NCBI GenBank assembly: GCA_951799445.1 | Contig: OX637296.1 | Location: 5,022,001 to 5,086,000 of the forward strand | Length of the DNA: 64,000 bases | Reading direction: 5' to 3' | DNA from: Pseudisothecium myosuroides | Taxonomy: Eukaryota > Streptophyta > Bryopsida > Hypnales > Lembophyllaceae | Shown here: positions 1 through 64,000 of the stretch, one piece after another | Position numbering within the stretch: the first letter of the stretch is position 1 | Layout of the letters: every line of letters begins with the position of its first letter | Program-made: the position numbers and the translations under genes | The notes under the pieces: generated by a model | Told to the model about the DNA's origin: nothing | What the model saw: the letters and a program-made list of their open reading frames with translations, nothing else | Databases searched by the model: none

Positions 1-122
1 AGAGAGAATTCTCCCCAAACCCTAATTGTCACCAGATTGTGCTATAGAATGAACCAGAAATGCATACCCAAAATCGCAACAATCTCTAGAAAGTGTGAAA
101 GATTAGGGCAAAAGCCTCTCAC

Positions 123-534
123 CGGATAGGGTTTGAGGCACGTCTTCAAATGTGTCGCGTGACGACGGCGCCCCTTGAACGCCGATCGTCATCACAAATG
201 CCACCACCACCGACAGCACGCTCTGCAACATTCTTCGCTGCTGAAAACAGTCGCCATGAGTTGAAGATCCTTCATTGTTTGAATGCACCGATTCTAACAA
301 ACTGTGGCTTTTTGACGGTTCAGTTGGAGGTTCAGGAGCACTAGTAGAGACACTGGGCGGAAGCAGATTATGAGGAATAGCGGAATTAGAGAATGCAGGC
401 AAGGCGCAATTACAGCTCAATGTTCGCCGGGAAGAAGACTGAGAAGACTGAGAAGACGAAGAAGAAGAAGGGATTGCGCAGGGGGATACTAATGAGACAT
501 TGTAACGACCTAACGACCAGGTAAGAGACGACAT
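123..534 (-). CDS. First exon of a plastid (probably thylakoid-lumen) protein, partial
   Basis: The minus-strand frame is open from an ATG at 633, but I prefer the internal ATG at 534. From there the protein starts MSSLTWSLGR and is Ser-rich without acidic residues for about 50 residues, like a chloroplast transit peptide. The upstream stretch is acidic. Further on, an Arg-Arg pair precedes a hydrophobic segment (LQSVLSVVVAFVMTIG) and a small-residue stretch (VQGAPSS), which resembles a Tat-type lumen-transfer signal and cleavage site. The exon ends at a good donor (TCCG|GTGAGA) at 123/122, just after FEDVPQTLSG, so the mature domain lies beyond the window edge. Positions 1-122 are the start of its intron. 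The mature family is not recognised; lumenal location is inferred only from the two-part presequence. Confidence 0.6.
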
Positions 535-674
535 TGAAACATGAGCAAAGAAACTCTTGTGCGCACAATAATCTTCGTCTTCAAATGAAAGTCCTGCGCG
601 AGAGATTATGTTGAGTTCAGTTTCCTTCAGCATTAGATTGAAGCGCGCATTCGTTTAACTTACTAGCTTCAATC

Positions 675-770
675 CCCTGTTTTGCTTGAAGCGACTGAGC
701 TCATGACTGAAATACTGATGGATAAGAAGATACTGCATCTCTCCACGTGGAAGAATGGTTGTTGTGTGGT
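675..770. repeat. Fragment shared with the COX5C downstream regions
   Basis: About 95 bp here resembles 25547-25640 and 31500-31605 on the same strand. The best-kept core is GCATCTCTCCACGTGGAAG, preceded in each by a GAAGATACT-like motif. It lies just upstream of the 123-534 exon, whereas the other copies lie downstream of COX5C. It may be a piece of a dispersed element or of a duplicated regulatory or UTR segment. Confidence 0.5.
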
Positions 771-915
771 AGATTGGTAGATCGCGATTTTTCTTCTGAG
801 CTTTCCTTTCCGTCCGATGCTTGAATCTTTGGTTTGCTCGTTCGATTTGATGCTTGACGTGCTCCATTCTTGACCGCCGGATGAGCGAAATTAATAGAGA
901 TTCGCTGGATAATTA

Positions 916-1298
916 CACTAGGGGTAGTCACAGCCCCTCCGAGGTTGAGATTTTCTCTGAGAAGTTTCTTCAGGCGCATGAAATGGGGAGCCAATGGGGA
1001 GCCTTGTTTTCTGGAGGGGCTGTGACACCCCTTTTGCAGCGAAAATGAAATCTCCGAGAAGGTTCACTTGCACAGCACCATGGCAACCACGGCAAATCAA
1101 TCATGGAGCAAAAGGTAAAATTTTCTCGGAGAAAATGCCGTTCGCAGCTCCTTTCTTCACCTGCGGAGGAGAAGAACGACACACTCTGAGCCTCAGAGGT
1201 TGAGCGATCCCGAAACACCGGGAAACCAGTAACACAAAGCCACGCATCCAATCTCCGAGAAGTGGACGATTCTCGGAGGGGCTGTGGCTACCCCTACT
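916..1298. mobile_element. Short inverted-repeat element (MITE-like)
   Basis: The ends are inverted copies of GGGGTAG(T/C)CACAGCCCCT plus CCGAG (about 918-943 and 1271-1296). A third, internal copy of the right-hand end lies at about 1010-1036. Flanks read TAC on both sides, compatible with a 3 bp target duplication. CTCCGAGAA-type motifs recur inside. There is no coding content; it sits in the presumed promoter side of the 123-534 gene. Confidence 0.5.
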
Positions 1299-1300
1299 AC

Positions 1301-2690
1301 AGTAGCCTCCTCTCGGGATCGATGGAGAGAGAAGCAGCCAGTGTTCACAAATGTGGCTAAATTTAGCAAAAGCCCACACCCAAAAATTTATACAGCTACT
1401 AAAAATGGAAAATATCAGAGTGTTAAATTCGAAGTTTTAACACATTTAACTTAGCAGTGTTTTTAGCAGCTTGAGCTACTTATCAATTGCAGTTGGGACT
1501 AGTGGAGAGAAGGTTAGGGTTCGTTGACCTAACCTTGAGATGAGAGACGGACGTCTATAGATTATTCCCAGTTTTTTACAGAATTGTTTGAGTTTGACTT
1601 TGGAGCCAATTTGAATCTCAAACCTACTCGGATGAAGTTGCGAGAGCAAGTGTAGTTTGTTCATTGATTCAAACTGGGAGTGTGATTGCGGAGAAACGGG
1701 ATGCAATTGCTGTTAATTATCGGTACTAGGGATACCGTTAAATTAAATTGTGGTTGTAGATTAATACGCAAGTTCAGAGTCGAATGTGAGTGTTCGATCG
1801 GAGCAGGAAGGAGCTATGCGGGGCACGAAGTTTGAATCGATGAGCTAGCTGAACTGCTTCCATTGCATCCTTAATTTGATCGACCTTGCTTGATATCGAT
1901 CCTCGGTTGCTATGGCTGCGAGTTTGATCTGAAAATGTTTCTCTGGGAAGCTACCGGGGCGATCCACACGACAAAATTCGTATTCAACGAGCTGCTACCG
2001 AATTTGCTGCGAGAGGGGGATCCACAAATTTCGGAGCAAGAGTAGGTCGACGTTGCATCTTCAGGAAGAGCTGCTGCTGAATTGGGCCATTGTTTTCACA
2101 TTCCTAAGTCCAGAAATGGCCATTCTAAAAGTGGATCAACCCATTTTGGGTCACTCAAAATTTTAACCCCTGAATTCGCTAGTGCCTAAGATCTGGCCTC
2201 TCAGTTTTGAAAGATTTCCTTGTTTGACCATTGTAATCTTTTCAACGGTACCGTCAAAAGATGTGTCCCTTTCCTTGGAGCTCTAGACCTATCTCCACTA
2301 CCAATCGGTACGGTCAATTTATGTGGATTTCTTTTTAGGTGATGGTTTGAGGATTTGGATTTTAGTAAACTTGCGCTGGGCGCTCAAGGGTCAAGGGTTA
2401 AAGTAAACCATATGATGAATTAGGCCTGTTGCAGGTCTTCTTGTGGTCATTTCCCTTGCCTACGCAGACCATGTTTGTAATAGAAACTAGTTCTTAGAAG
2501 AATAGGTAATCATAATTTTTGTTGAGATTAGTTGGAAATTCAAAAAAGATTCTATTGCGCACTTAAGAATGTATTTCAAACAAATGTACCAAACGTTTAG
2601 TTTTCTCATTGGTATCAAAATTATGAGCCGTGAGGTACTCGAGGGTAAAAGTGTCATTGTTCCTTGCTTAAAGTGAAGAAATGACAAAAG
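1301..2690. other. No gene recognised
   Basis: Unique-looking sequence with a somewhat higher GC stretch at about 1790-2100. No splice-supported exon or repeat structure was recognised. Confidence 0.4.
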
Positions 2691-2699
2691 AGGAAGACT

Positions 2700-3480
2700 T
2701 CAACCTTTACCAATGGCATCAAGAAAAAGTTTGTTGGAGTACGTTGATCTATTTATCAAGCCATGTGGATGCACACAACAAGCACTGCTTGCATGGAATG
2801 AGAGTTTTGATGACCACCTTGAAACAAGATCCCAAAGTTTATTCTAATGGAAATTATTTTTCTCTAATGTTGAATTATAGAATCAGCTGCCATTGCTCCA
2901 CTAATGAAGCCACCTGGACTCCGGCATGGACTGGAATTGCAAGCACTACCTACATGTGGAGAGAATTTTGACCCACTTAGAAGCAAAATCCAAAAGCTTA
3001 ATAGATATATTATTTCGTCAAATGTAATGTCCACAAAAAGTTGATGGCAATCAATTACACCACATAGACTTGATTAGCCAACAACACCCACGTGGATGCA
3101 CACAGCGAGCACTGCTTGCAAGGAGTGAGAGTTTTGATCTACCTTGAAACAAGACCCCAAGACTTTTTCTAAAGACATCATTTTTTCTAATGTTGAATCC
3201 TAGAATCAGTTACTAGTGCTCTACTGATTAAGCCTTGTGGATTCCTATATGGACTTGAATAGCAAGCACCACCTATATGAAGAGAGAATTTTGACCCATT
3301 TTGAAGCCAAATCCAAAAGCTTGATAGATACATTATTTTTCTCAAATGTCGTGTCCCCAAAGAAGTTGTTGGTAATTAATTATGCCATAGTTAAGGACTT
3401 GGTTAGTAAGCACCACCCTGCATGGAGTGAAAATTCCAATTCATTTTGAAACAAGATTTAAAGGCTTGATAGTGACATTT
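2700..3480. repeat. Degenerate tandem repeat, about 330 bp unit
   Basis: The segment around GTGGATGCACACA...GCACTGCTTGCA at 2764-2800 recurs at about 3090-3120. The following TTGAAACAAGA recurs at about 2819, 3145 and 3448. Blocks such as GAGAGAATTTTGACCCA also recur with the same period. About 2.3 diverged copies; short frames inside are not conserved between copies. Confidence 0.6.
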
Positions 3481-4509
3481 ATGTTTATCAAACATTGTAG
3501 CTTGTAAGAACCTATTAGGTATGCAAAACCATCGTACAAGACAAGGTTATGGAATAATAAGAGAAAAGAAGGTGTGACAAAAAATTAACACACATGGACT
3601 GAAAAGGATTTCTGAATTAACAAAGGTAGAAACAAAACAAAAGCCTTGACACTAAAAAATGGTGTTTCTCTTTCTCCCGAAAGACCCTAATGACAGACTA
3701 AGTGGCCCAAGGTTTTGTTTTTACATTAACTAGTGTGTCCTATGCCTTTGCCACAGCCAAAATAAAAATAAAAGCTATCTAAATGTTCAAAGCATTTTTG
3801 AACAATCCAATTTGCTCCTATGACTAAATAATTACAAAAAAAAATCATATTTTTGTAGGAAGCTCATTTGCATTCAAACCAATGACCAATTATGACCTTC
3901 ATAACTTTAAAATACAATAATACATTTTGTAGTGCATTGAATAATCCCTTTCATTGCTAACAAAAAGCAACAACCATTGGATCCTTCTAATTGTAGAAAA
4001 ATGTCTTGGATTGCATATTTGCCTTAAAAGTAGTATGGACAATAATAGAGTGAATGCAATTAATGCATTTTTTGATCACATATAATTATAAAACATGTAA
4101 TTATTGTCTATTTTGAGCTCATTGTCATTGTGTCAAATTGCACAATGAGCTCAAAAGTTCATTAATTGTTATGTTTGTTCTTTTAGCCCCTCCACTCCCC
4201 CACACATTTATATTTTTTAGAAAGCAATTGGGACTACATTCCATATGGGATATATGGGATTGCAATATGTATATATTTCATATCCATATTTCAAACAAAT
4301 TTGTATGTATTTCCATGTGGCTTCCGTATATTTCCATAATTGTAATTGTATTTGTAATCATATCTATATCAACAGCACGGAAGGGGGTCCCTTCTACTTC
4401 ATATCAACAACAGGGAAGAGAGTGTGCTTAGCATGGCACAGTTGTAGTAAGAACTTGGGCACCGATTGAATTACAAATTATTCCCACAAAGCTAATATCT
4501 GTATTGATT
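3481..4509. other. No gene; one repeat fragment and a small palindrome
   Basis: At about 3729-3775 there is a fragment of the ACTAGTGTG...AAAATAAAAATAAAAG repeat that is arrayed at 5961-7065. At 4116-4152 GAGCTCATTGT is repeated in inverted form, a small hairpin with an 11 bp stem. At 4230-4370 there are many ATATCC/GGATAT hexamers, like the interior of the 34491 element. Confidence 0.4.
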
Positions 4510-4513
4510 TTAA

Positions 4514-5430
4514 CCCCTAAAGGCCCAAGGCATTTTCTAGCTCCGAAACCACTGAAAACTGCCATTTCTGCTGCAATCATTTCCTAAACCAAAAAAAACT
4601 GTTTTTTAGAATCTAACTATAGGATCTTGTACTTCACTTGTCTCAAATTATGTGGTGAAAATTTCATGAAGTTTGACCATACGGATTGGAAGATATTAGC
4701 ATTTGAAGTTGGCAAAAGAAGTTTTTTTGAACTCTGGATTGCAATTTCAAATGACTTTGACGGCCATTTGTGGATTTTTTCTGCACTACACACCATAAAG
4801 TTAAATTTTTCTATGTTGAACATTTGAGTTGAGAGTTGGGGAATTTTTTTCAGAATGTCAAAACTTGATTTTCACATATAAAAAAATTGTTAAGTAGAAG
4901 TAGGTCCAGAATTGAACAAAACATTGAATCTTCAATAGCTCTTAGATGGAATTAAAAAACCATAATCCCAACGGTGGGATTGTTCTTGCAAACAAACTTA
5001 ACCTTTTCAAAAAAAAATTTGAAAAATTTCGAAAATTGCATTCAAAAATGAATTTTATAAGTTGTTTTTTGAAGAAAACGCTTAGATTGCCCGAAAAACA
5101 AGATTATCCATAACTTTCTCATTCTGAGTCCAATTAGAATGAATCAAAGCTTCAAATATAGACAAAAACATGATCTTTGAGAAAAAAAATCAAAAAAAAA
5201 AATTCAATTTTCTAAAGTTTTTTTATTCTGCCCGGCGAACTGCTTTTTTGACTTTGGGCGGCATAACTTTTTTTCCTGGGCACCGATTGAAAAAAAAATT
5301 ATATTTTTGGAAAGCTAATGTGATTTTCTATCTTCAAAAAAAGTTTCAAAAAATCAGGTCGAAATTTCAGGTCGCACGAGCCTGCCCGAAATCCCAAGTG
5401 TCCCCCGAGGGGACTTTGGGCCTTTAGTGG
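4514..5430. mobile_element. TTAA-flanked element, full length (Y-X' type)
   Basis: Starts CCCCTAAAGGCCCAAGG right after TTAA (4510-4513) and ends GGGCCTTTAGTGG before TTAA (5431-5434), so the TTAA is present on both sides. The left half (arm Y, with AACTGCCATTTCT near the end) and right half (arm X', with CTGCCCGAAA near the end) match the halves of the other family members. Length is 917 bp. No transposase is encoded; it is presumably mobilised in trans. Confidence 0.8.
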
Positions 5431-5434
5431 TTAA

Positions 5435-5960
5435 AAAGAACCCCATCCATATTTTACTTTAAAAAAAATACTATTTAAAGATTTTTTAGTCATTGAGATA
5501 TAAGCTAATGTGGAAAAATAACTACATCTTGAATTGAGGTGACTCCACTCTCCATTCTCCACAACAATTAACATTCCCTAAATTGGCTAAAATTAACTGA
5601 GTTGACACTAAAAAAATCCTTGCGCTACTAGTCCATTGTAAAAAAAGGCCTTTAATGGAGACATTTTAGCCAAAACTACAACAAATGATAGAATTTGATA
5701 GCTAATTGCAACTTCCTTCACATTCATTTGGAATTAACATCTATTTAGTCAGTTTTGTATTATAGTACTCCCAATAATGCTTCACAACTTACAAAATCCT
5801 TTATTTTTTATTTTTTATTTCATACTACTCACTCTCAAGACAACTAAAGTTGATGCCTATGTGTCTTGAAGGTGGAATATTCCACTAAATTCCATAAACT
5901 AGATCTGGGATCACTGCTCCATACAACCCAAACGGGGGTTCACAACTTCTCTTCATGGAG
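5435..5960. other. No gene recognised
   Basis: AT-rich sequence; no repeat family member or open exon seen. Confidence 0.4.
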
Positions 5961-7065
5961 AGCTAGTGTGCCATATATCGTTGCCATAGTCAAATAAAAA
6001 TAAACGTAACTTTCTATAATTTTTTAATTCATAAAAAAATAAAAAATTCATATTTTTCACACCAAAGGTCCAAATGCCACGAAACAAAGCCCATGCACCC
6101 CTCTTTGCCGAGGGCTTTCCAAAGGTACTAAGAACATGATCGAGGGACACACGAGTTTGGAAATCTCAATGTAACAAACAAAACAAAACAAACAACCTAA
6201 TCTAAGGTAATGGACTAGTGTGCCTTGTACCGTTGCTACAACCAAAATAAAAGTAATAAAAGTAAAAATAAATTTCTAATTTTTTTATTTCATTAAAACT
6301 TTGAAATTCAATAATTTACACACTATAGTGTGAGGGTTTGCGTTTTTGGTACAAGTAGAAAGCTTTATGCACAAAAGAGTGCAAGGGCTTTGTTTTGTAT
6401 CGTTTGGATACACAATCTGAAAGTTTTGGTTTTCCAAAATATTAGATAATTTTTTTTCAATCTTTTTATTCAAAAAATCCATAACTTTCACACCGTAGGT
6501 CCAAATGCCACAAAATTGGGATGAATACAAAGCTCTAAGCACAAAGGAGTGCAAAGGCTTTGTTTTGTGGCGTTTGGACTTATAGACTAAAAGTTATATT
6601 TTTCCAAAATAATAGATAATCTAATTCAATTTCTGAATTAATAAAAACTTTGGAATTTTATAACTTCCACATCGTAGGTCCAAACGCTACGAAACAAAGT
6701 CCGTGCACCCCTCTATTCCAAGAGGTTTTGAGTGTTATCAAAAGCGCCGCCAAAGCCTCACGGATTTTTACATATCAGCTTATCAAACAAACAAAACAAA
6801 ACAACCTAACTTAAAATATAGACTAATGTACCCTGTATCATTGCCACAATAAAAATAAAATAAAAATAAAAAATAATTTTCTAATTTTTTAATTCATTAA
6901 AAAACTTCAAAATTCCATAACTTTCCCAGAGTAGGTCCAAATGCCATGAAACAAAGCCCGTGCACCCTTCCTCGTTGAGGGAATTCTGATAATACTAAGC
7001 ATGCCACTGGGGGACACACGGTCTAGGAGATCCCAATGTAACAAACAAACAAAACAAACAGCCTA
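5961..7065. repeat. Array of an approximately 250 bp dispersed repeat
   Basis: Units begin with CTAGTGTGCC...GTTGC and a run of AAATAAAA, contain GGTCCAAATGCCACGAAACA and GTGCACCCCTCT, and end in an ACAAACAAAACAAAC tract. Starts are near 5962, 6213 and 6821. The middle unit is expanded by an internal partial duplication (GTCCAAATGCCAC-like blocks near 6067, 6499 and 6678). The family also occurs at 3729, 63118 and 63870. The A-rich 3' tail is compatible with a SINE-like origin, but no pol III boxes were identified. Confidence 0.6.
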
Positions 7066-7071
7066 TCTTAA

Positions 7072-7734
7072 CCCCTAAATGCCCAAGGCCTGTTTTGAGC
7101 TTCTTGGATTTTGCTCTAAATTGAACAAAAAACCAACATTTTGATAAGTTGTATCAACTTTTTTTGAATTGTAACCGTACAAATTCAAACTAGATTCAAA
7201 CTAGACATGTTAGAGATCACATAGGAAAAGAAAATACAACAACATCAATTATGGATTGACATATTATAATGTTTGATCATGAAGGTGTTAAAACTGTGAA
7301 AGTGATTTGAAGTCTTTCAATCCTCTTTTCACATGTCAAATCTAAAAATTTGGTAAACAAAAAAATATGAGGTTAAAGGACCTAACATGCATAACCCCAA
7401 TCAATTTTCGGCTTCTCAAAATCTACTCTACATTATTTTTAAATGAAGTTCTAATGTGATTTTTCCTTCAAGATATAATATATTTGAGGCTCATTTCCAA
7501 GAGCCCTCAACACTATGGAAAGTCAAGACTGCAATGGGTAGTACCCTTGCACAAAATCTTGAATAGAAAAATCATAATCCATCATTTCCAAAATCGGATT
7601 TTTGATGCTAAAACTAGACTTCAAAAAGAATTTTTCTAAAATATAAACTACTAGAAATAGCAACTTGGTTAGGTTTTATTTAACTTCAAAGTATATTGTC
7701 GACACCCAAATCGGGTGCCTCGGGCATTTAGGGG
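7072..7734. mobile_element. TTAA-flanked element just downstream of the UGT gene
   Basis: CCCCTAAATGCCCAAGGCC follows TTAA (7068-7071) and GGGCATTTAGGGG precedes TTAA (7735-7738). At 663 bp it is shorter than the roughly 920 bp full-length members. It ends only about 45 bp from the UGT stop codon (7779-7781), so it may supply or disturb the 3' end of that transcript. Confidence 0.8.
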
Positions 7735-7778
7735 TTAATCTTAAGGTATGGATCTTAAGGTATGGATGGTATGGAATC

Positions 7779-10204
7779 CTACTGCCTCCTCTTTGCACTC
7801 CACAACCTGCTGCCATTCTTCACAGCAGTTCCATTCTCGAAGAAGGTGTGACAACCCGTAATGTTACGAACACGCGCCGACCGCGAAACGTTCACGCCTT
7901 GATGAGTGAAAGGGGGCGCCTTCCTCCACATCTCGAGAAGCTCCACGAATTCGAACTTCGCCATCGCCGCCTGCGAAGAGCCTCCTTTCGCAACAGCCTT
8001 CTTCGCCGCCCCCTGGAGCCTCCTCGAATTCGCCCTTATGGCATCCACCTCGGGATCCCATCCCTCTTTCGCCACCATCTTCCTCACCTTCCGCTCGATT
8101 TCTTCTTTCGCCACACCCGCTTCGAATTCTCGCCCCTCCTCCAGCTCCATCCCGACTTTCCAAACGTGCACAACATAGTGCGCATTCGTGGGCTGGTCTC
8201 CGAATCTCGGCCACGCCAGCATCGGCACTCCATAAGCGATGCTCTCGATGGTGGAGTTCCATCCGCAGTGCGTGAGGAACACAGCTGTCGCGGGATGGGA
8301 CAGAACGGCGGTTTGCGGCGCCCAGGTCACGAGTAATCCACGGTTTTTGGTTTTGAGCGCAAACTTGGGGAACCACGTTTCGAATTCCGCTTTCTCCTCG
8401 TCGACGATGGTGTCGGCTCGAATCACCCACAGGAAGGAAGCGTTGCTTTGTTCCAGACCGGAAGCCAGCTCTTGCATCTGAAGGATGGAGACCGTGGCAT
8501 GGCTCCCGAACGAGACGAACAGGACGGAATTAGGGGTTTGGGTGTTCAGCCAAGAGAGGACACCGGGTTCTTCTTCTCGGAGTGTAGTGGCAGTTCCCGC
8601 CCCGGCCAAGACGAGAGGGCCTACAGCGAACACACGGGAGTTTAAGTCCATGACGTCGAGAACCTCCCCCTCTAATTCGTGGAACGTGTTGAAGAGGATG
8701 CATTCACAGTCAGGGAGAAGCGGATTTGGATGTCGCGTTGGAGTTTGAGGAAGTAGTCATCGAGGTCGGCGAGGATGTCAGTTGGGAGGTCTTGGACTCG
8801 CAGAGTTGGGGAGACGCCAGGAATGTGGGACGTCACTAGGGCTTGGCGAGCGGATGCTTCGGCGGGACTTTGAGGGGGACTTCGGATTAGACTACTTGCG
8901 TGGAAGGAGGGTGTGCAATCGGGTGGAGGAGTTGGCAATGGGAGAAGCCTGGAGGATATAAGGGCGGGGAGGTTGAAGACACAGTGCTTGGAAATGGCGG
9001 AAGGGGTGGCCAGACCGACCACGGGAATGCCGAGCTTTTTTGCAATGGCGTGCACGGCCGACATTCCAATGTCGCGGATGATGCAGGTGATGGTAGGGGG
9101 GTGCAAGGTCAGGAGAAGCGCCTCCAAGACGGGGCCCATGCTCGAGGTCGCCCGGTTGAACTCCTGGAAGTTGCGCACGGATAAAAGATCTTCGGGGAGA
9201 CCATCGGACATCGAGACGAACTCAATCCCTTCGCTGCACAATTAGGGTTACAAGGTTACAAACCGTGCAAGCAGTACATGAGTGTTTAGAATTCTTGAAT
9301 AACTGTAGTGAATAACGATTACGAGATTAGAATCTTTTCTAGCAGTACAGGAGTGCTTAGAATTCTTCTCGTGAATTACAACTGCAAGATTACGAAACCT
9401 TTCAAGCAGTACATGAGTGTTTAGAAATCTCCTAGTGAATTAGGGTTACGACGTTGGAAATCTTTGAAGCAGAACACTGTAGTTTAGAATCCTTCTAGTG
9501 AATTAGGGCTACGACGTTAGTAATCAATCAAGCAGTAGACGAATGTTAGAATTTTTCTTGTGAATTAGGGTTACCACGTTAGAAATCATTCAAGCAGTAC
9601 ATGACTGTTAGACCTCTATTAGAGTCTACTCCAAAGTTTCTGTCACACCTTTTCTTTCAGTCTTCATCACCTCTAATTAGGCCCTGCCCAGTCCCACGCC
9701 AACCAAGTAGCGCAAAGTAGCTTAGTTACTAAATTCCTGCTATGTCAGCAAATTGGTGCTAACACCGCAGTTAGCTAATTCGCGCTACTTCGTCGACGCG
9801 GAGTGGAGCCTGATGAATTTGACAACATGCTTATGAACATCAGAATTCACAGGAACTACAGAAGTCGTCATGTGAGTATCAATTCTGCAACCCGAAACCC
9901 TAATTAACTCTCAATCAGAACCGAAGCTCACTCGAGAAACCAATGCAAGCTAGCTATACTAAAAAGTTCGTAGTGCTTACTGGGGGGGCTCCATCACCAT
10001 AACTTTGGCAGAGCTCCGGGATTTCATCATTTGCTCGTGGTTTTGGTCGGTGTTGACGAAAGTGATGCGGAAGCCCAGGGCCAGCAGCTGCTGCGCCAGC
10101 TGCCAGGCAGGAGTGACATGACCTTGTGCAGGAAGCGGGACAAACACAATGTGCCCCCGAGTCGTCCTCGTCGTCGTCGGACTTGCCTTCTCACTCGGAG
10201 CCAT
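7779..10204 (-). CDS. UDP-glycosyltransferase, family 1 (UGT), two exons, frameshifted
   Basis: Transfers sugar from a UDP-sugar to a small acceptor, normally in the cytosol. Exon 1 (10204-9981) encodes MAPSEKAS... with the N-terminal GHVTP motif holding the catalytic His (residue 29). Exon 2 (9233-7779) holds the acceptor half, with RDIGMSA carrying the likely catalytic Asp, and the sugar-binding half. The PSPG box spans 8324-8193: 44 residues beginning WAPQ, with HCGWNS, and ending in Gln, the residue usually linked to UDP-glucose. The intron (9980-9234) has GTAAGC and GTGCAG ends and phases match (CA|C). Near 8712-8713 two extra bases (or one missing) shift the frame; NTFHELEGEV resumes in the second frame. 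A C-terminal tail of about 40 residues extends past the usual end. It resembles UGT83/85-like plant enzymes; the acceptor is unknown. An alternative start lies at 10219. Confidence 0.85.
8709..8719 (-). other. Frameshift site in the UGT exon
   Basis: Minus strand reads TTC TCC CT GAC TGT. Removing CT (8713-8712) restores one reading frame across the whole exon. No donor or acceptor is nearby, so an intron is unlikely. Either a 2 bp insertion or 1 bp deletion has inactivated the gene, or this is an assembly error. Confidence 0.8.
9242..9612. repeat. Tandem repeat filling the UGT intron
   Basis: About six imperfect copies of a 60-71 bp unit, recognisable by CAAGCAGTACATGAGTGTTTA near 9270, 9341, 9404, 9468, 9529 and 9592, and by GTGAATTAGGGTTACGA between them. 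The array takes up half of the 747 bp intron and starts within 10 bp of the 3' splice site. Confidence 0.8.
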
Positions 10205-10214
10205 CTCCCTCTCC

Positions 10215-10510
10215 CGCATCTTGCTGAAAACTGAGGCTAGAGACTGAGCTACAATACCGAAGAATGCACGCCTTGCTACGAAAACTCGTGCAACATGCAG
10301 TGAGGCAAGAGACTGAGATACTATTTCAGAAGGATGCAAGCCTTGCTGGGAAAACTCGTGCAACACGCAGACACTAAGCTACTGCTACAGAATGCAAGCC
10401 CTTGCTGTGAAAACTCGTGCAGCACGCAGGGAAATCACAGACTGAGCTATTGATACTGAGAAATGCACGCCTTGCTGCGAAACTTGTGCCAATCGCAGAG
10501 AGGCAAGATT
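10215..10510. repeat. Tandem repeat immediately upstream of the UGT start
   Basis: At least four imperfect copies of a 60-70 bp unit, marked by AATGCACGCCTTGCTACGAA and CTCGTGCAACA-CGCAG near 10264, 10330, 10391 and 10463, with a fragment near 10215. It lies at the presumed 5' UTR/promoter of the UGT gene and is unrelated to the intron array. Confidence 0.75.
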
Positions 10511-11160
10511 CTGAGCAGCTGATATAGAAGGCAAGTTTGTACTGGCAGCAAGGCTCACCTAGTGAGGTAATTCAGCAAGCAAGAGCCATAGCCGCCGCAT
10601 ACAGCATATTACGGCTGCAAAGTCACCAGAGCATGGCTCCTGGTTTTCAGTTGATTGACGAAAGGGTGGTGACAACTGCAGGGCAGTTATCCGGTAAGGT
10701 CGCTCCGACCCATTTCCGATCGGCACTTATTAGAAATTGAGAAGGGAATAAATTAAATGTGCATAGTTCAATGCAGCACAAGCAGATTATTTACATTATC
10801 TAGAGCTCGATCACCCTTCAGTCGATCGTGATTGGTATCTGGTTGTACATATGTGCCAAATGTTCAATGTAATCGTAGCTTACTGTTCAGTACTTAGTCG
10901 TACTGAAAAATAGTAATGGCCGCAGAGTTGAAAAACATTCAACTCAGGAAGTCCACAAACTTGTGGAAAGTTGCTTCAGTTTTGTGTGACTCTGTTTTTG
11001 CAGGCCATCTGCACGCCTGCAAACATACCCCATTTGCAAGTCGGCTTGAAGAAATCATTTGTTTTATAAGACGGGTGGGGTTGCTATATTTCCGTGCGGC
11101 TGGTGATGTATTTTTTATCAGCTGTGGCACATTATGATCGGAAATAAAACTCCCGCTGGT
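10511..11160. other. No gene recognised
   Basis: Presumed upstream region of the UGT gene. Short open frames on both strands show no recognisable protein. Confidence 0.35.
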
Positions 11161-11169
11161 TTAGGCAAG

Positions 11170-11425
11170 ACGTTGACAAGCGTGTCGGATTCAAAAGCTT
11201 CCCACCAGCACCCACACGCAGGCAGGTGTCGGATTCAGAAGCTTCCCACCAGCATCCACAGGCAGGCAGGCAGGCAGGCGAACTGGGAATGAGGGTGGGA
11301 GACTCAATCACGCAGGGAGCATGATTCACAGCAAGAGAAGAGCGCGTGAGGGAACTGTGAGTTGTGTCCGAAGATTCACAGCAAGAGAGCATGTGAGGCA
11401 AACGTGAGTTGTGTACGAAATGGGA
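11170..11425. repeat. Short GC-richer tandem duplications
   Basis: A unit of about 45-50 bp with GTGTCGGATTCA(A/G)AAGCTTCC is present twice (11181 and 11228), followed by a (GCAG)n run to about 11278. A second unit with GATTCACAGCAAGAGA is duplicated near 11321 and 11372. Confidence 0.7.
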
Positions 11426-11505
11426 GATCGAAACATACAGGGCAAGCACCGAGTTGTCGGGAATTCTGAAAATAAGCAGGCTGACGAGGAAGGTGCTTGT
11501 CACTA

Positions 11506-11887
11506 TCCACTGAAAAGACCCAGCATCCGGTCAATGAGGGCCGTTGATTATGATTAAAAAAAATCGGACCCCCTTTGAATGCCGTCGATTCAAAAAACAA
11601 TTTGGGATGCGGATATGGATACAATACAGATTCAATGCAGATACATCGTGGTACAGCTACGGAATTGGATATGGATATGGATACGAGATATATTCCATAT
11701 TGATTGCCAACCCCACCAAAAGCGTGGGATGGGGGGGTATTTGAAAAATAATTAATAATTAATTTAATTTTTCAATTATTGGGGGGTTGTTAATTGAAAA
11801 AATAAATAAATCCGATTTTATTTTATTTTTTCAGTGGATTGTGACATCTGTGTCACTATCCACTGGAAAGAGGCAGTTACCGCCTAC
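11506..11887. mobile_element. Relative of the 550 bp insertion at 34491 (opposite orientation)
   Basis: Matches the reverse complement of 34491-35040 at both ends and inside: TCAATGAGGGCCGTTGATTA, TGCCGTCGATTC, GGATATGGATATGGATA runs and CACTATCCACTGGAAAGAGG. The motif CACTATCCACTG(A/G)AAAG occurs as a direct repeat at both ends, not inverted. No clear target duplication is seen here, suggesting an old copy. Confidence 0.65.
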
Positions 11888-11966
11888 ACACAATATTGTA
11901 TCACTTTGTATCATGTTGTGGGTTGGTAAGGGTGCTTGTCACTTTGAATCATATTGTGGTTGGTAA

Positions 11967-12395
11967 GAGCATTGCCACCGCATTAACGCAACCAGGAATG
12001 GGAAATGGTTTTCCCAAAGCGTAGTGGCGAGGCAGTTGCCCTTCCATCTCCCCTTCTTCAAGAACTACCACAGTGCAATCCATGCGACACTCCTCGGCAA
12101 CGCCTTATCCATCTTGTTTAACACGCTTTTACATCTCCAATGACATCATGGAAGAGAATGATTTCTAAAGATTTTGAAAAGATATTCTTAGGATTCCTCT
12201 GTTGCCAAAGGGTTGAGTTGTTGTGTGAGCTCTTGGCGTGGGTGGAAAAAATCTTGAAAATGACGTGAACAGAGCCTTGTAGTGTTGCGCAAGAAAACGG
12301 GAAAGCCTTTTGCGTGGGTGCGGTGGAGGCCAAAATAACACCTGTTCGCACCAACCGCACTTCCGTCTCTGTTTGCGTCTGTAGTGGCAATGCTC
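11967..12395. mobile_element. Tourist/Harbinger-like MITE
   Basis: Inverted ends GAGCATTGCCAC (left) and GTGGCAATGCTC (right), flanked by TAA at 11964-11966 and 12396-12398. The 3 bp TAA target and GAGCATTGCC-type ends fit PIF/Harbinger MITEs. No transposase frame inside. Confidence 0.7.
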
Positions 12396-12662
12396 TAAGG
12401 ATGCCACAATTTTCACTTATGGGAATGAAAAGATTGTCGATTTTGTAACCACCCTATAGTTGGAAATAGGGTGACCTATGTAACAAGAATAGGTTGAATG
12501 GAATTTTCACAAAAAAAAATCCCATGGTAATTTTGTTTTCAAGGAAAAAAATGTAAAAAATTATAAAATCCTTTTGGAATCTATTTTTCTACGCAGGAAA
12601 TTTTTTACCCTCACCATATGCATATTGCAAATATGCTTATTTGCTTAAGTGATCAAAAATGG

Positions 12663-12759
12663 GTCTCCTATCATATATAGACCCATAATCATCTCACACC
12701 TACAAGATACGGTCTTCTACCATATGTAGACCCATAATCATCTCACACCTACAAGATAC
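12663..12759. repeat. 48 bp tandem duplication
   Basis: CATCTCACACCTACAAGATA and the preceding ATATAGACCCATAAT occur twice, about 48 bp apart, with only a few differences. Confidence 0.8.
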
Positions 12760-12760
12760 G

Positions 12761-13515
12761 CACAAGTAGAGCGTGAGAGCCTAGTGTTGATTTTTGGTAC
12801 AATTGTGTACAATATTTTGAAATTTCATATCTTATTCATATAGTATCCAAACAATGCCTGTCAATCTTGGAAGGGTAAGGCCTATGACCAAGGTAGTCAA
12901 TCAAAATTATTAAATTTTTGAAAGAATAGGTGTAGTCTAATTTCTCTAAAAGCCATTTATATGCCACTTTTTGACTATTTAGGTGTTGTAGGGTTAATCC
13001 CTAATAACTCGTCACCATTTTCTAGTTGTTGCCCTCTTTTTTGAGTTGTGTGTTCTCAAATTTTGAATTTTTTTTAGTATTATAAATTATTTCTAGCTAG
13101 GAAATAGACTAGGTTATGTATTCAATGGTGGTACTTTCATCAATTCCAAGTTAAACTTTGCTTTATGGAATTTTTGAAAGTTGAATGGTGTAGTATAGTT
13201 TATAGCTCATGATTTTTGGTTCAATATGGGTATGGACTGAAAAGTCAGCCAACCAATGGCATTGTTGCCTACCTCAAAAAAGGCAGATCTAAGGAGCTCA
13301 AGAAAAAGACAAGTGTGCCTATTCTTATTTTTTTGTTCTCCCAGTGAAAACACACCTCACATATTGGTTAAAATGTTGAAAGTGATGCAAATAGGATCTT
13401 CTTTTATTTAAACCACTCTCTTTTTATCAATCACATAACCAATCCAACATCTGCGTCTATTTTTTTTACCTTACAAAGTCAACAATTGTGTGACAAACTA
13501 CAAATGTTGTGAGTC
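12761..13515. other. No gene recognised
   Basis: AT-rich sequence. A weak TTAATCCCTAATAAC at about 12990 may be a decayed end of the TTAA family, but no partner end was found. Confidence 0.35.
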
Positions 13516-13519
13516 TTAA

Positions 13520-15373
13520 CCCCTAAAGGACTAGATTGGATTTTTTGGGGGCTACATAGCAATTTTGGATAGGATGGTGTGAATGACAATTTACATATTT
13601 TAGGCTGAAATTTTAATAGAAGGTGTGGACAAGGAATATCTTTCATGAGCATTAAATTTCATGACATTTGGAATTAAATATGAATAAAAATTTATGCCTA
13701 ATAAGTTACTTTTTTTGTAAATGGATAGTCTAGGTAGATTTAAAAAATTACTTTTTTTAGAAACAAAATTTTTTAATTGGTTTTCTAGATTTATATATAC
13801 ATGGAGAGCTTTGAATCATTCCATTGTGATTAATAAGATGAAAATTATGAGTTTTAGTTTGCGGGTAGTTATAAAATCTCTTACTCTAAAATAATCTTTG
13901 AAGTCCTTTATTTAACCCCTAAAGTTCCATGACTATGTTTTCCCCGAAAACGCTCAAAAACTGCCATTTTCAATACAAGTACCAAATTTTTGAAAAAAAC
14001 TTTTTTTGACACATATAACCATAGAATCTTGTAGTATGCTGACTTGAAAACACGTGGTAGAAAATTCAAAAATTTCCACTGCGTCGATTGCAAGATATTA
14101 ATGTTTGAATTTGCAGAAATCGTTTTTTTGGCCGTGCAGAAAATAAGGCAGCTGCACTTCAAAAGCTCATTTTTCTATGAAAAAATGTCCAAAATGGTGG
14201 TACTTTTTTGGATTCTTTTTTCAAGGCAAGTTGGATACATGCTTGAAAATTTTCACATCATTTGGAATTGTACAACATAGAAGAAAAATATAGTAAGTAG
14301 AAAGAAGTAGAGAATGACTCAAAATACAAAATCGTTAAGAACTTAGTCATGGAAATGTAAAATCCCAATGGTTGTAATATTATAACAAACAATCTACAGC
14401 CTAAGATTCTATTTTTTTCAAAAAATATTAAAAATTGATTGAAATAAATTAACAACTTCAAAGTTTATTTTAGAATAGAAGATCCATAACTGCCCGCAAA
14501 CTAAAACTCGTCATAACTTTTGACTCATTGATCAAAATGGAATGATTCAAAGCTTTCCATGTATATATAACTCTTGAAAACCAATTCCAAATTTTTGTTT
14601 TTGAAAAAAGTGATTTTTTCTTATCTGCCCGAACTGCTCAATTACAAAACAAACAAACATATTAGGCCATAACTTTTGACTCATATTTCCAAATGTCATG
14701 AAATTTGGTGCATATGAGAGATATTCCTTGTCCCCACCTTTTATCAAAATTTCAGACCCAATTATGGAAATCTCCAATCACACGTACCTGCCCAAAATTT
14801 CTATGTTGCCCAAAACTGCATGCTGGTTCTTTAGGGGTTAACTCAATTTTCAATATTTTTTGAAAAAAATAAATTATAGAATGTACATTGTTTATTACAA
14901 CATTGCAAACATTGGGATTGTCAGTTTTCAATTCCATGCCTACATTCTTAACAATTCAGTATTTTGAATCATTCTCTATTTGTTTTTTTATTTACAATTT
15001 CTTTCCTATATGTTGTACAATTCCAAATGATGTGAAATTTTTCAAGCATGTTACCAACTTGCCTTGAAGAATGAATTTGAAGAAGCGCCACCATTTTGGA
15101 CATTTTTTCATACAAATGTGAGCTTGTGAAGTGTAGCTGCGCTATTTTTTGCAAGGCCAAAAAAAGGATTTTGGTCAAGTGAAATGCAAATATTTTGCAA
15201 TTCCAAAGGTGGAAATTTCTGAAATCTTTTCTATATCTTCTCAAGTCAGCATACTACAAGATCCTAAGTTTACATGTGTCCAAAAATGTTTTTTTCTTAA
15301 AATTTGGTACTAGGACTAGAAATGACAGTTTTGAAGCATTTTTGGTGAAAACATAGTCATGAAACTTTAGGGG
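13520..15373. mobile_element. TTAA-family element (X-Y' orientation) carrying a nested copy
   Basis: CCCCTAAAGGACTAG after TTAA (13516-13519) and ACTTTAGGGG before TTAA (15374-15377). Its own sequence is 13520-13911 plus 14842-15373, about 924 bp, the family's normal length. It is split by a second member at 13916-14837. The split arms read in reverse orientation relative to the inner copy. Confidence 0.8.
13916..14837. mobile_element. Inner TTAA-family element, nested in its own kind
   Basis: CCCCTAAAGTTCCATGAC after TTAA (13912-13915) and GGTTCTTTAGGGG before TTAA (14838-14841); 922 bp, Y-X' type. The outer element reads ...CTTTATTTAA and TTAACTCAATTTTC on either side, so insertion was at an internal TTAA of the outer copy, which is now duplicated. 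Confidence 0.85.
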
Positions 15374-15377
15374 TTAA

Positions 15378-15792
15378 CTTAACAATATGTAGTTTTGATG
15401 TCAATATGGTACCATATCAATTGACATGCCTTGAAGTTCCAATGAAGTACCAACCAATGTATTTTTGATGCTATAATAGCTTTCAAATGTCATTATAATG
15501 ACAACATGTAATCGTAACACTATCACCATACCATCATTTATTTGTGATGCTAAAATGATGCCACAATTGCATTAAAATGGAATAAACCAACATCATGAAC
15601 TTTTGATGTTAAATTAGTGTACAATATTGTAATAAAAGATTCAATTCTTATACTATAATGGCACAAATAGAACAATAAAATGACACCATGTAAATTTCAA
15701 GTTAGAACATCTTCTATGCTAATGTCAAAATGGCATTGACTTTGGCATCAACAAGACATTAATACACCTTCTGATAGTGAGGATAGTAGAGA

Positions 15793-15836
<44 letters not shown>

Positions 15837-16387
15837 TAGTCAATGTTTAGTGCCAAAAAACATTTATCCAAGTTTATATACTACATATATTCAATATTTA
15901 AGTTATTTATAATTGTAATAATGTACCACAAAACTAAAACTATTGTCTTCATTCTCACAATGAAATAGAATGATTCATATGAATGGGGGTCACTTCTCAA
16001 AAGTTGAACCTAAAGTTAAAATATTGGTCCCATCTAAATTTGTCCTATCTGAATTACATGCTTCATACTAATTATGATAAATTGAATAGGTCATTTCATA
16101 ACGATGGAGCATTGGTCATAGTCAAAACACATAAAAAAACATCTACTTTTTTCCATAAGCCACTATCAATTCTTCACACCTCTAAATATGCCTTTGTTCT
16201 CACCAGTAGTATTTTGATACTTTATTAGTCTATATGGTACCAACATGCAAGACACATACAATGAGTCTAATTACACTTGGCCCTTTTGTTTAGAGACAAT
16301 TGGAAAAAAATTTAAATGCAAAGTTTATGAATAAATAACTTAACAAGAATTTCAATTCCAATGTGAAATTTTGAAGAAATTCTCAAG
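15378..16387. repeat. AT-rich stretch with a (TA)18 microsatellite
   Basis: A perfect TA run spans 15797-15832. The preceding 400 bp repeats short phrases such as AAATGACA and GATGCTA; no gene recognised. Confidence 0.7.
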
Positions 16388-16391
16388 TTAA

Positions 16392-18309
16392 TCCCTAAAG
16401 GACCAAACAACATTTTTTTTGGCAACATAGTGATTTTGGGCAGCTCACTACAAACAAAAAAAATTCACTATATTTTTTAATCTTTCTTGGATGCAGGGAC
16501 GAGGAGTACCTAGTTGCTCCACCAAATTTTCTTACAATTGGATGTGCCCATGAACAGTTATAGGGGAAAATGCCGCTTTTCATGGACAGGGGGCAATATG
16601 GGCAAGGTAATTTATACTATAGCAAAATTTGCATCGCAATGACAAAAAGAGCTAGGGCAAGGCCTTGAGCAACCTCTCGCCCTAGGGTCAAACCGGAGTA
16701 CTTCTCTAACATTTTTCTAGACTAATAAATTTGATACAATGTCAGATTTTTCTGTACACGGAAGTAGTGGCAAGGAGGTGGTTGCTTTGTGATTTTTTGG
16801 CCTAATGGGGAGATTACTCCTAATTGCCACATTTGAAAAAAAAATACTACAACCATTGAATCAATTATCCATTTGTCATTTGACAAACTACCATCTAAAA
16901 AAAATTGTTGGTAAAATGAAACAATCGTTTCTTTGACATTTGTAGGAATGAAGGATAAAAAGGTCATTTTTATAATCAAATCCATTGTCCATCATTAATC
17001 CTCAAAGGTTATGGAATAATTTGAAATGAGAGTTTCACCACTCATTGTCAAAATGTAGGAATTCTGTTCAAAGTAGAAATTTAGACCTCATTTTGGCATA
17101 GTAGGATAACCTTTTCCAAAAAACTTTGAATCAAAAAAAGTTGGAAAATCAAGCTAATTTTCATTTCCAAAAACCTGTTTGTGATTTTGAGCCTCCAAAT
17201 AAAAGCTATGGACAAAATTTAGTGAGGATGTTTGAAATGTCAATGAAAATGTCTCTTCCAAACCCTCTCTGAAATTTGTCTATAACTTTTGATTGAAGTC
17301 TCAAAATCTCAAGTGGGTTGTTGGAGATGAAAGTTACATTGATTTCCTAACTTTTCTTAATTCAAAAGTTTTTGGAAAAAGTTATCCTACTATGCCAAAA
17401 TGAGGCCTAAAATTCTATTTTGAATAAAATTCCTACTTATCTATGAGTGGTTGAACTCCTAGTAATTCTAATTTATATATCTCACATGGGCTGTTTTATC
17501 TCTTACCACCCCATTTGTATAAAGATCTTCTCTTTTCATCTTTGAATACCATATACAATATATGTAGCTTAGCAAGCTACGGGAGATCATTGCCTTATAT
17601 TTTGATATCATTGAAATTTAATTTTGAATATTCTAAAATTATAATTCATAGAGCAAGGAACATCTTCAAAATCAAGGACAACTTATCCAATGTCAATGAT
17701 TTGTGATGAGTCAAGCTTCGCTAACCTTGACACAACGTCCTCCTTGCCCTTCACTTCAGCTTGAACACAGATTGATCAAGCTTGCCAAAGTTTGATATTT
17801 TGGGTGATTTTTATTTTTTTCTTTCCCTAGAGCTAGCTAAAATCTAAAACCCTACCATGCACATTTTGAAGAAATTATTGTACATGCAAGCCATAAATTG
17901 TTGAAAAAAGGGCTTTTTATGAGACTTTTCTTGAAGCTAGTTCCCTATTGGAATTTTTTGGTACATATATATTAGAAAAAAAATCAGCCCTTCAGAGGGC
18001 TCCTTCCCTTTGCAAAGGGGCTTTGAGTTCACGCAAAAAACTAACTTGTACAAAAGCCTCTCTGAATCAAAGTTGCCCAAAATTTAGATGCCCTCCAAAA
18101 ACATTTTTTTCAACTTCAAACACTATAATCTCACAATCTATCCAGTCAAAACCTCCCATTTTTTACTACAACATAATAAAGTAGTCTAATACTAGATCTT
18201 ATAGTTAGATGCAACAAGATTTCATTTTTCATTTTTAGAGGACCTTTGCCATCAAAACGACCTATTTTGAGTGTTTTTTTGGTGAAACATAGTCATAGAA
18301 CTTTAGAAG
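16392..18309. mobile_element. Diverged TTAA-family element, enlarged by insertion
   Basis: TTAA then TCCCTAAAGGACCAAAC at 16388-16409 (X arm, with GGCAACATAGTGATTTTGGG), and a Y'-type end GGTGAAACATAGTCATAGAA then CTTTAGAAG before TTAA at 18310-18313. At 1.9 kb it is twice the normal length; part of the excess is the hairpin at 17055-17436. Boundaries of the inner sequence are unclear. Confidence 0.5.
17055..17436. mobile_element. Hairpin element with approximately 100 bp inverted arms
   Basis: GTAGGAATT...CCTCATTTTGGCATAGTAGG (17055-17155) returns inverted at 17340-17436 (CCTACTATGCCAAAATGAGG...AATTCCTAC). Arms are near-identical and separated by about 190 bp. Class unknown; no target duplication was identified. 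Confidence 0.7.
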
Positions 18310-18313
18310 TTAA

Positions 18314-19043
18314 GCCCCTTAGGTTAGGTATACATACTTGAAGAAATATAAGATACACGGAACATCAAAGTAGGCTCTAAAACAACTGAAGACTATTGCA
18401 TTCAACAGCCCACACATCAATTATAGTAGAGCCACTTCACATTTACTTCAAAGAAAAATGCAATGGAGTATCTCTAGTATTTAGAACAAATAGCATTTTG
18501 AATATGCAATGGTATGTAGACTACATTCTACTGCATCTTTTATTCACATTGTGAGGGAATGTCAATTTTAGAGCCAAACATTAATCATTTTAAACATTAG
18601 TCAATAGGGGTACACATGGCATCTCCCCATTCAATGTTAAGCTTTTTGGAAGGGGTACAAATGACACATTCTACATATCCACATCACATTCTAGTTCAGC
18701 ATTCACTTGAGACGAAAGTGAAAAAGTAGTCTGCACAGTTTGTATAATCATTTTGATGTATACCCATTGTGATGTTGAAGGTCCAATTTAGAAAATTCAC
18801 TATGTAAACAAAGACACATGTTTGTACTAGAAGTTTTTGAGTGCAAAATTTGCAAAGTATATACAGTAAATTGTATGTTGGAAAAAAAAAGTTGAAACTG
18901 TCCATTCAAAAAAACAATGCCAAAAACTACAATGATATGCGACCACATTCAAATGCTGAAATCTACAAAATAAAACTGTTGTCTAAGTCACAGTCCCCAA
19001 AAACCACTGGAATGTATAAAAGTTTGTCTACAATGGTCTAAGG
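18314..19043. other. No gene recognised
   Basis: Presumed 3' side of the gene at 19044-20355. No repeat structure was identified. Confidence 0.35.
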
Positions 19044-20355
19044 TTAGTCCGCAACAGAGAGAGCTTCATCTTGAGTGCTTGTTTGAGTGCCATCGATGGC
19101 AATGATATCATTATGATCACGCCGCGATTCTTCTAGAATATATCATATACAACACCATAATCACATGAATCATGTTGATAAAAACAAGTACGTGTGTAAT
19201 TTTATCATTTCATTACAGAGCACATTCTTGAAGGGATAAATTAAATAGCATGTTCAAGAAGAAAACTTCAAAATTTTCATACAAACAAAATATAATACAA
19301 TCATTGTTTACAAAAATTCCAAAGTTGTTTGAGAACATTACCTAAAACCTCATAATTGTGCTCTGCACCTTCTTGTGCCTCGCCCCAGTTTGCTCCTAAG
19401 TGTTGCTCGAGGTGTTGCTAGTCCAAATCAGCAAGCCGAGAACCTAGATTTGTATGTTAAAAAAATATCAAAGTCACATCATCCATATCAAAAGCATTTG
19501 GATTCATCATACATTTTCAAAAAAATGAAGCCCTGCTCTATTCTATCCCACCTTGAAAGATACACAGAATCCAATAAGCAAAGGAAATATATTGACCAGA
19601 ACACAACATTGGCAACAGAGTATATGGAAGAGTACTTTCCAATTGTTTTTTCAACTTGAATTTGCAATATGTAGCAGCCCTCTTGATGAAGTTAGTTTGA
19701 GTTAAAATGATTTTGTTCTTTGCAAACGAGGTACCTTGCTTGATGTACTCCTCAACTCCTCCTTTGATTTGTTCAGGTGTCACATTCATGTGGACACGCT
19801 GAAAATGTTCTTCACCTTTGTTTTTGGTATAGTACCCTAGCATTCCAATCAAAATATGAAGCTTGGTATCACAAAATACTTCAGTGAGAATGTGGTGCTC
19901 CACTGGGGCATTCTTAGCATCTTCCCATCCAAAATAAGTTTTTATACGTTTGCTAACCATGGGCGTTGAAGAAGCTAGAAGGTGGCACACCATTTGGAAT
20001 TGTAGTCTAAATATAGTACTTTCAATAGAACACAGTCCAGAGATGCACTCCTTCTCAATAAATTCTTCAATCTTATCCAAAAGCTCAACAAAAATGTCAG
20101 CACTTTCCACAGAAATGGTAACACTGACATCCATCTCTTTGGGTTGTGTAGGAGCTTGTTTACTTAGAGTTTTTTTAGAGCAATTTTTTTCAGGGAATTT
20201 TTTTTCATGACAGGTTTTTTTAGAGTTTTTTCCTTGAGTATAGATGTATCAGCACCAACACTTTCCTTTGCTGTAATGCTAGTGAACTTAGATTCTTCAT
20301 TGTTTGTTGATTTGCGACCTACTCCTTTTATTAGCCAAGACATGGGTGGAGCCAT
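19044..20355 (-). CDS. Unrecognised plant gene, at least three exons, possibly frameshifted
   Basis: The large exon starts with ATG at 20355 (MAPPMSWLIKGVGRK), runs through a Lys-rich stretch, then continues in a second frame as a 198-residue open segment from 20134 to 19538 with no recognised domain (MDVSVTISVES...; VHMNVTPEQIKGGVEEYIKQ). The frames join if the 7-base A run (T run 20184-20190 on plus) had one more base, so a 1 bp slip is likely. Two further exons are inferred. One spans 19417-19342, bounded by TAG| and G|GTAATG. The last spans 19132-19044, after TTCTAG|, and gives an acidic end stopping at VAD. Their phases match (G|AA). I could not find the donor that links the first exon to the second. 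Function unknown. Confidence 0.5.
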
Positions 20356-20666
20356 TTGAAACCCTATCCAAAACTAAATAAGCTAAAAATTAAAAAACAA
20401 GTTTGCCAAGCAGGACCACTCTGAAGCAAATAAGCACTCAAATACTGAGTAAGAACAACACTATTGCTAACGAAACACATCAAGCAAAACGAGTACAATA
20501 CTATTGCTAATGAACACATTGTGAGAATGCAAACCACTCATCACCTCTAGATAGTGCTCTACAAATAGTCGAAATACAACAACATGAGCCAAAAACAAGG
20601 GTCCCCGACCCTTACCCTTAAATCAACCTCCACCAAAACTGAAGCACCTAATGTTTTATGTGGTTG

Positions 20667-20869
20667 CACCTCAAGAGAAGGGAGTGTTTTAAGTATAGTC
20701 TTAGTAGTATAGTCCTATAAACAACGACCTTTTAGGAGATTTTTAGTAAAATTTTACTAAAAATATAAGTACTTTTAGTAAAATTTTACTAAAAATATCC
20801 TAAAAGGTTATTATTTATAGGACTATTCTACCAATACTACACTTAAAAACACCCCTTTCTCTTGTAGTG
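20667..20869. mobile_element. CACTA-type palindromic MITE
   Basis: 203 bp hairpin. The right end is CCCCTTTCTCTTGTAGTG; the left end (CACCTCAAGAGAAGGGAGTG) carries two changes. TTG flanks both sides (20664-20666, 20870-20872), a 3 bp target duplication. Same family as 35412-35614 and 41158-41379. Confidence 0.8.
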
Positions 20870-21191
20870 TTGATGTCTACACGCTAGGCATCAAACACCA
20901 CTGATCTCTGAAGTAGCTACAAACAAGGATATTTACATCTAGATGTAGCAAAACATGAACAAAAATTGCCAACATGAACACAAACACAAACGACCACAAA
21001 CAGGGTTGCCGCTACTGACCTTAAATCCCAACGAAGAATTCAATTGCCGCTTGAAATCATTCAATGGAAACCTTCCTCCAAATGCTTCTCTGAATTAACG
21101 CTATGGCACCTTCGTTCTCCTGCTTCTGTGGCACCTTCAAGTAGCATTAACATTGTGGCACCTTTGCGAATTCACGAATTTTTGTGGCATC
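20870..21191. other. No gene recognised
   Basis: Short spacer between two CACTA-type hairpins; no coding signal. Confidence 0.35.
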
Positions 21192-21344
21192 CACTACAAG
21201 AAAAGAAGGGTATAAATGACTTGTCCACAATGACTGCACCAACAAGAATGACTTCAAAATGGTCATTCTGTAGTCATTTTGCAGTCATTCTTGTTGGTGT
21301 AGTCATTGTAGACAAGTCATTTATACCCCTCTTTTCTTGTAGTG
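21192..21344. mobile_element. CACTA-type palindromic MITE, second subfamily
   Basis: 153 bp hairpin with ends CACTACAAGAAAAGAAGGG and CCCCTCTTTTCTTGTAGTG, flanked by ATC on both sides (21189-21191 and 21345-21347). The body is a near-perfect palindrome (ATAAATGACTTGTC and its complement). Confidence 0.9.
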
Positions 21345-21347
21345 ATC

Positions 21348-23552
21348 CTCCTAAGCCGTGTAGCACCTTCGTTCTTCAATGAAATAGAATTCAAAAAATT
21401 GTAACAAACAGAAAATCGTGAATTTGCGAAGTTGAACGTCAAACGCTGAACGCTTGAGTGTCAAATCCTATTGAGAAATCCGCGGTTCTTGCTTTTCTGA
21501 TAAACAACGTTGGATTGATGGCTTTGAGAGGCGTCCCAACTTTTCCCAAGAAGATCTACTACCATTAGTCATCGCCATTTGTGGCGATTTAATCAATGGT
21601 GCTGGAAGTAATGTTTTAATTTTTGAATAAGATCGGACGGCTGAGCTTATTTGGCAAGAGGGGAGAAGGGGAATATTTGCCACAAGGCTGTGCATATTCT
21701 TTTTGCCTCATTTTAAAGTGGTGAGGTTTTTTAAGAGGACTCCAAAACATATTTTTGTGCTTGAAAAGAGTTTTTATTTAACTTAGATAATTCAATTGGA
21801 TAGAATGTCCATTGCACTTATTGTTTATAATTACATATTTCTACTAGATTAAATGTATTTTCAAAAAATTTAAGCCCTAAATAAACAAGTATTCATTCAA
21901 CAGATGCATGAAATCTTTTGTAGGTTCACTTGAATGGATGTTCTGAAAATTTTGACACAAATTGTGAACAAACACTCCTTTCAATCCTAGTCAATGCATG
22001 CAAAATTGGTAGTTTTTGACAATTCCTCTTGAAAAATACCCCTAGTCTTTTACTCCTTAAGAATTAATGACTTCAAGACAAAAAAAAATATACTCACTTA
22101 TTTTCTTATTAGTCACTAAAAAATAAAAATAAAGTGATTCTTAGTTGAAAAATGTAATATAAAATTGTTAATGTTTCTCTTGCTATTGTAAAATCTATTT
22201 TTAGAAGTATTGAATTTAGATTAAAATATTTCCTTCTTATTGACTAAGTTTTCATATTGTCTATTTTTATGTATTTCAATATTTTCATCAATCATAAGTG
22301 ATTTTTCATCCAATTCACTACCTTCCATCTAGATTGAACAAGTATATAGTATACAAAACAATATCATTGACAATTACTCTAGCTATATTAAAAAATTAGC
22401 ATATTGGAAAAGTAATAGTCCCTTATATAAAATGGGTCTCATGCATTGATCTATTATAGGCAAACTTCCATGCACTTAGAATCGGCTAGACCTTGTATAA
22501 AGATAAAAATATATTATTTTGAAGTCTATATGGATTGCTTTTAGTTTGTCAACATGACAACACTACTTTGAAAATGAAGTTTCTTCCAATTCACTTAGAA
22601 GTAGAAGCATCATGTATTTCAATCTTGGTGTCACACATTGGTGTTTGATGTGAAACCTAACGTGGAACCCTAGATGACCAAATTCTTAATTTATCCCGGC
22701 CACTTCAAAAAATGTTTGAAATTATTTTTTTCTTTGAAAGTTTGAATGCATCATGAAACTCAATGAAGGCACTTCCAACTCTAGAAAAGTCCAAAATTAA
22801 TTTCCATTTCCAACTTAAAGTAGAACATCCCATTCCGCGCCCTATATCCATCCTTGAGTCTTGCTTCTTCCCCCAAAACCAACCTCTTCATGATGCAATT
22901 CCACTGAAGTTCATTCACCTTCAAGATATTGATATATCCTGAATTCCTACTTTTTGAAGAACGTTTATGTACACTGAGAGGTACTCGGAGAGGTAGCTCT
23001 TAACTATCATCTCAAAAATTTATAGAAAATTCGAAACAAATAATTTTGGATTAATTTTTTTTTCCACTTAGTTTTTCTCCAAAAAGCTAATCACTTCAAA
23101 CATAGAAGTCCGCTTTTACGCACTAGGAATTGTCACACCTTGTCCAAGAATGAAACTCCTATGAAGAACAAGAAGGTAATTAATGGAGTGAAAAGAAAGA
23201 GCCTATAGGATCTCTTTTCCATGAAGAAGGTGTAACATCTCTTTTGCAAAGCTCTCCAATGACCATTCTTCCTGCACGAAAACTTCTTCACGCCCATTCT
23301 TCATTTGAAAGGAGAAAAAAAAAACTTCTCAATTTTCAGAGAATAAACCCTCTGCAACTCAAGGAAAGAGTGCCACGTCCTCATTCTCTCAAGAGAGGAC
23401 CCTTGTCATTGCAAGTGAGCAGTAGACTACATTAGGGTTTGGACCCCGTCTCGCACATTCTGCCATTGTTTTCTAGTTCCGAATTCGGTGTGCAGACATT
23501 GCGAGGTCGAATTTATCCCCCTTTCGCAACCAAACCGTATTTCTTAGCAACC
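21348..23552. other. No gene recognised; ends in the COX5C-A promoter/leader
   Basis: AT-rich to about 23230, then richer in CT/GC toward the COX5C start, as expected of a leader. TTCTTAG just before the ATG could be the acceptor of a 5' UTR intron, a feature known in plant COX5C genes, but the donor was not identified. Confidence 0.35.
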
Positions 23553-24551
23553 ATGAGTGCCGCAGCCAAGTTACCCGCGCACGCCGTGGCGCAGGCTTCC
23601 AAGACGAGTCCCAACTTGTTGCGAGAAATTTTCTATGGCATAGGCCTTGGAATTTTCGGTGAGGGCCTGAATCCCGACTTCCCCTTTCTTTTCTTTCCTG
23701 TTCTGGTATCGTATTCGATGTTGATTTTTTTCTGTTTAAATTCTATCTTTACTTTTGTAGTCGGGACTACAATGAAAGGATTCCCGGGATTAGGTCGGAA
23801 GTCGCTCTCTGTGTTGGAAATTCTTGAATTAGTTGTTGGTGATAGTGTTGGCTTCAGTGTCGAGGTTGGAGTGTTTGTCAGGACGCAAAGAATCTCTGCG
23901 CTTCTGCGTGTTTTAAGAATCTGCTAGATTTTTTTCTAGATTGTATGAACTTCCCTTCGTGTTCTTGATATTCTTACTCTAATTTTTAGTTTTTAATAGA
24001 GCTGACTGTAGATTTCTTTTGTTATGCGCTAGTTCTTTGGTTTAGACAGGCATTCCCTCACAAGAATCTGAGCTTGTTACTTGATCATTACCTCAAGAAA
24101 TTTCGGCGCTCTGCGTCTTTCAAGATTAGAGGATCCACTCTAGAAATTCTTTTCTCTAGAATTATAACTTTCTTTATTTCGTCGGGGTTCTTACTTTTGC
24201 TTTGCTTTTTAATAGAGGTGATATTTAGAATGTTGTTTTGTGCGCTAGTTCTTTGGTTTAGACAAGGATTCTCTTATGAGAATCTCAACTTGGTACTTGA
24301 TTTCTACCTACCGCCCTGCATGTTCTTAAGATATCCTGTAGGAGTGTTAGCTTATTTTCTAATGCGTTTGGTTTGGTTTTCAAAGCGTTGTTTTGTTTTG
24401 AGTATTGATTTTATGTTTCGATGGCTTTGAGTGTGGCATGACAGGTGGCTCGTTCTGGAAGGTGCATCACTTGAATGAGCGCCGCAAGACAGAGGAGTTC
24501 TATGCCCGATTGGAGGCTGGAGAGATCACAGTTCAGGCTGCGGAAGAGTAA
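23553..24551 (+). CDS. COX5C: Cytochrome c oxidase subunit 5C, copy A (intact)
   Basis: Small nuclear-encoded subunit of plant mitochondrial complex IV, in the inner membrane. Exons 23553-23658 and 24445-24551 join in phase 1 (TTC G|GT GGC) across an intron with GTGAGG and GACAG ends. The product is 70 residues, close to the family's usual 63-64. Residues 24-40 (LREIFYGIGLGIFGGSF) form the single membrane segment. WKVHHLNERRKTEEFY matches the family hallmark WKMHHWNEQRKTR.FY. The acidic C-terminus ends QAAEE. Copy B at 29696 shares exon 2 almost exactly, but exon 1 and the intron differ more. After the stop, TTGTGAGTAAGT looks like a donor, so a 3' UTR intron is possible. No presequence is expected. 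Confidence 0.92.
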
Positions 24552-26259
24552 ATATTTCAATTGTGAGTAAGTGGCATATCTTGGTGAAGTCCTCCTTCTG
24601 CTCTGTTTCGTTCCATCTCTATTTTGTGCTGTATTCGTCGGGGATAATCAGGCACGTCTTATAAATTTCTTATCTATGATGAGTGTGTATCCAGGATATG
24701 CTTAGTTATACAAATATGGTTTTGATTTTGAAGGCATTTTTTTTATGTCTGCAGTAGATCTTACAGTGAAATGTGGGGTTTTCGACAGGTTTATAGGACT
24801 TCACAGGCATTTCTCAGCTTATTGGAGGGAATTGTGTTGGGGGAGTCGTGTTACGTTCGCACCAATGACCATGAAATAGTGAAATGTCAGGAAGATGGAT
24901 CTGTGTGTTGGAGCTGTATCTGGAGTTGGTTATGGTTTAGAGAAGTCTTAACTTTCTTTTATCACTAGCTACAGTGATACCAGCAAAAGAATTTTCTCAT
25001 TCTTAGAGGTGATCTTATGCACCGCTTGCTCAATAAAATTTAAGATGGTTTGACAACACAAAGTCTCATACTTTTGCAATACAATACTGGTTGTTGAGGT
25101 GTAGTTATCTTCGAAGGCTCCTAACCTTCTCTAGGCTTCTTTTTAATCTCTATTCTGTATGTCCTGTAATTTCGCCTTCGTTGCTTTCTTTTTACCGTGA
25201 CTCAGCTAGAAGATCACTATCAAATCTCTGTGAAGCAGAAACGCGCATTCTGCTATGCGCTGTACCAGATTGGACAACCGAATTTCTACAACAGAGGGCA
25301 GAGTGGACTGAGGACCGGTACTCTCAACCCTCTCTAATTGCACATTCACTGATTGCACAAATCTGACTGTTCAATTTTCACATGTCAAGTTGTGAACACG
25401 TGGCAGGGTGCATTTTGAACCCTTGTCCATCAAGGCAGTGCAATTAGAGAGGGTTGAGTGTACTATTCTACTGTAGAGTATCTCCTCTGCATCAGACGTT
25501 GATTCTGTTCAGTAATGTCGATTGAATATGTTTTCCAATTTCTGCTCCTGAACTTTCCTTGAAGCAGCTGAAGAACTGATAAACCCTCCATGGAAGATAC
25601 TCAAGTAACTGCATCTCTCCACGTGGAAGGATGGCCGTTGCTCAGTAACCATTCCCTGAGTACCGGTGTGCCCTCCTTTTGATACCCTGTTCCCTGTCAT
25701 TTCGTCAATACGGTTTATCAATAGAGCTTAGGGCATAACGTTGAGCTATCTTAACCGTCAGACTGACAGCATGTGCATGACAACAGCACATTGGTGAAGT
25801 TTCATTTTCTCTCGCAGCTGCCCGGTATGGAGCTTACAGTTTGTACATTTGCCTTCGATTTGTGATCAAGATAGACCTCAGTTCTGACATTACACTATTG
25901 GACCGTCTCTCAAGATTACTCTGTCGGACAGGTACGTGAACATTGAAGCTTTAGTTTGAAAGTATGGTTGCTGACTGTTTTAAAGAAGATGGTTCTGCTG
26001 TGGCGTGTAAAGATTTCATTTTTTTTCACGACCTCGTGTTAGGTCTTTTATTTTCCAGTTTCAATGTGCTAAAGTATTGAAGTTTGAAAAGCTCATGCGC
26101 AGAGTTCTTGGTGTGTGTTTGATCTGGCCTTCTCTTGCAGGAAGAGCTGAGGGAGACCACCAGGGGAAAAAAACAGCAATTGAAAGATTTTGTCAGTCCT
26201 AATCTTTGTTAATATCAAGCAATCACTACTGATTCGCTAATTCTCGGGTCGTCGGCGTC
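24552..26259. other. COX5C-A downstream region, duplicated after copy B
   Basis: Highly similar to 30481-32165, more so than the coding exons are to each other. It contains a TA-flanked hairpin (25321-25460), the fragment shared with 675-770, and no open gene except at its end (26260). Possible 3' UTR exon begins after GACAG near 24789. Confidence 0.6.
25321..25460. mobile_element. TA-flanked hairpin MITE (Tc1/mariner, pogo-like ends), copy 1
   Basis: Ends CTCTCAACCCTCTCTAATTG and, inverted, CAATTAGAGAGGGTTGAGTG, with TA outside both ends (25319-25320, 25461-25462). The CA-CTCAACCCTC...AATT pattern recalls pogo/Tigger ends. It predates the tandem duplication, since the second unit holds it at the same place. 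Confidence 0.7.
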
Positions 26260-26404
26260 ATGGCTTCACGGGGTGTCACTGCTGCTGCCTTCATTTGGGG
26301 CAAGAAAGCTGGTGCTGGAGCGGGGAGCGGCGGCCATGGCTACCAAACTCAGGCCACGTCCATACCGCGACATATACTTAGTGCAATTTTCATCGGCATT
26401 GTTG
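26260..26404 (+). CDS. Conserved small exon/ORF between COX5C copies, copy A
   Basis: ATG at 26260 opens 48 codons plus one base up to G|GTAAATAAG. Read as an exon it ends in phase 1; read through, it stops two codons later, giving a 50-residue protein. The product starts MASRGVTAAA, has a Gly-rich basic segment (KKAGAGAGSGGHG) and ends with one membrane-like segment (IPRHILSAIFIGIVG). The last part aligns loosely with the COX5C membrane segment (SPNLLREIFYGIGLGIFG), with the splice at the same Gly. A near-identical copy lies at 32166. No downstream second exon was recognised. It may be a COX5C-like first exon, an unrelated small membrane protein, or a remnant. Confidence 0.5.
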
Positions 26405-27103
26405 GTAAATAAGCAAGTTTTTTTCCATGCCTGTCTTTCTTGATTTTGTAATGTATACAATTTAGTTTCTTCCTCTTTTGAAACCTTCTTCTTGGACGTA
26501 CTCTGTCAACTTGGACTTTGGTGATATGAGAACTCTTGAGGATCTTTCTCGAGAAAGGTCTCGGCATTTCAGAAAATACCAAACGAATGCAACTGTGTCG
26601 TTTTACATTGGACACTGGCAATCGGAGCTGGAGCATGTAAACGATTGAGCGAACATTGTATGCATGGGTTCAAAAAAATAGTCGTTCGAATAGAATTGTG
26701 TTACTCTTCAGAACTACTAAAAAGCATGAGGTCAAATTTGGAGCTTTCTTGTCCTTAAAAGGGTTAAGCAGTTTTGAGTAGATCATATGCGGACTTTTTT
26801 TGTACAATTTTTTTTAGCAGTGCTTGCAATATGCTGCATTGATAGTGGTGATATAAAATTTGACCCTGTTTGAAGTATATTTTCACAAGATCACTCAAAT
26901 TGTTCATTTCGTACCATTGCCTTTTGCAGTTAAGAGTGATGGAGATAAGCAAATGTAGCCCGTTTCTTGTATTCATATAGAACTTGTTGCAAAAATAGAC
27001 TTGCATGTGCTTGATGTTAGTCCTAGACCAGGGAGATCAATCTTGCATTGAGCTCTTGCAATCTATTGTTACAACGTTCCTTTCTTGTTTTAACAACAGG
27101 ACA
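26405..27103. other. Duplicated spacer with a copy-A-specific 290 bp segment
   Basis: Aligns with 32311-32721 except that about 26755-27045 has no counterpart in the second unit, an insertion here or a deletion there. No gene recognised. Confidence 0.5.
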
Positions 27104-27107
27104 TTAA

Positions 27108-27319
27108 CCCTAACGTCCATTTTCTGGACGATGAACAGAAGGCTTCAAGGCACTCTGTAGTCCAACCAACTTCTCATTCATCCAATGTAATGCTTGAAAT
27201 TAGAAAAGACAACCTTCCTTAACAACCACATTCATAAAAAATTTGGTAAATGATATTTTTGTACAAAGATATAAGCAAAATTGTGCAAAAATTCAAAAAA
27301 GGATTGAGGTATTTAGGGG
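27108..27319. mobile_element. Small TTAA-flanked element with a paralogous empty site
   Basis: 212 bp: CCCTAACGTCC after TTAA (27104-27107) and GTATTTAGGGG before TTAA (27320-27323). The second COX5C unit reads ACAGGACATTAAAAGATTTTA without interruption (TTAA 32722-32725), matching both flanks here with one TTAA. Terminal repeats are short (CCCTAA). Confidence 0.85.
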
Positions 27320-27528
27320 TTAAAAGATTTTACAAGAGAGTGATATGTTGGAATCTTTGTCAGAGTTGTCCGTTGTTAGTAACATTGCTTACCAATGTTT
27401 TGTTAATCCAACCTACTCTACTCAATTAGCATAGAATGATAACCATACTATTAATTACAAACACTAAAATTACATGTCCTCAATAATACTAATTGTGAAC
27501 ATTTAACGTAAAGAACACTAAATATTAA

Positions 27529-28271
27529 CCCCTAAAGGACCAAGGTGCATTTTTTGGCAACATAGCAATTTTGGGCAACTCACTACGAATGGAGTTTTTA
27601 TTTTTTTTTCTTTGAAAATTTCACACAATATGTGCCCAAGGAGTAGCTTTAAGGCCCAACAATTTTCAAAACTTTTGACTTCATAGTTAAAAAGTTATTG
27701 TATGATATGTGATTTTCATTACTCGGCGGGCAGCCCGGGCAGCCCAAAAAACTTCTTTAAGAATCACTTTTTAAAAAAATAAAAATTTGAAATTGGTTCT
27801 TTAGGTTTATATCTACGCGGGAAGCTTTGAATCATTCCATTTGGATTAACGAGTCAAAAGTTATGAGGAGTTTTAGTTTGCGGGTAGGTTAGGAGTCTTT
27901 GAAAGCCATACCTACCCGCAAACTAAAACTCCTCATAACTTTTGACTCGTTAATCCAAATGGAATGATTCAAAGCTTCTCGCGTAGATATAAACCTAAAG
28001 AACCAATTTCAAATTTTTATTTTTTTTTAAAAGTGATTTTTAAAGAAGTTTTTTGGGCTGCCTGGGCTGCCCGCCGAGCAATGAAAATCACATATCATGC
28101 AATAACTTTTTAACCATGAAGTCAAAAGTTATGAAAATTGTTGGGCCTTAAAGCTACTCCTCGGGCACATATTGTGTGAAATTTTCAAATAAAAAAAAAA
28201 AAAAACTCCATTCGTAGTGAGCTGCCCAAAATTGCTATGTTGCCAAAAAACGCACCTTGGTCCTTTAGGGG
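27529..28271. mobile_element. TTAA-flanked 743 bp palindromic element (X-X')
   Basis: Two arms of about 360 bp are near-perfect reverse complements around a short loop at about 27887-27910. Ends are CCCCTAAAGGACCAAGG, then TTTTTTGGCAACATAGCAAT. TTAA flanks at 27525-27528 and 28272-28275. The paralogous spacer (33030-33110) reads AACACTAAATGTTAACTAGA with a single TTAA, an empty site. If transcribed it would fold into a long hairpin. Confidence 0.92.
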
Positions 28272-28275
28272 TTAA

Positions 28276-29695
28276 CTAGACATTTGTAGTTGTTACAGTG
28301 AAACTCAAATGAACATTTTGTGAAACTAATAGGAAATTTTGGTAGGAATGTTTATTCATTCCAATATTTAAGCCAAAAATAGAAGCATTTATGTGCATAT
28401 TGGATGCTCTCAAGTACAAGCCTAAAACTATAGAGATATCCCCATTGTTGTTACCCTTCCAACTGCTAAACCAATTAGATGTTTCAATAGTAATTTTTGC
28501 ATTTTCATTTAGTCAATAGATTAAATTGATGCAATTACATCAAACACAATGACATGTTGAGAGAGAAAAAGTGTTCATATTAGAATAGAAAGTTATGATT
28601 TTGAAACAATCGGCATTCATTGGCCAAGGTTTCAAATAATGTTGTACATTTTAGAATGATTTCTTAGGATTATCTCTATTGTAATGTAGGACTGTACTCC
28701 ATTGGATAAAATATACAATTAGAAAGGACAAGAATATTTCTCCTCTTATTATTCACAATGTTAAATTGTATAGTTTTGATATGATTAATCTTTTTTTAAA
28801 TGATATAGTAAGTTGACTGAGGAAAAAAATAGATTTCTTTTTTGGTCATTCATCTGCAAAAATCATTTTGATGTTGAAATGAACCCAACTATAAGCAATA
28901 GCCAATTGACAACCACAGAAATGTCTACCTTATCACTGCTTCAAATATTAGCACTTGTATATATGTGTTTTTTTTGGTAAAATCTACCTTGAAGAATTAA
29001 AATCTACCTTTAATTCAGGCTACACTACCGTAGTCTCAAGGCCATATTAAGTTATCTATCTTTCTTCTTCATGACTTTAGACCCAAATTCCAACAATTAA
29101 TTTTGCCACCACATCCTAACTCATACAGTTAAAATTGCCCTAGTATTACATATATACTTTCTACTGTAATATTACATTCTAAAATATTTTGAAAATATAA
29201 CCATTCCATTCACTATCATTTCACAAATTTAAAAACCAGACATGGCATCCTTGATCTTTGTACAATTCATCTTGTATTGTAGAATAGTCTTTATTATACA
29301 TAAAATATCTCATTTTACCGAGAAAGACTTCTTCTTATCTCCAATAAATTTTCTTGTGTTCTTAACTAACAATTTGATTCTTTTACAATCTTCTCCATCA
29401 ATCTGAAAACTCCATAATAAATTTACACATTGGCGAAGAATGCTACATGCAAAAGCAACCCTACAAAAGAATGCTACAAATCACAAACCTCTCCCACCAT
29501 AAAATTGAAATTCAAGACTAGAAATAGGAAACTTCGAGGAAGGAGCGATAAGTGTCCTTAGGGTTTGGCTCCCCGTCTCGCACGACCTTCACTTGCGATT
29601 TCGAGGTTTCGAGCTTGCGAGCTTGATTGAAGTCGTGGACGAGATTTGCTTTGCTAGGGGAACGAATTTTGTTACAAATTTGTGTGGTAGTAACC
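28276..29695. other. Spacer and upstream region of COX5C-B
   Basis: Similar over its length to 33070-34485, which lies upstream of copy C, so it belongs to the tandem unit. Sequence becomes GC-richer from about 29540 (leader). No other gene recognised. Confidence 0.5.
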
Positions 29696-30480
29696 ATGAC
29701 TGCGGCAGCGAAATTGCCTGCGCACGTCGCGGCGCAGGCATCCAGGGCTAGTCCCAATCTGTTACATGAAATTTTCTATGGCATCGGCCTCGGGATCTTC
29801 GGTGAGCCGACCCTGTAATCTAGTTCGCGACATTTCGAACGTTTTTATTTTCTGTTCTTGTTGCAATGGTAGAATTCGTGCTTGCATTCATGGTTTCGGA
29901 GATTGGTTGTATAGTTTCTAGTTTTGGAGCTCGGTCCAGATTCGAGGTTTTGGGGGTTCTGTTTCTGCTAACTAGTTTTGGGTTTTTCTCTTTCTTTCGT
30001 CTTACGGCCTGTGTACTTGAGCTTTTACTTCTAGATTTAATTGAAAATTTTGGAAGAATGGTGAAAGAATGGTGGCCAATTTTGGTTAGGTGGAAGGGCA
30101 AACGGAATGTTGAGAATTAGTAGTGACAAGATTCGATTTGCCGTCTTTTGTTTCTCTTAGGGTTCCGATCGGAAAATGTTCGTTATGTCGAAGGGCAAAT
30201 GGTATTTCGAGACTCAGTACTGAGAAGTTTCGTTTTGCCATCTTTTGTTGCTTTTAGGGTTTCGAAGATTGCATTGTTTGTCAGGTTTAATTTTGTCGTT
30301 GTAATGTTTTAAACGAATGGATAATTTGTTCGACTGCACAAGGTTTTAATGGGCTTTGAGTGTGGGATGGCAGGTGGCTCATTCTGGAAGGTGCATCATT
30401 TGAACGAGCGCCGCAAGACGGAGGAATTCTATGCTCGATTGGAGGCAGGAGAGATCACTGTTCAGGCTGCGGAAGAGTAA
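29696..30480 (+). CDS. COX5C: Cytochrome c oxidase subunit 5C, copy B (intact)
   Basis: Same subunit as copy A. Exons 29696-29801 and 30374-30480 join in phase 1 (TTC G|GT GGC) across a 572 bp intron (GTGAGC...GGCAG). The product is 70 residues: the N-terminus MTAAAKLPAHVAAQASRASP differs from copy A at a few places. The membrane segment, WKVHHLNERRKTEEFY and the end are the same. All eight exon 2 differences from copy A are synonymous, so both copies appear to be under purifying selection. Exon 1 differs by about a fifth, and the introns do not align well; this intron instead matches the intron of pseudogene C. Confidence 0.92.
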
Positions 30481-32165
30481 CTATTTCAATTGTGAGTAAG
30501 TGGCATATCTTGGTGAAGTACTCTTGCTGCTCTGTTTCGTTCCATCTCTATTTTGTGCTGTATTCGTCGGGGATAATCAGGCACGTCTTATAAATTTCTT
30601 ATCTATGATGAGTGCGTATCCAGGATATGCTTAGTTATACAAATATGGTTTGATTTTGAAGGCATTATTTTATGTCTGCGCTGTGATATTCTTGTGCAGT
30701 AGATCTTACTGTGAAATGTGGCATTTTTGACAGGTTTATAGGACGTCACAGGCATTTCTCAGCTTATTGGAGGGAATTGTGTTTTGGGAATCGTGCACCA
30801 ATGACCATGAAATAGTGAAATGTCAGGAAGATGGATCTGTGTGTTGGAGCTGTATCTAGAGTTGGTTACGGTTTAAAGAAGTCTTAACTTTCTTTTATCA
30901 CTAGCTACAGTGATACCAGCAAAAGAATTTTCTCATTCTTAGAGGTGATCTTATGCACCGCTTGCTCAATAAAATTGCTTGACAACAGAAAATCTCAATA
31001 CTTTTGCAATACAATACTGGTTGTTGAGCTGTAGTTCTCTTCAAAGGCTCCAAACTCTCTCTAGGCTTCTTTCTATCTGTATCCTGTATGTTTTGTAATG
31101 TCGCCTTCTTGTCATTTACGCTGCTCCAGAAATCGTGGGTTTCTTTCCACCGTGACTCAGCTAGAAGATCACTACCTAATCTCTATGAAACAGAAACGCG
31201 CGCTCTGCTATGTGCTGTACCGGACTGGACAACCGAATTTCTGCAACAGAGGGCAGAGTGGACTGAGGACCGGTACTCTCAACCCTCTCTGATTGTACAC
31301 TCTGTAATTGCACATTCCCTGATTGCACAAATCCGACTGTCCAGTTTTCACATGTCAAGTTGTGAACACATGCCAGGGTGCATTTAGAACCCTTGTCCAT
31401 CAAGGCAGTGCAATTAGAGAGGGTTGAGTGTACTATTCTACTGTAGAGTATCTCTTCTGCATCAAACATTGATTCTGTTCAGTAATGTCGATTGAATATG
31501 TCTTCCAATTTCTGCTCCTGATTTCCTTGAAGCAGCTGAAGAACTGATAAACCCTCAAGAAGATACTCAAGTAACTGCATCTCTCGACGTGGAAGGATGG
31601 CCGTTGCCCAGTAACCATTCCCTGAGTACCGGTGTGCCCTCCTTTTGATACCCTGTTCCCTGTCATATCGTCAATACGGTTTATCAATAGAGCTTAGGGC
31701 ACAACGTTGAGCTATCTTAACCGTCAGATTGACAGCATGTGCATGACGACGGCACATTGAAGTTAATGGTGAAGTTTCATTTTCCTTCGATTTGTGATCA
31801 AGATAGACTTTAGTTCTGACATTAGACTTTAGGAGCGTCTCTGAAGATTACTCTGTCGGACAGGTACGTGAACATTGAAGCTTTAGTGTGAAAGTATGGT
31901 AGCTGACTGTTCAAAGAAGATGGGTCTGCTCTGGCAGGTAACGATTTTATTTTTTTCACGACCTCGTGTTAGGTCTTTTATTTTCCAGTTTCAATGCGCT
32001 AAAGTATTGAAGTTTGGAAAGCTCATGCGTGGGCCTTCTCTTGCGGGAAGAGCTGAGGGAGACCACCAGGGAGAAAAAACAGCAATTGAAAGATTTTGTC
32101 AGTCCTAATCTTTGTTGATATCAAACAATCACTACTGATTCGCTAATTCTCGGGTCGTCGGCGTC
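30481..32165. other. COX5C-B downstream region
   Basis: Second copy of 24552-26259 with few changes, including the hairpin at 31276-31430. No separate gene recognised before 32166. Confidence 0.6.
31276..31430. mobile_element. TA-flanked hairpin MITE, copy 2
   Basis: Same position and ends as 25321-25460, with TA at 31274-31275 and 31431-31432. It carries about 15 extra bases near the left arm (CTCTGATTGTACACTCTGTA), which weakens the hairpin. Confidence 0.7.
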
Positions 32166-32310
32166 ATGGCTTCACGGGGTGTCACTGCTGCTGCCTTAAA
32201 TTGGGGCAAGAAAGCTGGTGCTGGAGCGGGGAGCGGTGGTCATGGCTACCAAACTCAGGCCACGTCCATACCGCGACATATACTCGGTGCAATTTTCATC
32301 GGCATTGTTG
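32166..32310 (+). CDS. Conserved small exon/ORF, copy B
   Basis: Paralog of 26260-26404: same ATG, same length (145 bp), same phase and a donor-like G|GTAATTAAG. Residues 11-12 are Leu-Asn instead of Phe-Ile, and a Ser in the membrane-like segment is Gly. The frame is otherwise kept, with silent changes in the Gly-rich part. If not spliced it stops two codons on, at 50 residues. No second exon found downstream. Confidence 0.5.
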
Positions 32311-34485
32311 GTAATTAAGCACTTTTTTTCCATGCCTTTCTTTCTTGATTTTGTAATGTATACAATTTAGTTTCTTCCTCTTTGAAACCTTCTTGGACGT
32401 ACTCTGGCGACTTAGACTTTGGTGATATGAGAACTCTTGAGGATCTTTCTCAAGGAAGGCCTTGGCATTTCAGGAAATACAAAACGAATGCAACTGTGTC
32501 GTTTTACATTGGACACCGACAATCAGATCTGAACCTCGCAAACGATTGAGTGAACATTGCATGCATGGGTTCAAGAAAATAATTGTAATAATAGAATTAA
32601 AATCCATGTGTAACTCTTCAGAACTACTGAAAAACATGAGGTCAAATAGGGAGCTTTCTTGTATGGAGCTCTTGCAATCTATCGTTACTCAACGTTCGTG
32701 TCTTGTTTTAACAACAGGACATTAAAAGATTTTACGAGAGAGTGATATGCTAGAATCTTGGTCAGAGTTGTCCGTTGTCAGTAACACTGCTCACAATGTT
32801 TTTATAATATAACCTACTCTACTCAATTAGCATACAATGATAACCATATATAGTGTTGGTACTATTAATTACAAACACTAAAATTACATGTCCTCAATGA
32901 TACTAAAGGTGTGTTTTCATTTAGTGTTAAAGATTGTTGTTACTAATGATCTTAATAATGAATATAGACCTACTTTTGGACTGGATTCACATTGCAAACA
33001 TCACCCCTAAAACCAAGTGCGAACATGCCCTAATTGTGGACATTTAATGTTACCAACACTAAATGTTAACTAGACACTTGTAGCTGTTGCGGCGAAACTC
33101 AAATGAACAATTTGTGAAACCATTAGGAAATATGGTAGGAACATGTTTTGGTATGCATAAGTTACATTGGTTGCTCTTTAGTGTAAGCCTAAAACTAGGG
33201 AGATATCCCCATTGTTATTGCCCTTCCAATTGCTAAACCAACTAGATGTTTCAATAGCAGGTTTTTTGCATTTTCATTTAGCCAATAGTTTAAATTGATG
33301 CAATTACATATAGCTCAATGACATGTTGAGAGTGAAAGTGTCCGTATTAGGACAAAAGTTGTGGGTTTGAAACAACCGACATTCATTGGCCAAGGTTTCA
33401 AACAATGTTCTACATTTTAGAATGATTTCTTAGGATTATCCTTATAGTAATATAGGTACTCAATTGGGTAAAATATACAACTAGAAAGGGCAAGAATTTT
33501 CCCCTTCTTCTTATTCACAATGGTAAGTTTGTGGTTTAATTTGACATAAATATTTTTTTTATGATATAGTGAGTTGACTAAGGAAGAAAATAGATATTTT
33601 TTTGTCATTTTTTTGCAAAAACAATTTGATGTTGAAATTAACCCAATTATAAGCAATAGCCAATTGACAACTATAGAAATGTCTATCTTACTACCACTTC
33701 AAATGTTAGCACTTGTATTGTAGGTAAAAATACGTGGCTTTGTTAATAAATTAAAACAACCTTGAAGAATTTTTTTAATTCATACTACACTACCATAATC
33801 TCAAGGCTATATTAAGTTATCTATCTTTCTTTTTTAAGGCTTTAGCCCCAAATTCCAACAAATTTTTTGGCCACCACACCCTAACTAGTAAACCTATATT
33901 GCCTTATTATTACCTATACACTTTCTAATATCACATTCTAATATATTTTGAAAATATAACCATTCCATGTACTACCATTTAGCTGTTCAATGTAGGATGC
34001 CATATTTGGATGTACTACCATTCTACAAACTTAACAACCAGATATGGCATCCTTGAACTTAGTACAATTCATCTCGTAGAGTAATCTTTATTACAAATAA
34101 GATATCTAATTTTATTCACAAAGACACCTTTCTGCCTCCAACAAAAAAATTTATAATTTCTTCTAGCTATTTGATTCTTCTACAATTTTTTTCATCAATC
34201 TAACAACTCTATATAAAATCTATGTAACGGTGAAGAATGCTACATACAAAAGTAACCCTACAAAAGAATGTTACTAATCACAAACCTCTTCCACCATGAA
34301 ATTGAAGACTAGAATTCATAGGAAACTTTGAAGAAGGAGCGATAAGTGTCCTTAGGGTTTGGCTACCCTTCTCGCACGTCCTTCACTTGTGATTTCAAGG
34401 TTTTGAGATTGCAAGCTTGATTGAAATCGTGGAAGAGATTTGCTTTGCTAGAAGAACAAACTTTGTTACAAATTTTGTGTAGTAG
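32311..34485. other. Spacer with two empty target sites
   Basis: Matches 26405-29680 minus the inserted elements. TTAA at 32722-32725 and at 33066-33069 are the unoccupied versions of the 27108 and 27529 insertion sites. From about 34200 it is the upstream region of copy C. No gene recognised. Confidence 0.6.
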
Positions 34486-34490
34486 TAGTA

Positions 34491-35040
34491 TGCCAGGCAG
34501 TAACTGCCTCTTTTTAGTGGATAGTGACACGGATGTCACTATCCACAATGTGCTCAAGAAAAAAAATCGGATTTATTTATTTTTTCAATTAACACACACA
34601 CATATCCCTCCCTTCATATTTAGCTCCAAAAAATTAAAAAATTAAATTAATTAAAAATTATTTTTCAAGTATCCACCCCATCCCACCTTTTTGTAATTTT
34701 GAGGTGGGATGGGGTTGGCAATCGATATGGGATATACCCCGTATCCATACCACATCCAAATCCGTATCCATAACTGTGTAGCATATCCATAGCTATATAT
34801 GTATCTATGCCATGATGTATCTGTACCGTAACCAAATCCGTATCCTATCCATATCCATATCATATTCCAAATTGTTTTTCGAATTGACGGCGTTCAAAAG
34901 AGGTTTGGTTTTTCTTTTTCACAATCAACGGCCCTCATTGATCGGAATTCTTGGATAGAATCGACAGGCAGAATTTTCTGATCTCACGAGATCAACAGTT
35001 GCTTGGAGGGGAACAATAGTGACAACCTCTTTTCAATGGA
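34491..35040. mobile_element. 550 bp insertion just upstream of pseudogene C, unknown class
   Basis: TAGTA is duplicated at 34486-34490 and 35041-35045, where copy B has a single GGTAGTAACCATG. The inner sequence has a hairpin (GTGGATAGTGACA-CGGA-TGTCACTATCCAC), many ATCCATATCC hexamers, and a direct repeat of CTCTTTTnA(G/A)TGGATAGT near both ends. No inverted ends or coding sequence. A relative lies at 11506-11887. Confidence 0.8.
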
Positions 35041-35411
35041 TAGTAACTATGATTGCGGTAGCGAAATTGCTTACGCACGTCGTGGCGCAGGCATCCAACG
35101 CTAGTCCCAATCTATTACATGAAACTTTCTATGGCATCGGCCTCGAGATCCTCAGTGAGCGGCCCCTATAATCTAGATTGCGACTTTTCGAACGTTGCAT
35201 TTCTCTGTTCTTGTTGCAATGGTAGAATTTGTGCTTGCATTCACGGTTTGGGAGATCGGTCATATAGTTTCTAGTTTTGGAGATTGGTCCAGATTTGAGG
35301 TTTTGGGGGGGTTGTTTGCTAACTAGTTGTTGTTGTTTTTTCTAGTTTTCTTCTTATTGACTGTATACTTGAACTTTTACCTCTAAATTTAATTGAAACT
35401 TTTGGAAGAAT

Positions 35412-35614
35412 CACTACAAGAGAAAGGGGTGTTTTAAATAGTGTCCTAGACATCACGTCTTTTAAGTAACGTCTTTTAAGTAAGTTTTTAAGTAAAATTT
35501 TACTAAAAAGACAATCTTTTTAGTAAAATTTTACTTAAAAACTTACTTAAAAGACGTTACTTAAAAGACGTGATGTCTAGGACACTACTTAAAACACCCC
35601 TTTCTCTTGTAGTG
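35412..35614. mobile_element. CACTA-type palindromic MITE in the pseudogene intron
   Basis: 203 bp near-perfect palindrome, ends CACTACAAGAGAAAGGGGTG and its complement, AAT on both sides. Copy B has the undisturbed GAAAGAATGGTGGCC here. Confidence 0.92.
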
Positions 35615-35658
35615 AATGTTGGCCAATTTTCGTTAGGTAGAAGGACAAATAGAATGTT

Positions 35659-35781
35659 CACTATAAGAAACCCATGTTTTTTTTGACGGATTTTTGATGT
35701 TACATTTGACATTATTGTTAACATGAAAACAAGTGGATGTCCAAAAAAATCCGTCAAAAAAAATGTAGGATTCTTATAGTG
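35659..35781. mobile_element. CACTATAAGAAA-type MITE in the pseudogene intron
   Basis: 123 bp, ends CACTATAAGAAACCCATG and GTAGGATTCTTATAGTG, GTT on both sides (35656-35658, 35782-35784). Copy B reads GGAATGTTGAGAATTAG with a single GTT (30109-30111). Confidence 0.9.
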
Positions 35782-36407
35782 GTTGAGAATTAGTAGTAAC
35801 AAGATTCAATTTGCCATCTGTTGTTTCTCTTAGATTTTCAAAGATTGCATTGTTTGTTTGGTTTCATTTTATCAGAAAATGTTTGTTATGTCGAAGGGCA
35901 AACGGTATTTCAAGACTTAGTAGTGAGAAGTTCCGTTTTGCCATCTTTTGTTGCTTTTAGGGTTTCTAAGATTGCATTGTTTGTCAGGTTTAATTTTGTC
36001 AAATTTTTTTTGTTAGGTGGAAGAGTAAACGAAATTTTGAGAATTAGTAGTCAGATGTTATGTTTTGCTGTCTTTTGTTTCTTCTTAGGGTTTTGGAGAT
36101 TGCATTGTCTATCAAGTATACTTTTGTCGGATCATTTTTGTTAGGTCATGAGTAGTTTTGTTTTACCATCTTTTGTTGCTTTTTTAGGGTTTCGAAGATT
36201 GCATTGTTTGTCAAGTTTAATTTTGTTGTTGTCGTGTTTAAAACAAATGGATAATTTGTTCAACTTCACAAGGTTTTAACGGGCTATGAGTGTGGAATGG
36301 CAGATGGCTCATTCTGGAAGGTGCATCATTTGAACATGCGCCGCAAGATGGAGGAATTCTATGCTTGATTGGAGGCAGGAGAGATCACTATGGCTGCAGA
36401 GGAGTAA

Positions 36408-36975
36408 ATAATATCTTTGTAACTGCTGCTGAGAATAGTTTCTGTCACTAAACTAGTCGATTTTTTACTGATGTTGTTGTTAGCAAATGAAAGGGGGTTC
36501 CAACTCACCTAAGAATGCATTATTTGCATATTGTATGCAGAAGTTATGAAAGCTCAAATTTTTATTGGTAGAGAATTTCATTTAACTAATTGGTGAGAAG
36601 ATTTCGAGGTGGTCTACATGCTTATGTACCTATTGTCTTAGATCTTAGGGTGGCGGTTATGGGTGTCCCTACGATCTTTTTAATGTATTTTCTGCCATCT
36701 CTTTACAAGTTGCATTCATTAGGGCTTACAATGCGGACTAGTTACTCATTGTAAATTTGCTCTAATTGTATTATATGATTTTAAAAGCATTAAATGAAAG
36801 CATGTTCTATTGCAAAACATTTATGCATTCACAGCAGGTCTTTTGAAAAAGTGCATACTTTGACAAGAGCCATGAAAGATTTAACAAAATTGTAATTAGA
36901 TATAGATGGATGAGATATTGAAGTAGTTTGAACCCTTTCAACAATTTTGAGGCCATAAACTCATTTATATATCTA
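36408..36975. other. No gene recognised
   Basis: Not part of the COX5C duplication. No repeat recognised. Confidence 0.35.
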
Positions 36976-36983
36976 ACTAGCAC

Positions 36984-37547
36984 CTCGGGGGGGTCACTTA
37001 GAGTGTCCATTAGAAAACACGTGCGAACAAAACTTTGGACCCCCTATATTATATCCTAAAATTTAAATAAAATGAAATAAAAAAAATATGACTAGATTTT
37101 CCTACTTCAAAAGTTTATGTTTTGAATTATTGATATTTTTATTTGTTAATGATAATTAGTTACAAATTTTTGAAGTAATTAGATACACTGTACAACTGAA
37201 AAATAACTTTCACACCCCTATATTATATCCTAAAAAATTGTCTAAAAAATGAACAAAAAATTCCTAAAAATAGCTCTCTATTGAAAGTTCATTTTGAGTT
37301 GAGTATTGATGCAATGGTCATCTAAATGTGATCTCTATAAATATTTGAGTTGAAAAACATGCCGTTTTAGGCCATTTTCAACCTCTTGTACAAATCATTT
37401 CAACTATTATTTTAGTTTGAAATTTTGGCAATAGAAACCTATAGTCATTATTAAGCAACCCTCAAAATTTTAAGTTGAAATTATAGTTCATTAGAAACCA
37501 CTTGTTCGCACGTGGTTTGTAGTAAAATACTAGGTGCCCCCCCCGAG
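36984..37547. mobile_element. hAT-like non-autonomous element
   Basis: 564 bp with inverted ends CTCGGGGGGG(T/G)CAC(T/C)TAG and a further inverted CACGTGCGAAC inside. The 8 bp ACTAGCAC is repeated exactly at 36976-36983 and 37548-37555. An 8 bp target duplication is typical of hAT elements; the terminal sequence is not a standard hAT end. Confidence 0.75.
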
Positions 37548-37555
37548 ACTAGCAC

Positions 37556-39388
37556 TCAATGTGAATGTCCCATTTTGAGTCATTAAACTCATTTACATAT
37601 CCAGCTAGCATTCGAAGTAAATGTCCCATTACTAATATAACTTGTTGTGGTGTTACGACAAGTATGAGCCCAATCCATGCTAAATTCGATTGTTGTCTGT
37701 TTCTCTTATTTTCTTTTGAAGTACTTTGAAACTCAAACCTCTTGTCCCTAATGTCCAAGTCTTTGGAGACCACCAATATGCGCACCACTAGCTTTTTCTA
37801 ATGTCTAAAAGAACATTGCCATCTGCCTCTTGTTGCAAAGATCTTTGGCGCAAAGACAATTAAACAAGCGTTTGTTCTTATATAAAGGTACTCCAAATGT
37901 GCAACAGTTCTTACATTAAGTCTGCGCTTTTCTACAGGGCTATTCTTGCTCGACAGGCACTTATAAGCTGAAGTTGTTGTTTGGTGAGAAGGTATTCTTT
38001 GTGTGACGGTGGTTGGAGTAATGATAAAATGTTGGGAAGACAAATTTGTCTACCTCATGTGTGTTGAGACCTGTAGTTGGAGGTGATCATAGTTCACAGA
38101 AATGATAACTTTCTCTTTTAGTTGACAGAGATACATGCACACTATGAAAAGAAGTTTCTCATTTTTATAAATGACTTGTGCACTTGTGTTCTAATAAATT
38201 GAGAATGGTTTGACTAATGAATGAAATTAGATCCTGCATTTTAACGCCAAAGTGCCCAAGCTCAATATAGAATTTCCACTTTGGAAACCAAGAGTTGACT
38301 AATCTAATTTCCAAATCATTGTTATCTATCATTCGTATTTGACTGTAGGCATGATTTTTCCTTTGTATCGATGCTTGCTGGAAGAATTTGGGTTTGTATC
38401 TTTCATATGAAATTAATTTGGTGACAGTGTAAGATGCAAGGATTGATGTGCTAGGGTTCATATTTGTCCCACAAATATATTAGATTTACTATAGAATAAC
38501 CCAAAACAATTGCAGTCCAATTGCAATCCTTACTACAATACTCGATATAATTTCACATTTGTCATCCTACATCTCAAATTTTCCCAATTAACTGGTAAAT
38601 GCACTAGATATAATTTAGTCCAAAACTATTTCATAGGACTTTATATGACCTTTACATGAATTTCATATAAATTTTAGTAACTTTGAAAAATATTGCAACT
38701 TCAAAAAATTGGAATTTAAAGAAAAAATTGGGCCTTTAGTTTTTTATTTTGTTTTACTCCATAGAACTCAAAACTTCCATTGATTTAATATGAAGTTCAT
38801 ATGAAATATGCATGTGGTGAAATAAGGAGTTTCATTCTTAAATAAGTTTATATGAAAGTTATATGACAATGACCTACACAACTTTAAAAAGATGTTGTTC
38901 TTGACAAGTTTTTGACACTAAAGTGTTGAGCCCAATATGTTGGAAAGAATGTGGAAAAGAGTGTTAAAAAACATGGTCAAAAACAAAATATAAATTTTTT
39001 AGACTTGCAATTGTTTTGGAGTGGCTTGAATCTTAGTGGAATTATTTATGAATTTTCAAAGCCAAGCACATTTTTTTGATATTTTTTTCAACACTATTTC
39101 TAATATTCTTTCCGACTTTCTTTTGGACAATAAAAATATTCGACACTTTTTTTAATTCTAAAATGTTTGGGAAAGAAGAATTTGACATTGTTTTCAATAC
39201 TTTTATTAGTGGCAAAAACATGTCAAAATTTTCTGAATTTCATGATATCTTATTCTTTGACACTTTTGTGCCGAAAAAAGTGTTGGAAAAAATCTCACAA
39301 ATATTTTTGATAACAATTTTTTTAGTTCTAGGTCTTCTTTCCTAAATTAATCCTATATTGACAGACCTAAGACCACTGATTTCAAGCC
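37556..39388. other. No gene recognised
   Basis: AT-rich. The first 60 bp repeats the sequence just left of the 36984 element (CTCATTTACATATCCAGCTA versus CTCATTTATATATCTAACTA). Confidence 0.35.
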
Positions 39389-39392
39389 TTAA

Positions 39393-40131
39393 CCCCTAAA
39401 GGACCAAGCTGCGTTTTTTGGCAACATAGCAATTTTGGGCAGCTCACTACGAATGGAGTTTTTATTTTTTTTCTTTGAAAATTTTACACATGTACCCAAG
39501 GAGTAGCTTTAAGGCCCAACAACTTTCATAACTTTTGACTACATAGATTAAAAGCTATTGCATGATATGTAATTTTCTTTGAACTTTGGGCAGCTCGGGC
39601 AGCTAAGAAAATTTCTTTAAAAATGACTTTTAAGAAAAATAAAAATTTGAAATTGGTTCTTTAGATTTATATATACTTGGGAAGCTTTGAATCATTCAAT
39701 TTCGATCAATGAGTCAAAAGTTATGAGGAGTTTAAGTTTGTGGGTAGTTATGATTTTCAAAGGCTCCATGCCTATTTGCAAACTTAAACTCCTCATAACT
39801 TTTAACTCATTGATCGAAATTGAATGATTCAAAGCTTCCTACGTATATATAAATCTAAAGAACCAATTTCAAATTTTTATTTTTTTAGAAAGTCATTTTT
39901 AAAGAAATTTTCTGAGCTGCCCGAGCTGCCCAAAGTTCAAAGAAAATCACATATCATGCAATAACTTTTTATCTATATAGTCAAAAGTTATAAGAAGTTG
40001 TTGGGCCTTAAAGCTACTCCTTGGACACATGTTGTGTAAAATTTTCAAAGAAAAAAAATTAAAACTCCAATTGTAGTGAGCTGCCCAAAATCACTATGTT
40101 GCCAAAAAAACGCAGCTTTTTCCTTTAGGGG
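39393..40131. mobile_element. TTAA-flanked 739 bp palindromic element (X-X')
   Basis: Second member of the 27529 type: CCCCTAAAGGACCAAGCTGC ends, near-perfect inverted arms around about 39760, TTAA at 39389-39392 and 40132-40135. Flanks also share GATTTCAAGCCT on both sides. Confidence 0.9.
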
Positions 40132-40135
40132 TTAA

Positions 40136-41098
40136 GACTGATGATTTCAAGCCTCAACTGTCATCACTTTGGTTACTGCCATTTTGCAACTACATATCCA
40201 TGAAAAATTTTAATTTATTTTTCAGAGATGAAGTCATATGTCTACTATAAGTTATGAAATTTTCAAATTTTTTGGAAAAAATTTGAAATTAGTATGAATC
40301 TTTTAACAAAAAAAATGAAGAAATTTCAGATCAAATTCAAAATATACCGGCTCAAATTATACAAAATTTTCATCATAGATGTATATTATAGTGAAAAACA
40401 TCATGGTATAAATCAAAATTACCGTATCATTCTAAAGTTAGAAAATCAACAAACCATGGTTATAGGCTCAAAGTTCATATTGCTATAAAATATTGAAATT
40501 TATGAATTTTTCAAAATTTCAAATTGGAGTAGAAACTGCACTTAATAAGCTTCATTTCATTAGCTAAATTCAAGTTCAAAAAACATCATTTTTATGGCTT
40601 AAATTCACATCAAGAGAAAATAGTAAGAAATGGCCCAAATATACTACAAGGGTGATCCGTGGATTGAGCATCTTCTTCTTTAGAAAAGTCAATGAGACCA
40701 TAATGAGGGACTTTGCAATACTATTCATTGAAAATGCACTCAAATACCCTCCAAATAAATAAATTGGATGAAAAAACATTTTTTCTCATCCTATAGTGCC
40801 AAGTGAACTCATCCATTGGACACTAAGTGTCCTTAGTAGCGCTACAAGGTTAATGTATGTTGGATGCTCTCAAGTGCACCTTTCATGAGGAGAGAAGTGA
40901 ACAATGTAAAGGACTTCTTTCCGAAATGGAGAAATTAGACTTTGTAGTCCGCTTCACCAATAATTAAGGGTGGGCTTCCATGAGGAGTCGGGGTTGGTGA
41001 ATGAAGCCCACCAATCAACGGTGGGATGGAAGTCTAGTTTTTCTGAAGTCCTCATTCCAGCATTGATCAATGGGCTTCAATGGCTTTGACTTCACATG
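40136..41098. other. No gene recognised
   Basis: AT-rich sequence without recognisable repeats or exons. Confidence 0.35.
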
Positions 41099-41443
41099 CA
41101 CTATAAGAAACCCACGTTTTAGGTGATGAGTACAAATTTTAGGAGACAGATTTTAGTCACTCCAAGAGAAAAGGGTGTTTTACGTGAGTTTTAAAGTATA
41201 GTCCTAGACATCAGATTTTAAGTAATGACCTTTAAGAAGATTTTCAACAAAATTTTACTTAAAACACATGCATTTTAAGTAAAATTTTGCTGGAAATCTC
41301 CTTAAAGATCATTACTTAAAATCTGATGTCTAAGACTATACTTAAAAACTCACGTAAAACACCCCTTTCTTTTGTAGTGAGTGGACATCCAATAAGACAA
41401 TTTGTGTTTTTATGTCAATAATAATGTCCAATGTAACATCCAG
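41099..41443. mobile_element. CACTATAAGAAA-type element fragment split by a CACTA MITE
   Basis: Begins CACTATAAGAAACCCACG like the 35659 element. After the nested hairpin, 41380-41443 matches that element's interior in reverse (GGACATCCAATAAG...ATGTAACATCC). The right terminus is not recognisable. Confidence 0.6.
41158..41379. mobile_element. CACTA-type palindromic MITE (nested)
   Basis: 222 bp hairpin, ends CACTCCAAGAGAAAAGGGTG and CACCCCTTTCTTTTGTAGTG, AGT on both sides (41155-41157, 41380-41382). Confidence 0.88.
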
Positions 41444-44400
41444 ATACACGGTGTTGTTGAGAGGAATCTACACGGGCATTGTTCACCTACAACATTATTA
41501 TATTTATTTATTTATATAAATAGTACTTGAAAATCTGTTACAAAACCTGATGGTAGTGATTGAAGATAATCAATTTGCTCAGTCAATTTGCAAAGAAAAA
41601 TGAAATTATTAATTTTGAATAGAATTTTGGTGGTTGACTACTCCTCAAGGATACCTATTGGTGCAAAGTAGAGTGTTGTGAGCACCAATGGTAGTATTTA
41701 CAAGGCCAAAGAATAGCATTTATTATGAAATTTAAATAATTAAATGAAAGATTTTTGGAGATGGTATTGCTATGGATCTATTACTTGAGATGGAGTTTTA
41801 GTGCCCCAAAGCACGGTTCTACTGTGACCAAGGTATTGAGTTGAATCTTCTTAGTGTTTGAGATTTGATGAGAGAGCTTAACAAGTTGGACTTTGACTAA
41901 GCCAAAGTGGTATGGGATATTTATTTTAATATACTTAAAAATGATGAAGTTTATGACAACAATTTTTTTAGTGCCCAAGTTCCTTTCTTATGGTCAATAT
42001 TGACCTTCTTGATATTGAGTTTGGATTCTAAATCTACAAATTGACTCTTATTTTTTTTCCAAATTCTTAAATTTTGGTCTCTTCAAAGACTTGTATATTT
42101 GTAAGTTGTTATTTATTAATTAATAAGTGCTCCAGGCTTCAAAATAGTCTTAGTCAAGATGCAATAATTCTTGAATTCCATTGTTAATTTCAAGCATGCC
42201 TCACCTTCAACCTTAAGAGAAGACTTCATTCAATCAATTAATTAGCAAGGCTAGTGATGTGATAGAGGACAAAAATAAAGATGATTGATGATTAAAAAGA
42301 AATTAGTTTTATGTCATCCAAATCTACATCCTAGACAATTGTAGTTATGATAATTTAGTTTATAATGAATGAAGTTATTACTTATCAGTATTATGAGCAT
42401 GCAAAGGGTACAATATTTGAAGCTCAAATATTGCTAAATGAAAACCAAATTCGTTTTTGCAGTCACTTATATTCCATTGACAAAAAAATCATTGATGTTG
42501 GGCATAAACAAACTATTTCTCAAGGATTTTAACAAATAAGGCAACTTGGCATTATTTGGTAGAATCTATAGTATTTAAACCTATGATATCAAACATTGTT
42601 TTGTAATATGCTATACATGACAAGTATTTTGCATGTACCTTGTTTTTAAATCTCCACAATGTAGTAAATAGTGACTTCAACTGCTACTTTAAAACTTGTT
42701 TAGTTTGATGTTCTTCTTTATTATGCAAATCATTAAGAATGAACGTGTATAGACACTTGGTTTGTAGGATGCCTTGTATCAAAACATATGGAATGCTAAA
42801 ATTTTAAGAATTCAACAAGCTTTTGACTGAAGTGTGCAATTACAATGAAAAGAACCTATTGAACCACTTACTCAAGACATTTTGCTTCTTTCCTTTTTTA
42901 AAAGATATGGTCTAGAAGTTGACTTTTACTTATCTATATTTAATTATATAAATGCCATTTCAAATTGTGTAATTTTAATATTTGTTGCTAGACATCTCAT
43001 TAGCACATGCAGTTGGCAAGTTGAAGGACTCCTCTATTTCATCTTCATCTAGTGACATCTACTAGCTTTTAGTCTTCATCATAGAAACAAGTGATTCTAT
43101 CCCTCGCAAAAGATAGCACAGTAGAAACCATTACTTTTATGCAAATTTATTTATTTTGGTTTTAGTGGTGAGACTTAAATTGTCAATGCTCATTTTTATT
43201 TCATTGATTTTTAATTCAAATGGAGTTATTTTTTGTACTTCTATTGTGCAACAAGTTCAAAATAAATAGTATATGTGACAAAGAAGACTCAAAAAGTCAA
43301 ATTTCATTCATTTTTAATTATATTTTATTATACTCTTTTTTTAATATTCAAATCATGATTGGATTTATAGATCTCTCAAAATATATGATTGTACAAAGGT
43401 GCTTACCTCAAATATAAATGTTGTCTTGTATACAAAATTGAGAAATAATATAAAAGAAATGTGGTTCTGTTGTGAATTCCCAAATCTATTACATTTGTAA
43501 TTTTAACCACCACTTGCATTTCAAAAATTCAATTTTTGTGTAGATCACTTACACCAAATAACTATTTCTATTTTAAAATGTGATAAAAGATTGAAATAAT
43601 ATTAAGTAGTATTAATATTTCATTGGATGGCATCCATTTTAGTAAGGATGTACAATATTTGGCCTTTATTACTAGTGGTATAATAGTAGGAAACAAGCTT
43701 TCAAATTTTCCTACTATTCATACCACCAAAATAAGAATTATATTCTCCAAAAGCTAATTTGTTTTACCATTGGAAAAAATATAATTTAGGGTTTAGGATT
43801 TTAGATCATAGGAACCTCTCAAATGTTCATTTGTCTTCCGAAGGAGATTGGTTCTTTAGGAGTTAATCTATGCAATTTTTCAAATCAATAAATGCCGTAG
43901 ATTCTTTAAAAAAACATGCAAATAAAAAAAATTATCCTATTAAGATCAAGCAACAAAAATAACAGTACAACATCTCCCTCTAATTGCAATATTCCATCAC
44001 AAGGTATGTGCATCTAGAATCACAACTTGAAATGAATGCATGATGTACAAGTTAGATGACAAATATGAAAATACACACCTTCTAGGAATCCTCTAAAGAA
44101 ACATTCACATCTAAAGGAGGCCTCTTAACATTATAAAATAACCATTATTTATTACTATTGTGGAAGAGTGATATTAGATGGAGGTGTGCTAGCTTATTTT
44201 GATCCTTTAATCTTACTTATGTTATTTTATTGTTTTCAAGGGGTGGAAAATTTGAGTAGAGATCACCCCTAGTTGAAAATATGGCATGTCACCCTGTTGT
44301 AGCCATTAGACTATTGTAGTCACTCTACTAATGACCTTACCACCCCATTTGAGCCAATGGATTTGATATTTTGGGTGTGATAGTGACAACTTAAAAGTGA

Positions 44401-44568
44401 ATTAGTGATGACAATAGGATTATGTTTTTCTGGAGTGCAAAGCCATCAAAGAATGTAACCAATTTAGGGCCTCGAGATTGCTACAATTTTAAGAAATTAT
44501 TGTGGCCATTTTAGGTTGGTAAGGTGACCCATTATAGGTGCACTTGCTATTGGTTTGGGGTCACCTAG
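41444..44568. other. No gene recognised
   Basis: About 3 kb of AT-rich DNA. A TTCTTTAGGAG-TTAA at 43853-43866 could be a stray TTAA-family end, but no arm adjoins it. Confidence 0.35.
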
Positions 44569-45133
44569 CCTCTAAAGTCCCATTGTCCCCTCGAGGGACA
44601 AAATAAAATTTGGGCAGGTCCCTATGACCTCAATTTTTGGTGAAACTTTTTAAATTTTTTTCATAAGATAGAAAATTGATTAGCTTTATGGGAATATAAT
44701 TTTTACTTCAATTGGTGCCTGGGAGCAAAAGTTATACCTTAAAAAGCCTTGAACTAAACTCGGTGGGCAGCACAAAATAAATTGCAAAAATTCAAAATAA
44801 TTTTTTTTCTACAATATTATATTTTTGTCTACATGTGACGCTTTGATTCATTTCATTTGGACTAGTTATGAGAAAGTTATGGACAATCTTATTTTTCGGG
44901 CAATCTAAGCACGTTCTTGAAAAAACCTTTTTGTCCAACTTTGATTGCTAATTTCTTCAAATCTGTACGATTAAATTTGATGAAATTTTTACCGCATGAT
45001 CTCAGACAAGTGAAGTACAAGATCCAACGGGTAGATTCTAAAAACATATTTTTTTTGCTTTCTTGGGTGAATGCAGCAGAAATGGCAGTTTTGAGTGGTT
45101 TTTGACAGAAAAATGGTCTTGGGACTTTAGGGG
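44569..45133. mobile_element. Diverged TTAA-family element (X-Y')
   Basis: Left end CCTCTAAAGTCCCATTGTCC (TTAA decayed to CTAG), right end GGGACTTTAGGGG before TTAG. X arm has CCCCTCGAGGGAC; Y' has GAAATGGCAGTTTTGAG. At 565 bp it has an internal deletion relative to 920 bp members. Confidence 0.65.
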
Positions 45134-45137
45134 TTAG

Positions 45138-48100
45138 TGGCACTATGGATTTTGGAAATTCATTACTATTTCATACTTTACCAAAACAAAAAAATATGAT
45201 TCCACTTTTTATTTCTTTATATTTTGTGTCTCCACTTGTGAATTGTTTTTTACTTTTGCAACCCTCCAAGGATCCAATCAGATGATGAGAAAACCCAAAC
45301 TAGGAGAACGTGCTAGGGATTGGAGTGCCCAATGAGGGGCATGAGATAGCCTTCGGTAGCCTTGGCTTCCAATGCAAGAGCACTAGATTTCTAATTCAGT
45401 TCCATGGGTATTGGAGAATTAGCTTTTCAAAAAAATTATATTTTGGAGGCTCATGAAGAATAAATAAACCTATGAATCCACCAATGATATTTCCTATTAT
45501 TGAACCTATGAGGTGGAAAATGAGTGGGGAAGAAGGATTGTTTATTGTCAATTCTTGATCTTAACATTACAAGATTTTATTGGCTTCATTAGAGACTTCC
45601 CATCAATTTCTTCTAATAAAAAGTCCATTTTCTATCTACAAGCTTGTTTGCACTCCTTTTGAACACTTCACAATTCATCATAAATTATTTGGAACCTTCT
45701 CAAATAAAACACTTCGCAAGTTGGGGCAAGTTGCCAAAAGATCCTCTTCCACAAGCCTCCCGCTTCTAAATGTTTGGGAGCACACACACCTCCAAATGTT
45801 AGACCCCTTTCTCCATACTCAAATCCTTAAGTCCAAAAGATCTTAACAGTTTATTAAAGATAAGTCTACCACCAACTTGGACATTTTTAGGCTAAAAGTC
45901 AGATGAAAATAGTTCTATGAAACACTATTTTGACATTTTTAGCCTTAACCTAAAAGTTAATTAAAAATAGTTCTAACATCAGCTTCCAAATTTTAAATCT
46001 AATTGTAGATCTAGATTTAGATCTACATGTTAATTAAAAATTAAAAATAGCTCTATACTTTGACAACTTTTGAGTTATCTTCTCTTTGTATATCAAGGTG
46101 AACCACACAATGCCATCAGTTTGAATTATGTTTACTTTGTGTATCAAAGATGACTCACACAATGCAAATTATCTTTGCTTTGCTTCCATCTTAGATGTCT
46201 TTATGGGTTGTATCTTGTTGTACTAAGTTTTGTTATTTAGCTATAGTACCTTGTCTCTATGCTTGCAAAAACGGTGTCCTTCTACGTTTTTTCATACTCT
46301 ATTTGCAATTCCCGGTTTAGCAATTGCTATGATGAAATTGTCAAATTTGTTGGTTTATAAATGTAGTTGGTGACTTCTCACTCTTTTGCAAATCCTTGTT
46401 GAATTGGCTCTAGGCTTTTGAGGCAATTCCTTTTTCTCTTTCTCCAATTAGGTTATATAATTCTAATTTCAATAAACAATTACTCTGATAAAAGTATCAT
46501 TTTTGTTGCTTCAATTGGCAATTTTTCATTACATAAATTCTTTTTGAATTGGATATGGGAATGATTTTCCTAATAGTTCAATCCAAATTGATGACATATA
46601 AATATTGATAAAGAAAGGTATGTTGACCTTTTATAATTTTATAAATATTTTGACTTAAGAGCATGGTGTTTATTAAATCATATATTACACTTGTTTAGAT
46701 GATTTTGATTCTTGGCGCAAAATTCTTGGTAGTCGAAAATTGCAAAATGTAATGCACACAAGTACAATAGGTGACAATTCCTTATTTAAAGAACAACTCA
46801 AACAGCAAACTACATGTCAAGCATGATTTCAAAATCCTGTTGGATGTCACCAATAACAAGTATGTTATTCTACCTCTTAAATTTTGTTTTTTTGTAGTTC
46901 TTTTGTAAATTGTATTTGCATATTGTGATGTGTTGTATAGTCAATTTTGTCTTCATATTTAGTTTTTTTCAAATACATTTCAAAGTCATTTTAGTAACTT
47001 AAATTTGAAATTTTAATCCAAGGATGTGCGGCTACCATAATCTCAAGAAATGGGGTGATTAATTATGCACCATTGGATCAAATTCATGTATTGAGTTTTG
47101 ACGCTTAATTTTATTTTGAAGCCATTAGATACATGCTATTGTAGAAAAGTTAATGTTCATAGATTAGTTTATATTGAGTCATAACTTCAAGCCAAAAAAC
47201 TTAACTCACTATTTCAAACCTTATTACTTATTATTTTTAAACAAAATCTTCAATACATTTCTTACACTAACATTGTTTATTTATTGCATATAGTTTATTT
47301 ATGTTTTTTATTTTTGTACTATTTGTACTATTTATACTATTTAGATTATATTATATTATTATATTTTTACAAATAATTATAAAAGTTACTAAATGTTGTT
47401 TATTTGATTGAATGTAAATAACTCCAAAATAGAGTATAGAGAATCATTGAATATATTTAGAGGAACTACTATGTGCTATTTAAAATAATTTTTAAAGATA
47501 AAAATTACATTTATGGCAATTTCATTAAAATTGCGATATTATTTTTAAATGGCATGAAAACAGTTCAGGACAACCGTTTTAAATCAATACATGTCCTAGA
47601 TGGTTCAGAACGGTTGTTGTAAAATCTATATTTTTCCTAGATGGTGAAAATGGTACACCGTCAAAGTGGCACTTAGAGTACCGCCATTTTAATAAAATTG
47701 CCCATATTTATTGATGGCTATTGGGAGCACAATGTTTGGAACTTAGAACCATTAGCTCACACTAATATGGTAGTTCATAGTACCAAAGTTACATGAATTT
47801 TAGAAGGGCACAAATATAAAAATTTATATCCAATGCAACACTCATCCAACTTTCATTTGAATTTTGATCAAAGGTTCACAAATTAAATCTCATTTTATAT
47901 AAAATTATCCAGCTTAAAGTGAGATCTTGCATTATCCAAACTCTTGCACTATCTACCAATGGTCTTCCAATTTTCCACTATATATGTTTACATTTTATAT
48001 CCTAAATTTATCAATTATCCAATTAAAAAAGGGGAGAAACTATTACACATTATGAAGCAATTGAATTATTTATTCATCTTTTGCATAATTTATCTCAATA

Positions 48101-48314
48101 AAAAATGGATTTTTTTGGAGGTAAAGTTTGATTATTATTTTAAATTCAATTCCATTAACTACATATATTTTGTACCTTATTACTACAATCAATGGAACAA
48201 CTTTTGGGACAAAGCCTCATTGGTTTGTTGTTATTGTTGGTTATGTTCTATTATATGTCTCTATTCCCCAAGAAAATTGGTGGAGATATGCCTAACATGA
48301 TGATGAGTTTGGCA
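45138..48314. other. No gene recognised
   Basis: About 3.2 kb of AT-rich sequence. Open frames here are short and show no recognisable protein. Confidence 0.35.
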
Positions 48315-48394
48315 CTCCCTCTCTTTCTGAAAAGACCCATGTTTCCTTTGTAAAACACAAAGAACACATGGGTCTTTTTCAAAACCAGAGGGAG
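48315..48394. mobile_element. Stowaway-like MITE
   Basis: 80 bp hairpin with ends CTCCCTCT and AGAGGGAG and arms GAAAAGACCCATGT/ACATGGGTCTTTTTC, followed by TA (CA on the left). CTCCCTC ends and a TA target are typical of Stowaway (Tc1/mariner) MITEs. Confidence 0.75.
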
Positions 48395-49150
48395 TACATT
48401 TTTAAATTCAAAATCTAGAGGCCAATCAAATTTCACAAAAGGAGGTCAAAGTCAACTCAATTTTTTGGGTAGAATCAAAAAATACTTTTTCTTTCACTTC
48501 AAATGATTATATCTTTCAATCTATACAGTCACAGTTCACAATTTTTTTACCACATATTTTCACACAAGTTTACTGCAAGATTCTATGGTCAGATTCTCAA
48601 CACTAAAAATGACAGTTTTCAATGGATATCGAGCAGAAAATCGCCTCAAAACTTCATGGATTACCCTTGCAAGTTTTGCATTTTCCTCTTTCCTGTGAAT
48701 GTGCCTTAGAGTAAACCTAACATGCACAAAATAAAAATAGCACTTGTGATGATAACGTGAAAAATAAAAGAACTCTAAGCTAAGGTAAATGCACCCATAG
48801 TCGATCACAATGTTTAGCCAACTATAGGGGGGCACTATTTCCAACCAAGGCTGAAAAGCTTGGAATGTTTTTTTTTTCAAGGTTGGAACTAATAAGGTTA
48901 TGACACATGTCCCAAAGTAGAGGCAGAAATTAGGAAATAGTGAGTGGGAAAGCAGTTTTTTAGATGACCAGAATTGGATGACTCTCAACATTGGCTACTA
49001 GTCCGAATAACTTTTTGACTCCCAAAATTCATAGTAACTTCAAGTTTGGGAATAAAATTATGAAAATTTGGGAACCCCCATAATTCTTATCTTTCTACAC
49101 GTGAAAATTTTTCTACACCTTATATTGCTCATCACTTGCTGCGAAATCCC
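48395..49150. other. Decayed Y' arm, otherwise nothing
   Basis: About 48494-48660 resembles a TTAA-family Y' arm (TCTTTCAATCTATACAGTCA...AATGACAGTTTTCAATGG) without its TTAGGGG end. The remainder is unremarkable. Confidence 0.45.
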
Positions 49151-49154
49151 TTAA

Positions 49155-50085
49155 CCCCTAAAGGACCGGCATGCGTTTTTTGGCCGTATAGAAATTATGG
49201 GCAGTTCCGTGTGACTAGAGATTTCCATATTTTAAGCTGAAATTTTAATAGAAGGTGGGCGCGAGGAATATCTTTCATATGCACTAAATTTCAGCACATT
49301 TGGAAATAGGAGTCAAAAGTTATGGCCAAATATGTTACTTTTTTCGTAACTGGGCAGTCCGGGCAGCAAGAAAAATTTAACAAAAATTTGATTTTTTTTT
49401 TTTAATATTTTTTTTCTTGTAGATTATATTTTTGTCTATCTGGAAAGCTTTGATTCATTTCATTTGGATTTGTTATGAAATAGTTATGATCATTCTTGTT
49501 TTTCAGGCAATTAGAGCATCTTCTTGAAAAAAATAACTTGTAGGATGCATTTCTAAATGCTATTTTTGCAATTTAAAAAAAAAAATTCTCATGGTTTAGT
49601 TTATTTGCTAGAACAATCTCACCATTGGGATTAGTGTATTTTAATTCCATCTAAAATATATTAATGTTTTAGATTTTCCTTCTATCTCATACCTACTTCT
49701 ACTTAATAAATTTTTTAGGAATGATAATTAAGTTTTTTTGAATACTATTTTCTTCCCTAGACTCTCAACTCAATTCTCCACTATAAAGATTTGAAGCACA
49801 AAACGCTGTAGTGCAAAAATTTTAAGTGCAAAATGTTTAAAGTCAAAAAATCTAGTCCTGCAATGTGCTGAAATACTTGTTTTTTCCACTTTAAACGCAG
49901 ATATCTTGCAATCTGAGCGGTCAAAAATTCTGAAATTTTTTCCACACATTCTTATACTAGTTAGGTGTAAGATCCTACGGTTAGATTTGAAAAAAAAAAC
50001 ATTTTTCATTTTTTTTTACTCCTTGCTATAGAAATGGCAGTTTTGATGGTTTTTTGGCAGAAAAAAAGCCTTGGGCCTTTAGGGG
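49155..50085. mobile_element. TTAA-flanked element, full length (X-Y')
   Basis: CCCCTAAAGGACCGGCATGC after TTAA (49151-49154) and GGGCCTTTAGGGG before TTAA (50086-50089); 931 bp. X arm contains TTTTTTGGCCGTATAGAAAT; Y' arm ends with AGAAATGGCAGTTTTGATGG. Confidence 0.88.
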
Positions 50086-50160
50086 TTAAGTTATCGGAAA
50101 TAGGTACTTCTACCTTAATGCCTACTTCACAGCAACCCCAAATTCAGGAGTATTAACAAG

Positions 50161-50296
50161 TCAACATTCTCCAATCCTCCTCTCTTCCTCTGCACCTTTG
50201 AGAGTCCATTGCACTCAACTGCGTGTTTTCAACATTCTCCAATCCTCCTCTCTTCCTCTGCACCTTTGAGAGTCCATTGCACTCAACTGCGTGTTT
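50161..50296. repeat. Perfect 68 bp tandem duplication
   Basis: TCAACATTCTCCAATCCTCC...GCGTGTTT occurs twice without a mismatch (50161-50228, 50229-50296), so the duplication is recent or an assembly artefact. Confidence 0.95.
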
Positions 50297-50967
50297 ATTG
50301 ACCCGACAATCGATCAATTCGGTCCAGTGAAAAACACACTTTGAATCATTCAAAAGAAAAATCTACATATTGGAGAATTCCGAAATGGAAGTCCATTGTA
50401 TTAAGCCTTGATACAGTGCCTCCATACATGCATGCATCTTTGTTAATTTCTGACAACCGCAAGCAGCAACCGTCTGTTTGATTTTGCTCACTGAACTATG
50501 AAATTGAATGACCATGTCCGTCACTCACGCGAGCAAGCGAGCGAGCGAAAGAAAGCTTTAATTATTGTTGCAGCAGTCAAACCTTTGGTTTCAGGTGGGG
50601 TTGAAAACTTGAAATCAGGGGTGTGGGTCGGAGCTGCCTCTTCACATGGAGGCTTAGAAGAAGGGCAGCTTGATTTGGGGCTGCACAGACAGACAGAAAG
50701 AAAGGGCAGTTGAAATGAATATTAACTTACTTACAAGCTGAGCGAGCTCTGCAGTGGACAGATACTGGTGGAAGGAAGGTGTTTGACTTCAGTTTTGGGC
50801 ATAAGCTTCATTAACATAACTTCCACTTGTGAGGAAGGAAGGAATGAACGAACGAACGAACGAACTTGTGCAGTTATTAATTTATGATGGTGTCTATAAC
50901 CGAAGAGCATCTTCAATGGAAACAGTAGACTGACGCAGTGATGGTGAAGGAGAGAGTCGGAAATGCA
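50297..50967. other. No gene; short microsatellites
   Basis: GAGCGAGCGA-type run at about 50530, (GAAC)n at about 50844-50865, and GAAGGAAGGAA before it. Sequence is less AT-rich than its surroundings, but no exon is supported. Confidence 0.5.
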
Positions 50968-51228
50968 GGACACTAAATCCTCCATTCGAAGTGGGACCAG
51001 CGGGGTGAATTTTGTGTTTTGGGGGGTAAAAGTAAAAAAAAGCCCCGTAGTTTTCGCCGTGTCTAGGATATGTTGCTAGCCTCTCCTAGCCAATTTGGGG
51101 TCTCTGATTGCAAATATAAATTCTAAATTTGCAAAAAAAAAATTGTGTGAAAAATAAAAAATTCCTGCGCTTTTCCCAGGGGTAAATTTGGCCTGCATGG
51201 CCCACTTCGAATGGAGGATTTAATGTCC
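50968..51228. mobile_element. Inverted-repeat MITE, GGACA(C/T)TAAATCC ends
   Basis: Left GGACACTAAATCCTCCATTC and right GAATGGAGGATTTAATGTCC form about 28 bp inverted ends, continuing into GAAGTGGG. The inner part (TGATTGCAAATATAAATTC, AATTTGCAAA) matches 60490-60720, a relative without clear ends. Target duplication not identified. Confidence 0.7.
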
Positions 51229-52406
51229 TCCGTCGGAAATTGAATGGAAATAAAGAATGTGCCCCAATGTGATTGACCTCTATTGAGGGCACATTAGATT
51301 TTGGTTCTTGTACAGTACAGTCAGGTCTAGCTGAATTACGAATTTTTGAATCCTCCTGAGATTAGGAGAACTTCGAGAGGCCTGTGTGCGCTAAAAAATG
51401 AACGGAATTTAGAATTTAGAATTGCATTAGAATCACATTGAAGTCTACTTTATCATCATTACAAAAAACACATATGTAATTGAAAATCATACAAAGAGTT
51501 TGATGTTTTCTATACACTATATACTATCTAGTGTTGCCAACATTTGTCAAAATTACAACTTGTATTCAATGGTACATATAAGAAATGAACCTTCACCATT
51601 GCTTTAGAGATACTTAATCCCATACCACTTGATTCGCTTGGTTGATTTCTTGCTTGTTCTTCACTCAAATGCAAAAAATCTTTGACTATCTTCCAAAGAA
51701 TCTCTATGAAATGGTAGATAGTGGAAAAAGGAATCCAAATTGTTGTATGATTTTAATTTATTCATTTTTCACTTGTTATGAAGTTGAAGTACACTTCATT
51801 GTGATTCCAACATAATTTGCAGTAAGTTTCAAAAGCAATCTGTTTTTGAGCATGCTAGAGCTTCCTAAAGTTGCTAAACTTTCTAGTGAAAACTGAATGA
51901 AAAATTCGTAAATGAACTGGACTTGACTGTACAGTAGTTTTTGCTTCAATCAGTCTATGCAAAGCGTGGCAAGCAAGCCAACAATAGTGGTCAAAGGAAA
52001 TCAGAGCAACGACTACCAAGGTTGTATGGTTGAGATTTCTATACTTTAGTGATTTGTAGACCTATAACACTTCAAAACCAATGATGTTCTTAAACCCAAA
52101 AATGTTAGGACTCTAAGGAGTTAAACACACTCACTCACAAGCAGTTAAAAGTAATAACACAATTATATGGAAATTAGAGTTAGACTTGAAGGATATATTG
52201 ATTACCAAAGTAGAATACAATACAATAGATTTTAGAAAAGATGCGGAGGTCTTTTTTTGCTAGTCATAATAGTGTCTGTAGATGCAGTTTTACCTTGCTA
52301 TTGTGGGGTGAAAAATGAATGAAGTTGAAAGCCGTTTTTTTGCATACATATATGTATTATTTTATATGTGTGTACATACATACATGAAGCTATTAATATA
52401 TATGAC
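51229..52406. other. No gene recognised
   Basis: AT-rich sequence without recognisable exons or repeats. Confidence 0.35.
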
Positions 52407-52410
52407 TTAA

Positions 52411-52930
52411 CCCCTAAAGGACCGAGGCCTTTTTTCTATCAAAAAACATTGAAAACTGTCATTTCTATAGCAAAGAGTAATAAAGAATTTAATTGTTTTT
52501 TTTCCAAATCTAACCATAGGATCTTACACCTGACTAGTATTAAAAAGTGTGAAAAAAATTTCAGAACTTTTGACCGCACAGATTGCAAGATATTTGCGTT
52601 TAAAGTGGAAAAAACAAGTTTTTCAGCACATTGCGGGACTAGATTTTTGACTTTGAACATTTTTAACTTAAATTTTTTGCACTACAGAGTTCTGAGCTTC
52701 AAATTTTCATAGTGGAGAATTGATTTGAGAGTCTAGGGAATAAAAAAAATTCAAAAAAACTTAATTATCATTCTTAAAAAAAATGTTAAGTAGAAGTAGG
52801 TACAAGATAGAAGGAAAATCTAGTATTCATATATTTTAGATGAAATTAAAATGCACTAATCCCAATAATGAGATTGTTCTAGCAAATAAACTAAACCATA
52901 AAAAAAATTTGAAAAATTTGAAAAATTGTC
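52411..52930. mobile_element. Solitary Y arm of the TTAA family
   Basis: CCCCTAAAGGACCGAGGCC after TTAA (52407-52410), then CATTGAAAACTGTCATTTCT and the rest of a Y arm. The X' half and right end are missing, so the element is truncated. Confidence 0.65.
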
Positions 52931-53249
52931 CTTTAATGTGGGCACCATTTTAGGTATCCTCCCAATTCATTTTCCCTTCAAAAATAGGAGTCGATTTTGA
53001 GGAGTGGTTCATTTTTGGTGTAGTTACCTTTTAAGGGCATTGCCATGGTTGCTCGATGAACAAGGGCGCCAACAGGCACTTTTGAGGTTTGGTGTCCCTT
53101 GTTCAAGAGCCAAATTTTTTTAAAGAGTCAAGGAGACTCGCCCAGACAGTGATGAAAAGTTCACTCATAGCCATTATTTTAATATTTTGAAGAGAATCTT
53201 TGGCACTCTTGAAATGAAACTTTTCAACACATGGGATCAAAAGGATTAA

Positions 53250-55582
53250 CCCCTAAAGGACCGTTTGTCCCCTCGGGGGACAAATTGGGTCTGGGTAGGT
53301 TCCTAATGTCTCAATTTTTTTGAATTTTTTTGAATTTTTTTGAGGTTGTGTACTTTCCCGAGAGCTTTGTGGATATGTAGTTTTTTGTTCAATTGGATTC
53401 TGGATGAAGAAGTTATGGGCATTTTTCCACCAAGCCAAACTTGGGGGCAGGCTGGGCTGTCATATTTTAGTTGACTTCGGAGGGGGCAGGCTGTGCGGGA
53501 AGGAGGCGGAAGGCCAGGTGGGCAGCAGTTAAGCCCGCATTGGAATGGCTCGTTCCATTTGTTAAAAAACAAACAAACAAAACACGCAGTCAAGCTCGCG
53601 CCTAAGCCTGGTCGTGCGACCTCCGGTTGCAGGGAAGGGGATGGTCGGGGAAGGGCCCGTTCCTAAGTCGTAGGAGGGAGGAGCCGGATCGGGCGAGGCA
53701 GCAACGCTTGTGAGCTGCGGCCCTCAAGATTTCACTTTTGCATTAAGGTAGGAGGTCCAGAAATGGAGCATCCAAGCGCTGAAACTGAATTTTGGGGAGG
53801 TAAAACATCTTGAAATATTTTTCAGTAAATTTTCCTTGAAAGACAAGTGGAATTGAAATCTAACCCAAGTCATTTCATATATTTTGGACCTTTGTGGAAT
53901 TAGTTAAAAAAAATTGAAGTTGGAAAAAAGTGGTCATTTGTGGTCATCAAAATGGACCACCTCCTGAAATGTGCATAGGTGGTACATTGAAGAAAGCAAA
54001 ATGTACCTCTGAGTTATGTTTTATTTTAATGCCCACTCCGTTTTACAGCCTCCTACCTTACAAATTTTTTGCAATTTCTGTGTGTGCGCTGCATTTTATC
54101 ATCTGCAATATTAGAAATTTTAGGAATTGCTTTAGAATTATTTTTTCTATTATTTTATCCTAAGACTTGAATCTCGGTAGTGGATGGAACAAATTCTGAA
54201 GCAAATATGTAGGCGTATGAATTATTTTGGGGGAGAAGAAGAGGAATTAGCTAAAAAAAATTGGGGGGCATTCAAAGGTGAAAATATGAATTTATGGGAT
54301 TTTTATTTATTCTAATGTTGTAGATATTTGTGATTGTTCTAAGATACCTTGTCAATAAACAGTGAAATTATAGAGTATTTAAATTTTTTAGACCTTCTAT
54401 AGAGAACTAGAAATCTCCAAAGTCTTTACACGCAGCAAAAAATTGGAGGCTCATGCAAGCCTTTGACATTATTTTCTGGAGCAGGGATTGTTCAAATGGC
54501 TTGTCAAATGGCTTTTGATGGCTTGCATATCTGATGTCCTCAAAAAAATGCAACTTTGTTATCTCATGTCTTTTTTAGTTTGCATGCCATTTGATATATA
54601 TGGACATGGCACATGCAGGAGAACAAATAAGTTTTGACAGGGAGCTACCCAGAAGAAGAAACACAAGAACACAGTGATCTGGATGGAGATAAGGTAGTAA
54701 GCCTGTTTGCAAGAGCTAATTGCTTTTTAGGGGAAGGTGAACACCTCTAAGCAATTTTCAGTTCATTTTCACAAAAAAGAGAAATAAAAGTGGCATCTAA
54801 CCCAAGTCGTTTCATATTTTTTGGACCTTTGTGAGATTAGTTATGAATTTTTGAAGTTCATAGAGAAGTAGGTGGATAAAAACATGTGATGGATGGAGTA
54901 CATTGTAGGTGGATGATGTAGTGAGTTGGAGCTCCCATGCAATGGAACTGTAGGGAAATATCGGGAACGCATGGGAACAAACCTTTTTTCCCATTGCCCC
55001 AAAGACTTTGGCTCACCAAAGCCTTCTAATTTCATTAGAAATTAGAGTGTGTGTTTTTTTTGGAATTTTTTTTTTTGGAATTTGTCAAAGATAAATAAAT
55101 GTTTCAATCTACAGTTGGGATTTTTGAGTATTGAAATTATGAAGTAGAAAACTTGTTAACAAAAAAAAGGTAGTGTATTGTCAATTCTTCGGGCATTGTG
55201 TCATTACAAGAATTTTTTGGATGTGTTCCACACATTTTTTTGAAGTGAAATTTGGTGGACATATGTATAACATTATCCTCAGTATGTTAGATTTTTTTAA
55301 TTCAAACTCTTTAGTGCAAAAAATTTCCATGAATGGCGGTCAAAGGCAGCTGAAGTTGCAGGGCAGAGTTCAAAAAAACTTTTTTCCTAACTTTGAATGC
55401 TCATATCTTCCAATCCGTACGGTCAAATTTGATGAAATTTTTACCACGTGATCTCAGATAAGTGAAGTGCAGGATCCTATGGGTAGATTCTAAAAAAAAT
55501 TCTTTGGATTTCTTAAGTGAATGCACCAGAAATGGCAGTTTTGAATGTTTTTTGACAGAAAACACCCTCAGTCCTGTAGGGG
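53250..55582. mobile_element. TTAA-family ends 2.3 kb apart, with foreign interior
   Basis: CCCCTAAAGGACCGTTTGTC after TTAA (53246-53249), X arm to about 53460. A Y' arm runs from about 55330 and ends GTCCTGTAGGGG before TTAA (55583-55586). The middle holds a GC-rich block (53455-53730), a separate MITE (53746-54055) and unassigned AT-rich DNA. It is either one enlarged element or two truncated ones. Confidence 0.5.
53746..54055. mobile_element. TA-flanked MITE, AGGTAGGAGG ends
   Basis: Left AAGGTAGGAGGTCCAG and right CAGCCTCCTACCTTAC; TA on both sides. Inside is CCCAAGTCATTTCATATATT...GGACCTTTGTGG, also found at about 54795-54845, and in altered form at 63475. Confidence 0.6.
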
Positions 55583-55586
55583 TTAA

Positions 55587-57197
55587 ATGGCTTAGCAAGC
55601 CACGACTAAGACTCACTAGTTGCCTCTACCCTCGCCACTTTTTGAAGTGGCCGGACATCATTTTTCTCTTGGCGTGCGTGCTGTGGGGAAGTATTTCAAT
55701 CTCAGACACGCCCACTGACCGAGTCAAAGCCCTTGGCGAGCCGCCGTGGAGTTGCTCTTAGCCTTCATGTTTATTGTCTTTCCTTCAGTCACGTACCTTG
55801 CTCATCAGAGTGATGCTCAGATGCTCATCATCACTTGTCCACTTAGCTACTGATGAAGCACTGTTATGTGTAGAATATTCCACACTGTGGAGTCAAGGCA
55901 GTGACAGTGCGTGATTCTGAATGGTATGCTCTATAACAAACCTGCCATGTATCTTAACTTAAACAGAGTAGTACAGGTATGTCGGTTTGCTAAGTGCAAT
56001 GATTTTTTTTTTTTTTTTTTGACACAAATGAAACGGAATTTCATTGCAATAGAAATAAAATAAGCGCAATGATTTTGAATGCTGGTTCACTAGCCATCCC
56101 TTCCTCCACCATCAGAATGAAGTCAGGAACACAGTTGCACTTCACGGAGTCTCAACATCAGATCCAGACCATCTGGCCTTGCGGGGTGAAAATTGAATGA
56201 ATACTTAGCTTCAAGGTATTAATACTGCAAAATATCCTAGAGTTTCAATTGAGTTTGTGAATTGGCTGACTAACTAAAGAAGTTTGCCGCAGGCCCCCAA
56301 CACACTTTGAAGTTCCAAAAACTTACATATCTTTTTAGAGACACTATTGCACAACAAAGGAAGGAAGTTGCATTTCGATGACTCATAAGTCATAACATTC
56401 AGCAGCCCTTCCTTCATGCACCCTGCTCATCACAGTGAGCAGGGTGCATGAAGGAAAGACAGTGGACATGAAGACTGTTGAATGTTATGAGACATTGAAA
56501 TGCACTTAGTCTCCACCTGCCCACTTAGCTACTGATGAAGTACTGTTGAATGTGGAATAGTCTACAAAGCCATCTCCTGTAAAGCCAAGGTAGTGACAGT
56601 GCATGCTCCTGAATGTTATGCTCTAAAACAAACCTCGCATGTATCTTACCTTAAACAGAGTCGTACAGGTATGCTCACTAAACGCAGTGATTTTGAATAC
56701 TGGTTCAGAAGCCCTCCATTCCTCCACCTTCAGAATGAAGTCAGGACACAGCTGCACTTCAAGGAATCTCAACATCAGATAGAGAACATTAGGCCTTGCA
56801 AGTTCATGATGTTTGCAGGACTCGTGCACTCATGTAAGTACACAATGAAATGAAAAATAGCCAATCAATAATTTTACTGGAAATTATACATTGGGTAGTT
56901 GCAGTGCAATAGTAATCTCTGGCTACGTATTTAGGTAAGGTGAAAACAACCAAATCCGTCAAAATAAGCAATTCAATGTAGTTGGAGGCACTTTTTACTA
57001 GATTAAAAAAAAACATAAATATTTTTGTAGTTTTAGAAATAGAAAATTGTGAAATTCTGAAAAAGAATGAGAATTTTTGGATAAGACATTAAATTGCTAT
57101 GAATTCTCAAAGTGGAACCCCGGAGGCCATTGATACTAAGTCACATTGCTTGGTCATAATACCAAAATCTAAAGAATCAACAATCAACCAATCCCAA
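55587..57197. repeat. Diverged tandem duplication, about 680 bp period
   Basis: About 55850-56195 and 56528-56805 share TACTGATGAAG(C/T)ACTGTT, GCATGTATCTTACCTTAAAC, TCCTCCACC(A/T)TCAGAATGAA and TCTCAACATCAGATA. A poly-T run (56005-56022) interrupts the first unit. The second begins after a perfect hairpin at 56409-56456. Open frames in the units are not kept between copies, so coding is doubtful. Confidence 0.65.
56409..56456. other. Perfect 21 bp stem hairpin
   Basis: TTCCTTCATGCACCCTGCTC and its exact complement are separated by a 6-base loop (TCACAG). It is a small isolated hairpin next to the duplicated unit. Confidence 0.8.
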
Positions 57198-57201
57198 TTA
57201 A

Positions 57202-58117
57202 CTCCTATTGTCAAGTCCCATTGTCCCCTCAAGGGACAAAATGGATTTCATGTGGTTTCAATATTTTTTTGAATTTTTTTGGCTAAAGATAGAAAAACAC
57301 ATTAGCTTTTTGAAAATAGAATTCTTAATTCAATCGGTGCTTGGGGGCAAAAGTTATGGCCCCCAAAGCCCAAATTTTAGTTTGGCACGTAAAAAAAAAG
57401 ACCCACAAAACTCAAAATAAAATATTAAATTTTCTTTTCTTAGTTTATATTTTACGTACATAAAAAGCTTTGATTCATTCCATTTGAATTTGTTATGTGA
57501 AAATTATGGACAGTCTTGTGTTTTGGACAGTCTAAGCATCTTCGTGAAAAAATAATGTGTAGGATTCATTTCTGAACTCAATTTTCACAATTTTTCAAAA
57601 AAAAGTTTCACAAGGTTTAGGGATTAAGATCTCTTGCTAGAACAATCTCACCGTTGAGATTAGTGTGTTTCAATTTCATCCTAGAGCTATCAATGGTTTT
57701 GTTTCCCTTTAATCTTGAACCTACTTCTATTGAACAATTTTTTAATGAATGAAATTTAAGTTGTTTTCTTTTGAATTTTTTTCCAAGAATCTTAGCTTAA
57801 TTTTTCAATATAAAAAATTAGAAATTCAAAATCAGTAGAGCAAAAAATTTAAGTTAAGAAGGTTTAAAGCCAAAAAAATCTAATCAAGCAAGGTACAAAT
57901 AAACTTGTTTTCTTCACTTTAAATGCAAATATCTTGCAATCTATGTAGTCAAAGTTTTTGAAATTTCTTCCACCCATTCTCACACTAGTCTAGCATCAAA
58001 TCTTGTAGTTAGTTGTGAAAAAAATAAACATTAAAATTTTTTTTTTTGCTCTTTGCAATAGAAATGGCAGTTTAGAATGGGTTTTTTTATAGAAAAAAGG
58101 CCTTAGGACTTTAGGGG
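57202..58117. mobile_element. TTAA-flanked element, full length (X-Y')
   Basis: TTAA at 57198-57201, diverged left end CTCCTATTGTCAAGTCCCAT, right end AGGACTTTAGGGG before TTAA (58118-58121); 916 bp. Arms match those of 44569 and 49155. Confidence 0.75.
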
Positions 58118-58213
58118 TTAAGTATGGGAATGGTTTAATTGCCGACTTTTGGGAATACTTTCAAAAGAAGTCTAGTTGTTAGAAATAGTTGTTAGAAGTC
58201 TAGTTATTGGTTT

Positions 58214-58525
58214 GGAGGTTTTCACTTTAGGAGGTCCGGAAAGTACTCAAGCTCTAAAAATGTCATTTAAAGCAAAGGTATATTTTGCTTTCTCATAGCA
58301 CCAACAACATACAAATAGTATAAATTTCAGTGACTACTATGTTTCAACTTTTAAAATTCATAACGAATCTAAAAAGCATTAAAAAAACATGAAACAACTT
58401 GGTGTAAATGTCAATTCCATTTGTCTTCCAAAGAAAATTTATTGAAAAATATTTCAAGAAGTTTAACTTTTCCAAATTAATTTTCAATTCTTAAACGGGT
58501 GCTTTATGGACCTCCAACCTTAACT
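58214..58525. mobile_element. Probable relative of the AGGTAGGAGG MITE
   Basis: Left TTTAGGAGGTCCGGAAAG and right TTTATGGACCTCCAACCTTA are inverted. Partial palindrome inside; ends diverged. Confidence 0.5.
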
Positions 58526-61362
58526 CCATTTTCTACTTCTATAAAATTATTATTAGCTCTAGGAGAAATTTTCTTATTATATAACCTCTAAAGATCTTTG
58601 TATCCCAAAAACAAATGTGCCTCAATAAAACTTGATTGTAGCTTTCAATATATACATTAATGGTTTTGGTTTAAATTTAGAAGTTAAAGCCTATTGAATT
58701 ATGTTTGTACCCCATTTCAAAACTTAAAATATCTAAATATTCAATAAATTATTGCAATTGAAAGTTCAATGTTAAAATCCAAGTAACTCAATATTGTATG
58801 TGTATCGATCATATTTTCATCCTCATAAATATGTAAATTATATAATACTGTTTCTTAATCTTTCCCCTTCATTTTTTTTCAAAATTCCAAATTATTGTAA
58901 TAAGTATTCTAATTGATATAATTTTATGGACATATTATACTTTATAAAAATCACAATAGTTTGATTTTGCAACAAAACTTCTAAATAACCAATATCTATA
59001 GGAAAAAGTTTTATTCAAATGTGAATGTTATAAATAAATAAATAAATAATTTTATAAATGCTAAATTACTCTTGGTGGCCGTAGTGGCTTGAATCTTCAC
59101 TTAAATGAAGGTCAGTTCCAAAAGGGTTTGGGGTATAGAAAAGAAAAAAAATTACTTAAAACGTTTCCACACTATTCTTCATGGTTACTTTTTATTTCTT
59201 GTATAAATTTCAAATTGATTGAATTATTTGTGTTATATTTACCAATTTATTCTCAATTATTAGCATAAAGTTTATAATAATAATAATTTATTACAAAGCT
59301 AAAGGAGATTTTTTACATTAACAAATTACACATACTTTCATATAACAAAAATATTATATATATTGAGTCTCAAATATTATTTAAATTGAGCTTACAAATG
59401 AAATTTGACAATGTGGCTAAAAAATTGGTCTTTAGGGTTTAAGTGCCTGAAGATGAAGGAAATACCTTGTGCTTGATTAGTAATGTAAATAGTTTATATA
59501 ACAATATGGGGTGGAATGTAAAATATCAAATTTTGACATCAACACCTAATTTAAAAGCAACCCTTTTAGTTTTTTGCTGAAAACATATTTTGTCATAATA
59601 TGAGAGTTTTAGAGTCAATTTTTAGCTCACCTATACTATTGATACTTTAAAAATTCAAAGCCTAGTTACATCAAAAAGCTTTGGGTTTAAGCGCAAAAAA
59701 ATGGAATATTTTGATTGGAAGATAGCTATGGTACCATACCTATCTTCCAAACAAAACACTCCATTTCTTTGGGCTCCAATCCAAAGCTTTTTAATGTAAA
59801 TAAGCCCTCATAATTCATTCCATGGTGTATCAAAAATATGCACTAAAGGAGTCTTTTTGTAATAAGTCATTAAAACCCGGGGAAACATTGGATGAATTGT
59901 TTAGATCTAATCATCCATAGGACCCAAATGAATACACAACAAAACAAAAAGCTAATTTGTCAAAAATGATGATTTTGGTTTAGAAAGTGCAATTATTGTA
60001 TTGACTGAGATCACATAAAAGTACAAATTTTAGTTGGTTAGTTTTGAAAAGGAAGTCTTGAAAGGCAAAGTATTGAAAGATATCCTTCCATAGATCCTTC
60101 CAATTGAATTAATTTTAAAGTTGCAATAAATTCTTTCAAATCTGAAAAAATATTAAAAAAAATTTATTCTATATGTATCCTCAGCTTATCTCCTCAACAT
60201 GGTATTTTTCATCACAAGTTCTAGGACTTACACATTACCCTATGCTCAGGTCAGATTTGTTAAAAAATAATTCAAAATATAATTATATATGGCATGTGAT
60301 GAAATTTTCAGAAATTATAATGTGAAATATTTGAAATGTGAAAAATGTTAATGAAAATCATTTGAATCCTAAAAAAAAATTTGATGAAAAATGAAAAATG
60401 AAAAATAATATACATACCAAGGTAATTGCTTTATAAGTATAAAACCCCATAGAATACATAAACTTAGTAAGCTTAGTTCTTTTTTGTCCGGGGTGAACTC
60501 ACCCCGTCACTTCTCCTCATGAAAGTCATTCTAAGGATGCATGAAAAAAAAAGCCCCCCTATTTTGTGCTTGATTAATTACCTAGTATATCCCTCCTAGC
60601 TAATTTAGGACCTTTGATTGCAAATATGAATTCAAAATTTGCAAATTTATCATGCGTGGGAAATAAAAAATTTCAATGTTATTCCTCGCACCTCAGCCTC
60701 GATGAGCTTCAGTCTAACTCCCGCATTATTGAAGACGGACCCTAAGGTAAAGCAATTCACCCAAAAGCACTACAGTGGAGTCACTTAGTCACAACTTCCG
60801 GCTTCACTTAGTAACTTGGTCACAACTCCCGGCTTTGCATAGCAAGACTAACAATCCCAACCTAGCCAGGTGAGCCGACCGTCAAGTTTCAATAAAGCTG
60901 GACTGCTAGAGGCTAAAGTTCAGAGAAATATTCCAAGTCTCTTCCATTAAAACTCAGAAAATTTTAAATCAAATTATCACAAAATCATGAAAGAGAAATC
61001 AATGCAAAAAGAAATGATTTTGTATGGGGTCTTACAAATCTGACCCCAACATGCGATATTTCATATCATTCTTGAAAGATAAAACTTTGCCATTTTACCA
61101 TAGTAAAATAATTGTTTTTGAAATTCAAGCATTATGATCTTATACTTGGTGAGTTTTTTTTTCTAAAATGATACATTTGAACAAGTAAACTAAATGATTG
61201 TACAATCATATCTACCAAAATTTTTAAAAATAACAAACTTCAGGTTTTACTATTGTTCTAAAAATTGGTGATGTGACCATGTAAAATAGTTTTGACTAAT
61301 ACCCAGCAACAACCTCTAGGTATAAAAAACATTAAAAAAAACAGACTAAAATATATATTTAA
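58526..61362. other. No gene recognised
   Basis: AT-rich. (AAAT)n at about 59030-59049. At 60490-60720 lies a relative of the 50968 MITE interior. At about 60770-60840 ACTTAGTCACAACTTCCGGC is imperfectly repeated once. Confidence 0.4.
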
Positions 61363-62258
61363 ATCCCTAATGTCCCAAAACTATGTGTAAGGCCTTTTTT
61401 TTGTGAAGAATTGCTCAAAACTTCTATTTCTAGTGCAAAGAGCAACAAATGTAAGAAAAAAAAATCCAAATTTAACCATATGATCTTACAATAGACTTAT
61501 ATGAAAATGTGTGGAAGAAATTTAGAAACTTTAACCACATAGATTACAAGATATTTACATTGAAAGTGAAGAAAACATGTTTTTTTGGCATTGTGGCAAA
61601 CTAATTTATAAGATTGTGAATCCTCTTAACTTAAATTTTTTGCACTATAGAGTTAAATTTAAAAAAAAAATCACCATGAAGAATTAAATTGAGAATCTAG
61701 GAAAAAAATTCAAAAAAATCAACACTTAATTTTAATTCTTTAATAAATTTGTTAAGTAGAAATATGTATGAGATGGAGGAAAAAAATAAATTGTTAATTG
61801 TTCTAAGAATCAATGTTAATTATGTGAAACTTACTTTGTTTTTTAAGAAAAATGTGGAAATTGAGTTAAAAAAACAAATCTATTATGTTATTTTCCAAGA
61901 AGCTGCTCTAATTGCTTACAAAGACAAGAAGCTCTATAACTTTCACATTATTTATCCAAATGAGCAAAAATAAATCTTTTTAAGTAGAATTTTTATTTTT
62001 TTTATTAGAAGCAAAAATATAAAATTCTCTTTTAAGTTGTTTTTTAATTTTATTTTTTATGTCCGCTCTCAACTATTTTGAATTTTGGTTAGCATAACTT
62101 TTGCTCATGGGCACCTATTGAAAGAAAAATTATATTTCCAAAATCTTATCTATTTTTTATCTTGAATTTTTTTTTAAAAAATCATGCCAAATAATGAGAT
62201 TACAAGAACATGCCCAAACTGTCAGGAGTCCTTTGAGGGGCTACTTGGAGCTCTAAGG
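61363..62258. mobile_element. Decayed TTAA-family element (Y-X')
   Basis: TTAA (61359-61362) then ATCCCTAATGTCCCAAAAC; Y arm with CTTCTATTTCTAGTGCAAAG; X' arm ends near 62258 with CATGCCCAAACTGTC and GAGCTCTAAGG. Ends are worn but length (about 900 bp) and arm order fit element 4514-5430. Confidence 0.55.
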
Positions 62259-63117
62259 TAGGCATCCCAAATGTGCCACTGAACTTAAAGCGCCATCTTC
62301 ACTGCATGTACATCTCCAAAATCAGTTATGTACCTCTGTGAAAGAAACGCTTTTAGAACCAAACTTTGTTCCTTCATAACTTTTGCATACATTATCCAAA
62401 TATCGCGTTCTTTAGTGCGTTGGAACCTCCTTTCCCTTGCCAATAAGAATATATAAGAATTTGAACAGTCTAATAGTAGTAATTAGGCACAGTAGCAATT
62501 AGTGGCGGTTTTGGGATACCTACCTTATAGGTTCATTGTCTTCTAATTGCCAACAAGGCTATATAAAAATTAGGATGCTCTAATAATAATCACCAAGCTC
62601 AAATGCTTATTTTGCACGAAAAATTAGCATTTCACTTTTAGGAATGTAGTTAGTTTAGATGCATAGTGAAAATGGTTCAAATTGTTGCCAATCTATAGAA
62701 ATTTATATAAGGTGGAACAATCCAATGTCGTCACTCACCCAATTCCGACTGTATCTTTATCCTTTCATTTGCGTTAGTAATCCAATTCCAACACTTATAT
62801 CCTCCCATGCATTTGCGTTATTTGCCCATCCATCACAACAATCTTAACAACCCTTTTGCATCACGACAATGTACTTGGACAGAGGACACATCAACGTGTG
62901 GATCTACCTACATTTTGCCAATTCAGTCCCGATAAACTTTGAAAAATCACTTAAAATTCATTTCTTGTCTCAATGTCTTAATTCTACGTGTAAATGGTTT
63001 CTCTCAAACTTAATTTTCAATCTTTGAAAAATACATGTATTGACAAATAACTTCTCCAAGATACCTAGATATTAAATTTGGGTGGAATCATAGGTTGATC
63101 TACCTTAATGAATACTA
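62259..63117. other. No gene; one imperfect duplication
   Basis: The segment around TTGCCAATAAGAATATATAA (about 62437) recurs as TTGCCAACAAGGCTATATAA (about 62547), roughly 110 bp apart. Confidence 0.45.
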
Positions 63118-63355
63118 GTGTGCCTTGTGTCGTTGCTACAATATAATTAAATAAAAGTAAAAGTGCTTTATTAATTCATAAAAGCTTTGAAATTCAATAT
63201 ATTTTCTACCGGAAGTTGGAACTACAGAACAAAGCCCATGCACCCTTCTTCACTGAGAAATTTTTGACAATATCAAGAATCCAACTAGGAGATGTACAAT
63301 CCAGGAATTCTCACCATACTGAACAAACAAACAAACAAAACAAAACAAAACAAAT
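63118..63355. repeat. Dispersed repeat copy (as in 5961-7065)
   Basis: Starts CTAGTGTGCCTTGTGTCGTT, contains CAAAGCCCATGCACCC and ends with an ACAAACAAACAAAACAAAAC tail. Another copy starts near 63875 and runs off the window end with CGCCACGAAACAAA. Confidence 0.65.
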
Positions 63356-63357
63356 TA

Positions 63358-63738
63358 AAGTAGGAGGCTCTGAAAGCGAGCATCTGAGGGTGAATCTGCC
63401 TTTTTCATGTGGTTTCTTGGATGGAATTAATTTTAGCTCATTTTTAAGACAAAGAAAAATAGATTTTGATTGTAACACAAGTCGTTTTGTATTTTTTGAA
63501 GCATTGTTGAATTACTTATGAATTTTTGAACAAGATTAGTCATGGGTCCCTATTTATGACCCTAGGTCTTCCATAAACCATCACATGCAACTTCTAGAGA
63601 AAAATGGGGAAAGCAAAGAGAATGATTTTTTGTCAATCCATTCAATGACTATAGAAGGTTCATTTAAAGACCACCTCACTTCCATTTTAGGCGAGTCTAT
63701 ATGGGCGGTTCTAAATGCCCGCTTGCTTTCAAAGCCTC
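63358..63738. mobile_element. TA-flanked MITE, GTAGGAGG ends
   Basis: Left AAGTAGGAGGCTCTGAAAGC and right GCTTTCAAAGCCTCCTACCA are inverted over about 25 bp, with TA next to each end. Contains ACACAAGTCGTTTTGTATTT, as in the other members. It sits directly behind the dispersed repeat tail. Confidence 0.65.
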
Positions 63739-64000
63739 CTACCATAGGCTGTTTATTTGTTTGTTTTATTTGTCATGGTGAGATCTCCGGGACCGTGTAT
63801 CTTCTGATCACGTTCTTGGTACCATCAAAAAGTTCTTTGCAAGAAGGTGACAACATAAGGCACACTAGTTTATACTAGTGTGGCATGTGCAATTGCTACA
63901 GTCAAAATAAAAATAAAACTAATTTAATAATTTTTTAATTCATAATTTTTTTGGAAATGCAATATCTTTTCTTCTGTGAGTCGGAACGCCACGAAACAAA

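Follow-up and report, generated by a model that had tools for sequence, protein, structure and literature searches.

A 743-bp palindrome flanked by TTAA as a probable non-autonomous member of the piggyBac group in a moss-like plant

Fold-back and palindromic MITEs of plants have long inverted arms and a small loop, Tourist MITEs are common in plants, and PIF/Harbinger elements make a 3-bp TTA/TAA duplication. The transposase of piggyBac is known chiefly from animals, and Kolobok transposase differs from it. According to the accessible text of PMC7351741, piggyBac performs both exact insertion at TTAA and precise excision; in cells, the native T. ni element is inactive when both of its ends are left ends and excises without integrating when both are right ends, while a hyperactive mutant uses two left or two right ends. 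The piggyBac terminal motif is given as CC[C/T]T (PMC2872659, in part). The superfamily is absent from the available text of two plant-transposon reviews (PMC10741241, PMC9033089), but in the excerpts at hand it is named among plant superfamilies (PMC10794571), recorded by a survey in all groups studied, land plants included (PMC4438587), and credited with 1230 PiggyBac annotation matches in a fern genome table (PMC6890710). The first-pass annotation of the DNA studied here had called such families poorly described in land plants, a remark that suits the two reviews and not the other three sources. Searches of open-access literature listed no description of native piggyBac or of TTAA MITEs in a moss, which is not proof of absence, and a 2017 paper notes, in the part available, that insect piggyBac had not yet been tried in Physcomitrella (PMC5505980).

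The window analysed here is a stretch of 64,000 nucleotides from a host genome of 388 Mb in 222 contigs. Positions 23436-36410 consist of diverged tandem units that we call COX5C-like, a label assumed from the first-pass annotation and from an exon-1-like sequence present at two places; Pfam assigned no family to the frame holding this sequence. In the window self-comparison the units align at 24423-26752 versus 30352-32662 (88%) and at 28271-29692 versus 33065-34487 (77%), and a similar stretch recurs at 23545, 29688 and 35041. Unit 1 holds both TTAA insertions that were compared with unit 2:

27529..28271, no strand assigned: 743-bp palindromic (A/A') non-autonomous element
27525..27528, no strand assigned: left target-site copy, TTAA
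28272..28275, no strand assigned: right target-site copy, TTAA
33066..33069, no strand assigned: single TTAA of the palindrome-free paralogous site
27108..27319, no strand assigned: 212-bp element with ends CCCTAACG.../...TTTAGGGG, TTAA at 27104-27107 and 27320-27323
32722..32725, no strand assigned: single TTAA of the paralogous site without the 212-bp element

As the first-pass annotation had stated, the palindrome is bounded by TTAA on both sides, and the other COX5C-like unit carries the same flanks around one TTAA: the site reads ...AACACTAAATG TTAA CTAGACA... and aligns with the joined flanks of the palindrome. The arms (27525-27788 and 28012-28275) are 94% complementary over 264 nt, and the whole of 27529-28271 matches its own reverse complement at 94.8% over 755 columns. 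About 200 bp upstream, in the same unit, sits the 212-bp element, at whose position unit 2 reads ACAGGACA-TTAA-AAGATTTT without an insert. The earlier claim of exact TTAA targeting or precise excision holds as to the 4-bp TTAA duplication, while the two alternatives look alike at a single site. Unit 2 might once have held the palindrome and lost it by seamless excision, a history compatible with the interpretation preferred below, since a single TTAA can be restored when piggyBac excises (PMC7351741, available text) and the resulting sequence is identical; the insert-free sites fit such excision without proving it. We consider this history rather improbable, because it takes two events where one is enough and because unit 2 also lacks the nearby 212-bp element, a pattern consistent with two insertions having entered unit 1 later.

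A genome search with the palindrome listed 5609 candidates. The 40 that were scored, the palindrome itself included, are full-length (724-749 bp) and match in both orientations, the other 39 with 93-97% identity to 27529-28271. The first-pass annotation had proposed examining TTAA at other genomic copies, and the outcome agrees with its expectation: with element ends taken where the terminal motif lay no more than 6 bases from a match end, 28 of the 28 copies examined among the 40 scored are flanked by TTAA at left and right, and their outer flanks differ. This completeness also bears on PIF/Harbinger (Tourist-like) MITEs with a 3-bp duplication, a reading that draws on TTAA including both TTA and TAA. 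Full TTAA on both sides of every copy examined argues against it, and the PF13843 transposase of related coding elements refutes it, so that we give it next to no probability.

Eleven elements, the palindrome among them, were delimited in the window by self-comparison and hand pairing of ends, several single ends staying unpaired. Besides those listed above they are, with end types designated A, B and C:

13520..15373, + strand: A..B element interrupted by a relative nested in it, flanked by TTAA (13516-13519, 15374-15377)
13916..14837, - strand: 922-bp A..B element nested at an internal TTAA of 13520-15373, the homologous site being TCAA
4514..5430, - strand: 917-bp C..B element, B end on the left
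7072..7734, no strand assigned: 663-bp TTAA-flanked element with CCCCTAAATG ends, adjoining a UGT frame
39393..40131, no strand assigned: 739-bp palindromic element, 87-89% identical to the arms of 27529-28271 (more diverged)
44569..45133, + strand: degenerate C..B element with CTAG/TTAG flanks in place of TTAA
49155..50085, + strand: 931-bp A..B element
53250..55582, + strand: 2333-bp C..B element, an apparent internally deleted derivative, by its match to the L058/L059 element; Pfam detected no transposase in it
57202..58117, + strand: 916-bp C..B element

Apart from the two A/A' palindromes, four of the eleven measure 916-931 bp and others 212, 565, 663 and 2333 bp; 13520-15373 minus its nested insert comes to about 928 bp. 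TTAA flanks both sides of 10 of the 11, the exception being 44569-45133 with its CTAG/TTAG flanks; in an end profile built from the other ten, TTAA stands at 20 of 20 ends, and conservation starts sharply at TTAA, with none outside. Together the ten TTAA-flanked elements make up 9308 bp, or 14.5% of the window (the nested one counted inside its host). When the outer parts of 13520-15373 are joined via one TTAA, they align with the nested element itself, which has TCAA at that point, and this brings the insert-free paralogous sites to three, two with TTAA and the third, in a diverged copy, with TCAA at the TTAA position. Comparison of joined flank pairs with the window gave a junction-spanning match for 3 of 11 (the join of 44569-45133 was set two bases off), and the joined flanks of 13912-14841 gave an additional, weaker one.

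The terminal CCCCTAAAGG is common to A, B and C ends, whose sequences diverge further in. With at most one mismatch allowed, the window has 21 occurrences of it where 2.3 are expected, and 0 of 100 shuffles reached 21; TTAACCC occurs 24 times, while the five other orders of two T and two A before CCC occur 2, 5, 7, 8 and 9 times. In 20 arbitrary 10-kb genome stretches TTAA precedes 19 of 29 CCCCTAAAGG-like sites; for 30 shuffled words, none of their 192 sites has TTAA in front. The remaining 10 of the 29 have no TTAA, which counts against the preferred interpretation, with 6.4 sites expected by chance. The strict end pattern including TTAA marks 24 ends in the same samples, and seven hand-made end pairs enclose lengths of 627-2161 bp, with five in the range 887-936 bp. 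Element ends read 5'-CC...GG-3', with exceptions having T at position 1 or 2. The main family starts CCCCT, its fourth base being C as in coral CMITE III and in contrast to the CC[C/T]T motif; CCCT starts are found at one end of the 212-bp element and at the right ends of L054 and L056, two of the transposase loci described next. A scan of IMG/VR for TTAACCCCTAAAGGACC returned 0 matches.

Within the window, Pfam was applied to 10 of the 38 frames that reach 100 aa and to six reading frames of 52900-57299, 58900-63800, 44200-49100 and 15400-20300; it detected no DDE domain in these. Across the genome, a search for PF13843 gave at least 116 loci; these were the ones scored among 899 candidates, every one passed the cut-off (best 1.7e-83) and many lack stops. 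The same search was positive in 0 of 14 control genomes. One element, C5:31905448-31911073, has TTAA and CCCCTAAAGGACC at both ends, with 5618 bp between the TTAAs, a C end at the 5' side (L063) and a B end at the 3' side (L060). Its L057 frame contains PF13843 (E=4.9e-81) and runs open for 758 codons, an open frame that may be less than the complete reading frame; the transposase gene has more than one exon. Against solved chains it scores 1.8e-33 with 6x67 (named 'Transposase') and 6.5e-23 with piggyBat, and its three aspartate motifs align with those of 6x67 in TVDE, VMDN and GVDVADQ contexts. We take 6x67 to be the T. ni piggyBac transposase and these aspartates to be the catalytic residues.

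Ten of the PF13843 loci (L049-L058) were retrieved. L057 shares 67% of 532 aligned residues with L058, and since L053 and L054 are only 36% and 41% identical to L058, at least three piggyBac lineages coexist in this genome; other right ends among the loci are CCCTGAAACG and CCCTAAAGCGACGG. The L058 element ends 3' in TTAACCCCTAAAGGACCAAGGGTG with TTAA at C10:10315267-10315270 (L059), and its 5' end was sought in L061 and L064, which yielded only different small elements, most of them degenerate. Used as a protein query, the L058 frame returned 107 matches, all PF13843, the sole organism-named one being from an insect and the rest from JGI/Logan/ENA; because matches must have 5-residue words in common with the query and be of similar length, distant plant relatives could be missed. 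Another lineage is represented by:

C2:3388809, C3:42017039, C4:12669447, C9:25478737 and C10:4148811: L049-L053, frames up to 1056 codons

These five copies are 99.90-100% identical over 4116 nt, and such near-identity on five contigs points to very recent movement or duplication of a lineage that was probably active very recently. Six more PF13843 loci have equal scores and 1091-codon frames. At about 147-150 of L055, two piggyBac-type ends of unlike sequence abut at one common TTAA, as if one element had inserted beside another.

The flanks of L057 and L058 match window elements. Element 4514-5430 resembles the C5 element at both ends, its C end agreeing with the 5' end of the latter at 92% (100 nt) and its B end with the 3' end at 77% (307 nt); in 53250-55582, positions 1089-2341 match the 3' part of the L058/L059 element (80.6% over 1270 nt) and the first 122 nt the 5' end of the C5 element (72%). 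Small and transposase-bearing elements have the termini CCCCTAAAGGACC in common. A longer coding member between the same ends had been suggested as a check: a PF13843 frame does lie between TTAA-CCCCTAAAGGACC ends on C5, although its inner ends are C and B and those of the palindrome A and A. Among the three superfamilies that the first-pass annotation had considered, it is piggyBac that the PF13843 transposase between shared ends supports. An origin from another TTAA superfamily, Kolobok or Sola3, with merely similar piggyBac ends, could appeal to the TTAA duplication of Kolobok and to Sola elements reported from the moss Physcomitrella (excerpts of PMC10741241, PMC9033089). It is largely refuted, Sola3 being unlikely, and we rate it very improbable overall: the terminus, the B end (about 300 nt) and the C end (100 nt) of window elements recur on PF13843-coding elements, and Kolobok ends are 5'-RR..YY-3' (PMC9587614, accessible part), the opposite of those found here.

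For the palindrome the connection is less direct. No A-ended transposase-bearing copy was seen among the loci examined, so the link from palindrome to transposase runs through the terminal 34-36 nt of the palindrome, which alone match the coding elements (86-89%), and through the A..B elements. The palindrome's arms match the A halves of the latter at 72-76% (nested 13916-14837), 69-71% (host 13520-15373) and 62-64% (49155-50085), and the B ends of A..B elements match the 3' ends of coding elements at 67-76% (72-76% over about 200 nt for 49155-50085, 67-68% for the nested element). This tie is the weakest step of the chain. The palindrome may have been moved by a piggyBac lineage other than the C..B lineage, which would be compatible with the interpretation preferred here. 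The divergence of L053 and L054 from L058, the other right ends and the lack of an A-ended coding copy speak for such a lineage; the match of the palindrome's termini to C..B elements and the B end common to A..B elements speak against it, and we regard it as unlikely.

Taken as a whole, the palindrome is best interpreted as a non-autonomous (MITE or fold-back) member of the piggyBac group in a moss-like plant, to which, together with the mobilisation proposed here, we assign a probability of about 0.93. Besides the missing A-ended coding copy, the CCCCT start, the CTAG/TTAG flanks of 44569-45133 and the behaviour of native T. ni piggyBac with two equal ends speak against it. The elements have inserted at TTAA with a 4-bp duplication, their ends are shared, and they have coding relatives. 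The transposase of C..B elements like C5:31905448-31911073 would recognise the ends of small elements in trans, cut them out and paste them into new TTAAs. The elements of about 920-930 bp may be internally deleted derivatives, and the palindromes may go back to an A..B element whose A half was duplicated as an inverted copy, a form that then multiplied. The two window palindromes have loops that are homologous by eye, which suggests one origin. Their arms are more alike within a copy (96% for 27525-28275, 93% for 39389-40135) than between copies (87-89%), so that the founder of each would have had near-perfect arms. Homogenisation of the arms was also considered and is weakened: in L001-L008 (n=8), within-copy identity (96.4-98.9%) is only slightly above the between-copy mean of 97.1%.

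Other features lie in the same window. The UGT frame at 7779-8756 has its best named relatives in mosses (Ceratodon 53-57% among the top matches, Physcomitrium 56%), with matches of up to 87% among entries without organism name; on this ground the host is probably a moss. The open frame at 19538-20248 (- strand) encodes a HUH endonuclease domain of Replitron type (PF21859, E=9e-10), and mosses are among the groups from which Replitrons have been reported (PMC10741241, available text). Small palindromes with CACTACAAGA-type ends lie at 21192-21344, 35412-35615, 41158-41380 and about 20672-20869, the first three with readable 3-bp duplications (ATC, AAT and AGT). We take them to be CACTA-like palindromic MITEs, and they differ from the piggyBac palindromes in their 3-bp duplications as opposed to the 4-bp TTAA. 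The full-palindrome form is common to unrelated transposon types in the window.

These elements are a new, well-documented plant example of a known superfamily and include many derivatives; transposase, ends and target, all from a single plant genome, jointly identify the superfamily. Moss genetics could make use of a scar-free transposon adapted to plants, and the symmetry of the palindromes makes them natural material for asking why insect piggyBac needs unequal ends: the spread of A/A' elements here, set against the requirement of native T. ni piggyBac, suggests that the enzyme or the end may be more tolerant of equal ends. More tentatively, and at somewhat under even odds, the piggyBac elements of mosses may form a large radiation with recent activity, in which the transposase accepts two equal ends and full palindromes have therefore been successful. 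If so, plants would have a seamless-excision TTAA transposon system of their own, unlike native insect piggyBac with its need for two different ends.

Compared with described systems, the elements share with T. ni piggyBac (6x67/6x68) the TTAA target, the 4-bp duplication, the C-rich ends and a DDE_Tnp_1_7 transposase with three aligned aspartate motifs, and the left and right ends of C..B elements differ as those of piggyBac do; the plant host, the gene split into exons and the abundant equal-ended derivative set them apart. Kolobok has the TTAA duplication in common with them but not the ends, and Sola (Sola1 in Physcomitrella; PMC10741241, PMC9033089, in excerpt) the 4-bp duplication and the moss host, the distinction from Sola being the PF13843 transposase. 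Long inverted arms and a small loop recall the fold-back MITEs of plants, unlike which the palindromes have a TTAA target and piggyBac ends. Coral CMITEs, as described in the accessible part of PMC2872659, are likewise non-coding, with TTAA and CCC ends (family III starts CCCCTCAGTG), and are likewise tied to piggyBac elements by their ends, but they measure about 100 bp, whereas the elements here measure 212-931 bp, accompanied by full palindromes of about 740 bp, and reside in a plant.
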